Of a DNA stretch of 64,000 nucleotides, positions 1-64,000 are shown piece by piece. Both the position numbers and the translations under genes were made by a program. Below the pieces are notes generated by a model. It was not told the DNA's origin. It did no database searches and saw nothing but the letters and a program-made list of their open reading frames with translations. Each line of letters begins with the position of its first letter. Position 1 is the first letter of the stretch. This stretch comes from an uncultured Bacteroidales bacterium (GTDB lineage: Bacteria; Bacteroidota; Bacteroidia; Bacteroidales; Muribaculaceae), in NCBI GenBank assembly GCA_902776435.1, contig CACYQB010000008.1, positions 1-64,000 of the forward strand. Direction: 5' to 3'.

Positions 1-2601
1 CTCGGCAAGCTTCTCGCGGTCGGTAAAGATGTCACGGTCAACCCTTACACCATTCACCGAATAGGACATGGAAACGAACAGGTCCTGCTTGTCATAGAGG
101 GTTACCGTGGCGTCGCCGTTGAAACCGGTATCGAGATTGCCCTGGTCATCCATTACCCTAGCCTCGATGTCGAATCTCATCAGCGGGCTGACGTGAGCAA
201 CATTGCTTGTATCGGTCATGTCGGTGTTGTTCACCTTGACAATGTTGAAACGCGATACAGGATAGTTGATCTTGATGGCGGGGTCACCGAGCAGGAAGAA
301 GGAGAGCTTATTGGTCTCGGCGCTGGTAAAGGCCAGCTTGCTGTTCATATAGGCTTCACCTAAGGTCGGCATTCTGCCCTGGGATGCGTTACTGAAGAAG
401 GCATTGATGAAGTTGGTGTTCATCCTGTCATTGTTGGTACCGAACACCATGCGCGAAGTGGTAAGCAAGGCGATGGCACCACCATAACGCCTGTGGAACA
501 TGAGCTCAGCGATACCGCGCCTGTCACCATCATAGTGGGCGACATCGCAGCACGAGGTTGACATGATGGGCAAGTGCTGGATACGGGTGTTGAGCACGTC
601 GGTGGTGGTCCACATGTTATTGTACTTGGTGAAACCGATAGAACCGGCGTGGCCTACATAGGTGCCGAAGTACACACCTCTCTTGAAGATGTTGGACAAT
701 TTCTTCTTTCCACCCTCTGCAATCCTGCGGTCAAATACCACATTAGGCTGATTGGCCGAGCGGGGATACATCGAGTTGTGAACCGTGCTGACGTGCATAC
801 CGGTCAACAAACCATTGTCAATCTGATTCTTGTAGCCCTCGCCCTCGAACATGTATTCACCATCGTCGGGGGTATCGGAGAACACCAACGTGTTGTTGCG
901 CCAAACGCCGTAGTCGGGATTAGCGTAGTACTCGACGAGCTTGTCCACGTCGCTCTTGGCCTCCTCAACGTTTTTACAGGTGATGCGGCCCACACCAATC
1001 GACAATCTCTCGGACGAGATATTGGAACCGGAATTATCGGCCAGGAAGCCGAAGAAGTCGTCGGTGGTATAGGACCAATCCTGATAATTGCTATTGTCAC
1101 TCTGATAAGTGAGCAAGTTGCCCGGATGCTCACCGAGGAGTTCACGGTTATCAAAGGAACCGGGACCCATCATCAGCAGGTTCTTGAACTTGCTGGGGTT
1201 GCGGTCGTAGAGCATCTTGCAGAACAGGCGATAAGCCATAGCATCCTTGGTACCGCTCGAGAACTCATTGAATATCAAGTCCTGATCAACGACAGCCACG
1301 TCAATGCCGTCAATGGTCTTGTGCAAGTCGGCGATGCGCTCGGCCTGCTCGTGGAACATCTTGTCCGTGATAATCAGCATCTCGGGGGTCTCCATGCCAT
1401 GCAGGTTCTGGTTGGGCAGAGCCTCAAACTTGGAGATTTTCTTCAGCGTCTTAGCGGGGTCAAATGCCACATAGGTGGAGTAGCTTGACGCGCTTGTGAA
1501 ATAGCAATAGCCCTGTCCGCTGGCGTCATTATAGGGGTTGAGACGCATCATCATGGGGGCATAAGTGTCATTGATGAGCCATACCACCGTACTGGACGAA
1601 GCATTGGGAAGCATGTAGCGCTCATTGCCCTTGGGCTTTGCAAAGCCCATAATCATCTGGTTGTCATTCTCTTCCCTAATCACATTACGATGGGTATAGG
1701 TGAGAATGAAGTAATCCAGACGCGAGAAACTGATGGTGGATCCACATTGCAGCATCGGCTCAAACTGGCCATGCTCACTGGGATGAGTAAGCTTCACGAC
1801 GCCATAGGGAGAGGCGTAGTTGTACAACACATAGACCGTGGGCGAATAGATGCGCGATGAACTAGTTGTGTAGGCCGTCGTATCGGTGGCACCACCGCTG
1901 TGCATCACGGCTTTGACATAAGCGACCTCGTCAGGGTAGGCAGCAATAGTCGTGTGGACAACGACAGAACTGTCGGCAATGTCAGGAAGCGTGTAGTCAA
2001 TCTTGAGGCTTCCATTCACGAAGTCTTCACCCAGGATATCCTTACCCGAGTTGGTGATGGACGACATCTCCTTCTCATGGTGCACAAAGCCTAAACTGGT
2101 AGGCGTGTCAACATAGTTGTTGACGTTTACCTGAGCTTTATAGGGAACCGTTTTTTCGGTACCGCTCTCCTCGGTCAGGAAATAGCAACCTTCCATCGAG
2201 TAGGGGTTGATTTCCCTCGTGTAATGAGGAGTTGTCGAGTAGTTGGACAGTGTGTAACGAATCGGTCCGTTACCATAGAAACAGATTTTGTTATTGGCAC
2301 GCATCACCGAAACGGGAAGCAGGTCATCGATAGCACTACCGTTCATGACCTCACCGATGCGATTACCGCCACGTCCATACAGTCTCACGGACTCGGGGTT
2401 ATTGAAACCCATCTGGCGCAGTTCGTCGTAGGTGATCTCGTACACACCATTCTCGGGGATAGAGATCTTCACCCACTTGCCAGTCGCAAGCAGGGACTGG
2501 GTAGCGTAACTGGAAAGACTAAAGGCACTGGCGTTGAGGTTGCCTATCAGCACCATGACAGCAGCGCACAATACAAAATTAATTTTTTTCAGTTTGAGCA
2601 T
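1..2601 (-). CDS. C25 (gingipain-type) cysteine peptidase, PorU paralogue, partial
   Basis: The frame is open from the ATG at 2599-2601 to the left edge, so 867 codons are present and the C-terminus is missing. It starts with a signal peptide, followed by the PorU/gingipain N-terminal motif ATGKWVKISIPENGVYEI. The middle is a C25 caspase-like domain with a probable catalytic His651 (YVGHAGS) and Cys684 (PIMSTSCCD). Cys685 follows directly. It is clearly homologous to the PorU-like gene at 4307-7759, but the Cys motif is divergent (TSCCDVAHYDG in place of ATCEFCRFD). It could be a T9SS accessory sortase or a secreted protease. It lies 40 bases after the FAH gene on the same strand and is probably co-transcribed with it. 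Confidence is high for the family and low for the substrate. Confidence 0.85.
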   Translation of the reverse strand, partial: MLKLKKINFVLCAAVMVLIGNLNASAFSLSSYATQSLLATGKWVKISIPENGVYEITYDELRQMGFNNPESVRLYGRGGNRIGEVMNGSAIDDLLPVSVMRANNKICFYGNGPIRYTLSNYSTTPHYTREINPYSMEGCYFLTEESGTEKTVPYKAQVNVNNYVDTPTSLGFVHHEKEMSSITNSGKDILGEDFVNGSLKIDYTLPDIADSSVVVHTTIAAYPDEVAYVKAVMHSGGATDTTAYTTSSSRIYSPTVYVLYNYASPYGVVKLTHPSEHGQFEPMLQCGSTISFSRLDYFILTYTHRNVIREENDNQMIMGFAKPKGNERYMLPNASSSTVVWLINDTYAPMMMRLNPYNDASGQGYCYFTSASSYSTYVAFDPAKTLKKISKFEALPNQNLHGMETPEMLIITDKMFHEQAERIADLHKTIDGIDVAVVDQDLIFNEFSSGTKDAMAYRLFCKMLYDRNPSKFKNLLMMGPGSFDNRELLGEHPGNLLTYQSDNSNYQDWSYTTDDFFGFLADNSGSNISSERLSIGVGRITCKNVEEAKSDVDKLVEYYANPDYGVWRNNTLVFSDTPDDGEYMFEGEGYKNQIDNGLLTGMHVSTVHNSMYPRSANQPNVVFDRRIAEGGKKKLSNIFKRGVYFGTYVGHAGSIGFTKYNNMWTTTDVLNTRIQHLPIMSTSCCDVAHYDGDRRGIAELMFHRRYGGAIALLTTSRMVFGTNNDRMNTNFINAFFSNASQGRMPTLGEAYMNSKLAFTSAETNKLSFFLLGDPAIKINYPVSRFNIVKVNNTDMTDTSNVAHVSPLMRFDIEARVMDDQGNLDTGFNGDATVTLYDKQDLFVSMSYSVNGVRVDRDIFTDREKLAE

Positions 2602-2641
2602 ATCGTTATAATTGTTTGTTTTTCTCTCATCTTCTTCAGCT

Positions 2642-3217
2642 CTACAGCTTCACTTTCACGTCAAGCACCTGTCTGCCGCAGATGTTCGCCGTGAGGCGGT
2701 CGCCAGCCTTCAATTGGTGCCCTGATGCGGTGTCACCCGTTAACAGCAGGTCGCCCATCTTGATGCTGCACCGTGTGCTCACAGCCGCCAACAAGTCGTC
2801 AACGGGCTGATTCATGTCGGCCAGGCAGCAGTCCGACACCACGGTGTCTCCCACCATCGACTGGACAGGGGTTCTCAAGGGGTCATCGACTGATGCTACC
2901 TCGACCCATTCGCCCACAATCACCGCCCCGTCAAAGGCGCGGTCAAGCACCAATAGCCGCTCATCGTCGCTCTCAATAGCCCTTACCGTGAAGCCCGCCG
3001 TAAAAGCGTCCCAATAGCGATGGGCAAACTTGGGAGCAATGCACTTGCCCAATCTTCCCGTGCGCACCACGATGGTGGGCGTGGCGACAAAGGCCTGCGC
3101 AAAGTCAGGCACAAAGAAAGGGCGGCCCGTGAACAGGATTGAAGAATCTGCCATGAGGTAGGCCTGTGGGGCACTAGCCTCGATGCCATAATTACCAGTA
3201 AAACCAATAATCTTCAT
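2642..3217 (-). CDS. Fumarylacetoacetate hydrolase (FAH) family protein
   Basis: This 191-residue protein has the compact single-domain FAH fold pattern. It opens with KIIGFTGNYG and has the block PFFVPDFAQAFVATPTIVVRTGRLGKCIAP. The C-terminal half (MGDLLLTGDTASGHQLKAGDRL) matches the FAH core, where metal-dependent hydrolases or decarboxylases act on 2,4-diketo acids. It is shorter than typical FAH enzymes (200-280 residues), as is common for the Bacteroidales version. It sits 43 bases downstream of rex and just upstream of the C25 peptidase, which suggests one transcript. The substrate cannot be read from sequence. Confidence 0.8.
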   Translation of the reverse strand: MKIIGFTGNYGIEASAPQAYLMADSSILFTGRPFFVPDFAQAFVATPTIVVRTGRLGKCIAPKFAHRYWDAFTAGFTVRAIESDDERLLVLDRAFDGAVIVGEWVEVASVDDPLRTPVQSMVGDTVVSDCCLADMNQPVDDLLAAVSTRCSIKMGDLLLTGDTASGHQLKAGDRLTANICGRQVLDVKVKL

Positions 3218-3260
3218 TCCCTTATCTCTGAGCGCTATTCACTGCCAACAAAACACATGA

Positions 3261-3917
3261 TCATTTCTGATCATTTCCATGCATTCGGTTATAGATGATG
3301 GCCAGATGGGCATAGATGGACGTATTGGCAATAATCACGTTGTCGGATGCCTTGATGCGGATGGGCGTGAAGTTCCACAATGCCGTCAGGCCACTGGCTA
3401 TCGCCAGATCGGCTGACTGCTGAGCCCGCTCCACAGGCACTGTGAGAATGGCAATCGACACGTCATGGTCACGACGCCATTCGGCCAACTGATTGATGTC
3501 ATACACGGGGACTCCACCGATATTCTGGCCGATGACCTCGTCACGGACATCAAAGCCCGCCACGATGTTCAAGCCGTAGTTCTCCAAGCCGTGGTCCTGC
3601 ATCAGTGCCATTCCCAGACTACCGGTGCCAATGACCACCGCATTGTGATGCTGGTTGAATCCCAAAAAATCCTCAAGCTCGGTCACGAGGCTGCTCACCT
3701 CGTAGCCGATGCGCGTCTTGCCCCGAATGTTGAGAAAAGACAAATCCTTGGCAATCTGCGAAGACTGCACGTTAAGTTCCTTGGATATCTGGGTCGATGA
3801 CACATACTCGACATGCAGATTGTCAAGCATGCGCACATAGGACAAATACCATGGCAAGCGCCTGATTGTAGGCTCTGGAAGAATTGCTCTATTCTCAATA
3901 TTCCTGGTCATACTCAT
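3261..3917 (-). CDS. rex: Redox-sensing transcriptional repressor Rex
   Basis: Rex represses fermentation and respiration genes and leaves DNA when NADH/NAD+ rises. The N-terminal winged helix contains EPTIRRLPWYLSYVR and STQISKELNVQSSQIAKDLS, both Rex signatures. The C-terminal Rossmann domain has the NAD-binding loop GTGSLG (about residues 97-102) and the FDVRDE strand end. At 218 residues it has the normal length. Three in-frame ATGs exist (3932, 3917, 3911). The promoter box at 3941-3948 lies too close for the first one to have a leader, so 3917 or 3911 is preferred. It begins the minus-strand unit rex, FAH, C25 peptidase. Confidence 0.93.
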   Translation of the reverse strand: MSMTRNIENRAILPEPTIRRLPWYLSYVRMLDNLHVEYVSSTQISKELNVQSSQIAKDLSFLNIRGKTRIGYEVSSLVTELEDFLGFNQHHNAVVIGTGSLGMALMQDHGLENYGLNIVAGFDVRDEVIGQNIGGVPVYDINQLAEWRRDHDVSIAILTVPVERAQQSADLAIASGLTALWNFTPIRIKASDNVIIANTSIYAHLAIIYNRMHGNDQK

Positions 3918-3940
3918 CGTATAATGATGCAATTAACCTA

Positions 3941-3948
3941 CAAAATTA
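3941..3948 (-). promoter_or_regulatory. Promoter -7 box of rex
   Basis: The minus strand reads TAATTTTG, matching the Bacteroidetes TAnnTTTG box. CTTG at 3967-3970, 18 bases upstream, is a weak -33 element. Confidence 0.5.
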
Positions 3949-4100
3949 GCTTATTTTTTTATAAATCAAGCCATTTGGCGCCATTTTTCACTGAAAACCA
4001 TGTGATTTTAACAATTCTTATGTGTTTATTCAGGCCAGCAAAAATCAAGCCACCAGCCCCGCATCGATTCTGAGGGCTAGTGTTTATTCCTTCTAAAGTC

Positions 4101-4304
4101 AACGTGAGTTCGATGATAATAAACGGCTGATACTCATCTCCCCCTCTTGGATAAGAGGGGGCCGGGGGGCGTCGATGCCACCTAAGGCATGCACCGTCGC
4201 GATAGCATCAGCGCCCCTGCCCTTCGGGCACCCCCTCTAATCTTAGAGGGGGGAGACGCTAACGCGCTTATTCCTAGCGAACGATTTCATTGAGTTCACA
4301 TTAA
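4101..4304. repeat. MITE-like element, family B, copy 1
   Basis: This element of about 204 bp starts AACGTGAGTTCGATGA and ends with a degenerate inverted copy of that sequence (12 of 16 match). Inside are two GC-rich hairpins of the form CCCCCTCT...AGAGGGGG. A second copy lies at 28108-28352. It fills most of the gap between rex and porU and ends three bases before the porU stop codon, so its hairpins probably end the porU transcript. There is no coding capacity. The remainder of the gap is the rex promoter region. Confidence 0.8.
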
Positions 4305-4306
4305 TG

Positions 4307-7300
4307 TCACTCTCCGGGGACAGCCAATTTCTTGGCCTTTGTAGCCTCTTTAATGCCATCGGTCGTGATGGTGGCACGATAGACGTAGATGCCCCGCGGC
4401 ACGCGGCGGCCACCCGTGTCAATGAGATCCCAAGTCACTGGTGTTGAGGTGTACATGTCGCTACGGCCCGACTGGGTGGAACTCCACACGAGGCGTCCCA
4501 TCAAATCATAAACCTCGATTGTGATACTAACAACGGCATCGGGGCGGTTGTGCTTCACATAGAAAGCCGTCTCGACCGAAGAAGCAGCGCAATAGACATC
4601 GGCGATTTCGGGAGCAAGGCCGTTCACGACATTGAACGTAATGGTCTTCTCACTCACGTTGTTAAAGACGTCCCACACACGCAGCCTCAAGGAGTGCAAT
4701 CCAGACGGCAGATCCTTCAACTGATAGTTGATACTTCCCAATGTGCCCTCCTGGGCAAACATGGGTGTATAGAAGCTAATGAGGTCATTGTAACTGATGG
4801 TCCCGTCGAGGGTCAAAGTCATGCTATGGCCTACACCGGCGTTAGAGAAGTTCACACCGCTCTTGTCCCGCACAGTAGCCAGCAGCAAGGGCGACTCGTT
4901 GACGTCGGAGCCATCGGCAAACGTCGTCGTATTCAAGCCCATCGTGATGATCTCGGGGCCAATGGTATCGGCCTCAACCTCATCATCATAGCCATAGATG
5001 TAAAAATCACTATTGGCGCTATTGGCCTCGAGGGTGTCAAGGCTGTCATACGCGTAAATGTTAATCATCGCCGGACTATAGTTCTCGTATTCGTTATTGA
5101 CCTCGCTGGGGATAATCATCCGCACGTTAAAGTGTCCACCGATCACGGTGTCCACAGTGATTGCGAGACGGTTTGGACGGTCCGCATAGGTTACCGACTT
5201 GCCGTCTTCGTCACCATAACCATTCGTTGTAATCGAATCTTCGGCCCCAAACAGTGTCGAGACAATAGAGCCATTGAAATTGGTGGCCAACTCACCCTTA
5301 TAGTCTACAATATCACCTTCAAACTCAATGGTTTGCCGGGCTTCAAATACGGGCATGTCATCACTATTGACAGGCTTGCCGTTGATGGTCTTGATTTTAG
5401 CCGTACTGGAAGGATAAGCCAACCTCATGGCAGGGTCGCCAAACACAAAGTAGCGACGATGGTTGCTAGAGCCTGCATTGAGTGCATTTTTAGCAAGGCG
5501 CATGATGTCACCGATGCGTCGCGGACGGCCGTTATCATCTCTAGCGAAAGCCTGTCGGGCCACTGCATTACTCAATGCGCCATTGGATGTAATCAATGCC
5601 AATCGGGGCGGGCAAATCACAGCGATAGCGCCACCGTTGGGGTTAGTATAGACGAGTTCACCCGACGAAGTGACTGAATTATCGAAACGGCAAAACTCAC
5701 AAGTGGCGGCATACAAAACCGGCAGGCGCTTATAGAACAGATTTGTCTCGACGTCTGAACGCTTGAGCAGTCCCTCGGCAGTCCAGTTCTGGGTACTCGA
5801 GTGGCCGATATAGTTCCACCACATAACGCCCTCGTTGAGGAGGTTGAACATCTTGGCACGGGCATCAGGATAGGTGCGTGCCCCACCCTCGCTCACGGCA
5901 TTGAAAGCATCGATGAAGACATAGTTGTACATCAAGTTTTCACCACCATTCTCCTTGGCGATTTTAATCATATCCATGGATTGTTGCATGTGGATGCCCT
6001 TGTTCTCGTCGTCGGCGACAAACATTACCTGGTTTTTCCAAGAACCATATATCGGATTGGTCACATATTTCACCAACTTGTTGACAACGGCACGGGCCTC
6101 GCTCACGCTCCGGACAATCATACGCCCCACGGCTATGCTCATCTTGTCGTTAACATCAGTCGAACTGCCATCGTCCAATATGCCGAAATAGTCATCGCTG
6201 GTGTAAGATTCATCTTCATTGCTACTAAAATCGGACTGCCATGTCAGCAGATGCGGGAAGTTGAGCACTTCGGCATTGGTGCCTATCAGGCGGTTGTCAT
6301 AACTACCGCTACCGAAGAGCAAGAGATAACCCAACTTGTGGCCGTCACTCGTAGCGCCACGGTCATAGAACATCTTGCACAACCGACGGTAAGCCATCGC
6401 ATCACTCGTGCCGCTAGAGAACTCGTTGAAGACCTTCTCATGGTCAAGCACCAGTACACGGAAACCATCATTATCCTCGTGCAACATAGCCACCCTGTTG
6501 GCCTGTTCCATATAAGCACTCGGAGCCAGGATAATCATGTCAGGAGTGGGTTCGCCGTGAATATTCTGATTCTGGACCTCGCCCTTGAAATCAGGATGGG
6601 AATAGGTGCCTGATTCATCAAAGGCGATAAATTCCCTGCGGCCACTGGACTCGGGGCTGAAAGTCAATGCCCCCTCTCCGCCAGCGACAGCATTGAGTTG
6701 CAGTGGAGCATAGGGTACAGTGACATCCCATACATGTGTAGCGCTGCCAGCGCCTGACAAGCGATAGCAATTACCACTGCTTGCCTCGTCGTAGCCAAAG
6801 GCCAAGCTGCCGTTGTTGAGCCTCAATTGACGCTGATAATTGACCGTGATATAATCCAGCCTAGCCAGATAGACCGTTCCGCTGCTTGAAAAGTCAAGGG
6901 TGTAACTCAAGTCATTTGTGCCATCCAGGTTAATCACCTTCAGGCTGCCACTCTCCATATAGTGAGTGTGACTTAAATCGTCGGTTTTATTAATTATATC
7001 GCCACTCGTCACCGGTATTTGCGTTCCATTGTAACTGCATGCTACAGTGCTACCAGCGTTGGCGGTCTTAGCACCAAAAACAGTGTACACATATATCGGT
7101 TCTCCCGTTACCCGGTCTTCGAGTTGGAATTTAAAGGTCTGATTTCTGGTCGAGGCAAAGTTCTCACCCAAGAATTTGCGCCCCGTCTCTCCCGGATTTA
7201 TGATATCCTGCTCATGGTAGAGACGCCCCGTAAACGTGGTGACAGGATCTCCAGATGCCGGATTGTTGGTCGCTTTTTTCACGTCAATGTCACTGAAACG

Positions 7301-7759
7301 ACTGTCATTGGTGACCAGATAGGCGCCATATTCGGAATAAGGATTTTGCGTCTGTACGTGAACCATCGTCTTGGAGAGTTTCGACCATGTCGTTGGGCCC
7401 TGAGCATAGAAAAGGATCTGGTTATTGGTGCGGACAACAGGAATCTGAGGCAAATCGTCAGCATAATTGCCATCCATCGATTGGCTCAATGGTTTGCCAC
7501 CATAACCAAACACATGAATCTGGGACAAGTCACTGCCCAAACCCCAACTGCGGATATCCTCGGCGGTAATCTGATAGATACCGCTCTCCTTGACAGCAAT
7601 TTTAACCCACTTGCCTGTAGCCAGCTTGCTGTTGTCGGCATAGAATTCCTTATTTAATGCCTGCACAGGAACAGTATATGCCGCAAGCAACAACATGCAC
7701 ACGGCCATACGGGCGAAATATTTCAATAACTTGCTCATCATTGATATGTATAGTTTCAA
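4307..7759 (-). CDS. porU: Type IX secretion system sortase PorU
   Basis: PorU is the surface C25 peptidase that removes the C-terminal domain of T9SS cargo and attaches the cargo to A-LPS. This protein has 1150 residues, the usual PorU length. It has a signal peptide (an alternative start at 7741 gives a cleaner n-region), the PorU N-terminal motif TGKWVKIAVKESGIYQI, and a C25 domain with His653 (NYIGHSSTQNW) and Cys687 (AATCEFCRFDNS), the canonical PorU pair. The C-terminus is a T9SS type A-like domain (YDLMGRLVW ... PRGIYVYRA). A shorter C25 paralogue lies downstream at 1-2601. The phosphopantetheinyl transferase gene is 91 bases upstream and no separate promoter was seen. Confidence 0.9.
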   Translation of the reverse strand: MKLYISMMSKLLKYFARMAVCMLLLAAYTVPVQALNKEFYADNSKLATGKWVKIAVKESGIYQITAEDIRSWGLGSDLSQIHVFGYGGKPLSQSMDGNYADDLPQIPVVRTNNQILFYAQGPTTWSKLSKTMVHVQTQNPYSEYGAYLVTNDSRFSDIDVKKATNNPASGDPVTTFTGRLYHEQDIINPGETGRKFLGENFASTRNQTFKFQLEDRVTGEPIYVYTVFGAKTANAGSTVACSYNGTQIPVTSGDIINKTDDLSHTHYMESGSLKVINLDGTNDLSYTLDFSSSGTVYLARLDYITVNYQRQLRLNNGSLAFGYDEASSGNCYRLSGAGSATHVWDVTVPYAPLQLNAVAGGEGALTFSPESSGRREFIAFDESGTYSHPDFKGEVQNQNIHGEPTPDMIILAPSAYMEQANRVAMLHEDNDGFRVLVLDHEKVFNEFSSGTSDAMAYRRLCKMFYDRGATSDGHKLGYLLLFGSGSYDNRLIGTNAEVLNFPHLLTWQSDFSSNEDESYTSDDYFGILDDGSSTDVNDKMSIAVGRMIVRSVSEARAVVNKLVKYVTNPIYGSWKNQVMFVADDENKGIHMQQSMDMIKIAKENGGENLMYNYVFIDAFNAVSEGGARTYPDARAKMFNLLNEGVMWWNYIGHSSTQNWTAEGLLKRSDVETNLFYKRLPVLYAATCEFCRFDNSVTSSGELVYTNPNGGAIAVICPPRLALITSNGALSNAVARQAFARDDNGRPRRIGDIMRLAKNALNAGSSNHRRYFVFGDPAMRLAYPSSTAKIKTINGKPVNSDDMPVFEARQTIEFEGDIVDYKGELATNFNGSIVSTLFGAEDSITTNGYGDEDGKSVTYADRPNRLAITVDTVIGGHFNVRMIIPSEVNNEYENYSPAMINIYAYDSLDTLEANSANSDFYIYGYDDEVEADTIGPEIITMGLNTTTFADGSDVNESPLLLATVRDKSGVNFSNAGVGHSMTLTLDGTISYNDLISFYTPMFAQEGTLGSINYQLKDLPSGLHSLRLRVWDVFNNVSEKTITFNVVNGLAPEIADVYCAASSVETAFYVKHNRPDAVVSITIEVYDLMGRLVWSSTQSGRSDMYTSTPVTWDLIDTGGRRVPRGIYVYRATITTDGIKEATKAKKLAVPGE

Positions 7760-7850
7760 GTGCCCACCGCTATTTTTACTCTCGTGAACACACTTTTGTT
7801 TTTATCCTTATAACGATGAATCAGCCGTTTTATTGCCCATGGCCAAGGGA

Positions 7851-8477
7851 TTACTTCGACTGGGGCAAGGCGAGTGTCAGGAAATGCCCATCGACAGTGC
7901 GAGCAGTGAGAGTGTAACTGCGGTTGCCACAGTGGGCCATCATCAAGGTTTCAACGGCATCCACAGCAAAGGGTTCCAGTCGGATTCCATCAGTCCAGTC
8001 GATAGCGCTGTTGCGTTCGGCCTTGATGACCGCTTCCTTAGCCGTCCAAGCCAAGACATGGGCTGGCAAATCATCGGGAGCGATGAATTGTTGTTCGCTG
8101 GTGTTGAGATACTTGGCACGCACCCTCAGCACCTGCTGGCGATCCATTTGTTCCGCATCCAAGCCGATGACGCAGTCCGCGTTCAGGGCCAGTGCCACCA
8201 TGAGAGGCGTATGGCTGATGCTGATGTTCACGGTCTCGCCCTCAACACGAGGTGCTCCCTGTTGATCATGGGATAGCGCCGCCGGACGTCCAAAGGCTTC
8301 ACGAAGCAACAGTCGCTCGGCTGCCATTTCCCTCTGCCGCTTGACAGGCTTGTTGATTAAATCTTCACAGGGGATGTCCCGCTGCTGACACAAAGCCAGC
8401 AACTGCGGCGCGTCTTCTTCCAATCGCCATACCAGCACCCTTGTGGCTCCTGGATATTTCATTTCCTGATTGATCAT
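7851..8477 (-). CDS. 4'-phosphopantetheinyl transferase superfamily protein
   Basis: The enzyme transfers phosphopantetheine from CoA to a carrier-protein serine. At 208 residues it is the size of Sfp/AcpT-like enzymes. The two signature motifs are visible: VIGLDAEQM (about residues 103-111, Mg2+ ligands Asp and Glu) and WTAKEAVIKA (about 144-153). The SISHT motif near residue 88 contacts CoA. It lies 48 bases after the ABC permease gene on the same strand and may be the last gene of the efflux operon. The target carrier is not evident; no polyketide or peptide synthase is in the window. Confidence 0.9.
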   Translation of the reverse strand: MINQEMKYPGATRVLVWRLEEDAPQLLALCQQRDIPCEDLINKPVKRQREMAAERLLLREAFGRPAALSHDQQGAPRVEGETVNISISHTPLMVALALNADCVIGLDAEQMDRQQVLRVRAKYLNTSEQQFIAPDDLPAHVLAWTAKEAVIKAERNSAIDWTDGIRLEPFAVDAVETLMMAHCGNRSYTLTARTVDGHFLTLALPQSK

Positions 8478-8525
8478 GGATGACGCGGAGATTACGGATT
8501 GAAAGGATGTGGACGGGACGGAGCA

Positions 8526-9782
8526 TTATCCGACACCATTCTTGGCCATATCGATGCGGGTGAGGATGCGCGGATTATCCTCGCTGGCGGCAATCCATGA
8601 GCGGTAACGGCGACGGTTGATGAAACGCTCGACAAGATAGGCAAGAATGAACATGACGGGAACCTGGAGCCACATCATCCAGTATTGGTGGGATACATGA
8701 TACAGGGTGGCGCCGTCGCTCTGCATGAGCACATAGGCATTGCTCATCCAGGTACCGGGGACACAGTCTCCCACAACATACCACAACGGTGACATCAAGT
8801 AGCGGGGCCACGATGCGCCCGTCAAGAAGACAAACACCACCGACGAGAAGACGAAGAGCAAAAAGACGCTCTCGCGCTCATTCACAAAAGCCTGTAACGT
8901 CTGCCCCATCAACGAGACAGCAATGATGAACGGGAAGGCCAGACAGGCAATGTGCAGGAAATCACCATACTGCGGGAAGCCGAACATCAAGGGCACATAA
9001 TGCAAAACATAGATAACAGGGAGGACATAGATGATCTGGTGACACAAGGTCTTGCCGATGATGGTGGCGCTCACACAGGCATCCACGGCCATCGGGTCAC
9101 GTCCGCCATTGCGACGGCGACGCTCGATGCTACCGCCATGCAGCATGGCAATACCTAATATCATGCTCTGTTGCAGCACTAACGGCAAGATGAACAGCAA
9201 CACGGCGCTCGCTATACCCATCGCGCTATTGCCCACGGGAACCTGGCGGCTCTCGATGATGTTGCCACTCATATTGATTACCGGCTCGACAACAGCTGCC
9301 AGCCGTTCACCACCCATGGCCTGAGTGACATTGGTCAATGCGGTGAACATCGCCTTGTAGCGCATCATCACGCTCATGTCACAGTAAAGCGAAACATGGC
9401 CCTGTTCGCCGCGCTCAACACTTTGGGCAAAGTCGCGTGGCACACAGAGAATGCCATAACAAGCCTTGCGGTGCATTGCGTCCTGGGCTTCCTGCATGTT
9501 GGCCGCATAACCCACGATGGCGACTTCCTGAGTCGCATCCATGCGGCGGATTAATTCGCGGCTCATCGCAGTGCGGTTATCATCCACCACGACAACAGTC
9601 TCGTTGCGAACGACCTCGGGGTTGTAAATAAGGGCATACAACACAGGATAGACCGCGTTGAGCAACAAGAAAAAGATGACGACACCCTCGTCGCGGAACA
9701 CCAGCAGCAACTCGCGTCCACACACTCTGAGCACCTGAATAAACCACAGGAACAGGCGGCTATGTTTCATCTTGTCGGTCAT
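8526..9782 (-). CDS. ABC-2 type transporter permease (second of pair)
   Basis: A 418-residue inner-membrane protein. One N-terminal membrane helix (VVIFFLLLNAVYPVLYALIY) is followed by a periplasmic domain of about 150 residues and then five to six membrane helices at the C-terminus, the layout of YhhJ/YbhS-type ABC-2 permeases. It starts six bases after the preceding permease stop, so the two are probably translationally coupled and form a heterodimer. With the HlyD and TolC genes upstream it forms a tripartite exporter. No ATP-binding subunit is encoded in this operon. Confidence 0.87.
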   Translation of the reverse strand: MTDKMKHSRLFLWFIQVLRVCGRELLLVFRDEGVVIFFLLLNAVYPVLYALIYNPEVVRNETVVVVDDNRTAMSRELIRRMDATQEVAIVGYAANMQEAQDAMHRKACYGILCVPRDFAQSVERGEQGHVSLYCDMSVMMRYKAMFTALTNVTQAMGGERLAAVVEPVINMSGNIIESRQVPVGNSAMGIASAVLLFILPLVLQQSMILGIAMLHGGSIERRRRNGGRDPMAVDACVSATIIGKTLCHQIIYVLPVIYVLHYVPLMFGFPQYGDFLHIACLAFPFIIAVSLMGQTLQAFVNERESVFLLFVFSSVVFVFLTGASWPRYLMSPLWYVVGDCVPGTWMSNAYVLMQSDGATLYHVSHQYWMMWLQVPVMFILAYLVERFINRRRYRSWIAASEDNPRILTRIDMAKNGVG

Positions 9783-9788
9783 ATTACA

Positions 9789-10955
9789 TCAAGGCACATA
9801 CACAGGGTTGAGGCACTCTTTCTTCAAGTGCCAGGATAACAGCATGGGCAATATCGTGAACCCGATGAGTGCCGCATAATAGAATCGTGAATAGTAAAGG
9901 TCGACGCCGTTCAGGGCCTGATCGACCATGATGAGGAAGTAATACTTGATGGGTACCGCAAAGCCCAATGCCTCGACCCACGGGTACATGGACTCCTGAG
10001 GCAATGAAAAGCCCGCAAACGAGAAGGAAACCATGCCTAACAGAGTGCACAGCATCGTACCGTAACGGAAGTTGGGGACGAAGCAGTACATCAGCACGGC
10101 AAAACTCTGATTAGCCACCACGAGCAGGAACATCGCGACAAGCATGTTCCATGGGTTGCAGTTCAGCGGGAAATCATAGCAGCGGAACATCATCCACTGG
10201 ATAAACCAACCTACAACAGTAAACAGCACCGTCTGGGGCACCAACTTGCCCACCAGGGCAAGGAACATGCTGTCGCCCGAGGTCTTGAGCCACTGACGGC
10301 TCAGCCCAGACTTCAGTTCCATACCCAGCGAAAATGCCGTCACCAGCAGGATAAACAATGACAGGAAACAGGGCACAAAGGTCGAGTTCAAGTAATAATT
10401 GTAGTTGGTGAACGGGTTATTCAAGGCATGCACGTGGGTCTGGTAGGGCTGCAAGGTTGCAGCGATCTTATGGTTGGGGACACCCACGGTGCGCAATGCC
10501 GTCTGCACGATAGCGCCGTTGGCCAGCAGTGACATCGTCTTGAAGCCCTTGTACTGCATCGAGGCAGGAGCATAGTAAGCATAGTTCACATAGTAACTTA
10601 CCACCGGTTGGCGACCACCCAGCGCCTCTTCCTCCAGCGATTCAGGAATGAGGAAGAAGCCCAGCACTTCGCCACGCTGCACGGCATTACGAGCCTCGGC
10701 AAAGTTGGAGTAGCGCCGACAGATGTTGACCTGCTGGAAACCATTCAGTGTACGCGACACTTGACGCGACATGATGCTGTTGTCCAGGTCAACGATTCCA
10801 ACGGGAACGCGCTGCACACTACCGGTCTTGATCAGGTCCATCAAATACCAGCAGCACAACAAGGGCATGATGACAATGAGCAGAAAATACATGGGTCTGC
10901 GCACGAGTTGAATGAACCCGCGCTTGAATGACTGCCTTATGTATTTCCCTATCAT
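9789..10955 (-). CDS. ABC-2 type transporter permease (first of pair)
   Basis: A 388-residue paralogue of the next gene with the same layout: an N-terminal membrane helix (PMYFLLIVIMPLLCCWYL), a periplasmic domain containing VPVGIVDLDNSIMSRQVSRTL (typical of ABC-2 membrane proteins), then several C-terminal helices. It lies 26 bases downstream of the HlyD gene. The pair resembles drug or lipid exporters that use a separate ATPase. The substrate is unknown. Confidence 0.87.
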   Translation of the reverse strand: MIGKYIRQSFKRGFIQLVRRPMYFLLIVIMPLLCCWYLMDLIKTGSVQRVPVGIVDLDNSIMSRQVSRTLNGFQQVNICRRYSNFAEARNAVQRGEVLGFFLIPESLEEEALGGRQPVVSYYVNYAYYAPASMQYKGFKTMSLLANGAIVQTALRTVGVPNHKIAATLQPYQTHVHALNNPFTNYNYYLNSTFVPCFLSLFILLVTAFSLGMELKSGLSRQWLKTSGDSMFLALVGKLVPQTVLFTVVGWFIQWMMFRCYDFPLNCNPWNMLVAMFLLVVANQSFAVLMYCFVPNFRYGTMLCTLLGMVSFSFAGFSLPQESMYPWVEALGFAVPIKYYFLIMVDQALNGVDLYYSRFYYAALIGFTILPMLLSWHLKKECLNPVYVP

Positions 10956-10981
10956 TGGAGCAAAAGTATGGATGAACTAAG

Positions 10982-11992
10982 TTATTTATCGAGAAGCACC
11001 GACATGCCGGGGCGCAGATTGGGCACCTTGCTCACCGGGCGCATCTTAACCTCAAAGGTCTTGCTGTCGTACTGGCCCTGGGCCTTAGCAGCCTGCCAAA
11101 CGGCATAACTGCCCATATCGTGAATGTAAAAGACCGACATCTTGGTCTGCAGGTTGTTCAAGGCTGGAATGCGCACATTCACTTCCTTGCCCATGGGCAG
11201 GTCGTTCAACATCTCTTCACGGACGCTGAAGCTTACCCACATATCGTCCAACTTGGCAATCGACATGATGGGTGTTCCCATGGCGACAAGTTCGCCCTCC
11301 TGGGGATAAATTTCGCTCACCTCACCATCACAGGGTGCGACAAGCACCTGGTCCTCGAGCAGGCTTTCGACCTCCATGACAGTGCCACGTGCAGCATTGG
11401 CCATGCTCTTAGAGGCGTTCTTATCCTCCTGCTGGGCACCCTTGACGGCCATGTCATATTGCGCCTTGGCGGCCTTGACCTGGGCAGTGGCGGCATCATA
11501 AGCAGCCTTGGCCTCGTCACGTTTCTGCTGCGTAGCAACTCCCTGTTTATACAGGTTCTCAACGCGCTGATAAGTTTTCTCGGCGATGGTTTGAGCAGCA
11601 ATGGCCTGTTGCCACATATTATAGGCACCCTGCTTCAATTCCTCGCGCGTACCCTTCTCAGCCTTCTGATTCTGGGAAGCGGCAGCCTGTTGCATCTGCT
11701 TGGCCTGATAATACTTGGCATCGACAGTGCTGGAATAGATGCTCACCAACTTGTCGCCCTTGTGTACCGTGTCACCCTCGTGTACATAGAAGTGCACGAT
11801 GCGTCCCGGAAGCTTGCCGCTCACGCGCACGGCGTCACAGTCGGCCTGTCCCTGGGTAATGGTATCGGCAGGGTGAATGAGCAATATTCCCACTATGGCG
11901 ATGCTCGCCATCACCAATGCGAACACGGCCAGCGCTGCCAGCAACGCTTTGTCCTTCTTGCGGACCACGGTTCTCTGTTCGTCTTTTTCCAT
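10982..11992 (-). CDS. HlyD-family membrane fusion (periplasmic adaptor) protein
   Basis: A 336-residue adaptor that links the inner-membrane permeases to the TolC channel. One N-terminal membrane anchor (about residues 15-37) is followed by the first half of a biotinyl-lipoyl motif (RVSGKLPGRIVHFYVHEGDTVHKGD has the typical form), an alanine/glutamine-rich coiled-coil hairpin (about 95-205), the second lipoyl half (VLVAPCDGEVSEIYPQEGE), and a beta-barrel domain. It lies 66 bases downstream of the TolC gene in the same direction. Confidence 0.9.
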   Translation of the reverse strand: MEKDEQRTVVRKKDKALLAALAVFALVMASIAIVGILLIHPADTITQGQADCDAVRVSGKLPGRIVHFYVHEGDTVHKGDKLVSIYSSTVDAKYYQAKQMQQAAASQNQKAEKGTREELKQGAYNMWQQAIAAQTIAEKTYQRVENLYKQGVATQQKRDEAKAAYDAATAQVKAAKAQYDMAVKGAQQEDKNASKSMANAARGTVMEVESLLEDQVLVAPCDGEVSEIYPQEGELVAMGTPIMSIAKLDDMWVSFSVREEMLNDLPMGKEVNVRIPALNNLQTKMSVFYIHDMGSYAVWQAAKAQGQYDSKTFEVKMRPVSKVPNLRPGMSVLLDK

Positions 11993-12058
11993 ATCTTTAT
12001 GCTGTCAGTTTTAAATTTTCAATTGAACGTATTCAGTTTTTATTTGGGCTTTGCATCA

Positions 12059-13486
12059 TCAATAAGTCATGGTGCCCATGACCTTGTCAAGGTATTCACG
12101 GGTAAGCTGGACGTTGATTTCGGCGTCGATTTTCTCGCTGTTGGCCTTGAGCCATGCAGTTTGTGCCGCAAGCACTTCATCGATAGTGCCCATGCCCTCC
12201 TTGAAAGCGATGCCGGCGATGCGCATGTTCTCATCAGCCTGGGTGAGATTAGCCTTAGTAGCCTCTAAGGTCTTGAAAGCCTCCTGATAGCGGAAAGCGG
12301 CCTGACTAATCTGGAGAGCGATTTTCTCCTTGGCATCATCGAGTTCCAGGCGCTTGACGTTGGCCTCGACCTGAGCGGCTTTCACCTTGTTGCTCAGACC
12401 ACCCCAATGCCACAGGGGGACCCTGAGTGTCGCGCCCACGCTGAAAGCAGCGCCGAAACGGTTCTCAAAGCCATCATAACTATTGGGATTGGTGGCATGG
12501 AGAGCAGCGACGGCAGCCAACTTAGGCATCATCTCGCTGCGAGCGACCTTGACTTGCTGGTCAAAAATCTTAGTGGCCAGTTCCAGCGAGCGAACGTCAT
12601 GGCGCTTGTCATAGACTTCGTCCAAATTATAGTTCGTGGGCATTATAGCCAGGTCTAAATCGTCACGGCCCTCGTCAGCGAGCGTCATGGCGGTATTAAC
12701 GGGCAGGCCGCACAACTGAGCCAGCAGCATGCGGGACAGCGTCACGCCATTATCCACCTTGGTGAGATCGACGTTGGCTTCGTTGAGTTTCACATCCACT
12801 GCAAGTTGGTTGGCACGGGTAGCAACGCCCTCGCCCACCATCACCTTGACGTCATCGTCCAACTTCTGCACCAACTCCACATAACTGCGGGCGAGTTTTT
12901 GCTTTGCACAGAGCGAAACGACTTGCCAATAGGCAGCATCAACGTTATAGATGACATCCTCGACCTTGCTCTCGCGCATTTCCCTGGCGAGTTGTTGAGC
13001 CAAGTCGGTAATCTGGTTCATCGCTGTGATCTTGCCACCCATGTAGATCGGTTGGGTCACCGTCAGCGCACCACCCATCAGGTTGTGGATGTTGTAGGTG
13101 AGACCACTCTTGGGCAACAACGCCACGGTAGAGGGGACATACTGTCCATCAACCTGCAATGGCGCACCCGTGCGGGGATCGATGACCAGATTGTAGTCAT
13201 ACGAGCCCGTCTGCAAGTTAAATGACTTGGTGGGCAACATCTGGTCTTCCTTGATGAGTGACACCTTGCGGGAGTTGTAGATGTAACCAGCGGTAAGGTC
13301 AAATTGGGGAAGATAGGCTGCAGCGGCCTCTTTGCGCTGGTAACCCGCCTTCTCAATGGCTAGGCCAGCCTGCTGTATTTCCTTATTGTTGCGCAAAGCC
13401 ATATTGCGGCATGAGTCCAGCGTCACCACTTGGGCCGATGCCATCATCGAAATGGCACAAAGCGCGATAAGCACTACGTTTCGCAT
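12059..13486 (-). CDS. TolC family outer-membrane efflux protein
   Basis: A 475-residue outer-membrane channel of the OEP/TolC family. It has a signal peptide (MRNVVLIALCAISMMASAQ) and a mature start VVTLDSCRNMALRNNKEIQQAGLAIEKA, the classic OEP opening helix. Long coiled helices repeat in two halves. The start at 13484-13486 is chosen over an upstream in-frame ATG because it gives a clean signal peptide and sits 36 bases after the promoter box at 13522-13529. It is the first gene of the exporter operon. Confidence 0.92.
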   Translation of the reverse strand: MRNVVLIALCAISMMASAQVVTLDSCRNMALRNNKEIQQAGLAIEKAGYQRKEAAAAYLPQFDLTAGYIYNSRKVSLIKEDQMLPTKSFNLQTGSYDYNLVIDPRTGAPLQVDGQYVPSTVALLPKSGLTYNIHNLMGGALTVTQPIYMGGKITAMNQITDLAQQLAREMRESKVEDVIYNVDAAYWQVVSLCAKQKLARSYVELVQKLDDDVKVMVGEGVATRANQLAVDVKLNEANVDLTKVDNGVTLSRMLLAQLCGLPVNTAMTLADEGRDDLDLAIMPTNYNLDEVYDKRHDVRSLELATKIFDQQVKVARSEMMPKLAAVAALHATNPNSYDGFENRFGAAFSVGATLRVPLWHWGGLSNKVKAAQVEANVKRLELDDAKEKIALQISQAAFRYQEAFKTLEATKANLTQADENMRIAGIAFKEGMGTIDEVLAAQTAWLKANSEKIDAEINVQLTREYLDKVMGTMTY

Positions 13487-13521
13487 TGTTTCTAAGAGAA
13501 AAAAGGTCTGTTTTATCCGTG

Positions 13522-13529
13522 CAAATATA
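13522..13529 (-). promoter_or_regulatory. Promoter -7 box of tolC-hlyD-ABC operon
   Basis: The minus strand reads TATATTTG, a TAnnTTTG box, 36 bases before the tolC start. Confidence 0.5.
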
Positions 13530-13624
13530 CTACATATTTCAAGAAAAAGGGAAAGAGCCATTCCAAATTGTCCACAATTGGTGAAATTTGGAACAGCTCG
13601 CAGTGATTTATCAGTTACTCAAAT

Positions 13625-14368
13625 TTATTTCGCATAGTAGCATTTCACTTCACCCACAGGGAGTTTTCCCACGAGGAGGAGCGGAATGCGGTCGGCCTCG
13701 GTAGACATCCATGCGGTCAAGTCATCGCTGGACTGCTTGCCCCCTTTCTGGGTGAACTTGAAGTTGATGCGGTGGGCCTTACGCTTGCTGCCATCACGCA
13801 TCTTGATGGTCTCAACGCCTTTATAGTTGATGGTGAGATACTCCTTCTCCTTGCCTGAGAAGATGACGGTCGTGTAATTCTTGTTGCGGCTCAACTCGTC
13901 ATAATCGAGGTTTCGCAGCATGTAGAACACACTCAGCATGTCATAGGCTTGAGCCTTGGCACTCAGGTCAATCGTCGTTGTGCCACTCTTGCGGTAACGC
14001 GTGCAATGGGCACTGGTGTGGCTATAGTTGTAGGAGAACTTGACCACGTCACGGGCATAGTAGTCCTTCTCGTGCGTCAATTTCTCGTAGAGCAGGGGCT
14101 TCAAGTCGCTGTTCATGGTGCACTTGAGTGTGTCACGGACGGGGTAAACCTTGTCGGCCCAGGAGCGGGTTTTTCCCGTGAGCTGGGCGTTATAACCGTT
14201 ACTGGTCTTGCGCAGGCTCAATGTCGCGTCCCCAGCGTGTTTCCAAATCATGCCCCAGTGATAGACAATTTCATAGTGGAGGGTCTCATTGTTGAAGCCC
14301 GCCGCCAACAATTGCTGCGGCAGCAGCACCGCCAGCATTAACAAAACCGATGTCAATAATCTTTTCAT
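13625..14368 (-). CDS. DUF3108 domain-containing exported protein
   Basis: A 247-residue protein with a signal peptide (LLTSVLLMLAVLLPQQLLAAG). The mature part begins FNNETLHYEIVYHWGMIWKHAGDATLSL, the typical DUF3108 opening, and continues as a beta-rich domain with KYTTVIFSGKEKEYLTI-like strands to the end. It is likely periplasmic. DUF3108 has no established biochemical role. It lies 74 bases downstream of the cohesin-like gene on the same strand and may be read through from it. Confidence 0.82.
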   Translation of the reverse strand: MKRLLTSVLLMLAVLLPQQLLAAGFNNETLHYEIVYHWGMIWKHAGDATLSLRKTSNGYNAQLTGKTRSWADKVYPVRDTLKCTMNSDLKPLLYEKLTHEKDYYARDVVKFSYNYSHTSAHCTRYRKSGTTTIDLSAKAQAYDMLSVFYMLRNLDYDELSRNKNYTTVIFSGKEKEYLTINYKGVETIKMRDGSKRKAHRINFKFTQKGGKQSSDDLTAWMSTEADRIPLLLVGKLPVGEVKCYYAK

Positions 14369-14442
14369 TGTGTGGCTAATGTTAAAATTTTCCTTTTAGA
14401 CCACAAACCTCTCCCGAGGTTTAATCGGCAGGATTGGGCATA

Positions 14443-15063
14443 TCACCGAACGACGGCCACCTTGCGGCTGGAACGACGGCCATCGGGCCAAGTGGCGACC
14501 TGGATGGCCATCGGCACGCTATCGAGCGACTGGATGGGCTGTCCCTCCATGTTGAAGAAGTGCTCGTCAACGGGCTGTTCTTGCTGCTTTAATTCGATGA
14601 TTGAAGCCTGAGGCACCGTCACCGTTGTGGTATCGTCGTCAAAGAAAATGGTTTTGTTATTCATCGTCGCGCCACGTTGCCTCCACACGATGATTTCGCC
14701 GCCATTGAATTCAGGCAAGGCGTTAAATGTCAACTCCATGATAGCAGTATCGGCAGGAGGGAAACAAACCTTATGCGACGGGATCATGCCAATGGTCCAT
14801 ACACCATTCTTATAGTTTCCGAACGGCTCCATATCATATTCTCGTGAATATTGGGTGAGTTCTCTGTCAATGAGCCGAAGGCCCTCGGGCAAAGTCAAGT
14901 TGACCTGGATGCCACGCGTGGAGTCGCAGTTGGCCATCATCAGCGGAACCGTGATAGAGTTTCCCGGCTCAATCTCAAAGTCCTCGATATACACCACGTT
15001 GCGCTGGGCCATGGCCGCCATTGCCGCAATCACTGCCATGATGGCTAAAAACACTTGTCTCAT
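14443..15063 (-). CDS. Small cohesin-like domain protein with T9SS-like C-terminal tail
   Basis: A 206-residue protein with a signal peptide (VFLAIMAVIAAMAAMAQ). Residues about 24-150 read like a cohesin-type beta sandwich: IEDFEIEPGNSITVPLMMA, then RGIQVNLTLPEGLRLI, then TAIMELTFNALPEFNG. The last 40 residues (FFNMEGQPIQ ... ATWPDGRRSSRKVAVVR) match the short Bacteroidales T9SS sorting tail, also seen on the giant protein at 19959-26930. It lies 80 bases downstream of a CotH-dockerin gene and has its own promoter. Cohesins bind dockerins, so a receptor role is inferred but not shown. Other beta-sandwich families remain possible. Confidence 0.65.
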   Translation of the reverse strand: MRQVFLAIMAVIAAMAAMAQRNVVYIEDFEIEPGNSITVPLMMANCDSTRGIQVNLTLPEGLRLIDRELTQYSREYDMEPFGNYKNGVWTIGMIPSHKVCFPPADTAIMELTFNALPEFNGGEIIVWRQRGATMNNKTIFFDDDTTTVTVPQASIIELKQQEQPVDEHFFNMEGQPIQSLDSVPMAIQVATWPDGRRSSRKVAVVR

Positions 15064-15091
15064 AAATCAATAAATCAATGTTAGCAATGCG

Positions 15092-15121
15092 CAAAGTTAC
15101 AATAAAAAAACCAATTTCAAA
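15092..15121 (-). promoter_or_regulatory. Promoter of the cohesin-like gene
   Basis: The minus strand reads TTTG (15118-15121), 18 bases, then TAACTTTG (15092-15099), a Bacteroidetes -33/-7 pair 28 bases before the start codon. Confidence 0.55.
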
Positions 15122-15143
15122 AATCCTGCTTGGCACGGCTGCA

Positions 15144-17102
15144 TTAATGCGAACCGCTCAAGAGAAGGTCGATGAGGGTGGTGACGTCGTCGATGCTCAC
15201 ATTTCCGCTCTGGTCCACGTCGGCGGCAACGGGATTGATATCCGAGCCACCGCTCAGCAGATAGTCAATCAGCATGGTAACATCATCGATGTCCAACTTG
15301 CCGTTATCGTTGAGGTCGCCAGGAAGAGTTGTCGCCTCGGCTTTGATTCTCTCATAAACGGCCATGGCGCGTGCCCGCAACCATGCGGCGGCAAGTTGAG
15401 CCTGCTCGCCATAGTCGGTGTAATCATTCTTGATATACCAGCGGTTCATCAACAATGAGGGCAAGGCATAGTTATAGTACTCGATGCAGTAATCGCACAA
15501 CTCATCGATGCCGTGGTTATTGACGAAATTATCCCAGTGCCTATAGAGTTGTTGAACAATCTCGGGGTCATGGCGTATTGTGGTCATGAAATCGCGCTGC
15601 CAGTACTCCTTATCGGTCGTATAGTAGTCAATCGTAGGGTCACAAGTATAGTAGTTACGGTCGATGTCATAACCGAAGGCCCAATCGAAGTCCCATACGG
15701 GTCCGAAAATGAACTTGGTGCTGTCGTCCAGGATGTTCTCATGGTAGCACCAAACACTCTTAGGATTGAACATTTCAAAGTTGTAGATGTACTCATTCAG
15801 CATCATGTAGCGGGCCATATAGTCCGCATCGACATGGTCGGTGATATGGTCATTGTTCACGACAGCAGTAGTAAAGTATTCGAACCGATGCTCGACATCC
15901 TTCAGCTTCAGCACCGTTGACGCCGTATCAGCAAACTCTGGCTCGTGAACATTGACCAACAAGCCGGAGGGATAGGCCACGAACTTCTGTCCCGGCTCGC
16001 AATCATAATTCACGTCAATCTCGAGCAGTGCGGCAGCAGTTTCATCAGGAATATCAACACTGTTGTTGGCAAAGCCGATTTTCTCAGTGAAATTGTAGCT
16101 TCCCTTGTAAACGCCGTTGATGTACAGGTCAACGGGAATGATGTGGTTGGGGGCAGGAGTGCCGATGATGCTGCCCGCCTTATGGCCGAAGGCGTTGGTC
16201 AGCATCGAGCCCCACATCCTGTTGGCAAGGAGCACCCAGCTCTTTCCCTTCTTGAGGCCCAGGGGTTTTACCTTGTTCTTGAATTTGAGTCGATAGGGAT
16301 TCTTTCCATTAGGGTCGCCGGTCCATGAATTGTGTCCACGTCCCTTGATCTGAACTGAATCGGTCATCGACGGGAAAATGCCTTGGCCATCGATGATAAT
16401 CTCGGCATCCAGATAGTAGTCCCTGCTGGAGATATTCTCGCCGTTCACCGTATTGATGTCGATGCGCGGCACTGCCGTGTTGCCATCGGTGAGGAAGTTG
16501 ACGTGGACGGTGTATTGCCGTCCATAAGGCATCATGCCATATTGCCCGTCACCCAGGGGTGTGAGGATCATGTCGCCCTCGTAGCCCACAGTATAGACCC
16601 TGTCGGTGGCAAACGAATAGCGGTTGACGTTGCTGTGCTGTTCATCGGCGCCCATGTGAACAACGGCAAGCGAGTCGGACACAGTGAACGACGGTGTGAG
16701 CCATTTGCCGATGCCCAAGACATCAACGTTGACGCGGTTAGCGGTGATGACACCGTCGGCATCAATAATCACCTGATGGTTGTACTTGTTATCCAGACTG
16801 AAGCTGGTGAACTCGGGCATCTCTTTATTAAGCGAGTGGCCCAAGTAGCTGATCGTGCTACTGATATAGGTGTACACCTGACCATCGCGTGCGGTTACCG
16901 TGAAATAGCCGCTTCCGGAATTCACGCTCATGACGCAGGAGTCCGGAAAGACATGCACATTCCCCGTTTTCAAATAAACAAAGGTGGTTTCGGCATGAGC
17001 CACCTGACCACACATCAAAGCAAGGGCAGACAGAATGCCCAAGGCCATGCTGCGGAAGCGCAGCCCATGACAGCGGCTGGAAAATGTTGATTTCATATTC
17101 AT
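15144..17102 (-). CDS. CotH kinase family protein with C-terminal dockerin repeats
   Basis: A 652-residue secreted protein. After a signal peptide and about 200 residues of beta-rich sequence comes a CotH domain: IKGRGHNSW, then KPLGLKKGKSWVLLAN, VYKGSYNFTEKIG, and the nucleotide/metal motif VWDFDWAFG near residue 468. CotH proteins are atypical kinases first known from Bacillus spore coats; the bacterial gut substrates are unknown. The last 60 residues hold two dockerin calcium loops (DLNDNGKLDIDDV and DVDQSGNVSIDDV), each followed by a helix TxLIDxLLSG. It lies between a C10 protease gene and the cohesin-like gene. Confidence 0.9.
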   Translation of the reverse strand: MNMKSTFSSRCHGLRFRSMALGILSALALMCGQVAHAETTFVYLKTGNVHVFPDSCVMSVNSGSGYFTVTARDGQVYTYISSTISYLGHSLNKEMPEFTSFSLDNKYNHQVIIDADGVITANRVNVDVLGIGKWLTPSFTVSDSLAVVHMGADEQHSNVNRYSFATDRVYTVGYEGDMILTPLGDGQYGMMPYGRQYTVHVNFLTDGNTAVPRIDINTVNGENISSRDYYLDAEIIIDGQGIFPSMTDSVQIKGRGHNSWTGDPNGKNPYRLKFKNKVKPLGLKKGKSWVLLANRMWGSMLTNAFGHKAGSIIGTPAPNHIIPVDLYINGVYKGSYNFTEKIGFANNSVDIPDETAAALLEIDVNYDCEPGQKFVAYPSGLLVNVHEPEFADTASTVLKLKDVEHRFEYFTTAVVNNDHITDHVDADYMARYMMLNEYIYNFEMFNPKSVWCYHENILDDSTKFIFGPVWDFDWAFGYDIDRNYYTCDPTIDYYTTDKEYWQRDFMTTIRHDPEIVQQLYRHWDNFVNNHGIDELCDYCIEYYNYALPSLLMNRWYIKNDYTDYGEQAQLAAAWLRARAMAVYERIKAEATTLPGDLNDNGKLDIDDVTMLIDYLLSGGSDINPVAADVDQSGNVSIDDVTTLIDLLLSGSH

Positions 17103-17139
17103 AGCAGTTGATTACCTGAAAAAACTAGTTTTGAGGCAG

Positions 17140-17147
17140 CAAAGGTA
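17140..17147 (-). promoter_or_regulatory. Promoter -7 box of the first CotH gene
   Basis: The minus strand reads TACCTTTG, 37 bases before the start codon. The -33 element is weak. Confidence 0.5.
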
Positions 17148-17221
17148 GTGAAAATACCGACTTAGCGCGGCATTTTCACTACCTTATTTCTAAAATATCT
17201 CTTTTTTACTGAAAAGATGTA

Positions 17222-19579
17222 TCAGCTCAGGAGAATGTCGATGAGAGCGGTGACGTCCTTGATAGAGATGGTACCGTTGCCGTCCACGTCAGCATTTGCA
17301 ATGTTGACATCGTCGGGCGAGCCACCCAGCAGGTAGTCAATCAAGGCAGTGACATCCTTGATCGTCACAATGCCATCGTCGTTCACATCGCCAGGAATCA
17401 CCTCGGGCTCCTCAGGAAAATGGATGGTATAGAATGGCGTTTGGGCAAGACGGATCTGCCTACCCTCGCTATAATAGATCGCGTAAATGAAGTAACTCCA
17501 TCCGTCAATGACATTCTCGAGTTCAACAGGCACAGTAACGGTCTCACCCGGAAGTAGCGAGACAGGCACGTTCTTGGTCTGAACATTGCTGCCATAGTTG
17601 TCATATGAGTTCTTGTAGAGCTTGACGGTGATATCCTGGTTGTAGGGGGTAGTGCCCTCGTTGGTGATGGTGAACTCGACAGCAAACTTGTTATCGTTGA
17701 TGACGTAGTTATTCTCATTCATCACCTGCGTGCTGGCGCTCAAGCTGGCAGCAGGCATTGCATTGATGACGAAGTCATGGGTGAGGAACGGGTCGCTGCC
17801 GTTATCGTTCCATGACCAGGTCACCATATAGGTGCCCGAGCTAGTGGGTGTGAACTGGAAGGGGATGTCGCCTGTCTCACCCGGTTGCAGACCGACGTAG
17901 CCAGCTGCCGAGAAGGTGTTGTTAACAAACATATACATCAACTGGCTGCTTGTCTGACCATTGTTGGTCATGTTGACAAGGATATCGACGGGGCGGCCAT
18001 TGTACAGGCTGCCTGCCGCGGTGATGCTGTTGACGGTGTAGTCGCGGGTACCGGCTGTGCCATGGCCTGTGACGGTGCAACTGTCGCCATCGATGGTCAC
18101 CTCAATGTAATTCTGGTCGGAACCAATGCAGGGGCGCCAGTTATCGGCAAACAGTTCGCTATAGATGGGCACGATGCGGTAAGTGCCCTCGGTGATGTTC
18201 TTGCCGAACTCCAGTTTCTGGTTTACAGTGCTCATGTAGTAGTGAGGTGACAGACCAGTGACATAGGTATTGTAAAGGACACTCACCAAGTTATTGCCCT
18301 GATAGAAACCCCAGCCATAGCTGGCAGACATATCCTTAACGGTGTAGTTAATGAATCGGCCCGAAACCGTCACGTTAAACGGGAAATTGCTGCCAATGCG
18401 CGAGGTGGTCATGCCATCGAGCGTCACGTTGCCTGCCGTAAAGGCAAAAGGAGTTTCGCTCTCCTCGCCTGGCTCAATGCCCATGATGGCTGCTTGATTG
18501 AGGATGTAACCATAGGAGCCGCTGATGCTGCCCGTACCCTGCTCGTCGGGATTCATCACATTGAGCAGGTAGTAGCCATTGCTCAAGCCATTCCAGCCCC
18601 AATTGATGTGGAACATGCCGTTGCCGTCATATCCATCACAGATAAAGGCATGGCCACCAGTCTTCTTGTCGCCGGTGTAGATAATGGGGCGTCCTGCGGC
18701 CAGCTCGGCATAGAGCAGGTCGTTCCAACCCTCGGTGCTGTAGTTCTCGCGGCCCTCGATGCGGGCAGAGGGCTTGTAGTCAAAGTAGGTGTAAATCAGT
18801 TCAGGGATGCGAAATGACCAACCTGACGACACGCCAAGCAAGAAATCCATCTGTAATGCCTGGTCACAATACAGGTTGAGCGTGGCGGCTGCAACCGCGC
18901 CATCACTTGTGAGGTCATTGGTCAGATAGGTGTCCTGCATGACATTCCAGCCAAAATCAACAACCGGCAGTTCAGACATAACAATTTGGTACGTCTTGCT
19001 GGTATAGGCAGGGATGGCCTTGGTGGGTCGAGCGGGCCATTGCCAGTAATACATCACCTGGGCCAACGCAGTACCCACACAGCCCACGACGGCACGTTCA
19101 CCGTTGGACATCATGGGCAGCAAGGTATTGTAAGGGGCATTTTGCGACCACTCTGCAGTGACCAGCGGGCTGATGGCCGAGCCAGCTCGGTAAACAGGTG
19201 CAGATTTGGCACCACGGGCCAGGTCTTCGATTTGGGCCGCATAGCTCTCAAGCAGGTCTTGCATGGCCTCGGGCAGGTCTTGGGCATCAAAGGAGCCTCG
19301 CTCGCTATAGCCCAGGATGGCAGGCGCGCTGTCATCGCCAGCGACGATGACATAGCCGTCATTGCCGTTGAACACATAGTAAGCGGCCTTATCGCCAGCC
19401 GTGCTGCCCAGGCGAGGGGCTTTGTGAGCCATCTTGATGGAGGTGGAGGGCAAGGCACGCGATGCCATGAATCGGGATGCGATGGCGCGTGCTTGGGACT
19501 CGTTGATCGACTCGGCCCATGCGGGAATAGCCACCACAAGGGACATCAAAAACACAAATAAAGTACGAATGATTCTCAT
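17222..19579 (-). CDS. C10 family (streptopain-like) cysteine protease with dockerin repeats
   Basis: A 785-residue secreted protease. A signal peptide is followed by an inhibitory propeptide (Spi/I69-like, ESQARAIASRFMASR), then the C10 domain with catalytic Cys167 (AVVGCVGTALAQVMYYW) and His310 (GGHAFICDGYDG, then FHINWGWNG). Immunoglobulin-like beta domains occupy about residues 400-720. The end carries two dockerin loops (DVNDDGIVTIKDV and DVDGNGTISIKDV). Relatives include Prevotella interpain and P. gingivalis PrtT. It is transcribed from its own strong promoter and is similar over its length to the protease at 28971-32438. Confidence 0.93.
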   Translation of the reverse strand: MRIIRTLFVFLMSLVVAIPAWAESINESQARAIASRFMASRALPSTSIKMAHKAPRLGSTAGDKAAYYVFNGNDGYVIVAGDDSAPAILGYSERGSFDAQDLPEAMQDLLESYAAQIEDLARGAKSAPVYRAGSAISPLVTAEWSQNAPYNTLLPMMSNGERAVVGCVGTALAQVMYYWQWPARPTKAIPAYTSKTYQIVMSELPVVDFGWNVMQDTYLTNDLTSDGAVAAATLNLYCDQALQMDFLLGVSSGWSFRIPELIYTYFDYKPSARIEGRENYSTEGWNDLLYAELAAGRPIIYTGDKKTGGHAFICDGYDGNGMFHINWGWNGLSNGYYLLNVMNPDEQGTGSISGSYGYILNQAAIMGIEPGEESETPFAFTAGNVTLDGMTTSRIGSNFPFNVTVSGRFINYTVKDMSASYGWGFYQGNNLVSVLYNTYVTGLSPHYYMSTVNQKLEFGKNITEGTYRIVPIYSELFADNWRPCIGSDQNYIEVTIDGDSCTVTGHGTAGTRDYTVNSITAAGSLYNGRPVDILVNMTNNGQTSSQLMYMFVNNTFSAAGYVGLQPGETGDIPFQFTPTSSGTYMVTWSWNDNGSDPFLTHDFVINAMPAASLSASTQVMNENNYVINDNKFAVEFTITNEGTTPYNQDITVKLYKNSYDNYGSNVQTKNVPVSLLPGETVTVPVELENVIDGWSYFIYAIYYSEGRQIRLAQTPFYTIHFPEEPEVIPGDVNDDGIVTIKDVTALIDYLLGGSPDDVNIANADVDGNGTISIKDVTALIDILLS

Positions 19580-19623
19580 GAGTTGAAAATTTGGGAATAG
19601 TTTATAGTTATATAACTCTGGTG

Positions 19624-19655
19624 CAAAGGTACAACATTCCTGTTACTCTGGCAAA
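19624..19655 (-). promoter_or_regulatory. Promoter of the first C10 protease gene
   Basis: The minus strand has TTTG (19652-19655), 20 bases, then TACCTTTG (19624-19631), a textbook Bacteroidetes promoter 44 bases before the start codon. Confidence 0.7.
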
Positions 19656-19663
19656 TCACGTGA

Positions 19664-19882
19664 TGCTCGCAGGGCTCGCAGTTTAAAGTTTAAAGTTTAG
19701 AGTTTAAAGGGGCTGACGCGCACTTTGGGGCTCACGCTAAGACGCCAAGTCGCTAAGTTATTTAATTGCTCGCAGAGGCTCGCAGTTTAAAGTTTAAAGT
19801 TTAGAGTTTTGAGTTTAAAGGGGCTGACGCGCACCCTAAAGCCTAAAGCCTCTTCTTGCGAGCCCTTGATGGCTCGCAAGAA
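19664..19882. repeat. Composite REP-type intergenic repeat, left of the giant gene
   Basis: Two direct copies (19664-19723 and 19767-19833) each have a GCTCGCAG...GGCTCGCAG palindrome, then GTTTAAAG/GTTTAGAG heptamer-like units, then GGGGCTGACGCGCAC. They are followed by CCTAAAGCCTAAAGCC and a 12-bp hairpin (19853-19882) with core GCGAGCC...GGCTCGC. The same arrangement recurs in the same orientation at 27121-27465, on the other side of the giant gene. The block is non-coding. Confidence 0.8.
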
Positions 19883-19888
19883 AATAAT

Positions 19889-19924
19889 AGTGGCGGTTCC
19901 CTGATTGAACGGGGAGCCGCCACT
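19889..19924 (-). terminator. Putative terminator of the giant repeat-protein gene
   Basis: A strong hairpin (AGTGGCGG...CCGCCACT arms extending to 13-14 bp with one bulge) begins 35 bases after the stop codon of the giant gene on its strand. The following bases are T-rich but not a clean T run. Confidence 0.5.
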
Positions 19925-19958
19925 TGTTTTCTCAAGGTTTTCCTGAGATAATCAGGGT

Positions 19959-22900
19959 TTATCTGAGAATCTTTTTAGAAATCATGCTTCCATCCTTATA
20001 ACGGATCACACGGATGTTGATGCCGTCAAACGGAACGTCGCTCTCCTGGCCCATGATGTTGTAGTAACGGATACTATCAATCTCGGTGGACTCACGCGGC
20101 ATGATCTCACGCACACCAGTAATGATGGAGTTCTCTCCCAGGTCAAGAGGATAAACCTGGTAATGAGACCAAGGCTCATCCGTTTTAGCCTGGAGATGAT
20201 CAAGCGGGAATTCGGATTTGCCATCTCTCATCGAAGCCTTTTCTGGTGCACCATATGATCTGCAAGTTGTCTGAATGGCAACATGGAACAAATAAGCAGA
20301 GTCTGTATGAAGAATATTTTCTCCAGGCTTGCCATAGTCATACGGATCATTTGACAAACGGTTGTAGTTCCAATCAGGCACAAAGAACGCACCGTTCAAG
20401 TCGTAGCCATTATGGACATAAGTCTGGCCATTCTCCTCGAATCTAGCGGGCTCATAGGTCTCAAAGACATCAGCAGTGATATACCTATTACCCTCATGGT
20501 CTTCCTTATATGCATCCCGGAATTTCAGCTTGCCTAACCAGACAGCCCAAACCTGAGCCACCTCTCGATCCTTAGGATTCATGAAGAAGAACCTTGGATT
20601 TGCACTAGTATCATAAACAGGATCTTCACCAGGTTCAACGCCTCCATCAACGACAATACCAAACTCGCCACCGATATTATAATCCAAGAAGTTGTTGGGC
20701 AAATAGTGGTTATACATGTAGTCATAAGGTTTTTCCTCACGAGGATCACCCCTATATCCAGGATAGCCCAGAGAAGTCGTAGATTCCGGTTCGAGGACTA
20801 CAGGCCATGCTTCTGGATCATTGCCCACTCCAATGATGTGTCGGCCTTTATAGAAAACACTATCCAAGAGCATGCCATTCCCATAGTAATCAACAGTGTA
20901 AGTATCACATTCATATCGACCAAGAATTGTACCAGCCTCGATCTTGTGGTCAACATATTTTGCAACATTGGCAAAGAAATCCTTCTCGTCCATATCCTCA
21001 GGTTGCTCAAACTCAAGGATTACCCAGTTGCTCTGGTCCCAGTCATGCTTTTGCAGCTTCATATTCTGACGCACATAGTCCGTCCGGTCCGTAGGAATTT
21101 CAACATAGTCATTGGCTTTGTAGGGAGATTGATCCTTAGCCCACAAGAGATTCTTGACAGCCCATACACCGATGAGTTCGTCTGCCACTCTCACATTGTG
21201 GCCATCTTGAACTTGCTCATCCCATTGCTCAATAACTTGCAGCGGGAACTCCTGAATGTTCAGACCGAAAACAGCCCATATAATGACGTCATTACTAGGC
21301 ATTACGAAGCTGTAGGTGTGGTCGTCAATTTTAGTGATTTCAATGTCTAAGACTGTGCTATCCGTGTCAGTTATATACAGTGACTCCACCGCATGCTCAA
21401 ACTCGTCATTGGGCCATACTCCAAACATTACAGTATGATCTGGAACAGCCGCGGGAGCAACGACGATCTCACCAATTATGGGATCAACTTCGGGCAAGCA
21501 ACGCCAATCAATCAGGTATCCCGGCTCAAAGGTGGCCGTAATGGTAACATCATGGCTCGGCATGATGAAAGTATAAAAGCCCTCTGGATCATAAGTGAGA
21601 TCTACAGTTTGATCCGTACCATCTAACGTGACGACAAGGCTAGAGAGTGCATAACCCTCATCTAAATTAGGTTCAGGAGTAACGGTGACGCGACAGCCTT
21701 CGGCACCAGTTGAGCCTTGCGCGCCATGCCCCAATACAAGAGAACCTGCGTCTTCGTTGGGATTAACAACAGTGGTAATATTGTATACTTTGGCAGGTTT
21801 ATAAAGCCTAACGTTGTCTGGCGTATAAATAGTAGCATTTTGCATTCTGAAGGTACCATCCATACCCATCTCTTTATCATAGAAGACTCGCCATCTGTTT
21901 TGATAATCAACATAATCATAAAATGAACCTACACCACCATTCAAAAGACCAGTGAAATAAAATGGCTTAACATCATCCCTCGAATTGTACAATGCAATAT
22001 AGCCTTGATTTGAGTCATCCGGGAATAGGTCACGACCAAGATAAGCGTTTCCGGTCTTTGCATATGCGGCTCTACCGTAATTACTAACAGTGAGGTCTTC
22101 GAGCTTGAAGAAACATGCATTATGATCCAGTATCACATAGGTAAAATCATGACTATAATATGCATCAGATGCCCAACCCACAACATAGGTTGATGTAAAG
22201 TGTTCATCAGGAGCGATCTTATTCAAGACTTTTGAATCGTTAGGATAATGGTAATTAGCAGCTACAATGGTATAATACTCTCCTTCGACTATCTCGCTTA
22301 CATCGTTCACACGCTTGAAGACAACGCCTTCAAATGCTTCTTCGTAGTTGGCAGTCACTGTCACATTGGCCTCGGGCATTCTGAAGCTGTAAGATCCGTC
22401 ACCGATGTCGGTCACAGTAACCTCACCGCTACCATCGCCGGTCACAGTGAAACCAGTAAGATTCCATCCAAAGTTGGGGCTGGGGGTAACAATGACATTG
22501 GCACCGGCATGAGAATAGTTGTTATTGCCTTCGGTAAACACCTGACCGCTCAACTCAATCGTACCGCCTTCAGCCGGATTATTCTCGGTGAAAATCTGGT
22601 AACCATCGATGCTGAAGTTCGCCACGATAACAACATCTCCATTTGGCATAGTGAAGGAGTACTGGCCATTCCCATCAGGAGTCAAGGTGGTAGTCACTTG
22701 AGTTACCAGGTTGGTAACAGTCACTTCACCGGCCTGATAGTACGTGTTGGGCGTGACAGTGAATGTCACAGTTTGTCCGGCTATTGCTTGGTTATCAGCC
22801 AGATTAATCAAACCAGTCCCTTCGGGAACAACTCGAGTAGTAATATTCCAAGGTAGTATAGCATTATAGTGTACCGTCACGGTCACGTCACTAGTCGGCA

Positions 22901-25900
22901 TCACTATGCTGAATGTGCCATCGCCATTGCTGACAACATTGACAGGGTCATTATTGGCAGCCATAGCAGTAACATCACCCACACTATAGCCAAATTCAGG
23001 TACTGGGGTTATCACTACAGTCTGACCTCCATCAGAATAGAAGTTACCGTTTTCTACCTTCACATGACCCGAGAGGGTGATAGAACCCGCATCTGTCGGA
23101 TCGTTAACCAGATAGATCTGGTACTCACCGTCTGGTACAAATGTGACATCAATGGTCACAGGGGCTTCGGGCATGACAAATGACCACGTGCCATTCTGAT
23201 TGTCTGTCACATTGAGGCTGGGCGAAGTGTTAATCTGGCCAACCTCAAATCCCGGATAGGGAGTAACGGAGAACGTCACTGTGGTACCTTCCACGGGATA
23301 TCTGGTAGTCGGGAGGGTTCCGTCAGGCATGACGAATCCTGCTACACCACCATCTACAGGTGTCCAATTGATGGTAGCCTCGTGAACATGTCGGTACTCA
23401 ACGGTGATAGTGACATCATTACCAGGCATGGTAAAGCTATATGTGTGCCCGTCGAGAGTCCATGTTATCGTCTCATGAGTGTCATCGTTAGTCACCATTA
23501 CACTGTAGATATAATAATTATCATAAGGCGGGAGGGGGGTACCAACCATGAAGGTTACGGTCTCGTTGGTATCGGCATAATTTTGCCCAATGATAGAACC
23601 AACGCCTTCAGGGATAAGCACCTTCGATATCGTGTGCAACGCATAATAGTTGGCATTGATTGTCACATCAAACTTAGGCATCACAAAACTATAGGTGCCA
23701 TCACCATTGTCAGTGCAAGGCACGATTTGGCCATTCATGTCGATGGACACTTCCACACCATCAAGCGCATAACCAGTATTGCTGGACACACTGAAGGTGA
23801 CGGTTTGTCCTGCTATTTCAAGGTTATCGGTCGCTGTTGGGCTAGTGATACTGATAGTGCCAGCACCCTCGGGATTGATATGCGTCGAGATACTGTGAGG
23901 ATCAACACGATATACACCAGTGCCTTCAACAATAATAAAACCAATGTCAATCATACCTTTTACGGTAGTCTGTCCCTCTCTGTTAATGACGATTCGGTCA
24001 GATGGCTCCAAGGGCCAGTCATCATCTGCACCTGTAAAGGTATCATCCTTAATGTGATATTGTTGCTGAAGTTCAGCGAGACCATGAGCCCGATCAATCT
24101 CATTAACCTGCGACTGGATGTCGCTGTCGATAACTACGATATCTCCTGGCTCAACAATCGTCGGATTCTCTTCCGTTCCTCCGGCAGGCGTAAAGGTGAT
24201 GTGCTTCGGATATTCGGTAATGCTCATCAGGGTCTTAGCCTTGTTGACCGTTACACGGTATATGCCAGAAGGAATCTTGAAAGAATTGTTGAAATGGCTC
24301 GTAGCGTTCTCATCATTGCTAAGGGGAACGTCTACCGAATTTCCGTCCACAGGATAGCGATCGGAGGTTGCTGCCAAGCGTCCAGACACCTGAGACCAGT
24401 CACTGTTAGTCTGAGTGCGTTGAGTCCAATCGAAGTCTGAGACGTGTGTCGCTAAGCTAAAGAAGTCAAAATATGATAGTGCTCCATTTTGACCCGTATA
24501 GTAAACATCAAGATAGTACTGCTCGTTTTCAGCATCATAGGTAAACTTGGGTCCAGAGGGTGCCCAAATGGTACGACCCATAATGGTACCGAGCATGTAA
24601 AGGTCACCAATGATCTCATAGTTGGCAGTGCCAGGTACTGAGATATAGCCGATGTTAGCAGTAGCATTGACGGTGGTAATATCCTCCTCGGTAATCGTCA
24701 AGGAGTTACCCGTAACAACCTGAGAAGTCATGTTGCCATTAGTCGTGCTATAATTGTAGGTCGCAGCAGGCTCAGCAATGCCATAAGGCTGGGCAATGCC
24801 TTGGACTATAGTGCCAAGGTCGCTGGTGAAGGACACGTCAATCGACTCACCCAGCATTGCCGACGCACCGCTCTCGGGAGTGAACGTCAGAGATACAGGA
24901 ATCTCTTCGATACTCATCTGAGTCATCGCCTGGTTGACCTTGATGCGGTAAACGCCAGCAGGAATCTTGAAGGCATTGTCCTCAGTGGAGCTACCTGCAT
25001 ATAAAGGCACTTGAGTCGAGCCAGCCTGAACCTCGTAGTTGTTCCACTGAGCAGCCAGACGATAATCGCCCTTAGTCAGATCCCAATTACCCTCATTGGA
25101 TGCTGCTGTCTGCCAGGTGATACCAGTGTCGATGCGTCTGGCGAGACTGAAGAAGCCAAATTGATTGCCCGTAGCCTCAATACCCTTGAAGTAAACATCA
25201 AGGTAATACTCATTGTTGGTACCATCATAGTTGAACTTGGGACCAGCGGGAACCCAATAGGTACGTCCCATAGCAGTACCAAGCAGATAGAGGTCAGGAG
25301 CCAAGGTATAATTGGCTGTCAAGGTCACATCATTGCCCGGCATGGTAAAGGTATAAACGCCGTTTTCATCGGGCGTGAGGGTTTCTGTCACACCATTGTT
25401 GGTGTAAGTAACCGAGTTCAGCGAATACCCCTCAGCAGGCTCAATTGAGAAAGTAACCCGCTTCCCTGCGTTGGACATTGCCTGACCGTTAAAGTCGGTA
25501 TAGCCATTGATGAAGTTGAAGTCACCACCATCAGCAGGGTTGGACACCGTAAAGATATTATTGGGCGCAACAAAGTTCGCCGTAATCTTCACGTTATTCG
25601 CCGGCATCGTGAAACTATAGTCGTTACCGAAGTCACTAGTGTTAACAGGATCCAGTATAGTCCCTTGATCATTGGGATCATCAGGATTCGTCACAATCAC
25701 CTGCCCCACGCCATAGCCGTCGGTAGGTCCAACGAAGAAGGTCACATTGTCAAATTGCTGCGACGTACTATTACCCTGGTTATCGGTAAGGACGCCACTG
25801 CCCAAGGTGATATAGCCACAGTTGTCATTAGGCAAGCACTCGGTAGTCACCTGGTAAGTACTAGCAGGTTTATATAGGTAAACGCGCTGATAGATGGCAT

Positions 25901-26930
25901 CAGAGTTCGTTGAACTGTTTGAATCCATTACCCTGAATAGGCTACCGCCATTATAGTGTCGAATAGCCATATCCGACGAATTATAAACTTCGCTATTGGT
26001 ATGATAAAACTTGAGCAACGCATTATAATTCGTGCCAATAGATATTGATACCCTGAAAAAGTAAAGATTGAACTCTTCTGTCGGCAAATTTGGCACGGCC
26101 CACAGGTTATAACCTTTATTTGTTCCCGAGCCTGAGGTAAATTCGCCATTTCGACGGCGAATGTAATTATCACCAACTTTGAGATGCCAAGGACGTGTAG
26201 TTGTAGTGCTTGCTGCACGCTCTAATTTAATAAGTGACACCTCATCAGTTACTTTCACTTTATTATAAACATCAATATTCCCCTGCTGATAATGATCCAA
26301 CAAGGTGACAGGAGTAGAGCTAAAGGATTCATAAGAATCTCCTGTATGATTTTCCACCTTACCTAAGGCTCTTGAGGATTGCTTACTCACTAATGCATAA
26401 GTATTTCCGGCAGCAATCTCATCGCTGGATTTAACCAGTTCAAAAATGTCGCCGAACTCTTTTTCGTAGGTAATCTCGACCGAACCGAAGCGCACGGGCC
26501 TTCCCTTGGTCATGAACGCAACATTTTTGGAGTCAACTGAACCACCAACCCAAGTGCCAATGTAGCTACCTGGGGCAGAAGTATAAGTGCCAGTAGGTGT
26601 GTAAGCTCCCACATCGCCTTCACTTATGGTCGATGGACCCCAATAGAATGCATCCAAGTCATTTTCAGTTGTATTATCCAGACAGTGGAATACAATCTTC
26701 TTGATGACATAGTTATTCGAACGGATGTAAAACACAACTTGCTGGTGCTCAACCAGGTAATTGGGGTTGTTCATACCGCTAGAGAAGGTCATCGTTACGC
26801 CCTCCTTGTCACAATAATAGACTCCCAACTGCGAGATGTCGTTGCGGGAGATCGTTACGGTCTTCTCGCCTGCCCATAGCGGGACCGCCATGGCAAGCAT
26901 CATGAAAAATAGTAATAGCTTTTTCATCAT
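19959..26930 (-). CDS. Giant secreted repeat protein (InlB B-repeat-like, SusE-like modules) with T9SS-like tail
   Basis: A 2323-residue protein with a signal peptide. From the N-terminus it has: a unique beta domain (20-157); a ~195-residue module ending in YLYKPA (160-357); two repeats ending near 455 and 543; two SusE-like modules (546-680 and 776-908) opening LYLLGTAMGRTYWVPAGPKF or close; six repeats ending near 1099, 1181, 1266, 1358, 1442 and 1532; a second module ending VRLYKPA (1533-1713); two further repeats (1802, 1890); and a ~390-residue unknown domain. Each of the ten repeats ends in a motif like YSFTMPGNDVTITANY, typical of divergent InlB B-repeats. The last 40 residues (RYYNIMGQE ... 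SMISKKILR) look like a T9SS sorting tail. The role is likely surface adhesion or glycan binding; no catalytic motif was recognised. Confidence 0.88.
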   Translation of the reverse strand: MMKKLLLFFMMLAMAVPLWAGEKTVTISRNDISQLGVYYCDKEGVTMTFSSGMNNPNYLVEHQQVVFYIRSNNYVIKKIVFHCLDNTTENDLDAFYWGPSTISEGDVGAYTPTGTYTSAPGSYIGTWVGGSVDSKNVAFMTKGRPVRFGSVEITYEKEFGDIFELVKSSDEIAAGNTYALVSKQSSRALGKVENHTGDSYESFSSTPVTLLDHYQQGNIDVYNKVKVTDEVSLIKLERAASTTTTRPWHLKVGDNYIRRRNGEFTSGSGTNKGYNLWAVPNLPTEEFNLYFFRVSISIGTNYNALLKFYHTNSEVYNSSDMAIRHYNGGSLFRVMDSNSSTNSDAIYQRVYLYKPASTYQVTTECLPNDNCGYITLGSGVLTDNQGNSTSQQFDNVTFFVGPTDGYGVGQVIVTNPDDPNDQGTILDPVNTSDFGNDYSFTMPANNVKITANFVAPNNIFTVSNPADGGDFNFINGYTDFNGQAMSNAGKRVTFSIEPAEGYSLNSVTYTNNGVTETLTPDENGVYTFTMPGNDVTLTANYTLAPDLYLLGTAMGRTYWVPAGPKFNYDGTNNEYYLDVYFKGIEATGNQFGFFSLARRIDTGITWQTAASNEGNWDLTKGDYRLAAQWNNYEVQAGSTQVPLYAGSSTEDNAFKIPAGVYRIKVNQAMTQMSIEEIPVSLTFTPESGASAMLGESIDVSFTSDLGTIVQGIAQPYGIAEPAATYNYSTTNGNMTSQVVTGNSLTITEEDITTVNATANIGYISVPGTANYEIIGDLYMLGTIMGRTIWAPSGPKFTYDAENEQYYLDVYYTGQNGALSYFDFFSLATHVSDFDWTQRTQTNSDWSQVSGRLAATSDRYPVDGNSVDVPLSNDENATSHFNNSFKIPSGIYRVTVNKAKTLMSITEYPKHITFTPAGGTEENPTIVEPGDIVVIDSDIQSQVNEIDRAHGLAELQQQYHIKDDTFTGADDDWPLEPSDRIVINREGQTTVKGMIDIGFIIVEGTGVYRVDPHSISTHINPEGAGTISITSPTATDNLEIAGQTVTFSVSSNTGYALDGVEVSIDMNGQIVPCTDNGDGTYSFVMPKFDVTINANYYALHTISKVLIPEGVGSIIGQNYADTNETVTFMVGTPLPPYDNYYIYSVMVTNDDTHETITWTLDGHTYSFTMPGNDVTITVEYRHVHEATINWTPVDGGVAGFVMPDGTLPTTRYPVEGTTVTFSVTPYPGFEVGQINTSPSLNVTDNQNGTWSFVMPEAPVTIDVTFVPDGEYQIYLVNDPTDAGSITLSGHVKVENGNFYSDGGQTVVITPVPEFGYSVGDVTAMAANNDPVNVVSNGDGTFSIVMPTSDVTVTVHYNAILPWNITTRVVPEGTGLINLADNQAIAGQTVTFTVTPNTYYQAGEVTVTNLVTQVTTTLTPDGNGQYSFTMPNGDVVIVANFSIDGYQIFTENNPAEGGTIELSGQVFTEGNNNYSHAGANVIVTPSPNFGWNLTGFTVTGDGSGEVTVTDIGDGSYSFRMPEANVTVTANYEEAFEGVVFKRVNDVSEIVEGEYYTIVAANYHYPNDSKVLNKIAPDEHFTSTYVVGWASDAYYSHDFTYVILDHNACFFKLEDLTVSNYGRAAYAKTGNAYLGRDLFPDDSNQGYIALYNSRDDVKPFYFTGLLNGGVGSFYDYVDYQNRWRVFYDKEMGMDGTFRMQNATIYTPDNVRLYKPAKVYNITTVVNPNEDAGSLVLGHGAQGSTGAEGCRVTVTPEPNLDEGYALSSLVVTLDGTDQTVDLTYDPEGFYTFIMPSHDVTITATFEPGYLIDWRCLPEVDPIIGEIVVAPAAVPDHTVMFGVWPNDEFEHAVESLYITDTDSTVLDIEITKIDDHTYSFVMPSNDVIIWAVFGLNIQEFPLQVIEQWDEQVQDGHNVRVADELIGVWAVKNLLWAKDQSPYKANDYVEIPTDRTDYVRQNMKLQKHDWDQSNWVILEFEQPEDMDEKDFFANVAKYVDHKIEAGTILGRYECDTYTVDYYGNGMLLDSVFYKGRHIIGVGNDPEAWPVVLEPESTTSLGYPGYRGDPREEKPYDYMYNHYLPNNFLDYNIGGEFGIVVDGGVEPGEDPVYDTSANPRFFFMNPKDREVAQVWAVWLGKLKFRDAYKEDHEGNRYITADVFETYEPARFEENGQTYVHNGYDLNGAFFVPDWNYNRLSNDPYDYGKPGENILHTDSAYLFHVAIQTTCRSYGAPEKASMRDGKSEFPLDHLQAKTDEPWSHYQVYPLDLGENSIITGVREIMPRESTEIDSIRYYNIMGQESDVPFDGINIRVIRYKDGSMISKKILR

Positions 26931-27039
26931 TTTGAAATTTTTATTGGTTAGTAAAAAATAATCTGTTTTTAGGTCATGCCGGGGTTAGAGTCTCAGAGGT
27001 ATATATCCAACCATGGGCAGGTATTCACTTTGTAACCTG

Positions 27040-27047
27040 CAAAAATA
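27040..27047 (-). promoter_or_regulatory. Putative promoter -7 box of the giant gene
   Basis: The minus strand reads TATTTTTG, 109 bases before the start codon. No good -33 element was seen. Confidence 0.4.
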
Positions 27048-27120
27048 ATAAATAATATTTAATCACCAACAATTCATACATAATTTTAACTAAAAGCAGC
27101 CGAAAACAATCAATCCAGCA

Positions 27121-27465
27121 ATGCTCGCTGCGCTCGCAGTTTAGAGTTTAGTGTTTAGAGTTTAGGGGGCTTACGCTAAGTTTTTCAAACAAGTCGAACA
27201 ACGCTGAACAACATTAACAACTTTCTTTTTGTCGGATTGGGCGGATTAAAAGGATGGCATCCGCACCCCCGAAGCCTAAAACCCCTTCTTGATTGCTCGC
27301 TAGAGCTCGCAAGAAATTTAAAAAAAAATTATATTAATAATTATGTTTGATTTCTCGCGAGCGTAGCGAGCGATCCTTAGTTTTTAGTTGGCATCCGCAC
27401 ACCTAAAGCCTAAAACCTAATACCTAAAGCCTCTTTTTGATTTCTCGCGAGCGTAGCGAGCGATC
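27121..27465. repeat. Composite REP-type intergenic repeat, right of the giant gene
   Basis: It begins with GCTCGCTGCGCTCGCAG and GTTTAGAG-type units, like the block at 19664. It includes GGCATCCGCAC plus AAGCCTAAAACC twice, a GCTCGCTAGAGCTCGC palindrome, and two identical 30-base copies (27346-27375 and 27436-27465) built on the palindrome CTCGCGAGCGTAGCGAGCG. It occupies most of the 690-base gap between the giant gene and the next plus-strand gene. No coding frame was found. Confidence 0.75.
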
Positions 27466-27548
27466 TTTGTTACACGTGATGCTGTCCATTTAATTTGGAT
27501 AATTCGCCGACGGGAAAGTGGGTTGGGTGTAAAATATTGTTAAAATAC

Positions 27549-27579
27549 TTGACAGGGCGCCAATGATGTTGTAATTTTG
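27549..27579 (+). promoter_or_regulatory. Promoter of the 158-residue gene
   Basis: TTGACA at 27549-27554 is followed after 17 bases by TAATTTTG (27572-27579), 44 bases before the start codon. Confidence 0.5.
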
Positions 27580-27623
27580 CCACGAAAAATTATTGTTTTA
27601 CCATTTTAAACACATTTATCACC

Positions 27624-28100
27624 ATGAACGACATGAAATCATGCATTGAACATCGCGAGTTGTGCCAGCAGAGAGACAAAGAGTTCCTGGCACTGTACAA
27701 TCCCACGCTGGATGCCCTCCTGGAGAAGGGTATGCCCGAAAGCAAGGCCGTGCGTGTCGCTGCCGAATTTACCATCGCCAACGGGCATCCACATTACCAC
27801 GTGGACCACGAACGCGCCTACCGCTGTGTGTGCCATCTGCTGATGGCTGAGGAGAAAAAGGGGTGTGGTGCCCGCACCTATCGCACGGGCACAGAGATGG
27901 GCCTGCCCAAGAACCGCCTGCGCCGGCAGATGTGGTATGAAATCACGCAGCGTGTGAGAACGTTAACCCAACAGGGAATGAGCGTGAACAGCGCCATCGA
28001 CCACGTGCTGACGCACTGCCGCGCGTCACGCTTCTTTCTCTCGCCCGCCACAGCCATCACCAAGATCTGCCCACGTGCCCGCAAGCGTGCGTTGCGGTAG
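27624..28100 (+). CDS. Hypothetical protein, 158 residues
   Basis: No family was recognised. The protein is soluble, basic at its C-terminus (ICPRARKRALR) and helix-rich, with CIEHRELCQQRDKEFLALYN at the start and a Cys/His-containing middle (HPHYHVDHERAYRCVCHLL). A helical stretch, GLPKNRLRRQMWYEITQRV, could be nucleic-acid binding, but this is speculation. Support for a real gene comes from normal codon use, a promoter box in front, and no competing reading frame of comparable quality. It lies between two repeat blocks in a poorly conserved interval. Confidence 0.7.
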   Translation: MNDMKSCIEHRELCQQRDKEFLALYNPTLDALLEKGMPESKAVRVAAEFTIANGHPHYHVDHERAYRCVCHLLMAEEKKGCGARTYRTGTEMGLPKNRLRRQMWYEITQRVRTLTQQGMSVNSAIDHVLTHCRASRFFLSPATAITKICPRARKRALR

Positions 28101-28107
28101 CGTAAAT

Positions 28108-28352
28108 AACGTGAGTTCGATGAAAAAAACAACTGATACTCAGCTCCCCCTCTTGGATAAGAGGGGGCCGGGGGGCGTCGATGCCACCTAAAGTATGCAC
28201 CATCGCAGTAGCATCAACGCCCCTGCCCACTCCCCCTCCTCCGGCACTTCGTGCCACCTCCCCCCAGGCGGGGGAGGAGTTCCCCCTCTAATCTTAGAGG
28301 GGGAGATGCTAACGCACTGATTCTTAGAGAATAATTTCATCGATCTCACGTT
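28108..28352. repeat. MITE-like element, family B, copy 2
   Basis: This element of about 245 bp has terminal inverted repeats AACGTGAGTTCGATGA and TCATCGATCTCACGTT (15 of 16 match). It shares long blocks with the copy at 4101-4304, including CTCCCCCTCTTGGATAAGAG and GGGCGTCGATGCCACCTAA. It has an extra internal hairpin-rich stretch of about 40 bases (28230-28280) that the other copy lacks. It fills the gap between two small genes of unknown function and has no coding capacity. Confidence 0.85.
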
Positions 28353-28404
28353 AAATATCAGTTAAGAGTCACTGTAATTATTCACTTCAAAATACTTTTA
28401 TACC

Positions 28405-28815
28405 ATGAAATACAGAATTGAAATCGCCATCGACCTGGACGACATCCAGCAAGCCATTTACACCGAGGGGAGTTGGCACCCTGCCGATAACGCCACCGCA
28501 TGGGGCGTGAACAGCAGTAATGAGCCTATCGTGGACCGCCGCGTGAGGGAAGGCCTTGACGACCTGCTGGCACGCATCAGCGGCTACATCCTCAGCCAGA
28601 ACATCAACTTCAACATCGAGAGCCAGAACATCCTGCTCACCGTGGGTGTGGAGCACAGGCCGCTGCTCTCGCTCGCCAACGACCTGAAACGTGCGATCAT
28701 CGCCGCCCTAGCCAACTACACGCTGATGTCGCTGTATGGCGACGAGGACAGCATCTACGGCACGGCATGGCGACTACATCGCGCCCGCGTTCTGCTCCTG
28801 CTGTCGCGCCCGTGA
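28405..28815 (+). CDS. Hypothetical protein, 136 residues
   Basis: No family was recognised. The protein starts MKYRIEIAIDLDDIQQAIY and has an alpha/beta look. A helical middle (VREGLDDLLARISGYILSQ) is followed by two strands and a C-terminal helix rich in Leu/Arg. It has no signal peptide and no membrane segment. The codon use resembles that of neighbouring genes. It lies between the family B element and a family A element, so the locus has clearly been disturbed. No promoter was identified, and it may depend on a signal within the repeat. Confidence 0.65.
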   Translation: MKYRIEIAIDLDDIQQAIYTEGSWHPADNATAWGVNSSNEPIVDRRVREGLDDLLARISGYILSQNINFNIESQNILLTVGVEHRPLLSLANDLKRAIIAALANYTLMSLYGDEDSIYGTAWRLHRARVLLLLSRP

Positions 28816-28939
28816 CACAATTCGAATCCGTTTTTTATCGGCCTGACGGCCGAGAAATTGAACAAAATTATAATTAAAATTTTTGCTGAATTTCTCGGCC
28901 GCAAGGCCGATTATAAAAATGAAGCCAATAATGACACAG
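28812..28939. repeat. TIR-bounded hairpin element, family A, copy 1 (degenerate)
   Basis: It runs from GTGACACAATTC to ATAATGACACAG and encloses two hairpins, ATCGGCCTGACGGCCGAG and CTCGGCCGCAAGGCCGAT, which are also inverted relative to each other around an A/T-rich centre. The better-preserved copies are at 59612-59750 and 61706-61870. It overlaps the stop codon region of the 136-residue gene and lies between convergent genes, where it could act as a two-way terminator. Confidence 0.65.
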
Positions 28940-28970
28940 CTTTTGCTGCGTTAGGTCAGGGTTTCTATTG

Positions 28971-31900
28971 TCAGTTGTTGCCGGAAAGCAGTAAGTCGAT
29001 CAGGGCGGTTACGTCCTTGATGGTGATGGAGCCGTCCTGCGAGACATCGCTATTGAGCAGATTCACCACAACGGCATCACCACCCAAGAGGTAGTCAATC
29101 AGAGTGGTAACGTCCTTGATGGTCACCACGCCATCGTCATTGACATCACCCAAGAGCACCTCGGGCTCCACAGGCTCGTCGGGCACAAGTTTGTAAAGCC
29201 AAATGCGCTGCTGGTTGTCGCTGCTGTAATTGAGGATGCGGAACTTGTCACCAGCGTAGTCGTAGCGAATGGTCATGAAGTCGCTCGACGCGCCAGTGGC
29301 CTCGTTGAAGAAGCGCACCAGGTAGTTAGACTCGTTGGTGCTGACAAACATGCCCGCACGGTTCAGGTTGGTGAGGTTCTCAGTCACGACGACATTGCCA
29401 TTGTCCGTGGTCAAATAGCCATTACCGTAGCTGAGGAAAGCGTTGGTCCTATCGCCCGAAGTGGCACCATGCCTGATGGTATCGGGGTTGACTGCCAACA
29501 TCTGGATAAAGCAGGCGTCGTCGCTGACTTTCACGAGCGTCTTTTCCTCGTTGAGCCACTCAGTGACAGGGGTTGAGCCAAATGTCGCCTCGCCCGGGGC
29601 ATGGAACTTCATGACCTTGTCATAATACTTGGTGGCAAGGACGTAGATTCCGCCCTCGACGATACTGTCACGCGTGGTGACGAGTTCAAACACGCTACCC
29701 GTCGAACGCTCGAAGCCTACGTTGACAATAACATCGGCATCGGGCATGACAAAGGTGTAAACGCCATCGTCACCAACGGTCGATTCAACAGCACTGGATG
29801 CTGCATCGGTCACAGTCATCGAAGCGATTCGCCAGCCCACGTTGGGCTTAGCGGTAACAGTAACGGTTTGGCCAGTAACAGCCGATGCCGCATCGACCAG
29901 AACACGTCCAGCAGTCTCAATATTCTGTACAACACTGATATCATGGCTGGCAATAGCCGTGGCCGTAATCATCACATCCACCGCTGGCATCATAAAGCTG
30001 TAGATGCCTGTGGTGGCGTTATGGTTCAGCATCACGGTGTCACCTGAGGCAGTAATGGCCTGAACCCCAGTTATAGAATAATGCTCGCTAGGAGTTACAG
30101 TGAAGGAAACCTTCTTGCCGACCTGGGCTTCACCCTCATTCACGCCTCCGGTGAAGGTAATGACTCCGCCCTCGGCAGGAACGACCTGAGTAGTCACTTG
30201 ATATGTCTCGACAGGCCCCGTGGGGAAATTCAGCGTGTACCACTTGGTGCCCTTGCTCACCGTTCCGCCATCGCTATAATAATAAAGGTAGCTGAAGTAG
30301 CGCCAGCCGTCAATCAGGTCGTGGTCGAAGTCAAACTGCAGGCTGGTAGACTCGCCTGGAGCGAGAATGAGGTGCTGGGTCTGGTTCTGGAGTTCGGTAC
30401 CCACATTGGTTTCGTTGTTGTTGATGCGGTAGAGGCGCACCGAGAAGTCCTCGTCATAGGTCGTCGTGCCCGTGTTGGTCACATCGGCGATGATGGTGTA
30501 ATGGTCCGCGGTGATGATACGGTTGTCCTCATCGGTGATGCCCAGGATGCGGTAGGACACGTCGAGCGTGGCTGTGGGCATCGTGTTGATGGTAACCCGG
30601 TGGGTGTAGAAGGGAGAGGAGCCGCTCTCGTTAAGTGAGAAAGTAAGTGTCTTGCTGCCCGCCGTGGTGGGGGTGAAGCGGTAAACCAGGTCGCCCGACT
30701 CACCAGCGGCGATGTTGGCAAGTCCCATCGCATTGAAGGTGCCATCGACGAACATGTAAATCAAGTCGTTGGTCGAGGTGCCTGCGTTCTTGAGGTTGAG
30801 TGTCACGGTGACGGGTTTGCCGTGGTTGAGCGTACCCTCGGTGGTGCAACTGTTGACGGTGTATTTGGTCGTCGAACCCGCAGTGCCATAGCCCTTGATG
30901 GAACAAGAATAAGTGCCGCCAAAGGTCACCTCGATATAGTTCACATCCGAACCGATGCAGGGACGGTAATCCTCGCTGGGATAGATGGAGTAGATGGGCA
31001 GGATGCGGTAAGTGCCCTCGGTGATGCCAGCACCGAAGTTCAATGCCCTGCTCGACACGGTAATGTACTCGCCATTACTCAGAGCGCTTGTGGTAGAGCG
31101 GATAAACAGCACATTGACCAACTCACCGTCGGAATTGTAAAGACCCCAGCCCTGACGGAACATGGAAGTGACGTTGGTCTTGTTGATAAATCTGCCCGAC
31201 ACAGTCACCGAGAAATTGCTCGATGCGGAACTGCGGGTCGTATTGCTGGAATTGATGGACAGATTCTCGAAGGAGAAAGCCGCCTCGCCGTCGGTGCCAT
31301 CATAATCGGGCTCAACGCCGATGGCCGCGCCCTGGCCCTTGACGTAGCCATAGGCTCCCGCAGCGCTGCCGATGCCCTCGGCGCTGGGATTGAGCAGGTT
31401 GAGCAGGAAATAACCATTACTCTTGCCAGCCCAGCCCCAGTTGATGTGGAAGAGGCCCTCGCCATCGTAACCATCGCAGACAAAGGCATGTCCCGCTGAC
31501 TGCTTGTTGCCGCCGTAGGCCACGGGGCGCCCAGCCGCCAACTCAGCATAGATCACATCCTCCCAACCCTCGGTGCTGAAGTCCTCGCGATAGATGTAAT
31601 GGGCGGAATTTTTGTAACCGAAATACTCGATGAGTTTAGCGGGGATGTTGCGGGTATAACTGCCTGTCGAGGTCAAGCCGAAACTGGACTGCATGGCCGT
31701 GGTGCTGTAGAGCATAAAATTGGCGACAGCCATGCATTGGGTGCTGGTGCTGTCGTTGGTGTAATAGGTATTCTGCATGTTCTCCCAGTCAAAGTCCATC
31801 GGCGCGAGTGAAGGCATGGTGACCTCATAGGTGCGACCGGGATAGGACGTGTAGCCAGGAATCGTCTTGGTGGGACGTGCGGGATACTGCCAGTAGGACA

Positions 31901-32438
31901 TCACCTGAGCCATGGCAACCGCCACACAGCCGACATAGGCATGGGCATTATCGCTGCCGTTGACATGGGGTAAAAGCACATTGTAGGGCAAGCCTTGACC
32001 CCAGTTCACGTTGAGCATGGGGGCGATGGCTTCACGCGAGGAGGTACGCACATCCGGCTTGGCACCAGCGACAATGGCGTCGATCTGGGCGGTATAGCCA
32101 TCGAGCCACTCCTGCATCGCAGCGGGGATGTCGGCAGCGTCAAACGCGCCCTGGTCGCTGTAACCGAGCACAGCCGGAGCGCGGTCGTCACCCGCCACAA
32201 TCACGTAGCCACCCGACGTGGCGTTGAACACATAGAAGGCGGTCTTGTCGCCACTGGGGATTGACGTGCCCCTGAGCGGTGCCTTGTAGGCAGTCTTCAG
32301 TGTCGCAGATTGCCTGGAATGCGAGGCCATGAACTGCGAGGCCACGGCACGCGCCTGGTTCTCATTGACTGTTGCCGCCCATGACATTCCCATCATGGTC
32401 AAGCAAACAAGAAAGATGAAACAGCTAATTCTTTTCAT
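28971..32438 (-). CDS. C10 family cysteine protease with InlB-like repeats and dockerin repeats
   Basis: A 1155-residue secreted protease. It has a signal peptide, a Spi-like propeptide (NENQARAVASQFMASHSRQ), a C10 domain with catalytic Cys171 (AYVGCVAVAMAQVMSYW) and His317 (SAGHAFVCDGYDG, FHINWGWAG), and Ig-like domains. These are followed by two InlB-like repeats ending IYSFMMPAVDVMITA and VYTFVMPDADVIVNV, and then a module from VFELVTTRDSIVEGGIYVL to RIWLYKL that also occurs twice in the giant protein. Two dockerin loops (DVNDDGVVTIKDV and DVSQDGSITIKDV) end it. It is about 370 residues longer than the paralogue at 17222, and the added length is mostly the shared modules. Confidence 0.92.
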   Translation of the reverse strand: MKRISCFIFLVCLTMMGMSWAATVNENQARAVASQFMASHSRQSATLKTAYKAPLRGTSIPSGDKTAFYVFNATSGGYVIVAGDDRAPAVLGYSDQGAFDAADIPAAMQEWLDGYTAQIDAIVAGAKPDVRTSSREAIAPMLNVNWGQGLPYNVLLPHVNGSDNAHAYVGCVAVAMAQVMSYWQYPARPTKTIPGYTSYPGRTYEVTMPSLAPMDFDWENMQNTYYTNDSTSTQCMAVANFMLYSTTAMQSSFGLTSTGSYTRNIPAKLIEYFGYKNSAHYIYREDFSTEGWEDVIYAELAAGRPVAYGGNKQSAGHAFVCDGYDGEGLFHINWGWAGKSNGYFLLNLLNPSAEGIGSAAGAYGYVKGQGAAIGVEPDYDGTDGEAAFSFENLSINSSNTTRSSASSNFSVTVSGRFINKTNVTSMFRQGWGLYNSDGELVNVLFIRSTTSALSNGEYITVSSRALNFGAGITEGTYRILPIYSIYPSEDYRPCIGSDVNYIEVTFGGTYSCSIKGYGTAGSTTKYTVNSCTTEGTLNHGKPVTVTLNLKNAGTSTNDLIYMFVDGTFNAMGLANIAAGESGDLVYRFTPTTAGSKTLTFSLNESGSSPFYTHRVTINTMPTATLDVSYRILGITDEDNRIITADHYTIIADVTNTGTTTYDEDFSVRLYRINNNETNVGTELQNQTQHLILAPGESTSLQFDFDHDLIDGWRYFSYLYYYSDGGTVSKGTKWYTLNFPTGPVETYQVTTQVVPAEGGVITFTGGVNEGEAQVGKKVSFTVTPSEHYSITGVQAITASGDTVMLNHNATTGIYSFMMPAVDVMITATAIASHDISVVQNIETAGRVLVDAASAVTGQTVTVTAKPNVGWRIASMTVTDAASSAVESTVGDDGVYTFVMPDADVIVNVGFERSTGSVFELVTTRDSIVEGGIYVLATKYYDKVMKFHAPGEATFGSTPVTEWLNEEKTLVKVSDDACFIQMLAVNPDTIRHGATSGDRTNAFLSYGNGYLTTDNGNVVVTENLTNLNRAGMFVSTNESNYLVRFFNEATGASSDFMTIRYDYAGDKFRILNYSSDNQQRIWLYKLVPDEPVEPEVLLGDVNDDGVVTIKDVTTLIDYLLGGDAVVVNLLNSDVSQDGSITIKDVTALIDLLLSGNN

Positions 32439-32480
32439 TATCTTGACAGTTTTTAAGGGTGATTAATTGCTGGAAAAGTG

Positions 32481-32513
32481 CAAAGGTAATCAAAATTGGT
32501 GACACATCCCAAA
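32481..32513 (-). promoter_or_regulatory. Promoter of the second C10 protease gene
   Basis: The minus strand has TTTG (32510-32513), 21 bases, then TACCTTTG (32481-32488), 42 bases before the start codon. It is back to back with the PIG-L promoter. Confidence 0.65.
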
Positions 32514-32530
32514 TTTATGGCGCAAATAGC

Positions 32531-32561
32531 TTGGCAAATATAAGGAAAAGGTGTAATTTTG
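32531..32561 (+). promoter_or_regulatory. Promoter of the PIG-L gene
   Basis: TTGG at 32531-32534 is followed after 19 bases by TAATTTTG (32554-32561), 8 bases before the start codon, so the leader is very short. Confidence 0.5.
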
Positions 32562-32569
32562 TAGCAATT

Positions 32570-33334
32570 ATGAACCGACGAGAAATGATTAAGAAGACAG
32601 GGGCGGCAGCCGTGGGTGCCACGGTTCTGGGCCTCCCCGTGGGCGCAATGGCCCAAGAGAGTGCTAACAGTAACAACCCAACAGGTAAGAAGCGCCTCAA
32701 GGTGCTGGCCATCGGTGCGCATCCCGACGATCCCGAGACATGCTGCGGCGGCACGATGTGTCTGCTGACCGAAGCGGGCCACGAGGTGGTGTGTGTCTAT
32801 CTCACGCGAGGCGAGGCGGGCATTGCCGGCAAGAGCCACAGCGAGGCAGCTGCCATCCGCGTGGTAGAAAGCGAGAACGCCTGTCGGGTGACAGGAGCGC
32901 GCCACATTTTCATGAGCCAGGTAGATGGCAACACCGAGGTGAATCTGGAGCGCTACAAGGAGATGCGAGAACTCATCGACCGCGAGAACCCCGACATCGT
33001 GATGACCCACTGGCCACTTGACGGACACCGCGACCACGCCATCTGCGGCATCCTCGTGATGGATGCCTGGAGGCGTCTGGACCGACGTTTCAAACTCTAC
33101 TATTTTGAGGCCATGTCGGGCACCCAGAGCCAGATGTTCCATCCCACTCACTGGGTCAACATCGAGGCTGTGCTGGAACGCAAGCACGAGGCCTGCAACT
33201 GCCACGTGAGCCAGGGAATGGATGATATCTACCACTGGCACAAAACGATGGAACACTTCCGCGGCCTAGAATGCCGCTGCGAAGCCGCCGAAGCCTTCGC
33301 ACAACACAGCGACGCCCTCCCCACTCTCCCGTAA
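32570..33334 (+). CDS. PIG-L family deacetylase (LmbE-like)
   Basis: A zinc-dependent N-deacetylase acting on N-acetyl sugars or related molecules. The chosen start gives MNRREMIKKTGAAAVGATV..., an export signal with a twin-arginine look, and a 254-residue protein. An upstream in-frame GTG has no leader and overlaps the promoter. The zinc motif AIGAHPDDPE (His51, Asp54) and the second ligand motif DGHRDH (His153, His156) are both present. It is a single gene divergent from the C10 protease. The exact substrate is unknown. Confidence 0.9.
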   Translation: MNRREMIKKTGAAAVGATVLGLPVGAMAQESANSNNPTGKKRLKVLAIGAHPDDPETCCGGTMCLLTEAGHEVVCVYLTRGEAGIAGKSHSEAAAIRVVESENACRVTGARHIFMSQVDGNTEVNLERYKEMRELIDRENPDIVMTHWPLDGHRDHAICGILVMDAWRRLDRRFKLYYFEAMSGTQSQMFHPTHWVNIEAVLERKHEACNCHVSQGMDDIYHWHKTMEHFRGLECRCEAAEAFAQHSDALPTLP

Positions 33335-33361
33335 ACCGCCTACAAAGCGTTATTAAAGACA

Positions 33362-33410
33362 GGAAAGGCAGGAAGGAAAACTATTGAAGTTTTGCCCTTC
33401 CTGCCTTTCT
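33362..33410. terminator. Bidirectional terminator between PIG-L and barrel genes
   Basis: AAAGGCAGGAAGG (33364-33376) pairs perfectly with CCTTCCTGCCTTT (33396-33408). It lies between two convergent genes, 28 bases after one stop and 22 bases before the other. Confidence 0.65.
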
Positions 33411-33431
33411 TGTATCCTAACGGTTCAGGGG

Positions 33432-35297
33432 CTAAAAGGTGAGGCTGACGCCGCCCATGAATCCGATGCGCTGAGCGCCCATGCCGTAGAGCAAGTCGTA
33501 GCGGCGATTCAGCAGGTTGTGGGCCTGCAGCCACAAGCTGACATTGCTGTTGAGACGGTAATTGGCCCCTGCATGCAGGTCGATGACGTCGCCCATTTTT
33601 ACGAAGTTGTAGCCTTCCTTAAATCCGATGGTTTCAAGATAAGGATTGTTGTAGAATGGGCCGAACAGAGCCATACGGCCGCCACGGTACTCAAGACCCG
33701 CTTCGACGGTCAGAGGCTTCCAAGGAGTGACCTTCAGGTCGATATTGGCGACTGTGGATGCACGATCGACACCCAACTTGTAGCCGTTATAATGCTTATC
33801 GCTCAAATACAGCTCGTTATCGTGAGGCGCATACTTGACGGCCGCCGATGCCTCGATGAGCGAGCGGAACTTGTAATTCAGTGCCGCATTGACGTAATAG
33901 CCACGGCTGTCAATCACCATATATTTCGACATGAAGCCATTATAGAGCGCATAGGTTGCAGGGAAATCATCATAGATAATGCCGGGCTCGTCCTTTACAA
34001 TGGCATAACCTAATGACACCTTAGCGCTCAAACCCTGGAACGGGCCTACCTTAATACCAGCCTCGGCGTCTAGCGGAGTATAGACACTGCCATAGAGCAG
34101 CAAGGGGTCATCGTAGCGATAGTTGACGAAATGCTTGCCCTGACGGCAGCCCAGTACCTTGCCACCGAGCGCGTTGGCAAACACGCTGAAGCCGTCAACC
34201 AGCGCCAAGTTGGCACGGATATTGGGTGAAAGACGGAAAGCCGCTCCGTCGCTGAAGCTGATGTGGGCATTCAGACCCAACTGCACCTTAAACATGTCAC
34301 CACGGATGGTATAGGTGGGCGAAAGGGTAATCATGCCCGCCTCGTCGAACAAATCCAACTCACTGTCAAACTTGGCCTTGGTACCACGGCGAAGGTACTC
34401 GCCCTTAATATCCAAGCCAGCGGTCGTCAATTCAGTAATGTCATAGGTACCACCCAAGTTCAGGATTCCCCAGTTATCATGCACACCATGGTTGAACAAG
34501 CTGCTGAACGACTTGTCGTGAGCCGCATGGCCGTACTGCAGACCAACGTTATATTTCACGGGATTGTCGCGCAGCATGAACTGGCTCTTCCAACCCGCGT
34601 TAAGGTTGATGTTGTAGAAGGTCTGTTTCTCGGTGTCCCAATCAAATGGGGCCTTGGCCGTATAAAACGAGTCACCGTAAAACATATTCGGATAATATCC
34701 AATTGGATCATTGCCTAATGTGTTCCAACCGCCATAGTAGTTGTAGATGTCAACATGGGTCTTGAGACCTAAATTCAACGTGCCGTTGCCGATGGCACGG
34801 CTATAGTCCACAGCTAGCGTGTTGTCGTTATACTTCTGCTTATTGCGGTTCTCGCTGAGCGTTATGACCTTGCTGGAGTTCTTGCTGTTCCATGTACTGT
34901 TGTGGTTGAGCCAGATGCCGAGTTTCTCGCGTTCCTCGTCCATGATGCGGTAACCGAAGTCCACGACAAAGTTGGCCTGTGTACCACCACCGACGGTAAG
35001 ATAGCCGCGCTTGTCATTGAAGTTGTGCGCCGTGCGGTAGCCGTAGGGCAAGAGCGTCGGTATCGAGGTGGGCACCTCGATGGGCGTCGTGAGGTCGCTA
35101 TAGCCCAGTTGGGTCTTCTGGCCCGTGGTTGCGGGCTTCTTGACCTTGGGGAGTTCGTTTTTCTTGACCGCCTTCTTCTCGAGTGGCGCGATGTCCTTCT
35201 CAAGGGTAATCTCCTTGTTCAGGTTCTGCTTGTCCTGGGCCCACGCCCCATTAAAGGCAAATGCGGCCAGCAACATGGCTATATATATCTTCTTCAT
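33432..35297 (-). CDS. TonB-dependent-receptor-like outer-membrane beta-barrel protein
   Basis: A 621-residue protein with a signal peptide (IYIAMLLAAFAFNGAWAQ) and a Lys-rich linker (about 25-65), then a run of alternating-hydrophobic strands to the end, finishing GFMGGVSLTF with the C-terminal aromatic residue usual in outer-membrane barrels. The last part (YRLNSNVSLWLQAHNLLNRRYDLLYGM) is the typical TonB-dependent-receptor C-terminal block. No plug domain or TonB box was seen. It lies 32 bases downstream of the 1026-residue TPR gene and is probably co-transcribed with it; the two likely act together in the envelope. Confidence 0.82.
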   Translation of the reverse strand: MKKIYIAMLLAAFAFNGAWAQDKQNLNKEITLEKDIAPLEKKAVKKNELPKVKKPATTGQKTQLGYSDLTTPIEVPTSIPTLLPYGYRTAHNFNDKRGYLTVGGGTQANFVVDFGYRIMDEEREKLGIWLNHNSTWNSKNSSKVITLSENRNKQKYNDNTLAVDYSRAIGNGTLNLGLKTHVDIYNYYGGWNTLGNDPIGYYPNMFYGDSFYTAKAPFDWDTEKQTFYNINLNAGWKSQFMLRDNPVKYNVGLQYGHAAHDKSFSSLFNHGVHDNWGILNLGGTYDITELTTAGLDIKGEYLRRGTKAKFDSELDLFDEAGMITLSPTYTIRGDMFKVQLGLNAHISFSDGAAFRLSPNIRANLALVDGFSVFANALGGKVLGCRQGKHFVNYRYDDPLLLYGSVYTPLDAEAGIKVGPFQGLSAKVSLGYAIVKDEPGIIYDDFPATYALYNGFMSKYMVIDSRGYYVNAALNYKFRSLIEASAAVKYAPHDNELYLSDKHYNGYKLGVDRASTVANIDLKVTPWKPLTVEAGLEYRGGRMALFGPFYNNPYLETIGFKEGYNFVKMGDVIDLHAGANYRLNSNVSLWLQAHNLLNRRYDLLYGMGAQRIGFMGGVSLTF

Positions 35298-35329
35298 AAT
35301 ATAATATGTGTAATGTGCTGAATGATGGA

Positions 35330-38300
35330 TTAATTCTTGCTCTTAGTGCTCTTTACGCCTTTTTTCTTACCATTGTCGGTGCTGGAGTTGGTCGTTGAGC
35401 CCGAGTTACCGCCTTTCCACTTATTGAGGCGCGCATCGATCTCGTTGAAGATTTCCTTCTCCTTACCAGGGTAATTGGTCTTGAGGCTCTGCAAGTACTC
35501 GCGAGCCTGGGTGACGTCACCCTTCTTATAACAAACATCGGCAAGCGTGAGGAAACTCTTAGCCAACCAGTAGCTATGCGGTGTCCCGGCGTTAATGAGC
35601 GCATTGATGGTCTGCTCAGCGCCATTGTAGTTACCCATCTCGTACTGCATGCGCGACAACTCGTAGGAGGCTTGTGCGCCATACTCGCTGTTCACGTCTT
35701 TAATCAGTGTACGGAAAGCAGCCTCAGCATCCTTGGTGTTGCCCATCTGGGCTAACGACATGGCGCGGTCGAGGGTTACTTCCTTCTCTTCGTTGGCGGT
35801 GAGGCCACCACGGTCGAGCAGTGTGCTGGCGATGGACTGTACCTGTTTCCAGTCGCCCATCTGCTTGGCCACGCGCATGGCACCCAACTGAGCCAACGTG
35901 CGGTTGTCCTCACTGGTGGAACGTTCTGCCAGTTCCTGATAACTCTGCAGGGCCTGTTCATACTTGCCCTGACGCGAGAAGATGTCGCTGCGCATGGCGA
36001 GGGCATCCTGGGCGTAAGACGCATCTCCACCGCTCTTGAGCGCCAGGTCAATAGCATTCAAAGCCTCATTGTAGTTACCCTTGATATAGTGATAGCGGGC
36101 AATGTAGTATTGGGCCTTGGCGACATAGGCGCCATTGGGATAGTCCTTGAGGTACTGCTGTATCTTGTCGATAGACGGCTTGTCGCTGATGGCGACCTTC
36201 TCGGCAGCCTCAAACGTGAGCCTCTCCACCTCGTTGATGTCAATCTTGGGCGCATTGGGCACGCTGTTCAGGAACTTACCGAACTCAGCGAGTTGTCCAC
36301 GGTCGGCGTAGATGAGTTTCATGTCTTCGGCAGCGGCCTGGGCCTCATCGCTGGTGGGATATTGACGGATGATCTTCTTGTAAGCCTCGATGGCGGCATC
36401 CTCCTTGTCGATGCTCTTGTTGACCAGCGCGGTCTGCAAGAGTCCCTTACGGGCCTCGACACTGCGGGGATAGCTCTTGAGCAGTTCAGCATAGGTATCA
36501 AGCGCTTCATTGTTCTTGCCGAGCTGCACTTGGGCATTGCCTTTCTCAAGCATAGCCTGGGGAGCGAGATCACTCTTGGGATAGGCCTTGATGAGTTCGT
36601 CCATCTGCTTGATTTCGTCGTTATACTGCTTGTTGAGTCCCATCATCATACCCTTCTGGTACATCGAGTAGTCGCCACTGGTGTTCTTATCCAGTTGCAA
36701 CGCCTGGTCATAGGACGATTGAGCACCGCTGAAATCCCGCAAGTAGTACTGTGCCTGGCCCAAGCCTTGATAAGCACTTGCAGCCAAATCACTGGAAAGT
36801 TTCTTGCTGGCTATAGCGTTCTGGAAGGCCGTCTTGGCTTCAGCATAACGGTTCTGGTTCAAGAGGCTGTAACCCAGATTGTACTGAGCCAGGCCATAGT
36901 TCTCGTCGCTCTTGCTGGCACTCTTGACGTACTCCTGCTGATACTTGGCAGCGTCCTTGTAGTTGCCACTGCGGTACTGCGCCTCGGCCAGCCACAGGCG
37001 GCTCTCGTTGAGCGCGGTCTTGTCATAGTCACCCACGGCGATAGCCTGCTTGAAATAGCCAGCGGCATCCTCAGTGCGGTTGTTTGCAAGCGCCTGCACG
37101 CCCAGGTTGTAGAGCACATTCTGCTTGGCCTTCAACACTTTGGCACCCGGTTTCTTGATGCGGTTGATGCTGGTGAGAGCGCGCTGGTAGTCGGTGGTGC
37201 TCATGTAGGCATCCACCAGATAGCCCTCGACGTTATCTTTGTAACGCGAGTTAGGGTACTCGTTGAGGAAGTCCTCAAACAAGTCGATGCTCTTGTCAAA
37301 CGGAGTGCGTGCGCCCTTGCTCAAGCCGACGGCATAGTTATAATAGGCGGTCTCCTTGACACTGCGGTCATAGTCCATCATGGCAGCCTGCTGGAACGCC
37401 ATGTTAGCGCCATTCAGGTCGTGGAGCTGGCGCTTGGCCTGACCCATGTAGAGATAAGCGCTCTGGGCGAGGGCGTCGCTGCCGTCGGTAACATAGAGCA
37501 TGTCGTTCACGACAGCTTGGTAATTGCCATCGCGGTAATCGAGCACACCCATCGTGTAGGCAGCGGTGCGGTAAGGCTCACCCTCGGGGTTATCGAGGTA
37601 ACGCCTCAAGTAGGTCTTGGCCTCTACATTGTTGTTCAGATGGTAGTAGCTCTCACCCACCAGGCGGTTGAGCTCGGCGTCAAAGTAGTCGTTCATGTGG
37701 GCAGCGAGCAACTGCTTGCCATTGTCGATAACCTGACGGTAGTGCTTCTTGTTATAGTCAATCTGAGTAAGATAGTACTGGGACTGATAACCCAACTCGC
37801 TATCCCTGGGGATGCGCTCAAAGCGCTCCTGGGCGGAATCATAATCCCCCTGGGCATAGTCCAAATAGGCCTTATAGAAGTCGGTTGCGCCGGCATACCT
37901 GCGACTGTTCTCCAGCTCATAGTACTGATGCTCAGCCTCCCGGTAGTTGCCCAAGCGCAGGTTACAGTAGGCACGACGATAGATCAAGTCCTCGTCGCTG
38001 TCAATGTCCAATGAGCGGTTACGCACCAATGAGTAACTCAACAACGCGCTTTCCCACTGCCCACGGTAGAAATAGTAATTACCAATCCTCATCTGGGCAT
38101 CCATGGCGAGGGGTGATGCGGGATACTGTTCAATAAAGTTCACCAGAGCGTCAAGGCTGGACTCCTCGCCGCGCTCAAAGCGGCTCAGAGCGATATAGTA
38201 ATCGGCCTGTTCACGCATCGACGCATCGTTGGGCAACTGCTTCATGTGTTCAAGCTGGTCGATGGCGCCCACATAGTTGCGGGATTCATACATCAGCCTG

Positions 38301-38410
38301 CCGCGTTCCAGATAACCAGCGGCCTCGCTTGACATCACGCCCGGCTGGCCCACAGCAACCACTGGGGCAGCCACAAGCGCAGACAATAAGACTTTCTTAA
38401 TCTTTTTCAT
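35330..38410 (-). CDS. Large exported tetratricopeptide-repeat protein
   Basis: A 1026-residue protein with a signal peptide (VLLSALVAAPVVAVGQ), then continuous TPR-type helical hairpins (units such as AQYNLGYSLLNQNRYAEAKTAF and ALDTYAELLKSYPRSVEARKG) and a Lys/Ser/Thr-rich tail. It is probably periplasmic and anchors or organises a complex. Its partner is likely the downstream barrel protein, a pairing common in Bacteroidales. No catalytic motif is present. Confidence 0.87.
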   Translation of the reverse strand: MKKIKKVLLSALVAAPVVAVGQPGVMSSEAAGYLERGRLMYESRNYVGAIDQLEHMKQLPNDASMREQADYYIALSRFERGEESSLDALVNFIEQYPASPLAMDAQMRIGNYYFYRGQWESALLSYSLVRNRSLDIDSDEDLIYRRAYCNLRLGNYREAEHQYYELENSRRYAGATDFYKAYLDYAQGDYDSAQERFERIPRDSELGYQSQYYLTQIDYNKKHYRQVIDNGKQLLAAHMNDYFDAELNRLVGESYYHLNNNVEAKTYLRRYLDNPEGEPYRTAAYTMGVLDYRDGNYQAVVNDMLYVTDGSDALAQSAYLYMGQAKRQLHDLNGANMAFQQAAMMDYDRSVKETAYYNYAVGLSKGARTPFDKSIDLFEDFLNEYPNSRYKDNVEGYLVDAYMSTTDYQRALTSINRIKKPGAKVLKAKQNVLYNLGVQALANNRTEDAAGYFKQAIAVGDYDKTALNESRLWLAEAQYRSGNYKDAAKYQQEYVKSASKSDENYGLAQYNLGYSLLNQNRYAEAKTAFQNAIASKKLSSDLAASAYQGLGQAQYYLRDFSGAQSSYDQALQLDKNTSGDYSMYQKGMMMGLNKQYNDEIKQMDELIKAYPKSDLAPQAMLEKGNAQVQLGKNNEALDTYAELLKSYPRSVEARKGLLQTALVNKSIDKEDAAIEAYKKIIRQYPTSDEAQAAAEDMKLIYADRGQLAEFGKFLNSVPNAPKIDINEVERLTFEAAEKVAISDKPSIDKIQQYLKDYPNGAYVAKAQYYIARYHYIKGNYNEALNAIDLALKSGGDASYAQDALAMRSDIFSRQGKYEQALQSYQELAERSTSEDNRTLAQLGAMRVAKQMGDWKQVQSIASTLLDRGGLTANEEKEVTLDRAMSLAQMGNTKDAEAAFRTLIKDVNSEYGAQASYELSRMQYEMGNYNGAEQTINALINAGTPHSYWLAKSFLTLADVCYKKGDVTQAREYLQSLKTNYPGKEKEIFNEIDARLNKWKGGNSGSTTNSSTDNGKKKGVKSTKSKN

Positions 38411-38489
38411 ATATCGATATTTAGTTATTTTCCTGATAGTTAGGCCTCCTCAACAGGGAGTGCCATGCCGTTCACATTAATATCAACTG

Positions 38490-38497
38490 CAAATTTA
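38490..38497 (-). promoter_or_regulatory. Promoter -7 box of the TPR-barrel operon
   Basis: The minus strand reads TAAATTTG, 79 bases before the TPR start codon. Confidence 0.4.
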
Positions 38498-38625
38498 ACA
38501 ATAAATTGTCAACCTACCCCATCCGAACTTCTAAAATAATGCTAAAATCGCCTAAAAATATCATAGTCGGGCTGAGTGCGTTAAATGCGGAAAATGAGAA
38601 AAAAGGAAGAAAAAAGGGCAACTTT

Positions 38626-38656
38626 TTTGTCAGTATGCAAAAAATAACTACCTTTG
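38626..38656 (+). promoter_or_regulatory. Promoter of the PpiD-like gene
   Basis: TTTG (38626-38629), 19 bases, then TACCTTTG (38649-38656), a full Bacteroidetes promoter 61 bases before the start codon. Confidence 0.7.
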
Positions 38657-38717
38657 CGTGTTTATTTGGCGAAATGCCCTAAAACAGAGAGAAATAACGT
38701 AATATAAATAATTGTAA

Positions 38718-40790
38718 ATGGCTACATTAGAGAAAATTAGGCAGAGGAAAAAGATCCTTGCCATCGTAATCGGTGCCGCTTTGATTGCTTTTATCATTGA
38801 GGTAGGTATCGAGGCCATCGGTCGTTCCGGTGGTAACAGCGCAGCCGCAAAAGTCGGCAATGAGAAAATTGACATTATGAAGTTCCAACGTCGCGTGGAG
38901 CAAGAAGCCGCTAACGACCAGCAGAACAGCCAAGAGATTGACGGCGCAGTTCGTCAGCAGCAGGTGCTGGACGAGATGATCAACGAGAAACTGCTCGAGC
39001 AGGAGTATGACAAGTTGGGCATCTACGTTAGTGACAACGAGATCAGCCAACTCATGATTGGCAAGAATCCCGCTCCCGCAGTGGTACAGTTTGCTCAGCA
39101 GGTTGGCGCCAAGTCGCCTGCCGACCTCTATGATTTCATCATGAACCCCAGCAAGCAGGGCGTTCAGGAGGCTCAGGTAGCAGAACTGCGCAACCAGTGG
39201 CTCAAACTCAAAGAGGACGTCACCAAACAATACATGTTCGCCAAGCTGCAGAACCTGATGGCAGGTTGTATGCAGGCCAACGATCTGGACCGTGCTCAGA
39301 TCGCCGAGGATGAGGCCATGACCAACGTGGTTACCTTCGCTAAGAAAGACTACGCATCGATTGCCGATGACAAGTATCCCGTGAGCGATGAGGAACTCAA
39401 GGCCGAGTGGCAGAAGATCAAGCCCTTGTTCAAGGTTGACGAGGACGTTCGCACTATCCACTACATTGCTGTGAACATTGATCCCAGTGCAGAGGATATC
39501 GCAGCTGCCAACAAGATTGCTGACGCAGCCTATATCGCCCTGCAGAAGGGTCGTGGCGTCGACTCAGTTCGCCTGTTGGGTACCGTGCAGATCGACACTG
39601 CCAAGATGGTTCAGAAGGATCTTCCTGCTAAGGTTCGTGACTTCTTTGCCAACGCCGAGGTGGGCACCACCCGCCGCGACAGCACCGTGGGCAACCACCA
39701 CGTGATGTACAAGCTTATCAACAAGCAGGTGAGCCTCGACTCAGTTGACCTGGGTTACGTTGTTATCCAAGGTGATGCCAAGACTCAGAAGGCCGTTCTC
39801 GACCAGCTGAACGCCGGCAAGACCCTTGACGACATCAAGAAGGCTTATCCCCAGAAGGCTGACGGCAAGCCGAGCGAGTGGCAGCGCATCTTCAACATGC
39901 CTGACACAATGAAGGCTAAGATTGCCAACGCTACTCCTGGTGTTTACTTCACCTACATGAGCGGCGATCAGGGTGCCACCCTGCTCAAGGTGAACGACAA
40001 GAAGGCTGCCAAGACGTTCTACACGCTGGCAACCATCACCTATGACGCATACGCTAGCACCAAGACCAGCGAGCAGCTGCGTGACAAGTTCCAGGACTTC
40101 CTGAACAAGAACAAGACCATCAAGGACTTTGAGGAGAATGCAGCCAAGGCTGGTTACAATGCCGTTGAGATGATGATCACCCCGAGCACCGCTCAGATTG
40201 GCCGCAGCATGTACGGTCAGGGTGGCATCAAGGAATCCCGCAAGGCCATCAAGTGGGCGTTTGACAACAAGAAAGGTCAGGTTTCGCCCATCTTCAGCGA
40301 CAACAAGGATGTACTGCTTGCAGTTGCCATCGATGACATTTATGAGGACGGCTATCTGCCCTACAACTTCACCCAGGGCAAGGAGATGCTCACCCAGCGC
40401 GTGCGCAACAGCAAGAAGGGTGACGACCTGATGAAGCAGTACCAGGGCAAGGCTAACGACCTGAACGGCTATGCTTCACTCATGGGCGTTAAGGTGGATA
40501 CCGCTAACGTGGTATTCGCTTCTGGCGTGCCCAACATTGAGCCTAAGGTCGTAGGCCGCATCTGCGCTAGCAAGCAGGGTGCCCTCCAGGGTCCTGTTAA
40601 GGGCAACGATGCGATCTACGTTTACCAGATCGTTAAGCAGGAGAAGTCAGAGCGCAAGCCCACTAAGGAAGAGCTCGACAACCGCTATGCACAGACCCGC
40701 GGTGCCCAGAACTTCGCTAACCCGCGCAACATCTATCAGATCCTCACCAAGGCCACCAAGGTGAAGAAGCGCCTCATCGATTTCTTCTAA
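38718..40790 (+). CDS. PpiD/SurA-type periplasmic foldase (peptidylprolyl isomerase)
   Basis: A 690-residue inner-membrane-anchored chaperone. A short cytoplasmic stretch (MATLEKIRQRKKI) is followed by a membrane helix (14-33) and then a SurA_N-like helical domain (VGNEKIDIMKFQRRVEQEA ... LDEMINEKLLEQEYDKLGI). A parvulin-like region follows with weak motifs, and long helical segments. It is expected to help fold outer-membrane proteins leaving the Sec machinery. It is monocistronic, with a strong promoter and a terminator just after it. Confidence 0.88.
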   Translation: MATLEKIRQRKKILAIVIGAALIAFIIEVGIEAIGRSGGNSAAAKVGNEKIDIMKFQRRVEQEAANDQQNSQEIDGAVRQQQVLDEMINEKLLEQEYDKLGIYVSDNEISQLMIGKNPAPAVVQFAQQVGAKSPADLYDFIMNPSKQGVQEAQVAELRNQWLKLKEDVTKQYMFAKLQNLMAGCMQANDLDRAQIAEDEAMTNVVTFAKKDYASIADDKYPVSDEELKAEWQKIKPLFKVDEDVRTIHYIAVNIDPSAEDIAAANKIADAAYIALQKGRGVDSVRLLGTVQIDTAKMVQKDLPAKVRDFFANAEVGTTRRDSTVGNHHVMYKLINKQVSLDSVDLGYVVIQGDAKTQKAVLDQLNAGKTLDDIKKAYPQKADGKPSEWQRIFNMPDTMKAKIANATPGVYFTYMSGDQGATLLKVNDKKAAKTFYTLATITYDAYASTKTSEQLRDKFQDFLNKNKTIKDFEENAAKAGYNAVEMMITPSTAQIGRSMYGQGGIKESRKAIKWAFDNKKGQVSPIFSDNKDVLLAVAIDDIYEDGYLPYNFTQGKEMLTQRVRNSKKGDDLMKQYQGKANDLNGYASLMGVKVDTANVVFASGVPNIEPKVVGRICASKQGALQGPVKGNDAIYVYQIVKQEKSERKPTKEELDNRYAQTRGAQNFANPRNIYQILTKATKVKKRLIDFF

Positions 40791-40812
40791 TTTAGAAAGA
40801 AATGACACATCC

Positions 40813-40851
40813 AAATCCCGCAGGAAATCCTCTTGCGGGATTTGTTTTTTG
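40813..40851 (+). terminator. Rho-independent terminator after the PpiD-like gene
   Basis: AAATCCCGCA (40813-40822) pairs with TGCGGGATTT (40834-40843), followed by GTTTTTTG. Confidence 0.85.
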
Positions 40852-40904
40852 CGGAAAATCACATTTTTATAGATTTGTCAACCCATTAATTCAAAAAAAT
40901 GACC

Positions 40905-40912
40905 TATCTTTG
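40905..40912 (+). promoter_or_regulatory. Promoter -7 box of sufE
   Basis: TATCTTTG, 29 bases before the sufE start codon. Confidence 0.5.
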
Positions 40913-40941
40913 GAGGTTAAACCAAAACATCACTATTTTTC

Positions 40942-41376
40942 ATGTCAACAATCAACGACAGACAAGACGAAATCATTGATGAATTTGAAGGTCTAGATGA
41001 CTGGATGGACCGTTACAGCGTTATCATCGACATGGGTAACGCCATGCCCTCGCTGGACGAGCAATATAAGACGGCCGACAACCTGATTGACGGTTGCCAG
41101 AGCCGCGTGTGGCTGCAAGCCGACTGCATCGACGGCAAAATGCGCTTGCAGGCCGATAGCGACGCCATCATCGTCAAGGGCATCATCTCGATGCTCGTGC
41201 GAGTGCTCGACGGAGCAACTCCCCAAGAGGTGCTTGACGCTGACCTTTACTTCATCGAGCGCATCGGATTGCGCGACCACCTCTCCCCCACCCGCAGCAA
41301 CGGTCTGCTGGCAATGATCAAGCAAATACGTGCTTATGCCATCGCCTTCCAGGCCCGTGACCACGGAGGATGCTGA
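40942..41376 (+). CDS. sufE: SufE family cysteine desulfuration protein
   Basis: SufE accepts sulfane sulfur from the cysteine desulfurase SufS for Fe-S cluster assembly. At 144 residues it has the standard length. The active-site Cys52 lies in LIDGCQSRVWLQA, and the surrounding GLDDWMDRYSVIIDMG and GIISMLVRVLDG blocks match the family. It sits 49 bases upstream of the first POT transporter; the two may be co-transcribed, though the functions are unrelated. No suf operon is nearby. Confidence 0.93.
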   Translation: MSTINDRQDEIIDEFEGLDDWMDRYSVIIDMGNAMPSLDEQYKTADNLIDGCQSRVWLQADCIDGKMRLQADSDAIIVKGIISMLVRVLDGATPQEVLDADLYFIERIGLRDHLSPTRSNGLLAMIKQIRAYAIAFQARDHGGC

Positions 41377-41425
41377 AACGAAATATTAAATTCATTCATA
41401 TATTAACCAATCAACCTAAAAAATT

Positions 41426-43012
41426 ATGTTTAAAAACCATCCCAAGGGTCTAATCCCTGCCGCGTTGAGCAACATGGGCGAACGCTTCGGCTACTACATC
41501 ATGAATGCCGTGCTGCTGTTGTTCCTGTGCTCCAAATTCGGCCTTGACGAGGGCACATCGGGCGCCATCTATAGCGTCTTCTATGCCGGTATTTATGTAT
41601 TAAGCTTAGTCGGCGGTTTCATTGCCGACCGCACCCAGAATTACAAGGGTACTATCCAATGGGGTCTCGTGATCATGGCCATCGGTTATGTGCTGTTGGC
41701 AATCCCCGTTGTTCATTCTGCTGGCAACCACATGTGGCTGCTCGTGTTCACCTGCGTGGCCCTGTTCCTGATTGCCTTCGGTAATGGTCTGTTCAAGGGC
41801 AACCTGCAGGCTATCGTTGGTCAGATGTACGACAACATGGAGGCCGAGGCTGTTGCCCAAGGCAAGTCCGAGGAAGAGATCAAGTCGATCAAAGATCGCC
41901 GCGACTCTGGTTTCCAGATTTTCTACGTATTCATCAACATCGGTGGTCTGATTGCCCCGTTCGTTGCTCCGTTGCTGCGCCAGTGGTGGCTCGGCGTCAA
42001 GGGTATGGTCTATGATGCAGGTCTGCCCGCATTGTGCCACCAGTACCTGAAAGAAGGTGCCAACATGGCTGGCGAGCAGATGACCAACCTCACCGCACTG
42101 ATGGAGAAGGTGAACCAGGGTGGTCTTGACATGAGCAACATGGAAGCCGCCTGCAACAGCTATCTTGAGGTGTTCAACACGGGTGTACACTACAGCTTCA
42201 TCGCTTCGGTGGTTGCCATGTTCATCTCGTTGATCATCTTCATTGCCTTTAAGAGAATCTTCCCGACTCCCGCCAAGAAAGAGGCTGCTGCAGTCGAGGA
42301 ATACACTCCCGAGGAGAAGAGAGCCATGGCCAAGGAGATCAAGCAGCGCATGGCTGCCTTGTTTGCAGTGCTGGGCGTGTGCGTATTCTTCTGGCTGTCG
42401 TTCCACCAGAACGGTCAGTCGCTGTCGGTATTCGCTCGTGACTATGTCATCACCGACAAGATTGCTCCCGAGATCTGGCAGGCAGTGAATCCGTTCTTCG
42501 TAATCGTGCTCACCCCCATCATCATGGCTATCTTCGCCGCATTGGCAAGGAAAGGCAAAGCCATTTCGACACCTCGCAAGATTGTCATCGGTATGGCTAT
42601 TACCGGTCTGGCTTATCTGTTCCTGGTTGTCCTGAGCATGGCTTATGATTATCCCAATGGCGAGGTCTTCCGCGCAATGGGTATTGACCAGCAGGCAGCC
42701 ATGAAGTCTCAGTGGTGGGTACTCATTGCCACCTACTTCTTCCTGACCGTTGCCGAGCTGTTTATCTCTCCGCTGGGTCTGTCGTTCGTATCCAAGATTG
42801 CTCCCAAGCACCTGCAGGGTATTTGCCAGGGTTTGTGGCTGGGCGCTACCGCACTGGGCAACCTGTTCATCTGGATTGGCCCGGTTATGCTCAACAAGAT
42901 GCCCAAGCTGTGGATGTGCTGGGCTGTGTTCCTGGTTATCTGCCTCGTCGCCATGGGCGTCATGTGGGGTATGGTAAGCTGGTTGGAGCGCGTTACCGGC
43001 GAGAAGGAGTAA
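41426..43012 (+). CDS. Proton-dependent oligopeptide transporter (POT/PTR family)
   Basis: A 528-residue inner-membrane protein with about 12-14 helices, importing di- and tripeptides. The first helix carries the POT signature region as SNMGERFGYY; the family's ExxERF motif has Asn at the first Glu position. The FLIAFGNGLFKGNLQAIVGQMY block matches the PTR2 motif. A soluble insertion (about 198-245) separates helices 6 and 7 and contains LTALMEKVNQGGLDM. It is paralogous to the next gene. Confidence 0.92.
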   Translation: MFKNHPKGLIPAALSNMGERFGYYIMNAVLLLFLCSKFGLDEGTSGAIYSVFYAGIYVLSLVGGFIADRTQNYKGTIQWGLVIMAIGYVLLAIPVVHSAGNHMWLLVFTCVALFLIAFGNGLFKGNLQAIVGQMYDNMEAEAVAQGKSEEEIKSIKDRRDSGFQIFYVFINIGGLIAPFVAPLLRQWWLGVKGMVYDAGLPALCHQYLKEGANMAGEQMTNLTALMEKVNQGGLDMSNMEAACNSYLEVFNTGVHYSFIASVVAMFISLIIFIAFKRIFPTPAKKEAAAVEEYTPEEKRAMAKEIKQRMAALFAVLGVCVFFWLSFHQNGQSLSVFARDYVITDKIAPEIWQAVNPFFVIVLTPIIMAIFAALARKGKAISTPRKIVIGMAITGLAYLFLVVLSMAYDYPNGEVFRAMGIDQQAAMKSQWWVLIATYFFLTVAELFISPLGLSFVSKIAPKHLQGICQGLWLGATALGNLFIWIGPVMLNKMPKLWMCWAVFLVICLVAMGVMWGMVSWLERVTGEKE

Positions 43013-43041
43013 TATCCCGAACTACACATTATTAATTAATA

Positions 43042-43086
43042 AGAGAATCTAGAGAATCTAGAACAACTAGATTTTCTAGATTCTCT
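43042..43086. other. Long intergenic hairpin between the two POT genes
   Basis: AGAGAATCTAGAGAATCTAG (43042-43061) faces CTAGATTTTCTAGATTCTCT (43067-43086), a 20-bp stem with one wobble pair and a 5-base loop. It has no T run after it, so it is more likely an mRNA processing or stability element, or a mild attenuator, than a full terminator. Confidence 0.6.
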
Positions 43087-43106
43087 GATAAAAAAGACAT
43101 TGAATT

Positions 43107-44648
43107 ATGTTTGAAGGACAACCTAAAGGACTATTCGCGTTGGCATTGGCCAACACGGGCGAGCGCTTCGGCTACTACACGATGATTGCCGTGTTCGCCC
43201 TCTTCCTCAGGGCCAACTATGGTTTGTCGCCAGCCGTTGCAGGCACCATCTACAGTTCGTTCCTGATGGTCGTGTATTTCCTCCCGTTGATTGGCGGCTG
43301 GATGGCCGACAAGTTCGGCTTCGGCAAGATGGTGACCATCGGTATCATCATCATGTTCCTAGGCTATCTGCTCTTGGCCGTTCCATTGGGCGGCAACACC
43401 TTTGCTCTGATTGTGATGATTGGCGCACTGCTGCTGATTGGCCTGGGTACAGGCCTGTTCAAAGGCAACCTGCAGGTGATGGTGGGTAATCTGTATGACG
43501 ACACCCGCTATGCTGCAAAGCGTGACGCCGGTTTCTCGATTTTCTACATGGCTATCAACATCGGTGCGCTGTTTGCTCCGACGGCAGCTGTGAAAATCAA
43601 GGAGTATGCCGAGACCGTTTGGGGCTTCTCTTCCAACGACGCTTACCACTTCTCGTTTGCTGTGGCATGTGTTTCGCTGGTTCTCTCTATTGCCATCTAC
43701 TACGCCTTCCGCAGCACGTTCCGTCACTGTGAGGGCGGCAAGAAAGTGGCTGCCAAGGACGAGGCCAACACCGTTAAAGAGCCCGAGTTGAGCAAGGACG
43801 AGACCAAGCAGCGCATCATCGCCCTGTGCCTCGTGTTTGCCGTTGTCGTATTCTTCTGGATGGCATTCCACCAGAACGGCTTGTCGCTGACCTTCTTTGC
43901 CGACGAGTTCACCGCCAACACGTCGAGTGGCTTGGAGAGCATGGCCTTTGACGTGTGGAACCTGGTGCTGATTATCTTCATCGTCTATGCAGGTTTCTCG
44001 CTGTTCCAGAGCAAGACGGCTAAGGCCAAATGCATATCGGGCGCTATCATCGTGGCTGCGCTGGGCATCTTGTACTACAAGTACACCCGCACCACTGGCA
44101 GCATCGATATCGCCGCACCGATTTTCCAGCAGTTCAACCCGTTCTATGTCGTTGCACTGACGCCCGTGTCGATGGCCATCTTCAGTTGGTTGGCCAGCAA
44201 GGGCAAGGAACCCTCGGCACCTCGCAAGATTGCTTACGGTATGGTGGTCGCCGCCATCGCCTATGCCATCATGGCATTTGCTTCGGTCGGTCTGCCCATG
44301 CCGCAACAGGCACCCGATGCCAGTGGTAACCTTGTGGGCCAGCATGTGGCTGACGTGACACCCAACCTGTTGATCAGCGTCTATCTGGTGCTGACCTTCG
44401 GTGAACTGTTGCTGTCGCCAATGGGCATCTCGTTCGTCAGCAAGGTGGCTCCTCCCAAGTACAAGGGAGCCATGATGGGTGGTTGGTTCGTATCGACCGC
44501 ACTGGGTAACCAGCTTGTGCTCGTGGGCGGCGCCCTCTGGGGTAAAGTGCCCCTGTGGGTATGCTGGAGCGTCTTCCTGGGCGTCTGTCTCGTGGCCGCC
44601 ATCTTCATGTTCGCCATGATGAAGCGCCTCGAGAAAGTAGCGAAGTAA
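43107..44648 (+). CDS. Proton-dependent oligopeptide transporter (POT/PTR family), second copy
   Basis: A 513-residue paralogue of the preceding gene with the same layout. The first-helix motif is ANTGERFGYY, again Asn in place of the first Glu of ExxERF. The PTR block is LIGLGTGLFKGNLQVMVGNLY. It lies 94 bases downstream, with a 20-bp hairpin between. The two could differ in substrate range or expression. REP element 1 follows its stop. Confidence 0.92.
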   Translation: MFEGQPKGLFALALANTGERFGYYTMIAVFALFLRANYGLSPAVAGTIYSSFLMVVYFLPLIGGWMADKFGFGKMVTIGIIIMFLGYLLLAVPLGGNTFALIVMIGALLLIGLGTGLFKGNLQVMVGNLYDDTRYAAKRDAGFSIFYMAINIGALFAPTAAVKIKEYAETVWGFSSNDAYHFSFAVACVSLVLSIAIYYAFRSTFRHCEGGKKVAAKDEANTVKEPELSKDETKQRIIALCLVFAVVVFFWMAFHQNGLSLTFFADEFTANTSSGLESMAFDVWNLVLIIFIVYAGFSLFQSKTAKAKCISGAIIVAALGILYYKYTRTTGSIDIAAPIFQQFNPFYVVALTPVSMAIFSWLASKGKEPSAPRKIAYGMVVAAIAYAIMAFASVGLPMPQQAPDASGNLVGQHVADVTPNLLISVYLVLTFGELLLSPMGISFVSKVAPPKYKGAMMGGWFVSTALGNQLVLVGGALWGKVPLWVCWSVFLGVCLVAAIFMFAMMKRLEKVAK

Positions 44649-44658
44649 TCAACAATAC

Positions 44659-44760
44659 AGCGAGCCACAGGCTCGCAATATTCCGACAAGCACGGCGGCA
44701 ACGACAGCCGCGACGGCTACAGCGGCTGCCCGTTGGAGTATTGCGAGCCTGTGGCTCGCT
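44659..44760. repeat. REP/REPIN-like element 1, upstream of the RAYT-fusion gene
   Basis: A 102-base element bounded by a perfect 22-base inverted repeat (44659-44680 and 44739-44760), each arm itself palindromic (GCGAGCCACAGGCTCGC). The arms extend imperfectly inward, and the centre GCCGCGACGGC is also self-complementary. Nearly the same interior of about 60 bases recurs at 45773-45873 in the same orientation. It ends 16 bases before the RAYT-fusion start codon. Confidence 0.85.
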
Positions 44761-44776
44761 TTAAAATCAACAAGAC

Positions 44777-45739
44777 ATGGACGACAAGCGCAATGAAGGG
44801 CGCAAGCAATGGTCACAATTACACCCTGAAGTCCCCGCCACGGTGTCGATGAAGCGCCGAATGGTTAGCCACGACTACCAGGGAAGGGCTATCTACATGA
44901 TTACCATGTGCGTGGAAGGGCGTCTTCCTCGGCTAGGGATCTTACAGGGTCCAGACGACAGTCATCCTCTGCCCTGGGTCAGTCTCTCGCCACTGGGCGA
45001 AAGAGTGAAAGCAGAATGGTTGGGAATTCCTCGCTATTATCCTCAAATCAGGATGCTGGCATTGACCATCATGCCCGACCACATTCATGGCATCCTGTTT
45101 GTCACCGAACCGCTTCCTGTCCATTTTGGGAAAGTCATCAATGGCTTCAAGATTGGTTGCAACAGAGCTGCACGGGAGTTGGGGCTATCGGTACCACTAT
45201 GGGAACAGGGGTATACCGACGGGGTGCTTCAAGGCAAGGGCCAACTCGACCGCTGGATAAGTTACCTCAACGATAACCCGAGACGCCTCTGGGTCAAGCG
45301 AAATCATCAGGATTTCTTCGCAGTTTCTCACCACCTCACTATTGCAGGTTCTACGGTGAGCGCTATGGGTAACCATCGGCTCCTGCAACATCCTTCAATC
45401 ATTCAGGTTTACTGTTCACGACGCATGAGTAAGGAGGAAATAGCGCGCGAAGGTGACCGCTTGCTTGCCCACGGAGCAGTACTCGTCTCTCCAGCTATCA
45501 GTCCGGGTGAAAGAACCATTATTGACAGGGCGATTGAGGCTGGGGTGCCTGTGATACTTATCTGCAACAATGGCTTCGATGCGATTTCCAAGCCCGGCGG
45601 GAAGCTGTTCGATGCTTGTGCTAGTGGTAAAGTGTTGCTCGTTTCCCCATTTGAGCACCACAACGACTACTACCCGTTGACTGCCGAATGCTGCCGCCAG
45701 ATGAATGCCCTTGCGCGAGCCATCGCTACGCGGCAGTGA
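44777..45739 (+). CDS. RAYT (REP-associated tyrosine transposase) fused to a Rossmann/SLOG-like domain
   Basis: A 320-residue protein. Residues about 30-190 form a Y1-type HUH transposase of the RAYT branch: the HUH motif is IMPDHIHGIL (His102, His104) and the RAYT signature around the nucleophilic Tyr163 is ISYLNDNPRRLW. Residues about 205-320 are a second domain, IIQVYCSRRMSKEEIAREGD, GAVLVSPAISPGERTIIDRA, VPVILICNNGFDAISKPGGK, LLVSPF, which reads like a DprA/SLOG Rossmann fold. Usual RAYTs lack it. It is flanked by two REP elements, as expected of a RAYT acting in cis. No promoter was identified; expression may come from the POT transcript or the REP. Confidence 0.85.
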   Translation: MDDKRNEGRKQWSQLHPEVPATVSMKRRMVSHDYQGRAIYMITMCVEGRLPRLGILQGPDDSHPLPWVSLSPLGERVKAEWLGIPRYYPQIRMLALTIMPDHIHGILFVTEPLPVHFGKVINGFKIGCNRAARELGLSVPLWEQGYTDGVLQGKGQLDRWISYLNDNPRRLWVKRNHQDFFAVSHHLTIAGSTVSAMGNHRLLQHPSIIQVYCSRRMSKEEIAREGDRLLAHGAVLVSPAISPGERTIIDRAIEAGVPVILICNNGFDAISKPGGKLFDACASGKVLLVSPFEHHNDYYPLTAECCRQMNALARAIATRQ

Positions 45740-45772
45740 GGAGAGGGCTACTGCGAGCCGGAGGTATCCTTC

Positions 45773-45873
45773 TGCGAGCCGAAGGCTCGCAATACTCCGA
45801 CAAGCACGGCGGCAACGACAGCCGCGACGGCTGCTGCGGCTGCCCGTTGGAGTATTGCGAGTAGTAGCTCGCA
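45773..45873. repeat. REP/REPIN-like element 2, downstream of the RAYT-fusion gene
   Basis: A 101-base element with terminal palindromes TGCGAGCC...GGCTCGCA and TGCGAGTAGTAGCTCGCA and an interior nearly identical to that of the first element. An extra GCGAGCC half-site lies just upstream (45753). The last palindrome is followed by TTTTTTC, so it also acts as a plausible terminator for the RAYT-fusion gene. Confidence 0.85.
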
Positions 45874-45913
45874 TTTTTTCTTGCTCCATAAAATAAAACT
45901 GAAAAGTTTGTCG

Positions 45914-45921
45914 TATCTTTG
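45914..45921 (+). promoter_or_regulatory. Promoter -7 box of hpt
   Basis: TATCTTTG, 20 bases before the hpt start codon. Confidence 0.55.
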
Positions 45922-45941
45922 CAGTTTAAAACTATAGTCTC

Positions 45942-46484
45942 ATGGAAGAAGTAACTTATCAGGGCCTGACGTTTGTGCCTTACATCAGACGTGAAGAAAT
46001 TGCTAAGCAGGTGTATCGTCTTGCTCAGGAAATCAAGCGTGACTATGCTAACGGAAATCCTCTGTTCCTGTGTGTCCTTAACGGATCCTTCATCTTTGCT
46101 GCCGACCTGTTCCGCGCCTGCAACCTGCACGACTCGGAAATCACATTCATCCGTTTCAAGTCTTATGAGGGGATGGAATCGACGGGCAAGGTGAAAGAAA
46201 TCATGGGCCTTGGCGAGAGCATCAAGGACCGCAATGTACTCATTGTCGAAGACATCATCGACAGTGGTGTGACCGCTGAGCAACTGCGCAAAGAACTCGC
46301 CAAACACAATCCTAAAAGCGTGAAAATGGTGTCGTTGCTGTTCAAGCCTGATGCCCTCACGGTTGGCAAGGCTCCCGAGTATGTCGGTTTCGAGATTCCC
46401 AGCAAGTTTATCCTGGGCTATGGTTTGGACCTGGATGGTCTGGCACGCAACCTGCCTGACATCTACGTTCTGAAAGAGAGTTAA
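45942..46484 (+). CDS. hpt: Hypoxanthine phosphoribosyltransferase
   Basis: It converts hypoxanthine or guanine plus PRPP to IMP or GMP in purine salvage. At 180 residues it has the normal length. The PRPP-binding motif NVLIVEDIIDSGVTAEQL is present, with the base-binding KPDALTVGKAPEYVGFEIPSKFILGYGLD region (broken at Ser) near the end. It heads a purine-linked group with adk, 34 bases downstream. Confidence 0.95.
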   Translation: MEEVTYQGLTFVPYIRREEIAKQVYRLAQEIKRDYANGNPLFLCVLNGSFIFAADLFRACNLHDSEITFIRFKSYEGMESTGKVKEIMGLGESIKDRNVLIVEDIIDSGVTAEQLRKELAKHNPKSVKMVSLLFKPDALTVGKAPEYVGFEIPSKFILGYGLDLDGLARNLPDIYVLKES

Positions 46485-46518
46485 CAAAACATTTTAGTTA
46501 ATCAATAGAATCAAGATT

Positions 46519-47094
46519 ATGTTGAACATTGTTATTTTTGGTGCACCGGGATCAGGCAAAGGCACCCAGAGTGATAAACTGATTGAGCATTACAAGTTAT
46601 TCCATATTTCAACTGGCGACGTGCTGCGTGACAACATCAAGCGCGGAACCGAGCTGGGCAAGACCGCCAAGGGCTACATCGACCAGGGTCAACTCGTTCC
46701 TGACGAGCTCATCATTGACATCCTGGCCCAGGTGCTCGACGAGAATAAGGATAAAGCCGCTGAGGGTGTCATCTTTGACGGTTTCCCCCGCACGATACCT
46801 CAGGCCGAGGCACTCGAACAACTGCTTGCCGACCGAGGCACCAAGATTGATGCCGTTGTGGGCCTTGAAGTCCCCGAAGATGAGCTCATCAAGCGCATCC
46901 TGCTGCGTGGCCAGATGAGTGGCCGCTCGGACGACAACGAGGAGACCGCACGCAAGCGCCTGGACACTTACCACAACCAGACATCACCGTTGAAAGCCTT
47001 CTACGAGGAGCAAGGCAAGTACATTGCCATCAACGGCCTAGGGACGATTGACGGCATCTTTGGCCTGATCAAGGAGTCCCTTGACAACCTGTAA
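46519..47094 (+). CDS. adk: Adenylate kinase
   Basis: It catalyses ATP + AMP = 2 ADP. The P-loop is FGAPGSGKGTQ (residues 7-17), the AMP-binding region is HISTGDVLRDNIKRGTELG, and DGFPRTIPQAEAL is the central motif. At 191 residues it is the short form without a zinc LID. Its TAA stop shares a base with the ATG of the next gene, so the two are translationally coupled. Confidence 0.96.
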   Translation: MLNIVIFGAPGSGKGTQSDKLIEHYKLFHISTGDVLRDNIKRGTELGKTAKGYIDQGQLVPDELIIDILAQVLDENKDKAAEGVIFDGFPRTIPQAEALEQLLADRGTKIDAVVGLEVPEDELIKRILLRGQMSGRSDDNEETARKRLDTYHNQTSPLKAFYEEQGKYIAINGLGTIDGIFGLIKESLDNL

Positions 47095-48422
47095 TGAGCG
47101 AGGAGAAAAAGGACAGCCTGTGGCAACGCATCATGCAGAACATCCAGTACTGCATTTATGGTGTGTGGGATGATACAAAGCAAGTATGGCCGGTCAAGGT
47201 GGTGAAGACCATCAACCTGAGTGTGCATTCATTCCTTGACCGCGACCTGCAGATGCGTTCCTGTGCCCTGACCTACAACACCGTACTGGCCGTTGTCCCG
47301 GCTCTGGCAATGTTATTTGCCATCGCCCGGGGCTTCGGGTTCCAGAACTTGATGCAGAGCGAGCTGTTCCGATATTTCCCCGCCCAACGAAAAGCGCTGG
47401 AATCAGCCTTAGCCTACGTCGACAACTACCTCGCCCAGGCCTCCCAAGGCGTCTTCATCGGCATCGGCCTCATCTTCCTGCTGTGGACGCTTATCTCGCT
47501 GATGAGCAACGTTGAGGATACCTTTAATCACGTGTGGGGCGTTACTACCAAGCGGTCACTACAGCGCAAGTTCACCGACTACACGGCCTTGTTCCTGCTA
47601 CTGCCCGTGCTGATGGTCTGCTCGGCTGGCATCACCATCTTCATGAGCGATGCCGTGCAACACTTATTTGAAGGGAACCCTCTGTCCCCCGTGATGCACA
47701 ACTTGTTGGGATTTGTCCCCACTATCATCTCATGGTTCATCTTTACCGCTGCATACTACATGATACCGAACACCAAGGTGCATTTCAAGTATGCCCTATT
47801 TGCAGGTATCTTGGCAGGTACTCTGTTCCAGGTTGTGCAGTGGCTGTTTGTGACAGGACAGGTTTATGTGTCAAAGTATAACGCCATTTATGGAAGCTTT
47901 GCTTTCCTGCCGTTGATGTTAGTGTGGATGCAGTTATCATGGCTCATCACACTATCAGGAGTGGTGCTGACATACGCCTGCCAGAACTTTGACAGCTTCG
48001 CCTATCGCGACAAGGCAAAAGACTCCTCCCAGAACTATTCCAACCAGATGGCTGTCGCTGTACTAGCCCTTGCCACCAAGCGGTTCAAGCAACACGAGCA
48101 ACCCCTGACCCTGGTAGAACTTGTCAATGACTATGACATTCCTGGCCCCCTCGCCGAGAAGATACTCACTCGACTCATGAATGCGGGGTTACTCTCGGCC
48201 GTCTATCAGGATAACAACGATACCAAAGCCTACCAGCCTGCATGTGACCCCGATGACCTGACAGTCAACATAGCGATGAGTGCCCTCAGCAATTACGGTA
48301 ATTCCAATTTCATCGTCAAGGCTGACAAACGTTTCGCAAAACTGTTAGACAAAATCGCCAAGTTGCATGATACGCAGCTATCCAGCACGCCGGATATCAC
48401 CCTGCTTGACTTGATGAAATAA
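47094..48422 (+). CDS. YihY/BrkB family membrane protein
   Basis: A 442-residue inner-membrane protein of the YihY (formerly BrkB / tRNA-processing RNase BN) family. About six membrane helices are seen between residues 35 and 300, including ALTYNTVLAVVPALAMLFAIA and FIGIGLIFLLWTLISLMSNVE, both family hallmarks. The C-terminal ~130 residues form a soluble winged-helix-like domain (VELVNDYDIPGPLAEKILTRL). The function is not established. It overlaps adk by one base. Confidence 0.92.
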   Translation: MSEEKKDSLWQRIMQNIQYCIYGVWDDTKQVWPVKVVKTINLSVHSFLDRDLQMRSCALTYNTVLAVVPALAMLFAIARGFGFQNLMQSELFRYFPAQRKALESALAYVDNYLAQASQGVFIGIGLIFLLWTLISLMSNVEDTFNHVWGVTTKRSLQRKFTDYTALFLLLPVLMVCSAGITIFMSDAVQHLFEGNPLSPVMHNLLGFVPTIISWFIFTAAYYMIPNTKVHFKYALFAGILAGTLFQVVQWLFVTGQVYVSKYNAIYGSFAFLPLMLVWMQLSWLITLSGVVLTYACQNFDSFAYRDKAKDSSQNYSNQMAVAVLALATKRFKQHEQPLTLVELVNDYDIPGPLAEKILTRLMNAGLLSAVYQDNNDTKAYQPACDPDDLTVNIAMSALSNYGNSNFIVKADKRFAKLLDKIAKLHDTQLSSTPDITLLDLMK

Positions 48423-48486
48423 CCAAGGATAAGGCGGGGTTGGGATAAAAAAAACGGCAAAAGACGTTTATTTAACCAAAAAGTAC

Positions 48487-48494
48487 TATCTTTG
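48487..48494 (+). promoter_or_regulatory. Promoter -7 box of tRNA-Leu
   Basis: TATCTTTG, 20 bases before the tRNA start. Confidence 0.6.
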
Positions 48495-48514
48495 CAGGCG
48501 AATTCATAACCGAT

Positions 48515-48602
48515 GCCTGAATGGTGGAATCGGTAGACACGAGGGACTTAAAATCCCTTGGCCATTGCGGCCGTGTGGGTTCAAGTCCCACTTCAGGTAC
48601 CA
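48515..48602 (+). tRNA. tRNA-Leu (UAA)
   Basis: Acceptor arms GCCTGAA and TTCAGGT (G1-U72 wobble), anticodon stem AGGGA/TCCCT with loop CTTAAAA (anticodon TAA), a long class II variable arm (TTGGCCATTGCGGCCG region) and a T arm with GGTTCAAGTCC. The CCA end is encoded. Confidence 0.96.
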
Positions 48603-48645
48603 TAAACGGTTGATAATCAATGATTATCAACCGTTTATTTTTCTT
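48603..48645 (+). terminator. Terminator after tRNA-Leu
   Basis: A perfect palindrome TAAACGGTTGATAATC / GATTATCAACCGTTTA with a 3-base loop, followed by a T-rich run. It may also serve the convergent NAD(P)HX gene. Confidence 0.85.
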
Positions 48646-48661
48646 TATTAGGTTGTTTGGG

Positions 48662-50182
48662 TTATTTCATGACCTCGACGATGGCCTTGCCCAGGTTGTC
48701 AACGATATCGCTGGCCACCATGCCGTAAGTGCCGTGTTCCTGAGCCGCCAGGTCACCTGCCAAGCCGTGAAGATAGACGCCGAGCACTACTGACCAGTCA
48801 GGCTGATAGTTCTGGGCAATGAGTGCTGAGATGACACCCGTCAGCACGTCACCACTACCGGGTGTTGCCATACCGGCATTACCGCTACTATTGACATAGA
48901 CCTTGCTGTCAGGGCGCACGGTCATCGTGTAGTGTCCCTTAAGCACGATGGTGATGTTATATAGCCTTGAGACATCGATGGCTTTCTTGAGACGTTCCTC
49001 ATCGGTGTGATGCTCGCCGAACAAGCGGTCAAACTCAATGGCATGGGGAGTGATCACCGAACGCGGCGGGATGCTCTTGAGGAGCATAGCGCGACGGGCG
49101 ATGCAATTGAGCGCATCGGCATCCAAGAGGCAAGGCCGCTTGAAGTTCATGATGAACTGATGGACAGCCTCCAGAGTCTCGTCATTAACACTCATTCCAG
49201 GGCCAAGGGCCACCACGCTGTAAGTGTGGCGCAAGTCGATGGAGGTGGTCACGATTTCATTACGGTCAGGCTCGAAAAGGGCCTCGGGGACTGCCGTCTG
49301 CAGCACTTGATATCCACAACGTGGCGCATGCACAGTCACCAAACCCGCTCCTGTACGCAACGCACCTCGGGCAGCAAGCACGGCGGCACCCATCATGCCA
49401 TAACTGCCCGCGATGAGCAACACCGTTCCATTGTCATACTTGTTGACAAAGGGATTGCGGGGCTTCATCACTTCATGGACATCCTCACGCTCTATGAGGT
49501 AAAAGTCAGTCGGCGTGCGCGCGAGGCTCTCGCGGTCGAGCTCCAGATCAAGCACCTTGCAGTCGCCAACGAACTCGGCGTTCTCGGCAAAATAGAAAGC
49601 AAGCCGCTTGCTCTGATAGGTCAGCGTGAGGTTAGCATGGATGATGTTGCGGCGGTCATTGCCCACATTCCACTCACCAAACATGCCCGATGGGATGTCA
49701 ATGGAGACAACGTAAGCACCACTGGAATTGATGTACTGCACCAGCGAAGTGTAACCACCCCTGAGCGGCGTGCGCAGCCCGTTACCGAACAAGCCGTCAA
49801 CCACAACGTCATTCTCATCAAGCGCTGGCGGGTTGAAGTTGCGCACCACCTCAATGAATTCGATGTCGTCACCAGCCGTCTCGATCAGGCGGTCACGATT
49901 GGTGAGACAGCATTCTGACAGATTTGCTGACTTGATATTGAAGAGATACACCTCAGGACGATACCCCTGTTCATACATCATTCGTGCCACCGCCAGCGCG
50001 TCGGCACCATTATCGCCAGGACCTGCAAAAAAGACGAAACGCTTAGACGTGCGCCATCTCGAGATTAACTCGTAGGACACAGCCGATGCGGCCCGTTCAA
50101 TGAGGTCGAGCATCATGATGTTCTCTTTTTCAAGGGTGTGGTCGCCGATACGGCGCAATCCATCGTTGGTAAATATCTTCAT
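48662..50182 (-). CDS. nnr: Bifunctional NAD(P)HX epimerase / ADP-dependent dehydratase
   Basis: A 506-residue metabolite-repair enzyme that restores hydrated NADH and NADPH. The N-terminal half is the epimerase (YjeF_N) with FVFFAGPGDNGADALAVARM. The C-terminal half is the ribokinase-like dehydratase with VLLIAGSYGMMGAAVLAARG and the ATP-site motif ATPGSGDVLTGVISAL. The fusion order and length match E. coli Nnr. It is monocistronic, divergent from the second CotH gene. Confidence 0.94.
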   Translation of the reverse strand: MKIFTNDGLRRIGDHTLEKENIMMLDLIERAASAVSYELISRWRTSKRFVFFAGPGDNGADALAVARMMYEQGYRPEVYLFNIKSANLSECCLTNRDRLIETAGDDIEFIEVVRNFNPPALDENDVVVDGLFGNGLRTPLRGGYTSLVQYINSSGAYVVSIDIPSGMFGEWNVGNDRRNIIHANLTLTYQSKRLAFYFAENAEFVGDCKVLDLELDRESLARTPTDFYLIEREDVHEVMKPRNPFVNKYDNGTVLLIAGSYGMMGAAVLAARGALRTGAGLVTVHAPRCGYQVLQTAVPEALFEPDRNEIVTTSIDLRHTYSVVALGPGMSVNDETLEAVHQFIMNFKRPCLLDADALNCIARRAMLLKSIPPRSVITPHAIEFDRLFGEHHTDEERLKKAIDVSRLYNITIVLKGHYTMTVRPDSKVYVNSSGNAGMATPGSGDVLTGVISALIAQNYQPDWSVVLGVYLHGLAGDLAAQEHGTYGMVASDIVDNLGKAIVEVMK

Positions 50183-50222
50183 TGTGATTGGGTGATTTTC
50201 CAGTTGTTTTTATTCAAGCAAG

Positions 50223-50230
50223 CAAAATTA
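50223..50230 (-). promoter_or_regulatory. Promoter -7 box of nnr
   Basis: The minus strand reads TAATTTTG, 40 bases before the start codon. Confidence 0.5.
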
Positions 50231-50450
50231 CTTCTTTTTTAGCGGATGGGATATATAAAAAGGGAAAAAACTCAAGGAATTATTTCTTAAAAAATGCTTA
50301 AAACGCGCACTCTGCTACATGACAGTGACTTATGTGCCATCAAGAGAAAAAACATCATTTTCCACGATTCTCGTGGGGGCAAACCATCATTTTTATTGAA
50401 TTATTATTGAAAATCATATGCACCTAACTATCGGGTAACGACTTTTTTAC

Positions 50451-50458
50451 TATCTTTG
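50451..50458 (+). promoter_or_regulatory. Promoter -7 box of the second CotH gene
   Basis: TATCTTTG, 46 bases before the start codon. Confidence 0.55.
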
Positions 50459-50504
50459 CGGCCAAATAATCAACTAACATCAAAAAAAGTATTTTTTTAA
50501 CACT

Positions 50505-52235
50505 ATGTACAAAAGACTCCTTTCAGCATTGGCGCTCATGTTAGTAGCCACAGCCTCTTGGGCTCAGGTACTTAACATCGGTGGCCATCGTGCGGTATTT
50601 GACAGCATCAACAACATGTGGCTGTGCAGCATCCCGCAATCCAGTTTCGGCAGCGACTACACTGCCACTATCAACTATGGAGACACCATCAGCGAATTTG
50701 CCGTCGACGGCAATCTGATCGCTAATGGTGAAGAATGTGTATTTGAGAACGTGATGGGTGGCAAGAAGTACACCGTCACGGCCCAACTGAACGACACCAT
50801 TCCGGTTGAAGGCTTTATCACTTTCACCTGGTTACCCATTGTCGAACTGTATGGTGATTTCACCGACTACTACAGCTATGCGACTGTTGTTGTGAGCGAA
50901 CCTGATTCAGCTCTCGCCGAGCCCATGTTTGCCAAGATCAAGAGACGTGGCCACTCGACCAATCACGGAAGCGCCCACAAGCTGAACTTCCGCATTAAGT
51001 TCCTGAATCCCGATGATTCGACCAAGGAGAATCACCGTTTCTTCGGCCTTCGCGATGACAACACCTGGTTGCTCGATGGTGGACAGCGCGACATGCTTCG
51101 CGTGCGCAACCGCGTGAGCACAGACCTGTGGCTCGACATGTCCCGTCGCCCCTGGTACACGGACAGCCTGCCCAATGCCCACAATGGCTCCCGCGGCCAA
51201 ATGGTTGAAGTTCTGCACAACGGTAAATACATGGGATTCTACAGCATGTGTGAGCCCATCGACCGCAAGCAGCTCAAGCTCAAACGTTATGACGAAGAGA
51301 ATGAAATCTTCCATGGCTTGATGTATGAAGCATCAATCTGGACACGCACTGCAACCATGAGTGACCCTGATCTGGAGAATTACAATCCCAACATGGCAGG
51401 ATGGGACGGTTTGCTGATAAAGTACCCCGACTATGATGAGATTGGTAGAGTATATTGGGGCCCCATGTATAACGCTGTCATGTTTGCTGGACGTGCCGAT
51501 AACAGCATCAAGCTGCGCGCCGATAGCATGGGCTACTACTTTGACATGCCCGTGATGGAGGACTACTATATCTTTGTTGGTTCCATTCAGGCGCTTGACA
51601 ATGAAAGTAAGAACATCTTCTACAGCTGCTATGACAATCAGGTACATCCCCGCCTAACTATGACACCTTGGGACCTTGACATCAGCCTCGGCGGCCAGAT
51701 TTCCCCTGAATGGGATTCGGGCGACCTGGTGATACCAGAGCGTCGCATCAAGTGGATTAGCCACCTTCCCATGGCTTGCATGATGGGCGTGAAAAAATTC
51801 CGCAATGAGGTACACGATCGTTACGTTGAGCTCAGGAAGACATATCTCAACCCCGATAGCCTAGTGGAACGCTTCCGAACCGTTATCAACAATCTTGATG
51901 CGTGCGGCGCCATTGATCGCGAAGAAAGCCGCTGGAGCCATGACCAAGACATCAACTGGAAAGCACTGAACATCCGCCAGGAGATGGACTATCTTGAAGA
52001 CTGGCTCCGTCGCCGCATAGCATTTCTCGATGAAAACGAGTTCCTACCCGCTCCTGAATACGATCCCGGTGACGTGAATGGTGACGGCGAGGTAACCATT
52101 GCCGACGTCAACTTGCTGATTGATATCATCTTGGGCGCCGAAGACAATACCGAAGGCCGTTCCGACGTCAATGTTGACGGTGAGGTAGGTATTGCCGACG
52201 TCAATGTCGTTATCGACATCATCCTGAACAGTTAA
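50505..52235 (+). CDS. CotH kinase family protein with C-terminal dockerin repeats (second)
   Basis: A 576-residue secreted protein with a signal peptide (LLSALALMLVATASWAQ). The CotH domain shows IKRRGHSTNHGSAHK, GLRDDNTWLLDGG, KYMGFYSMCEPIDRKQLKL and the motif MTPWDLDISLGG. The tail has two well-formed dockerin loops (DVNGDGEVTIADV and DVNVDGEVGIADV). It differs from the first CotH protein in its N-terminal region and is shorter. A strong terminator follows. Confidence 0.9.
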   Translation: MYKRLLSALALMLVATASWAQVLNIGGHRAVFDSINNMWLCSIPQSSFGSDYTATINYGDTISEFAVDGNLIANGEECVFENVMGGKKYTVTAQLNDTIPVEGFITFTWLPIVELYGDFTDYYSYATVVVSEPDSALAEPMFAKIKRRGHSTNHGSAHKLNFRIKFLNPDDSTKENHRFFGLRDDNTWLLDGGQRDMLRVRNRVSTDLWLDMSRRPWYTDSLPNAHNGSRGQMVEVLHNGKYMGFYSMCEPIDRKQLKLKRYDEENEIFHGLMYEASIWTRTATMSDPDLENYNPNMAGWDGLLIKYPDYDEIGRVYWGPMYNAVMFAGRADNSIKLRADSMGYYFDMPVMEDYYIFVGSIQALDNESKNIFYSCYDNQVHPRLTMTPWDLDISLGGQISPEWDSGDLVIPERRIKWISHLPMACMMGVKKFRNEVHDRYVELRKTYLNPDSLVERFRTVINNLDACGAIDREESRWSHDQDINWKALNIRQEMDYLEDWLRRRIAFLDENEFLPAPEYDPGDVNGDGEVTIADVNLLIDIILGAEDNTEGRSDVNVDGEVGIADVNVVIDIILNS

Positions 52236-52260
52236 TCCTAACAGGAAATCCACCATCTTC

Positions 52261-52307
52261 CACCAGGCTCCCGCCATCATTCGGCAAGAGCCTGGTGGTC
52301 TTTTTTT
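52261..52307 (+). terminator. Terminator after the second CotH gene
   Basis: CACCAGGCTC (52261-52270) pairs with GAGCCTGGTG (52288-52297), followed by GTC and seven T. Confidence 0.88.
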
Positions 52308-52321
52308 GCAACTAAGTAATA

Positions 52322-52357
52322 TGGAAAATAAAAAACGCAGGTCGATGTGACCTGCGT
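52322..52357 (-). terminator. Terminator after tRNA-Lys
   Basis: On the minus strand ACGCAGGTC pairs with GACCTGCGT (52335-52357) and is followed by TTTTTATTTTCC. Confidence 0.8.
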
Positions 52358-52362
52358 CATCG

Positions 52363-52435
52363 TGATTCGCGTGGGGCTCGAACCCACGACCCCATCCTTA
52401 AAAGGGATGTGCTCTACCTGCTGAGCTAGCGAATC
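52363..52435 (-). tRNA. tRNA-Lys (UUU)
   Basis: On the minus strand: acceptor GATTCGC/GCGAATC, D arm TAGCTCAGCAGGTAGAGC, anticodon stem CATCC/GGATG with loop CTTTTAA (anticodon TTT), T arm GTGGGTTCGAGCCCCAC, discriminator A. CCA is not encoded, unlike the Leu tRNA. Confidence 0.96.
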
Positions 52436-52450
52436 TCCCAAAAAGCGGTG

Positions 52451-52482
52451 CAAAGGTATAGCTTTTTTCAATACCAGCCAAA
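52451..52482 (-). promoter_or_regulatory. Promoter of tRNA-Lys
   Basis: The minus strand has TTTG (52479-52482), 20 bases, then TACCTTTG (52451-52458), 15 bases before the tRNA. Confidence 0.7.
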
Positions 52483-52812
52483 TTTTTCACCAGTTTTTGT
52501 GGAAATATCGCTTTTTAGCCTCAAATGTACTAAAAAAGTACTATTTGTAGGGGCATCCAAGCGGAAGAACTTGCCCCATTGTAATAGACTCACAGTCAAC
52601 CACAAAGCCCAAAAAATAACCAAAACATGTACCATAAAGCCACTGACAACCACAAAGATAGTGTAAGTCGAAAACAATGCCAAATTAATCTGGGCATTGT
52701 TGAGTTGCAACCTATCTTAGCTGAAACCAAAGATACACAACAAAATGTATGTCCAAAGCTGCTCCAAGTGAAAAAGATGCAAACACATTGGGTGTAATTG
52801 TGAAATAATAGC
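52483..52812. other. Intergenic stretch with no recognised gene
   Basis: This A/T-rich interval lies between the tRNA-Lys promoter and the next promoter. A short minus-strand frame (52468-52710) encodes a hydrophobic 80-residue peptide but has no promoter, runs into the tRNA promoter and is not convincing. No structured repeat was seen. Confidence 0.4.
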
Positions 52813-52820
52813 TATTTTTG
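52813..52820 (+). promoter_or_regulatory. Promoter -7 box of the 387-residue gene
   Basis: TATTTTTG, 103 bases before the start codon. Confidence 0.4.
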
Positions 52821-52923
52821 CAAATGGTATTTGGTCGAAGGCGGCCTAAGTTACGATATGCTGCATTGGAACCATCTGAACCAGTAATAGTTTATTCCAT
52901 CATTCATTCAAAAGCCAATAATT

Positions 52924-54087
52924 ATGCATAGGATTCTTATCTTAACATTTACATTTTGTGCGTTATTTTGTCAACTGAGTGCTCAAGATGTCATCACTCT
53001 TACGAATGCTGAAGAGATATCTGCAAAAGTTGAAGAAATTACAGAATCAGAGATTATTTATAAAAAGGCAAGCAATCCCAAGGGTCCATCTTATCGTGTA
53101 AGCCGTGGTAAGGTGTTATCTATAAAATATGCAAATGGTGAAAAGGATGTATTTACGACTATTGACTCCCAAAAAACAACTTCCTCTGTAACTTCTCAAG
53201 AACAAAGAAGTGGCAAATCCGATGATTTAGAAGCTAATTCTGATGCATTCAAAAAAATTTCGCAGATGAATGACATTCATTATGTGGGGAAATCTGATAA
53301 TAACAAGAAAGCCAAAAAAATTATAGGCTTTTTTTACCCTACGGATGACTCTGAAATTGCAGATGCAAATGTTGAGCTATCTTTTTACATGGTTACTGTG
53401 AGTCGAACTGATCACAAACCATGCGTAAGGGGCGACAAAAGTAATTTAGATAAGCTTGCGAAAAGTTTCATATCTAATAATTTTTATGCTATACGTGTCA
53501 CCAATAGAACAGATAAAATCATTTATCTAGATAAAGGAAACTGCTTTTTTATTCATAATTCCATTTCTGTTCCATATTATGTGCCTCAAAAAACTTCTGA
53601 GTATGAAGGAAGTAGCACTGGATTAGGAGTTGATCTAGGCTCATTTTCAGGTGGACTACTCGGTGGCGTTAGTCTTGGTAATAGTACTTCTTCTGGGACA
53701 ACTACAACAACATACTCGCAACGCATAGTTTCAATTCCTCCACACATGAGTATTGATTTACAGCCTATGCCTCTGATTCCTATTATAAAGATTGGAGATG
53801 ATGCACACACTTATTTTGGATTAGAACTATCAGCGTCTTCTTGGGATGGTCATACAAAAATTGAATATAAGACCATGGATGAAGTAAATGAAGGAGAAGA
53901 GAGAATATTACCACCTATGAGTGAGTACGCCTTTGGTTCATTTATCACATACGCCTTTGATGAGCAAATGACGATAAGCTATAATCTCAATATGACATTT
54001 TTGATGAAAAAAGTGATTGGCTATAAGAAAGCAGAAAAGGATCTGACTAACGGATATTTAAAAAGCTTATCAATTATTCTTGAATAA
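52924..54087 (+). CDS. Exported protein of unknown function, AT-rich
   Basis: A 387-residue protein with a signal peptide (ILILTFTFCALFCQLSAQ). The mature start DVITLTNAEEISAKVEEI ... RVSRGKVLSIKYANGEKDVF is a small domain common on Bacteroidetes exported proteins. The middle holds a Gly/Ser-rich stretch (LGVDLGSFSGGLLGGVSLG) and a Thr run, with beta-strand regions on each side. The base composition is clearly more A/T-rich than the neighbours, with A/T-ending codons, which suggests acquisition. No specific family was recognised. Confidence 0.78.
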   Translation: MHRILILTFTFCALFCQLSAQDVITLTNAEEISAKVEEITESEIIYKKASNPKGPSYRVSRGKVLSIKYANGEKDVFTTIDSQKTTSSVTSQEQRSGKSDDLEANSDAFKKISQMNDIHYVGKSDNNKKAKKIIGFFYPTDDSEIADANVELSFYMVTVSRTDHKPCVRGDKSNLDKLAKSFISNNFYAIRVTNRTDKIIYLDKGNCFFIHNSISVPYYVPQKTSEYEGSSTGLGVDLGSFSGGLLGGVSLGNSTSSGTTTTTYSQRIVSIPPHMSIDLQPMPLIPIIKIGDDAHTYFGLELSASSWDGHTKIEYKTMDEVNEGEERILPPMSEYAFGSFITYAFDEQMTISYNLNMTFLMKKVIGYKKAEKDLTNGYLKSLSIILE

Positions 54088-54156
54088 GAGAGATAATATA
54101 GGCATATTTGATGAAACTTTAACACATGGTCCATGTCAATATTTTGAGAAACAGAA

Positions 54157-54290
54157 TCAATGGATAGTATTGTAGTAGCTAGGCCGGTCGAGGTTGCGGT
54201 AGGGCTGATGTGCGCCCCTGATGTGGTGGTCGAGGACGTCGGAGCTGGCCTCGAGTGTCCGCCTATAAGAAATCTCAGATGAATCAGTTG
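54157..54290 (-). pseudogene. C-terminal gene remnant A (EASS...HQPYRNLDR peptide)
   Basis: The minus strand encodes LEASSDVLDHHIRGAHQPYR then NLDRPSYYNTIH and stop. The same C-terminal peptide is present in remnant B at 55612-55746 (LEASANARYHHNRGVHQPYR, KLDRSTYLGSGK, stop). The nucleotide match extends into the upstream TCTGAG(A/C)TTTCT region. No intact parent gene is in the window, and I do not recognise the family. Confidence 0.55.
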
Positions 54291-54341
54291 TTGAAACTCC
54301 TTCGAGGTCGGCGATGGTGCAGGCGACCCTAGAGGATGCGG

Positions 54342-55484
54342 TCAAATGACTTTGCCATCCCAAAGGCGTTTAAAGAATTGTTCAACGGGCCATATTTCTA
54401 CGCCATTGAACTTGCGGGGGCGATCTTCAAGCGAAAGAAGGTACAACTTCGCTTCGGGATATTCTTCACTGAAGGCTTTCAGTCCCTTGGTATCATGCGA
54501 ACTGACGTTTTTGGAAGATTTAACCTCGATGGCAACCTCGGCATCACCGAGGACTGCATCCACCTCATATTTGTTGTCCAGCGTGTGCCAATAGGTAAGT
54601 GACTTCAATGGATGGCGGTAAGACATAAAGGCACGCAACTCTTGGATGACAAGATGCTCAAGTGCATGACCATATACGTCGGTGCCTGGCTGTAGAGGGA
54701 TTCGGCGAAGCAGATGGTTAGGAATGGCAACGTCAAAGTAGTAAAATTTGGGAGACTGGATAACCCTGCGTTTTGCCACCTTAGTGTAGGAAGGCAGGAA
54801 GAATCCCAGCATGGTCTCTTCAAGAATGGAGAAGTATTCCTTAACCGTTTTTGATGAGACGCCGCAATCCTGGGCAATATTGGTATAGTTGACAATTTCA
54901 CTGTTGCTCAGTGCCGCGACTTGCAGGAATCTTGTGAAAGCATCAAGGCGGCGAACGATAGCCTCCTCGACGATCTCTTGCTGCAGGTAGTAGCCAATGT
55001 AGGCCTGAACCCTCATAGTGGGATTCTCCATCAGGTAGTGGCGGGGCAACATGCCATGATTCAGAGCACGGTTGAGGTCAAAGTCTGGTATCTCGTCACT
55101 CACCAGCGGAAAGAGTGTCTGCCTGAGTGCTCGACCGCCTAAGAGGTTAGCTCCGCTGCGTCGCAGTTTACGGGCGCTTGAGCCACTCAATATGAACCTC
55201 TGTTTTTTATTCTCAATCAGCCAGTGTACTTCGTCAAGCAAAGCAGGAACCTTCTGCACCTCATCAATGATAATCAATTCACCTTCGTCAAGCAGTTCGC
55301 ATTCCTCGCGCAATTGTGATGGGCGCAGTTGCAACGCCATGCGCACGTCACTCTTCAACAAATCATATACATGAGCGTCAGGAAAAAGCATCTTCAACAA
55401 TGTGCTTTTTCCCGTCTGCCTTGAACCCCAAAGGAATAGACTTTCATCTTTGGCTTCGTCCAATTTTAATATCCGTTCCAGCAT
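54342..55484 (-). CDS. AAA_14/DUF4143 family ATPase
   Basis: A 380-residue protein. The start at 55482-55484 is chosen because it begins the conserved MLERILKLDEAKDESLFLWG and is preceded by a promoter box; upstream codons read through repeats. Walker A is GSRQTGKST (20-28), Walker B ELIIIDEVQK, the sensor region FILSGSSARKLRR, and GGRALR follows. The C-terminal DUF4143 domain (ELRAFMSYRHPLKSLTYWHT, then VDAVLGDAEVAIEVKSSKN) resembles a PD-(D/E)xK nuclease fold with D-ExK residues. This family is common and often mobile in Bacteroidetes; its function is unknown. Confidence 0.88.
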   Translation of the reverse strand: MLERILKLDEAKDESLFLWGSRQTGKSTLLKMLFPDAHVYDLLKSDVRMALQLRPSQLREECELLDEGELIIIDEVQKVPALLDEVHWLIENKKQRFILSGSSARKLRRSGANLLGGRALRQTLFPLVSDEIPDFDLNRALNHGMLPRHYLMENPTMRVQAYIGYYLQQEIVEEAIVRRLDAFTRFLQVAALSNSEIVNYTNIAQDCGVSSKTVKEYFSILEETMLGFFLPSYTKVAKRRVIQSPKFYYFDVAIPNHLLRRIPLQPGTDVYGHALEHLVIQELRAFMSYRHPLKSLTYWHTLDNKYEVDAVLGDAEVAIEVKSSKNVSSHDTKGLKAFSEEYPEAKLYLLSLEDRPRKFNGVEIWPVEQFFKRLWDGKVI

Positions 55485-55505
55485 ACCACTTGCATTTTGT
55501 AGGCG

Positions 55506-55513
55506 CAAATGTA
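55506..55513 (-). promoter_or_regulatory. Promoter -7 box of the DUF4143 ATPase gene
   Basis: The minus strand reads TACATTTG, 21 bases before the start codon. Confidence 0.45.
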
Positions 55514-55546
55514 CAAAGCAACTGTAAAACTCGCAAGAAAAACACA

Positions 55547-55610
55547 GAAAATCTGAAGTACTACTCCAAAAATTCAGCGAAAATCTGAAGTAGCGCTCCA
55601 AATTTTCCGC
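55547..55610. repeat. Tandem 32-base repeat upstream of the ATPase gene
   Basis: Two adjoining 32-base units (55547-55578 and 55579-55610) share 26 of 32 bases, starting GAAAATCTGAAGTA. They lie just upstream of the -7 box, where an operator would be. Confidence 0.7.
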
Positions 55611-55611
55611 A

Positions 55612-55746
55612 TTATTTACCACTACCGAGGTAGGTGGAGCGGTCGAGTTTGCGGTAAGGCTGATGTACGCCCCTGTTGTGGTGGTAGCGGGCGTTGGCGC
55701 TAGCTTCGAGCGCAGGTGGCCATTAGAAAGCTCAGATTAATCAGTT
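55612..55746 (-). pseudogene. C-terminal gene remnant B (EASA...HQPYRKLDR peptide)
   Basis: The minus strand ends LEASANARYHHNRGVHQPYR, KLDRSTYLGSGK, stop, closely matching remnant A on the other side of the ATPase gene. Upstream of this tail the frame is broken by stops within about 15 codons. The rest of the gap to 55950 has no recognisable gene. Confidence 0.55.
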
Positions 55747-55950
55747 GTTTTGTTACAGTTGATATTCTGTTGTTTCGGTTGTTTGATAGAAAGCACGGGC
55801 AGGGAGTCATCGAGTCCACGAGCATGAATGAGACGGGGCATTCAGTCGAGTATTTCGCCCTGTTATACTGATTATTCTGTCTAGCAGCGGCTGCCGCATC
55901 ATCTCAAGCACTGAGCGATTGAATTCAGGTAGGGCATCCCATTTGCGGTA

Positions 55951-57663
55951 TCAGTTCAGCGTGATTTTTAAGGGGATTACCTGGTCGTCGGAATGGAACC
56001 AGATGGGAAATACAATGTAGTCAACCGACTTGCTTGGTGCCGTACATATCAGGTAACAATGGCCCTGATACATCAGGGGGTAAAAACCAGCCGGGTCGTA
56101 GTCAATGTTGATGCCGTAGTCACGGCGGCGCTGCAACTCTTCAATCTCATTCTGCTTCAAGTCTGCATGCGGGATGAGGCCCTTGTCATGGAACTCAGCG
56201 GTCTGATAACTGCCAGGCACATTGTCCGTAAGGACCTCAAGGGCAATATAACCCTGATCGTCAAAACTGTAAAGGGAGCCCGTGAGTTTGGGATAATTAG
56301 ATTTCGGGACATATTCCTTTGCCCCGTCAAGCAGACGGCCCTCGTGATAGCGCTCGTAGATGGAATCGCTGACAAACTGGATATTGCGCTTACCGAAATA
56401 AGCCCGATAGATGTCCTCATGGGCAAAGAAATTGGTGGACATGAAATTCATGGGCTTGATAAAACGGCTATAGCCGTCATACATCCGCTCACGCAACACG
56501 ACTTGATCAGAAGCGGCAAGAATTTCATTCACCGTCTGGTTGTCATAGGCCTTGTACCGATTAAGTTGGACAAGACCACGGGCTGCAGTGAAGCCTGCGA
56601 GAAGCAAGCAAACAATGATTGCCAACAAGCGTGCCCAAGTACCCTGCCGAAATACCCTATCGGCCGCTATGGTAATGATGATGAGTGCTATGGTAACAAA
56701 GGGGGCGTAGGTGCGTTCGCTGGTCTGCCCGAGAGCAAACAGCACCACCGCCATACTCAGGGAAATCCAAGTCCATGGAGATTGCCGAAGCGCTCTGCCT
56801 CGACGTAGAAACAATGCCACTATTCCCACGAGGATGGCAACAATCGGGAGGTAGAAGCGCCACATCTTCTCACTAAAGATGTACCAGCGGCTGTGCAGCA
56901 AGTCGATAAACGGCAGATTAACCACGATATCGCCTGAAGCGGCCCGTGCCCAGGCACCAGGCGAGGAAACAATGAGCGCGACGCCCAGCAGATACCCAGT
57001 AAGGGCTATTAACGCCCTGCGATCCCACTGCGAACGGTTGACTACGTAATAAACCGCAAGACCTATCAGCACGCCAAAGGAAGTAGCCTCGTTGAAGCTG
57101 CCAGCCACAAACGAAACGAGAAACAGCAAGGTTGCTCCACCCCACCCCAGAGCGCCACGATGTGGACGCTGCAAGTAGTAAATCAGCGCCAAAGATAAGG
57201 CGATGGCCCACATGTAGTTGCAACTGCCGTCAAGCCATAGCATGGTCTCTCCCGGGACAGGATAGCAGGTGCCCACGGCGACCAGGAAGATCGACAACGC
57301 CAATAACGACCGCCGGCCTGTTGCTAACAGACTCATCATGTGGGACAAGAAGCCGAACACGAGGGTATTGCACACATTGAACACCGTCTTGCCCAACAGG
57401 GCACAAAACAGAGCGGCTACCAGGTTGGCTGTGCGCCCATTGGCATGCAGGAATTGGTTAATGTGAGAGTGAAACAGGTCGCCTAATGAACGTACGGGTG
57501 TCCACACGCCCTCCATAAGGGAGAACGCCATGTCGTCCTCCTTGAGGGTTGTGAGCATGTTCATCACCATGAAGACCGCGCACGCCAACACGAGCACGGC
57601 CCAATAGGCGACGTCATGCCACCGCCGGGTGGCAGGCGACTCAGTTTGTAGTATAGAAGTCAA
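55951..57663 (-). CDS. DUF6056 family polytopic membrane protein
   Basis: A 570-residue protein with about 11-12 membrane helices in the first 360 residues and a ~190-residue extracytoplasmic C-terminal domain. The loop motifs EDDMAFSLM, HANGRTANL, WLDGSCNYMWA and GSFNEATSFG are typical of DUF6056 proteins, which look like GT-C-type glycosyltransferase relatives. It starts 9 bases after the frr stop and is probably co-transcribed with it. Its role in glycan assembly is inferred from fold class only. Confidence 0.85.
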   Translation of the reverse strand: MTSILQTESPATRRWHDVAYWAVLVLACAVFMVMNMLTTLKEDDMAFSLMEGVWTPVRSLGDLFHSHINQFLHANGRTANLVAALFCALLGKTVFNVCNTLVFGFLSHMMSLLATGRRSLLALSIFLVAVGTCYPVPGETMLWLDGSCNYMWAIALSLALIYYLQRPHRGALGWGGATLLFLVSFVAGSFNEATSFGVLIGLAVYYVVNRSQWDRRALIALTGYLLGVALIVSSPGAWARAASGDIVVNLPFIDLLHSRWYIFSEKMWRFYLPIVAILVGIVALFLRRGRALRQSPWTWISLSMAVVLFALGQTSERTYAPFVTIALIIITIAADRVFRQGTWARLLAIIVCLLLAGFTAARGLVQLNRYKAYDNQTVNEILAASDQVVLRERMYDGYSRFIKPMNFMSTNFFAHEDIYRAYFGKRNIQFVSDSIYERYHEGRLLDGAKEYVPKSNYPKLTGSLYSFDDQGYIALEVLTDNVPGSYQTAEFHDKGLIPHADLKQNEIEELQRRRDYGINIDYDPAGFYPLMYQGHCYLICTAPSKSVDYIVFPIWFHSDDQVIPLKITLN

Positions 57664-57672
57664 GCCACTGAC

Positions 57673-58233
57673 TTAGACAGTGAGGATTTCTTTCTCCTTA
57701 GCGGCAAAGACCTCGTCAATCTTCTTCATGAACTTGTCATGAATCTTCTGGACTTTTTCCTCGCCGTCCTTGCTGACATCCTCACTCATGCCTTCCTTGA
57801 TGGCCTTTTTAAGACCTTCGATAGCCTCACGACGGGCATTGCGGATGCTCACGCGCGCCTTCTCGCTCTCGGCCTTGGTATCCTTTACCAATTGCTTGCG
57901 GCGTTCCTCGGTCAGGGGCGGGATGTTGAGGCGGATGACCTCACCATTGTTGATGGGCATGATGCCCACGTTGCTGTCGATGATGGCTTTCTCGATGGTG
58001 CCGATCATGTTGCGCTCCCAGGGCATGATAGCGATGGTGCGCTGGTCAGGCGTGCTCACGTTGGCCACGTTAGCAATGGGAACGGGGCTGCCATAATAGT
58101 TCACGCGGATGCCGTCGAGAATCTTCACGTTGGCCTTACCTGCACGGATGTGTGCGAGGCTGTCATCGAGGAAATCCACGGCTTCCTGCATCTTTTTCTC
58201 GGCTGCGTCGAGATAGAATTTCACGTCGTTCAT
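57673..58233 (-). CDS. frr: Ribosome recycling factor
   Basis: RRF splits the post-termination ribosome with EF-G. The start at 58231-58233 (MNDVKFYLDAAEKKMQEAVD) gives the standard 186 residues; an upstream in-frame ATG adds an unlikely 36-residue leader. Domain I/II hallmarks are present: HIRAGKANVKILDGIRVNYY, TIAIMPWERNMIGTIEKAI and LTEERRKQLVKDTKAESEKA. Confidence 0.96.
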   Translation of the reverse strand: MNDVKFYLDAAEKKMQEAVDFLDDSLAHIRAGKANVKILDGIRVNYYGSPVPIANVANVSTPDQRTIAIMPWERNMIGTIEKAIIDSNVGIMPINNGEVIRLNIPPLTEERRKQLVKDTKAESEKARVSIRNARREAIEGLKKAIKEGMSEDVSKDGEEKVQKIHDKFMKKIDEVFAAKEKEILTV

Positions 58234-58365
58234 AGTTGTGTCGTTTTTTATTGTTTTGTCGTTGAATTTTAATTTTATGGTCACGAAATTACACCATTTG
58301 CCACAACCCTGCAAATTTTTTGCCAAAAATGTATTTGACACCAGTTGCCGAGCCTCTTTTATTGC

Positions 58366-59583
58366 TTACTGAAAGGTCAGTGACGACATGGCTCCATGAG
58401 CAAGATAAGTGGCAGCCTGGGCTATCTCCTCAGGCGTGACAGCCTGGATGCTCTCGATGGTATCGCTGATAGAGGCAACAGCACCGTGATATAGCAAACC
58501 TCGCCCAGCGCGCATCGCCATGAACTCGGTGCTGTCGGCAGCGACAATCAACTGTCCGCAGTATTGCTTCTTGTAGGCATCAAGGCGACGAGCCGGCAGC
58601 AATTCCTGGCCCAAACGGGCCGTTATGCGGTCAATGACACGCAGGCTTGACTTGACATCATCGGGGTCACAGCCCAGATAGATTTCCATCCATCCGCAGT
58701 CACTCAACAGCGTCAAGGTCGATTCGACAGAATACACGTATCCACGACGCTCCCTCAACTCGACATTGAGCAGCGAGTTCATACCTGGGCCACCCAAGAT
58801 ATTGTTCAGCAGCATCAAGGCATGTCGCAGGGGGTGGTGCATGTCAGGCACCCGCGCTCCAACAATTGTATGGGCCTGGTGGGTGCCTATCTGAATGACT
58901 TTGCGGAACGGCTCCACCGATTTGGGCATGACACGGTGACGGGGCGCCATGGCATGACTCATGCTGCCGAATGCTTTTTCGGCCAAACGGAATACCCGCT
59001 CGTGGCGTTCCGGACCGACCGAGAAAAAGGCCATATTAGTCGGGACGTACAAGGTCTTGAGGTAGCGCATGCAATCGTCACTGGTGAGGCGCTCCAGGTC
59101 CTCTTTACGCCCCAGAATGTTGTGGCCCAACTCGCTGCCGGCAAAAAGCAAATCCTCGAAATCATCATAGACGGCATCGCTGGGCGTATCGCGGTAACTG
59201 GCAGCCTCCTCAAGCACGACGTCACGCTCGCGGTCCAATTCCTCCTGAGGAAAAACAGACCACTGGACCAGATCGGCCAACAAGTCGATGGCTCGACCCA
59301 AGTGTTGCTCCGGGAACACCGAGTAAAGCATAGTGCCCTCCTTAGTGGTATAGGCATTCAATTCTCCGCCCACGCGTTCCATGCGGTTAAGGATGTGCCA
59401 GGCACGACGATGTCGTGTGCCCTTGAAAATCGTATGCTCAACAAAATGGGCCAAACCATAATGGCCCTCAAGCTCATCACGGCTACCCGCGTTAATGGCA
59501 ATACCGCACCAGGCGACCTGGTTAGAGGTCTCCACGTGCACTAAGGGCAAGCCATTGGATAAGGTATGATAATGTATGATCAT
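58366..59583 (-). CDS. M16 family zinc metallopeptidase (insulinase/processing-protease type)
   Basis: A 405-residue protein with the inverted zinc motif HFVEH (His46, Glu49, His50) in GLAHFVEHTIFKGT, and the downstream Glu in EEAASYRDTPSD. The C-terminal half is the second M16 domain (LLNNILGGPGMNSLLNVELRERRGYVYSVES). No signal peptide, so it is probably cytoplasmic. The start at 59581-59583 is preferred over upstream ATGs, because those lie inside the family A repeat. Confidence 0.93.
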   Translation of the reverse strand: MIIHYHTLSNGLPLVHVETSNQVAWCGIAINAGSRDELEGHYGLAHFVEHTIFKGTRHRRAWHILNRMERVGGELNAYTTKEGTMLYSVFPEQHLGRAIDLLADLVQWSVFPQEELDRERDVVLEEAASYRDTPSDAVYDDFEDLLFAGSELGHNILGRKEDLERLTSDDCMRYLKTLYVPTNMAFFSVGPERHERVFRLAEKAFGSMSHAMAPRHRVMPKSVEPFRKVIQIGTHQAHTIVGARVPDMHHPLRHALMLLNNILGGPGMNSLLNVELRERRGYVYSVESTLTLLSDCGWMEIYLGCDPDDVKSSLRVIDRITARLGQELLPARRLDAYKKQYCGQLIVAADSTEFMAMRAGRGLLYHGAVASISDTIESIQAVTPEEIAQAATYLAHGAMSSLTFQ

Positions 59584-59611
59584 TTTATCTTTGAGTATCT
59601 TTCTCGTGGCT

Positions 59612-59750
59612 GTGTCATAATTCATCTGTCGAAATTGAATCGCGCTTCGCGCGAGCAATTGAGCAAAATCATCAAAAAATTTAAATAAAAATTTTTGTTT
59701 AATTTCTCGGCCGTTAGGCCGATTAAAAGCCCAGAAGCCTATTATGACAC
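59612..59750. repeat. TIR-bounded hairpin element, family A, copy 2
   Basis: A ~139-base element with ends GTGTCATAAT and ATTATGACAC (perfect 10-base inverted repeat). Inside are hairpins GCGCTTCGCGC and TCGGCCGTTAGGCCGA around an A/T-rich centre. It lies 36 bases before the S24 stop codon and upstream of the M16 start, where it could end the S24 transcript and influence M16 expression. Confidence 0.85.
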
Positions 59751-59785
59751 ATCCTCATACGTTGACATGTCAACGGGATTTATTG

Positions 59786-60463
59786 CTACAGTCGGGTGTT
59801 GATGTGGAGGACATGCTGGACGAGGTACATCTCATGGATGTCGCTCAAGCGCACGTCCATGTCATCATAATTGGGATTCTCGCTGCGCAGGACGACCATA
59901 TTGGGGTCTGTGTGACGCCGAAGGTATTTTACCAACCTGAAGTCATCGAGTTGAACCACATAAATTTGACCCCAATAAATCTGGTTGGGGTTGCTCACCT
60001 CGCGTACCGCCACAAAATCACCATCCATAATAACGGGTGACATCGAATCGCCACTAACGCGCACAATGCGGCAGTTGGGGCTCATGTTGGGCAAGTTGAC
60101 CCAACCCACGATGTTTTCTTGAGCAAACAACTCGTTGCGCCCTGATGCGAGGCCAGCAGTAGCATCCACATCATAGACAGGAGTTCCCGTGCCACTGGGT
60201 GCGGTCAAAGCAGCATCTACGTGGACTGGGGTTTTGCCAAAGGGCAGGTCGGTCCCATCGAGCAGCCACTCTTTAGAAACGCCCAAGTTCACCACCAAGC
60301 GATTCAAGAAAGAATCGCTCAACGGCATGTGGGCATTGAGATATTTGGACAGGTTGGAGGTATCGACGCCGATACGTTCGGCAAACTGCACCTGGCGCAC
60401 GCCCAATTCCTTCATCAAGTACTTGATGCGCGCGATGATTTCAGCATTCTTTTGTGTATCCAT
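59786..60463 (-). CDS. XRE-type repressor with S24 (LexA-like) peptidase domain
   Basis: A 225-residue regulator. The start at 60461-60463 gives MDTQKNAEIIARIKYLMKEL. The helix-turn-helix covers about 15-60 (VRQVQFAERIGVDTSNLSKY). The C-terminal S24 domain has Ser140 (RVSGDSMSPVIMDGD) and Lys179 (LVKYLRR), the self-cleavage dyad, and a possible Ala-Gly cleavage site at 103-104 (DATAGLAS). It may control a damage response. It has its own promoter; no prophage is nearby. Confidence 0.92.
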   Translation of the reverse strand: MDTQKNAEIIARIKYLMKELGVRQVQFAERIGVDTSNLSKYLNAHMPLSDSFLNRLVVNLGVSKEWLLDGTDLPFGKTPVHVDAALTAPSGTGTPVYDVDATAGLASGRNELFAQENIVGWVNLPNMSPNCRIVRVSGDSMSPVIMDGDFVAVREVSNPNQIYWGQIYVVQLDDFRLVKYLRRHTDPNMVVLRSENPNYDDMDVRLSDIHEMYLVQHVLHINTRL

Positions 60464-60496
60464 ATATTTAGATTGATTAATGTGTTTTTGCAGCGG

Positions 60497-60527
60497 CAAA
60501 ATTACCACAAAAAATTGCAATCTGCAA
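60497..60527 (-). promoter_or_regulatory. Promoter of the S24 repressor gene
   Basis: The minus strand has TTTG (60524-60527), 19 bases, then TAATTTTG (60497-60504), 33 bases before the start codon. Confidence 0.65.
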
Positions 60528-60600
60528 ATTTTCTTCCACAAATCAAATTTTCCACACCTTGAAAACTCATCAAATCTAAGTCAGATTTAAAAAAGAATTG

Positions 60601-60608
60601 TATCTTTG
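60601..60608 (+). promoter_or_regulatory. Promoter -7 box of the phospholipase C-like gene
   Basis: TATCTTTG, 49 bases before the start codon. Confidence 0.5.
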
Positions 60609-60657
60609 TGACAGAAAACTATCAGATGTCATTATTCATCATTTCATCATTACCGAT

Positions 60658-61683
60658 ATGAAACAATATACTCATGCATGGCTGGCCATGCTGGCCATCA
60701 AGCGCCTGGAGAAAATAGAGATTCCAGAAACAGTCAATGCTAGCGGCAAGCCCACACCTCTGGCAAGGGATGCCAAGTTGCTGGTACGCCTGTTCAAGAA
60801 TTATCGCGACTTTGTGGTCACGGGAGCCTGGTACCCCGACCACGTCCTGGCAGACAACGCGGGTGATTACTCCCACAGTCTGAAGCACACCACGTTCCTG
60901 GCCGGGGAGAAGCCTCAGTTCTTCAAAATGCCCGACACGATGGAAGTGTACCAGTACATGAAGTCCCATTCACCCATTTACAAGAACAAGGTTCCATATC
61001 TGGTTGTCAAGGGCAACCTTCATGACCGTTGCGATGCCATGGCCCATACGATTGTGGACAACTTCAAAATCCAGTACCACGAGGAAAAGGGCAATCCCAT
61101 CCTGCCGTCATCCACTCACATGGCGTTGAGGTTTTTCATGTTGAGCCATTATCTTGCCGATGCCCACATGCCGCTGCATTGCGACGCCCGCCCATTGGGA
61201 AAAATTCATGCGTCCATCGAAGGGGAGTGGGAAAACCAGATTAAGAAGTCCTATAACATCGACATGGATAATGAACGATTCTTCTATGACCCTAATGGAT
61301 ATCCACTGGCTACAGCAGACATGACACCTTTAATCAAGGCTGTCGAGGAAAAAGTCATCACCCGGCCATTCAATTACAGCTGGGGAAGCGCCGACGGCAC
61401 CAGGGAATATGCTCAAGCCATCGGACAATACTCGTTTATGCTGGCTCAAGAAATGTTTCCCGAGTCACTTGGGGATTGCACACTGACGCAATACAAGAAG
61501 AGTGAGGTTTTTGCCAACTTTGATAAGTATAGCGCCATGCTGATGGCGGATGCTGTCGACTCCATTGCACGCGCGTGGCTCCACGTATGGGTCCGTTACC
61601 GCAACTGGGGTCCTGACTACAACTTAGTGAACGCCGCTGCCGAAGAAAAGAAGAAAGCAAAGGCTCAGGAAACCCAAGCGTAA
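60658..61683 (+). CDS. Zinc-dependent phospholipase C / S1-P1 nuclease-like protein
   Basis: A 341-residue protein. The ATG at 60658 (MKQYTHAWLAMLAIKRLEKI) is chosen over an upstream TTG that precedes the promoter box. The helical fold has spaced His/Asp residues of the P1 nuclease/PLC type: THAWLA, YPDHVLADNAGDYSHSLKHTTF, HDRCDAMAHTIVDNF, LSHYLADAHMPLHCD. The last is very similar to the zinc motif HxxGDxHQPLH. There is no signal peptide, which is unusual for secreted family members and leaves the role open. The C-terminus is Lys/Ala/Glu-rich. Confidence 0.75.
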   Translation: MKQYTHAWLAMLAIKRLEKIEIPETVNASGKPTPLARDAKLLVRLFKNYRDFVVTGAWYPDHVLADNAGDYSHSLKHTTFLAGEKPQFFKMPDTMEVYQYMKSHSPIYKNKVPYLVVKGNLHDRCDAMAHTIVDNFKIQYHEEKGNPILPSSTHMALRFFMLSHYLADAHMPLHCDARPLGKIHASIEGEWENQIKKSYNIDMDNERFFYDPNGYPLATADMTPLIKAVEEKVITRPFNYSWGSADGTREYAQAIGQYSFMLAQEMFPESLGDCTLTQYKKSEVFANFDKYSAMLMADAVDSIARAWLHVWVRYRNWGPDYNLVNAAAEEKKKAKAQETQA

Positions 61684-61705
61684 TGCCCTAACGGCATACA
61701 TCGAC

Positions 61706-61870
61706 AAAAACGTGGCTGTGTCATAATTCTTTTGCCGCAAATTGAATCGCGCTTCGCGCGAGAAATTAAGCAATTTTTTTAATAAAATTAAAATTAAAGT
61801 TTTTGTTTAATTTCTTGGCCGTCAGGCCAATCAAAGCTATAGGCACGGATTATGACACAGCCACGTTTTT
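61706..61870. repeat. TIR-bounded hairpin element, family A, copy 3
   Basis: A 165-base element with perfect 22-base terminal inverted repeats (61706-61727 and 61849-61870, core CGTGGCTGTGTCATAAT). Internal hairpins GCGCTTCGCGC and TTGGCCGTCAGGCCAA match copy 2. It separates two convergent genes, 22 bases after one stop and 17 before the other; the outer stem is preceded and followed by A and T runs, so it should terminate in both directions. Confidence 0.9.
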
Positions 61871-61887
61871 ACTGAATCATCGGCTGG

Positions 61888-64000
61888 CTACTTGAGCATT
61901 TCCTCGACAGCGCGCTCGAGTTGGCGGTCATGGCCGGTGATGTAATCCTCGGGGGTGTTATAGACCTCGACGTCGGGCAGCAGCGGGGTGTTTTCGCAGT
62001 AGTTGCCACGCATGTCCCTGCAACCCACTTGAGGAATACCGAAGACCAGGGTGTTGTCGATCAACGTCTCCCACCACACGGCAGTCATTGTGCCAGGCAC
62101 TGGAGTGCCGATGAGTTTGCCGATGCCTAATTCCTTATATACGAAGGGGAAGCCGTGGCCGTTGCTGTAGTCGTCCTCGCACATGAGTACGCAAGAGGGC
62201 TTGGTCCACTTGTTGAACGGATCGGCGCCAACTACCTTACCATGGGGTACGAAGTCCTGATACTGCTTGCCGCTGAGCAATGTGCACAGGTCATCATGCA
62301 GCCACCCACCACCGTTGTGGCGCTCATCGACAATCACAGCCTTGCGGTTGCGGTTCTTGTCGCTCAGCAACTCACGATAGACGGTGCGGAAACTCTCGCT
62401 GTTCATCTCCTTGACGTGTACGTATGCCAACTGTCCGCCCGAGAGGCTATCTACCAACGCACGGTTACGGTCCACCCAACGCTTGTAGAGCAATTCTTGT
62501 TGCTCGCCCTTGCTGATGGCCTTGACCGTGACGTCAAAGCGCTTCTTGCTCTGGGGATTATAGACGGTGACGCGGATGGGTTTGCCCGCCTTACCGTCAA
62601 GCATCCAGTTATAGTCTTCTCCTGCCGAGATAGTGACACCGTCAATCTTCTCAATGATGCAACCCGGAGTTACACCCGTCTTCTTGACGGCAAAGGGGCC
62701 GCGCTTGATGACCTCCTCGACGAGCAGGCCGTCGCCCTTGTAGGTGTCATCGAGGAAGAGGCCTAAGGCTGCCGTGTTCAAGGTCGGTCCATCAGGCCTA
62801 TAACGGGCACCCGTGTGCGAACCGTTTAACTCGCCGAGCATCTCGCTGAGCATGTCACGGAAGTCGTAATTGTTGTTGATGTATGGCAGGAAACGCTTGT
62901 AATTGTCGCGGTAGCCTTCCCAATCCACACCATGAATGTCCTCGACATAGAATTTGTCCTTGACCTGTTGCCAGATGTGGTTAAACATGTACTCACGCTC
63001 TTCCTGGGGGCGGTAGTTGAAGTTGGCCTCAAAATTAACCGACTCGGGTTTACCCTTGGCCAAGTCCACCTTTTTGATGCCGCTTCCCGTGCAGACGAAC
63101 AAATTCTTGCCGTCCTTGTCGGCAATCATGGGGCCGTAGCCCACACCCTTGAGGACGATTTCGGTCTTGTTCTCGCGCAGGTCATGTTTCCACAGGTCCA
63201 TACCACCTTCGAAGGCGGCCTGATAATACAGCGTGTCACCACCGTTAGACAGCACAGCATCGCCCAAACGAGAGGAGTTCACCGTCATGCGCGCAATGCG
63301 GTCGCGGCAATTCTCCAAGTCAAATTGCAGGGCGGGCACGGCAGGTTTCTCCTCGGTAGCGCCTTTTTTCTTACTCTTCGCGGCTTTCTTCTTGGAGTCC
63401 TTATCCTTGTTTGCCTGCTGATTGCTTGCCTCCTTTTTCTTTTCTTTCTGGGCCTCCTCGAGCATGACCTTTTCCTCCTTGGTCATGCGGAAGCGCTCGT
63501 AAGCGTCCAGGTCAAAGAACATGATGTAGATATCGTCCTCGGCGCCCCAACTGCCGTGACTGCGGTAACCTGCACGGTCGCTGGTGAAAATCATTGCCTT
63601 GCCACCCAGGACCCACTTGGCGTTACCCTCATTGTATCCGCTCTCGGTCAAGTTGTGGATTTCGCCATTGCCGCTGGCGTTGACCAGCGCCACGTCCTGA
63701 CTGTTCCAGCCACCCGTGCCGATGTAGGAAGAGAGGAGCCAACGGCTATCAGGACTCCACTCATACCACACGTCGCCGTCACTGTAAGAATAGATGTACT
63801 TGCCGTCCATCAAGGTGCGGACAGCCTTGCTCTTGACATCCACCGCACGCAAGGTGGCACGGTCCTCGAGAAATGCCACGCTCTTGCCATCGGGGCTGTA
63901 GGCAGGCTGAATAGAGGTGTGACCCGTGTTGGTGAGTTGAACTTCTTCCAGGTCGGTGGCGTAGGTGAACAATTTCTCATCCTTGTTCTTGATGGAGGTC
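61888..64000 (-). CDS. Tricorn-like S41 family protease, partial (N-terminus outside)
   Basis: The frame is open to the right edge (704 codons present); the N-terminus is missing. From the left of the protein: beta-propeller repeats (YSPDGKSVAFLED, WSPDSRWLLSSY, FTSDRAGYRSHG), a Lys/Ala/Glu-rich linker (about 166-205 of the visible part), a second propeller part, the tricorn helical core (FNHIWQQVKDKFYVEDIHGVDW), a PDZ-like domain (GVTPGCIIEKIDG), and the S41 catalytic domain with AVIVDERHNGGGW and the nucleophile region CEDDYSNGHGFPF. Related proteins are periplasmic peptidases that degrade peptides. Confidence 0.92.
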   Translation of the reverse strand, partial: TSIKNKDEKLFTYATDLEEVQLTNTGHTSIQPAYSPDGKSVAFLEDRATLRAVDVKSKAVRTLMDGKYIYSYSDGDVWYEWSPDSRWLLSSYIGTGGWNSQDVALVNASGNGEIHNLTESGYNEGNAKWVLGGKAMIFTSDRAGYRSHGSWGAEDDIYIMFFDLDAYERFRMTKEEKVMLEEAQKEKKKEASNQQANKDKDSKKKAAKSKKKGATEEKPAVPALQFDLENCRDRIARMTVNSSRLGDAVLSNGGDTLYYQAAFEGGMDLWKHDLRENKTEIVLKGVGYGPMIADKDGKNLFVCTGSGIKKVDLAKGKPESVNFEANFNYRPQEEREYMFNHIWQQVKDKFYVEDIHGVDWEGYRDNYKRFLPYINNNYDFRDMLSEMLGELNGSHTGARYRPDGPTLNTAALGLFLDDTYKGDGLLVEEVIKRGPFAVKKTGVTPGCIIEKIDGVTISAGEDYNWMLDGKAGKPIRVTVYNPQSKKRFDVTVKAISKGEQQELLYKRWVDRNRALVDSLSGGQLAYVHVKEMNSESFRTVYRELLSDKNRNRKAVIVDERHNGGGWLHDDLCTLLSGKQYQDFVPHGKVVGADPFNKWTKPSCVLMCEDDYSNGHGFPFVYKELGIGKLIGTPVPGTMTAVWWETLIDNTLVFGIPQVGCRDMRGNYCENTPLLPDVEVYNTPEDYITGHDRQLERAVEEMLK

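What the first reader, a model, noticed from the sequence alone, without database searches (positions are those of the whole stretch)
14443..15063. Cohesin-like protein with a T9SS tail next to dockerin-tailed enzymes
Four proteins in this window end in paired dockerin repeats (two CotH, two C10 proteases). Dockerin partners in Bacteroidales are mostly unknown. Here a small secreted protein with a cohesin-like beta sandwich and a T9SS-style C-terminal tail lies directly downstream of a CotH-dockerin gene. A surface-anchored cohesin capturing dockerin enzymes would be a cellulosome-like display system sorted by PorU.
Basis: inference. Interest (0 to 1): 0.8.

Follow-up and report, generated by a model that had tools for sequence, protein, structure and literature searches.

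The report
T9SS-tailed cohesin among dockerin-tailed proteins
A gut Bacteroidales bacterium that tags well over a hundred of its proteins with dockerin "plugs" also makes a small protein with a predicted matching "socket" (cohesin) fold and an export-type tail, which offers a testable answer to what dockerins do in these bacteria.

Summary
The 206-aa ORF at 14443-15063(-) is real. Its predicted structure matches cohesins: the first 40 PDB ranks are cohesin entries. Its sequence links to PF00963 proteins of its genome, although Pfam misses it. It ends in a tail that recurs at the C-terminus of other proteins of the genome (27 of 30 loci, 5 of them model seeds). The genome has SprA and PorU-type sortases, at least 150 dockerins, but only 18 cohesins in 13 ORFs; this is the only one of those without a dockerin. 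Relatives carry 5-10-cohesin scaffoldin-like proteins, three with a standard T9SS tail. Of 158 order-level genomes, 30 of 32 dockerin carriers have a cohesin, against 17 of 126 others. Best reading: a one-cohesin surface anchor for dockerin proteins. Against: 11 of 30 orthologs lack the tail, the tail is no standard T9SS hit, the dockerin-face test was inconclusive, binding is untested, and export of dockerin proteins is unexplained. The sampled cargo looks proteolytic or adhesive, so "cellulosome" does not fit its content.

The parts
14443..15063 (-). 206-aa cohesin-fold protein with C-terminal sorting-type tail
   Evidence: ORF; orthologs; dN/dS
15007..15063 (-). Sec-type signal peptide (residues 1-19, read by eye)
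   Evidence: sequence; hydrophobic N-terminus in the aligned orthologs
14614..14997 (-). cohesin-fold beta sandwich (residues 23-150)
14446..14577 (-). C-terminal tail (residues 163-206), T9SS-like, recurs on other proteins of the genome
   Evidence: absent in 11 of 30 orthologs
15144..17102 (-). CotH protein with C-terminal dockerin (dockerin at 15159-15323)
17222..19579 (-). C10 protease with C-terminal dockerin (dockerin at 17228-17395)
28971..32438 (-). C10 protease with C-terminal dockerin (dockerin at 28986-29153)
50505..52235 (+). CotH protein with C-terminal dockerin of a second (DVN) class (dockerin at 52065-52223)
19959..26930 (-). 2323-aa InlB-repeat protein with the same kind of C-terminal tail (19968-20108; one of the seeds of the tail profile)
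4307..7759 (-). PorU-type T9SS sortase (candidate processor of the tail)
   Evidence: (942 bits), Peptidase_C25
1..2601 (-). second PorU-type sortase, cut by the contig start
13625..14368 (-). DUF3108 gene, constant neighbour (adjacent in 30 of 30 orthologous loci; in L015 on the other strand and side)

Best explanation
The protein is a minimal, one-cohesin surface anchor. Shown by computation: a cohesin fold, a signal-peptide-like N-terminus, and a C-terminal tail shared by many proteins of a genome that has the T9SS translocon and sortase. Inferred: Sec carries it to the periplasm, T9SS exports it, a PorU-type sortase attaches it to the outer surface, and its cohesin domain captures dockerin-tailed proteins in calcium. 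In this genome it would work beside the LRR-Coh-Doc-Coh-tail and Coh-Doc proteins. The dockerin would act as a detachable surface tag, and the T9SS tail would be needed only on the cohesin anchor.
For: Fold. Sequence link to PF00963 proteins of the same genome (phmmer 6e-10 and 2e-8 in 1270 ORFs); family profile A2 to R. flavefaciens ScaB cohesin 5n5p (4e-4). Tail at the exact C-terminus in 27 of 30 fetched loci (26 distinct genes; 5 are seeds of the profile). SprA 2663 bits, four PorU-type genes over cut-off. At least 150 dockerins (150 of 281 candidates were scored, all 150 matched); 35 of 45 distinct dockerins read carry D-V/I-T-x-L-I-D in both halves (the sample leans to the best-scoring ones). 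Order-level co-occurrence 30 of 32 against 17 of 126, p 6e-18 without correction for relatedness. Relatives: 6xCoh-Doc beside Doc-Coh-tail; proteins with 8, 7 and 5 cohesin domains ending in TIGR04183 over cut-off. Purifying selection on domain and tail in one pair.
Against: The tail is absent in 11 of 30 orthologs, with at least five changes on the tree (bootstrap 4-6), while the cohesin stays. TIGR04183 and PF18962 do not see the tail; its profile match to standard T9SS tails is weak (hhalign probability 29%, E 6e-4). Conservation is not higher on the 8-3-6-5 sheet than on the other sheet (2.68 against 2.75 bits). This subfamily's strand-8 motif (W-K-x-R-G-S-T) differs from the other cohesins of the genome, so its ligand may differ. 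The CotH-dockerin neighbour is not constant (10 of 30). Dockerin proteins mostly end in the dockerin (21 of 30) and have no T9SS tail after it, so their way across the outer membrane is unexplained. Part of the co-occurrence comes from proteins that hold both domains; the A2 family alone is in only 10 of the 32 dockerin genomes. The multi-cohesin count in relatives rests on the A2 profile: PF00963 saw cohesins in one of the four such proteins scanned, and their folds were not modelled.
Confidence: 0.48

Rival explanations
1. A dockerin-binding cohesin that works in the periplasm, as a cap or chaperone for dockerin-tailed proteins before export; the tail is dispensable and is being lost.
For: Signal peptide and cohesin are kept while the tail is gone in 11 of 30 orthologs, with only weak remnants near the stops (best E 0.0025); it is the only one of 13 cohesin ORFs of the genome without a dockerin.
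Against: Where present the tail is under strong purifying selection (dN 0.009, dS 0.239, one pair) and matches tails of many other proteins.
Confidence: 0.17
2. A cohesin-fold beta sandwich that has lost dockerin binding and recognises another ligand (another protein or a glycan), displayed by the tail.
For: Strand-3/strand-8 motifs (RGxQFN, WKxRGST) diverge from other cohesins of the genome; no Pfam hit; no excess conservation on the dockerin face; the constant neighbour is DUF3108, not a dockerin gene.
Against: Lives in a genome with at least 150 dockerins; belongs by sequence to a family whose other members sit in Coh-Doc and scaffoldin-like proteins.
Confidence: 0.22
3. Ordinary surface beta-sandwich adhesin module; the resemblance to cohesin is only the common jelly-roll fold.
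For: Many beta-sandwich domains resemble each other; ranks 41 and 42 of the fold search are a CLIPPER domain and an integrin.
Against: The first 40 ranks are cohesin entries, and sequence profiles link the family to PF00963 members and to 5n5p independently of fold.
Confidence: 0.08

Closest known systems
ScaE of Ruminococcus flavefaciens (anchoring scaffoldin with a C-terminal sortase signal; PMC4081043, passages read)
   Same: A cohesin protein fixed to the cell envelope by a C-terminal sortase signal, holding dockerin-bearing partners; that it is small with one cohesin is recalled
   Different: Gram-positive sortase and cell wall instead of T9SS; holds ScaB and CttA; no sequence relation tested
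Ca. Stygibacter (Cloacimonadota) scaffoldin-like protein with C-terminal attachment domain (PMC8542988, passages read)
   Same: Proposed cohesin-dockerin complex on a Gram-negative surface held by a T9SS-type CTD; peptidases and GHs with C-terminal dockerins
   Different: Another phylum; 3,755-aa multi-cohesin protein with CBMs, not a single cohesin; also only predicted
Ruminococcus albus: dozens of dockerins, at most one cohesin protein (PMC6118326 and PMC4081043, passages read)
   Same: Many dockerins, few cohesins; a cohesin proposed to hold single enzymes on the cell rather than build a cellulosome
   Different: The R. albus protein is Coh-Doc and strain 8 has none; 18 cohesins here
Camel-rumen Bacteroidetes bins with dockerins and some cohesins (PMC6071333, passages read)
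   Same: Reports cohesins in certain Bacteroidetes; Bin136 (Bacteroidetes) has 5 dockerins and 1 cohesin entry and is named among bins with two to four tandem cohesins
   Different: No T9SS tail or anchoring is described in the passages; two other dockerin-rich Bacteroidetes bins there (49, 58: 11 each) have 0 cohesins
Dockerins without recognised cohesins in bovine-rumen Bacteroidetes MAGs (PMC7260996, passages read)
   Same: Same kind of host group and the same puzzle, stated as open in print
   Different: Those authors recognised no cohesin in those MAGs; here 47 of 158 order-level genomes have one by PF00963 or the A2 profile
T9SS type A cargo (TIGR04183, PF18962)
   Same: C-terminal beta module ending near K-V, found on many secreted proteins
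   Different: Tail is about 45 residues, lacks the N-terminal 'YPNP' half, and is not detected by either model

Membership tests
Cohesin | Jelly-roll beta sandwich of about 130-140 aa like solved cohesins | tested here: met
Cohesin | Detectable sequence homology to accepted cohesins | tested here: met
   phmmer to PF00963 proteins of the same genome 6e-10 / 2e-8; family profile to 5n5p 4e-4
Cohesin | Scores over the PF00963 cut-off on its own | tested here: not met
   no Pfam family at E<=1
Cohesin | Conserved dockerin-binding 8-3-6-5 face | tested here: inconclusive
   sheet means 2.68 and 2.75 bits; strands 3 and 8 conserved, strand 5 not; no coordinates to tell outward residues
Cohesin | Calcium-dependent dockerin binding | not testable with these tools
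   no complex prediction or assay available
T9SS type A cargo | Organism has the T9SS translocon and sortase | tested here: met
   SprA; PorU-type
T9SS type A cargo | Transferable C-terminal module on many secreted proteins | tested here: met
   27 of 30 fetched loci (5 of them profile seeds) end within 1 residue of the hit
T9SS type A cargo | Match to TIGR04183 or PF18962 | tested here: not met
   hhalign of 24 tails to 11 TIGR04183-matching tails probability 29%
T9SS type A cargo | PorU-dependent cleavage and surface attachment | not testable with these tools
   experiment needed
Cellulosome | Multi-cohesin scaffoldin in the same genome | tested here: not met
   at most 2 cohesins per ORF in G000; 5-10 in relatives
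Cellulosome | Dockerin-bearing cellulases/hemicellulases | tested here: inconclusive
   10 of at least 150 dockerin proteins sampled: C10 x2, CotH x2, PAD, alpha-amylase-CBM26, DUF285/LRR x2, two with no other Pfam family

The most novel reading that the evidence does not exclude
In a branch of Bacteroidales the dockerin has taken over from the T9SS tail as the general surface tag: well over a hundred proteins (proteases, CotH proteins and adhesins among those sampled) carry a dockerin, and only a few cohesin proteins carry a T9SS tail and hold them on the cell. It would be a T9SS-anchored cohesin-dockerin display system, with lineage-specific dockerin codes and true scaffoldins in sister lineages, and a lone cohesin such as this one as its simplest anchor.
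Probability: 0.35. Interest if true: 0.85.

Novelty: new variant of a known kind. Interest (0 to 1): 0.6.

Why it matters
A 2020 rumen gene catalogue says the role of dockerins in Bacteroidetes is unclear because no cohesin is recognised in those MAGs (PMC7260996, passage read), and a 2026 paper calls the co-presence of both in 78 Bacteroidetes MAGs surprising and in need of study, no cellulosome system having been described outside Firmicutes (PMC12997984, passage read). Here a cohesin is found in 30 of 32 dockerin-bearing genomes of the order, and several cohesin proteins carry T9SS-type tails. This gives small, expressible domains with which the question can be tested at the bench.

Tried and rejected
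Toxin A matches of the PDB sequence search were taken as chance: short stretches, none passing on its own; not followed. The idea that Pfam is blind to Bacteroidales cohesins was tested and dropped: PF00963 alone finds them in 41 of 158 genomes, though in the own genome it sees 3 (2 over cut-off) against 18 with the A2 profile. T9SS presence as a correlate of dockerins was uninformative: SprA is in 150 of 158 genomes anyway. Gene neighbourhood as evidence of pairing was dropped: CotH-dockerin is directly upstream in only 10 of 30 loci (one locus, L029, had almost no upstream DNA). Remnants of the tail near the stops of tail-less orthologs: only weak matches (best E 0.0025). In one search the script counted L031 as tailed by mistake; one search repeats the count with 19 tailed and 11 tail-less rows (5 changes). 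In one search the script's second class (10) lumps 4 DVN-type and 6 internal dockerins; the split is mine, read. The cohesin-dockerin complex could not be modelled: the structure tool takes single proteins and no altered sequence. Cargo was counted on 10 of the 30 dockerin loci fetched, not on all 150.

Full report
What is there. The ORF at 14443-15063 on the minus strand encodes 206 aa. It begins with what looks like a Sec-type signal and lies 80 bp downstream of a CotH-dockerin gene (15144-17102), which itself follows a C10-protease-dockerin gene (17222-19579). Two more dockerin proteins lie in the window, a C10 protease (28971-32438) and a CotH protein (50505-52235); all four dockerins are Pfam hits.

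Fold. No Pfam or NCBIfam family matches the 206-aa protein at E up to 1. With an alignment of 12 sequences (window plus loci of the search for related loci) AlphaFold2 gives pLDDT 84.2 and pTM 0.64: a well-predicted beta sandwich at residues 23-150, a low-confidence linker and a small tail domain. In Foldseek against the PDB the first 40 of the 50 ranks shown are cohesin entries, E 4e-8 to 1.3e-4; one of them (2o4e) is titled only as a protein-protein interaction module of a clostridial GH84. Sequence agrees: phmmer links the protein to the PF00963-bearing proteins of its own genome (6e-10 and 2e-8 in a set of 1270 ORFs), and a profile of 13 such domains (A2) finds a R. flavefaciens ScaB cohesin (5n5p, 4e-4) and an archaeal cohesin (2xdh, 0.027) in the PDB; the other four hits, all T7-type endonuclease I at E 0.1 or more, I take as chance.

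Tail. A profile of ten tails (A3; five of the seeds are from the own genome) matches 31 places in the own genome at E up to 0.01. Of the 30 fetched loci, 27 end within one residue of the match (26 distinct genes, the five seeds included); the other three lie 5, 9 and 35 residues from the end of the ORF chosen. The open frames range from 122 to 2626 aa; of ten scanned with Pfam eight had no family and two had Cleaved_Adhesin and DUF4465. So the tail is a transferable C-terminal module. Standard T9SS models do not see it, and a profile of 24 such tails compared with 11 TIGR04183-matching tails (eight of the own genome, two of them below cut-off, and three of G103) gives probability 29%, E 6e-4. 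The genome has SprA at 2663 bits and four PorU-type sortase genes over cut-off, two of them in this window. I take the tail as probably a short T9SS variant; that is inference.

Orthologs. 89 of 101 genus genomes have some match at E up to 0.001 and 40 (own included) have one with E below 1e-30. In the 30 loci fetched, DUF3108 is adjacent in 30, and CotH-dockerin lies directly upstream on the same strand in 10; with wider flanks a dockerin gene lies upstream within about 1.5 kb, on either strand, in 5 of 7 loci. Nineteen of 30 orthologs have the tail and 11 do not (sequences; count on the tree: 5 changes, bootstrap range 4-6, at least 2 forced by well-supported branches). I read these as repeated losses, because several truncated copies still end in the first residues of the tail; the direction was not tested. 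Where the tail is present it is under purifying selection in the one close pair (dN 0.009, dS 0.239; whole gene 0.023 and 0.146).

The dockerin side. Pfam Dockerin_1 matches all 150 candidates that were scored, of 281, so 150 is a lower bound. Of the 30 fetched, which are the 30 best-scoring, 21 sit within 10 residues of the C-terminus; the other nine are followed by a sulfatase-modifying-factor-like region (4, by eye), a cohesin (2), a T9SS-type end (2; one a below-cut-off TIGR04183 match, the other by eye) or 38 residues (1). Of 45 distinct dockerins read (those 30, the window's four and those of cohesin proteins), 35 carry D-V/I-T-x-L-I-D in both halves; of the other ten I read four as a D-V-N class and six as an internal class that lies next to cohesins. 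Ten sampled carriers are C10 proteases (2), CotH (2), a PAD, an alpha-amylase with CBM26, DUF285/LRR proteins (2) and two without another family.

The cohesin side. The own genome has 18 clear cohesin domains in 13 ORFs (a 19th match at 0.004 is left out). Their layouts are LRR-Coh-Doc-Coh-tail, Coh-Doc, Doc-Coh-tail and similar; the window protein is the only one without a dockerin. In one search nine other genomes of the genus show several matches in one frame of 916-927 aa, and a tenth (G070) in a frame of 633 aa; none of the ten is among the 40 with the window ortholog (chance 0.005 if genomes were independent, which they are not; the match list was cut, so more may exist). I read four of these loci: a 914-917-aa protein with six cohesins and a C-terminal dockerin, beside a Doc-Coh protein of 572-573 aa where complete, whose end is a below-cut-off TIGR04183 match. 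In three of them the same four-gene cluster is seen. In two of those three genomes five other dockerin proteins were found nearby; they read like T-S-A-D-I-T-A-L-Y-N-Y-L-L, as does the scaffoldin's own dockerin. Further off, genome G103 has proteins of 2466, 3771 and 1239 aa with 8, 7 and 5 cohesins by the A2 profile, all ending in TIGR04183 over cut-off; G143 has a frame of at least 1716 aa with 10 cohesins that runs off its contig. Pfam's own cohesin model saw only one of the four multi-cohesin proteins given to it (L151:11022-14741; not L151:3477-10877, L153 or L100), and no fold was predicted for any of them, so their cohesin label rests on the A2 profile.

Co-occurrence. In the same 158 order-level genomes, dockerins occur in 32, PF00963 in 41, the A2 profile in 12, either cohesin measure in 47. 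Thirty of the 32 dockerin genomes have a cohesin (exceptions G153, G195), against 17 of 126 without dockerins (Fisher 6e-18). With A2 alone the figures are 10 of 12 A2 genomes with a dockerin against 22 of 146 (1.6e-6). Relatedness is not corrected for, and proteins with both domains add to it. SprA is in 150 of 158 and so says nothing.

Function. I think the protein is a one-cohesin surface anchor for dockerin-tailed proteins (0.48). Fold, tail, machinery and possible partners in the genome are shown by computation; binding, export and attachment are inferred. The strongest points against it are the tail's absence in 11 of 30 orthologs, a strand-8 motif unlike that of the other cohesins of the genome, no excess conservation on the dockerin-binding sheet, and the unexplained export of dockerin proteins, most of which have no T9SS tail after the dockerin.

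Literature. Four printed statements frame it: no recognisable cohesin in dockerin-bearing rumen Bacteroidetes MAGs, role unclear (PMC7260996, passages); cohesins in certain camel-rumen Bacteroidetes, with Bin136 named among bins with two to four tandem cohesins (PMC6071333, passages); co-presence in 78 Bacteroidetes MAGs, to be investigated (PMC12997984, passages); a CTD-anchored scaffoldin proposed for Cloacimonadota (PMC8542988, passages). So cohesins in Bacteroidetes as such are not new. A 2024 survey of cellulosome bacteria names Bacillota and one PVC member in the passages I read (PMC11557425). My ten searches brought up no paper that, in title, abstract start or the passages read, describes T9SS-tailed cohesins in Bacteroidales; the library holds only open-licence papers, so this is not proof of absence. 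Bensoussan 2017 and Svartstrom 2017 are known to me only through citations in papers whose passages I read.

Noticed in passing
window 1-2601 and 4307-7759 (-): Two PorU-type sortase genes close together, the first cut by the contig start; four such genes over cut-off in the genome. Why four sortases is unexplained.
   Followed up: partly
L093, L094, L095, L100; L161, L165, L170: 914-917-aa proteins with six cohesin domains and a C-terminal dockerin; in three genomes in a four-gene cluster with a Doc-Coh protein and two tail proteins.
   Followed up: partly
L151:3477-10877, L151:11022-14741, L152:1619-12934, L153:4706-9855: Multi-cohesin (5-10) scaffoldin-like proteins in other families of the order, three ending in a TIGR04183 T9SS tail.
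   Followed up: partly
L121-L150: A short C-terminal tail on some 26 proteins of this genome; TIGR04183 and PF18962 did not recognise it on the window protein.
   Followed up: partly
L061, L102, L103, L111, L112, L115; L161, L165, L170: A third, internal class of dockerin sits beside cohesins in cohesin-bearing proteins; similar ones occur in a lineage whose enzyme dockerins differ.
   Followed up: no
L034, L035, L038, L042: Dockerin followed by a region that looks like a formylglycine-generating/SUMF1 domain (by eye, not tested by Pfam).
   Followed up: no
genome G185: PF00963 matches in open frames of 8081 and 6522 aa, with 169 dockerin candidates (38 scored) in the same genome.
   Followed up: no
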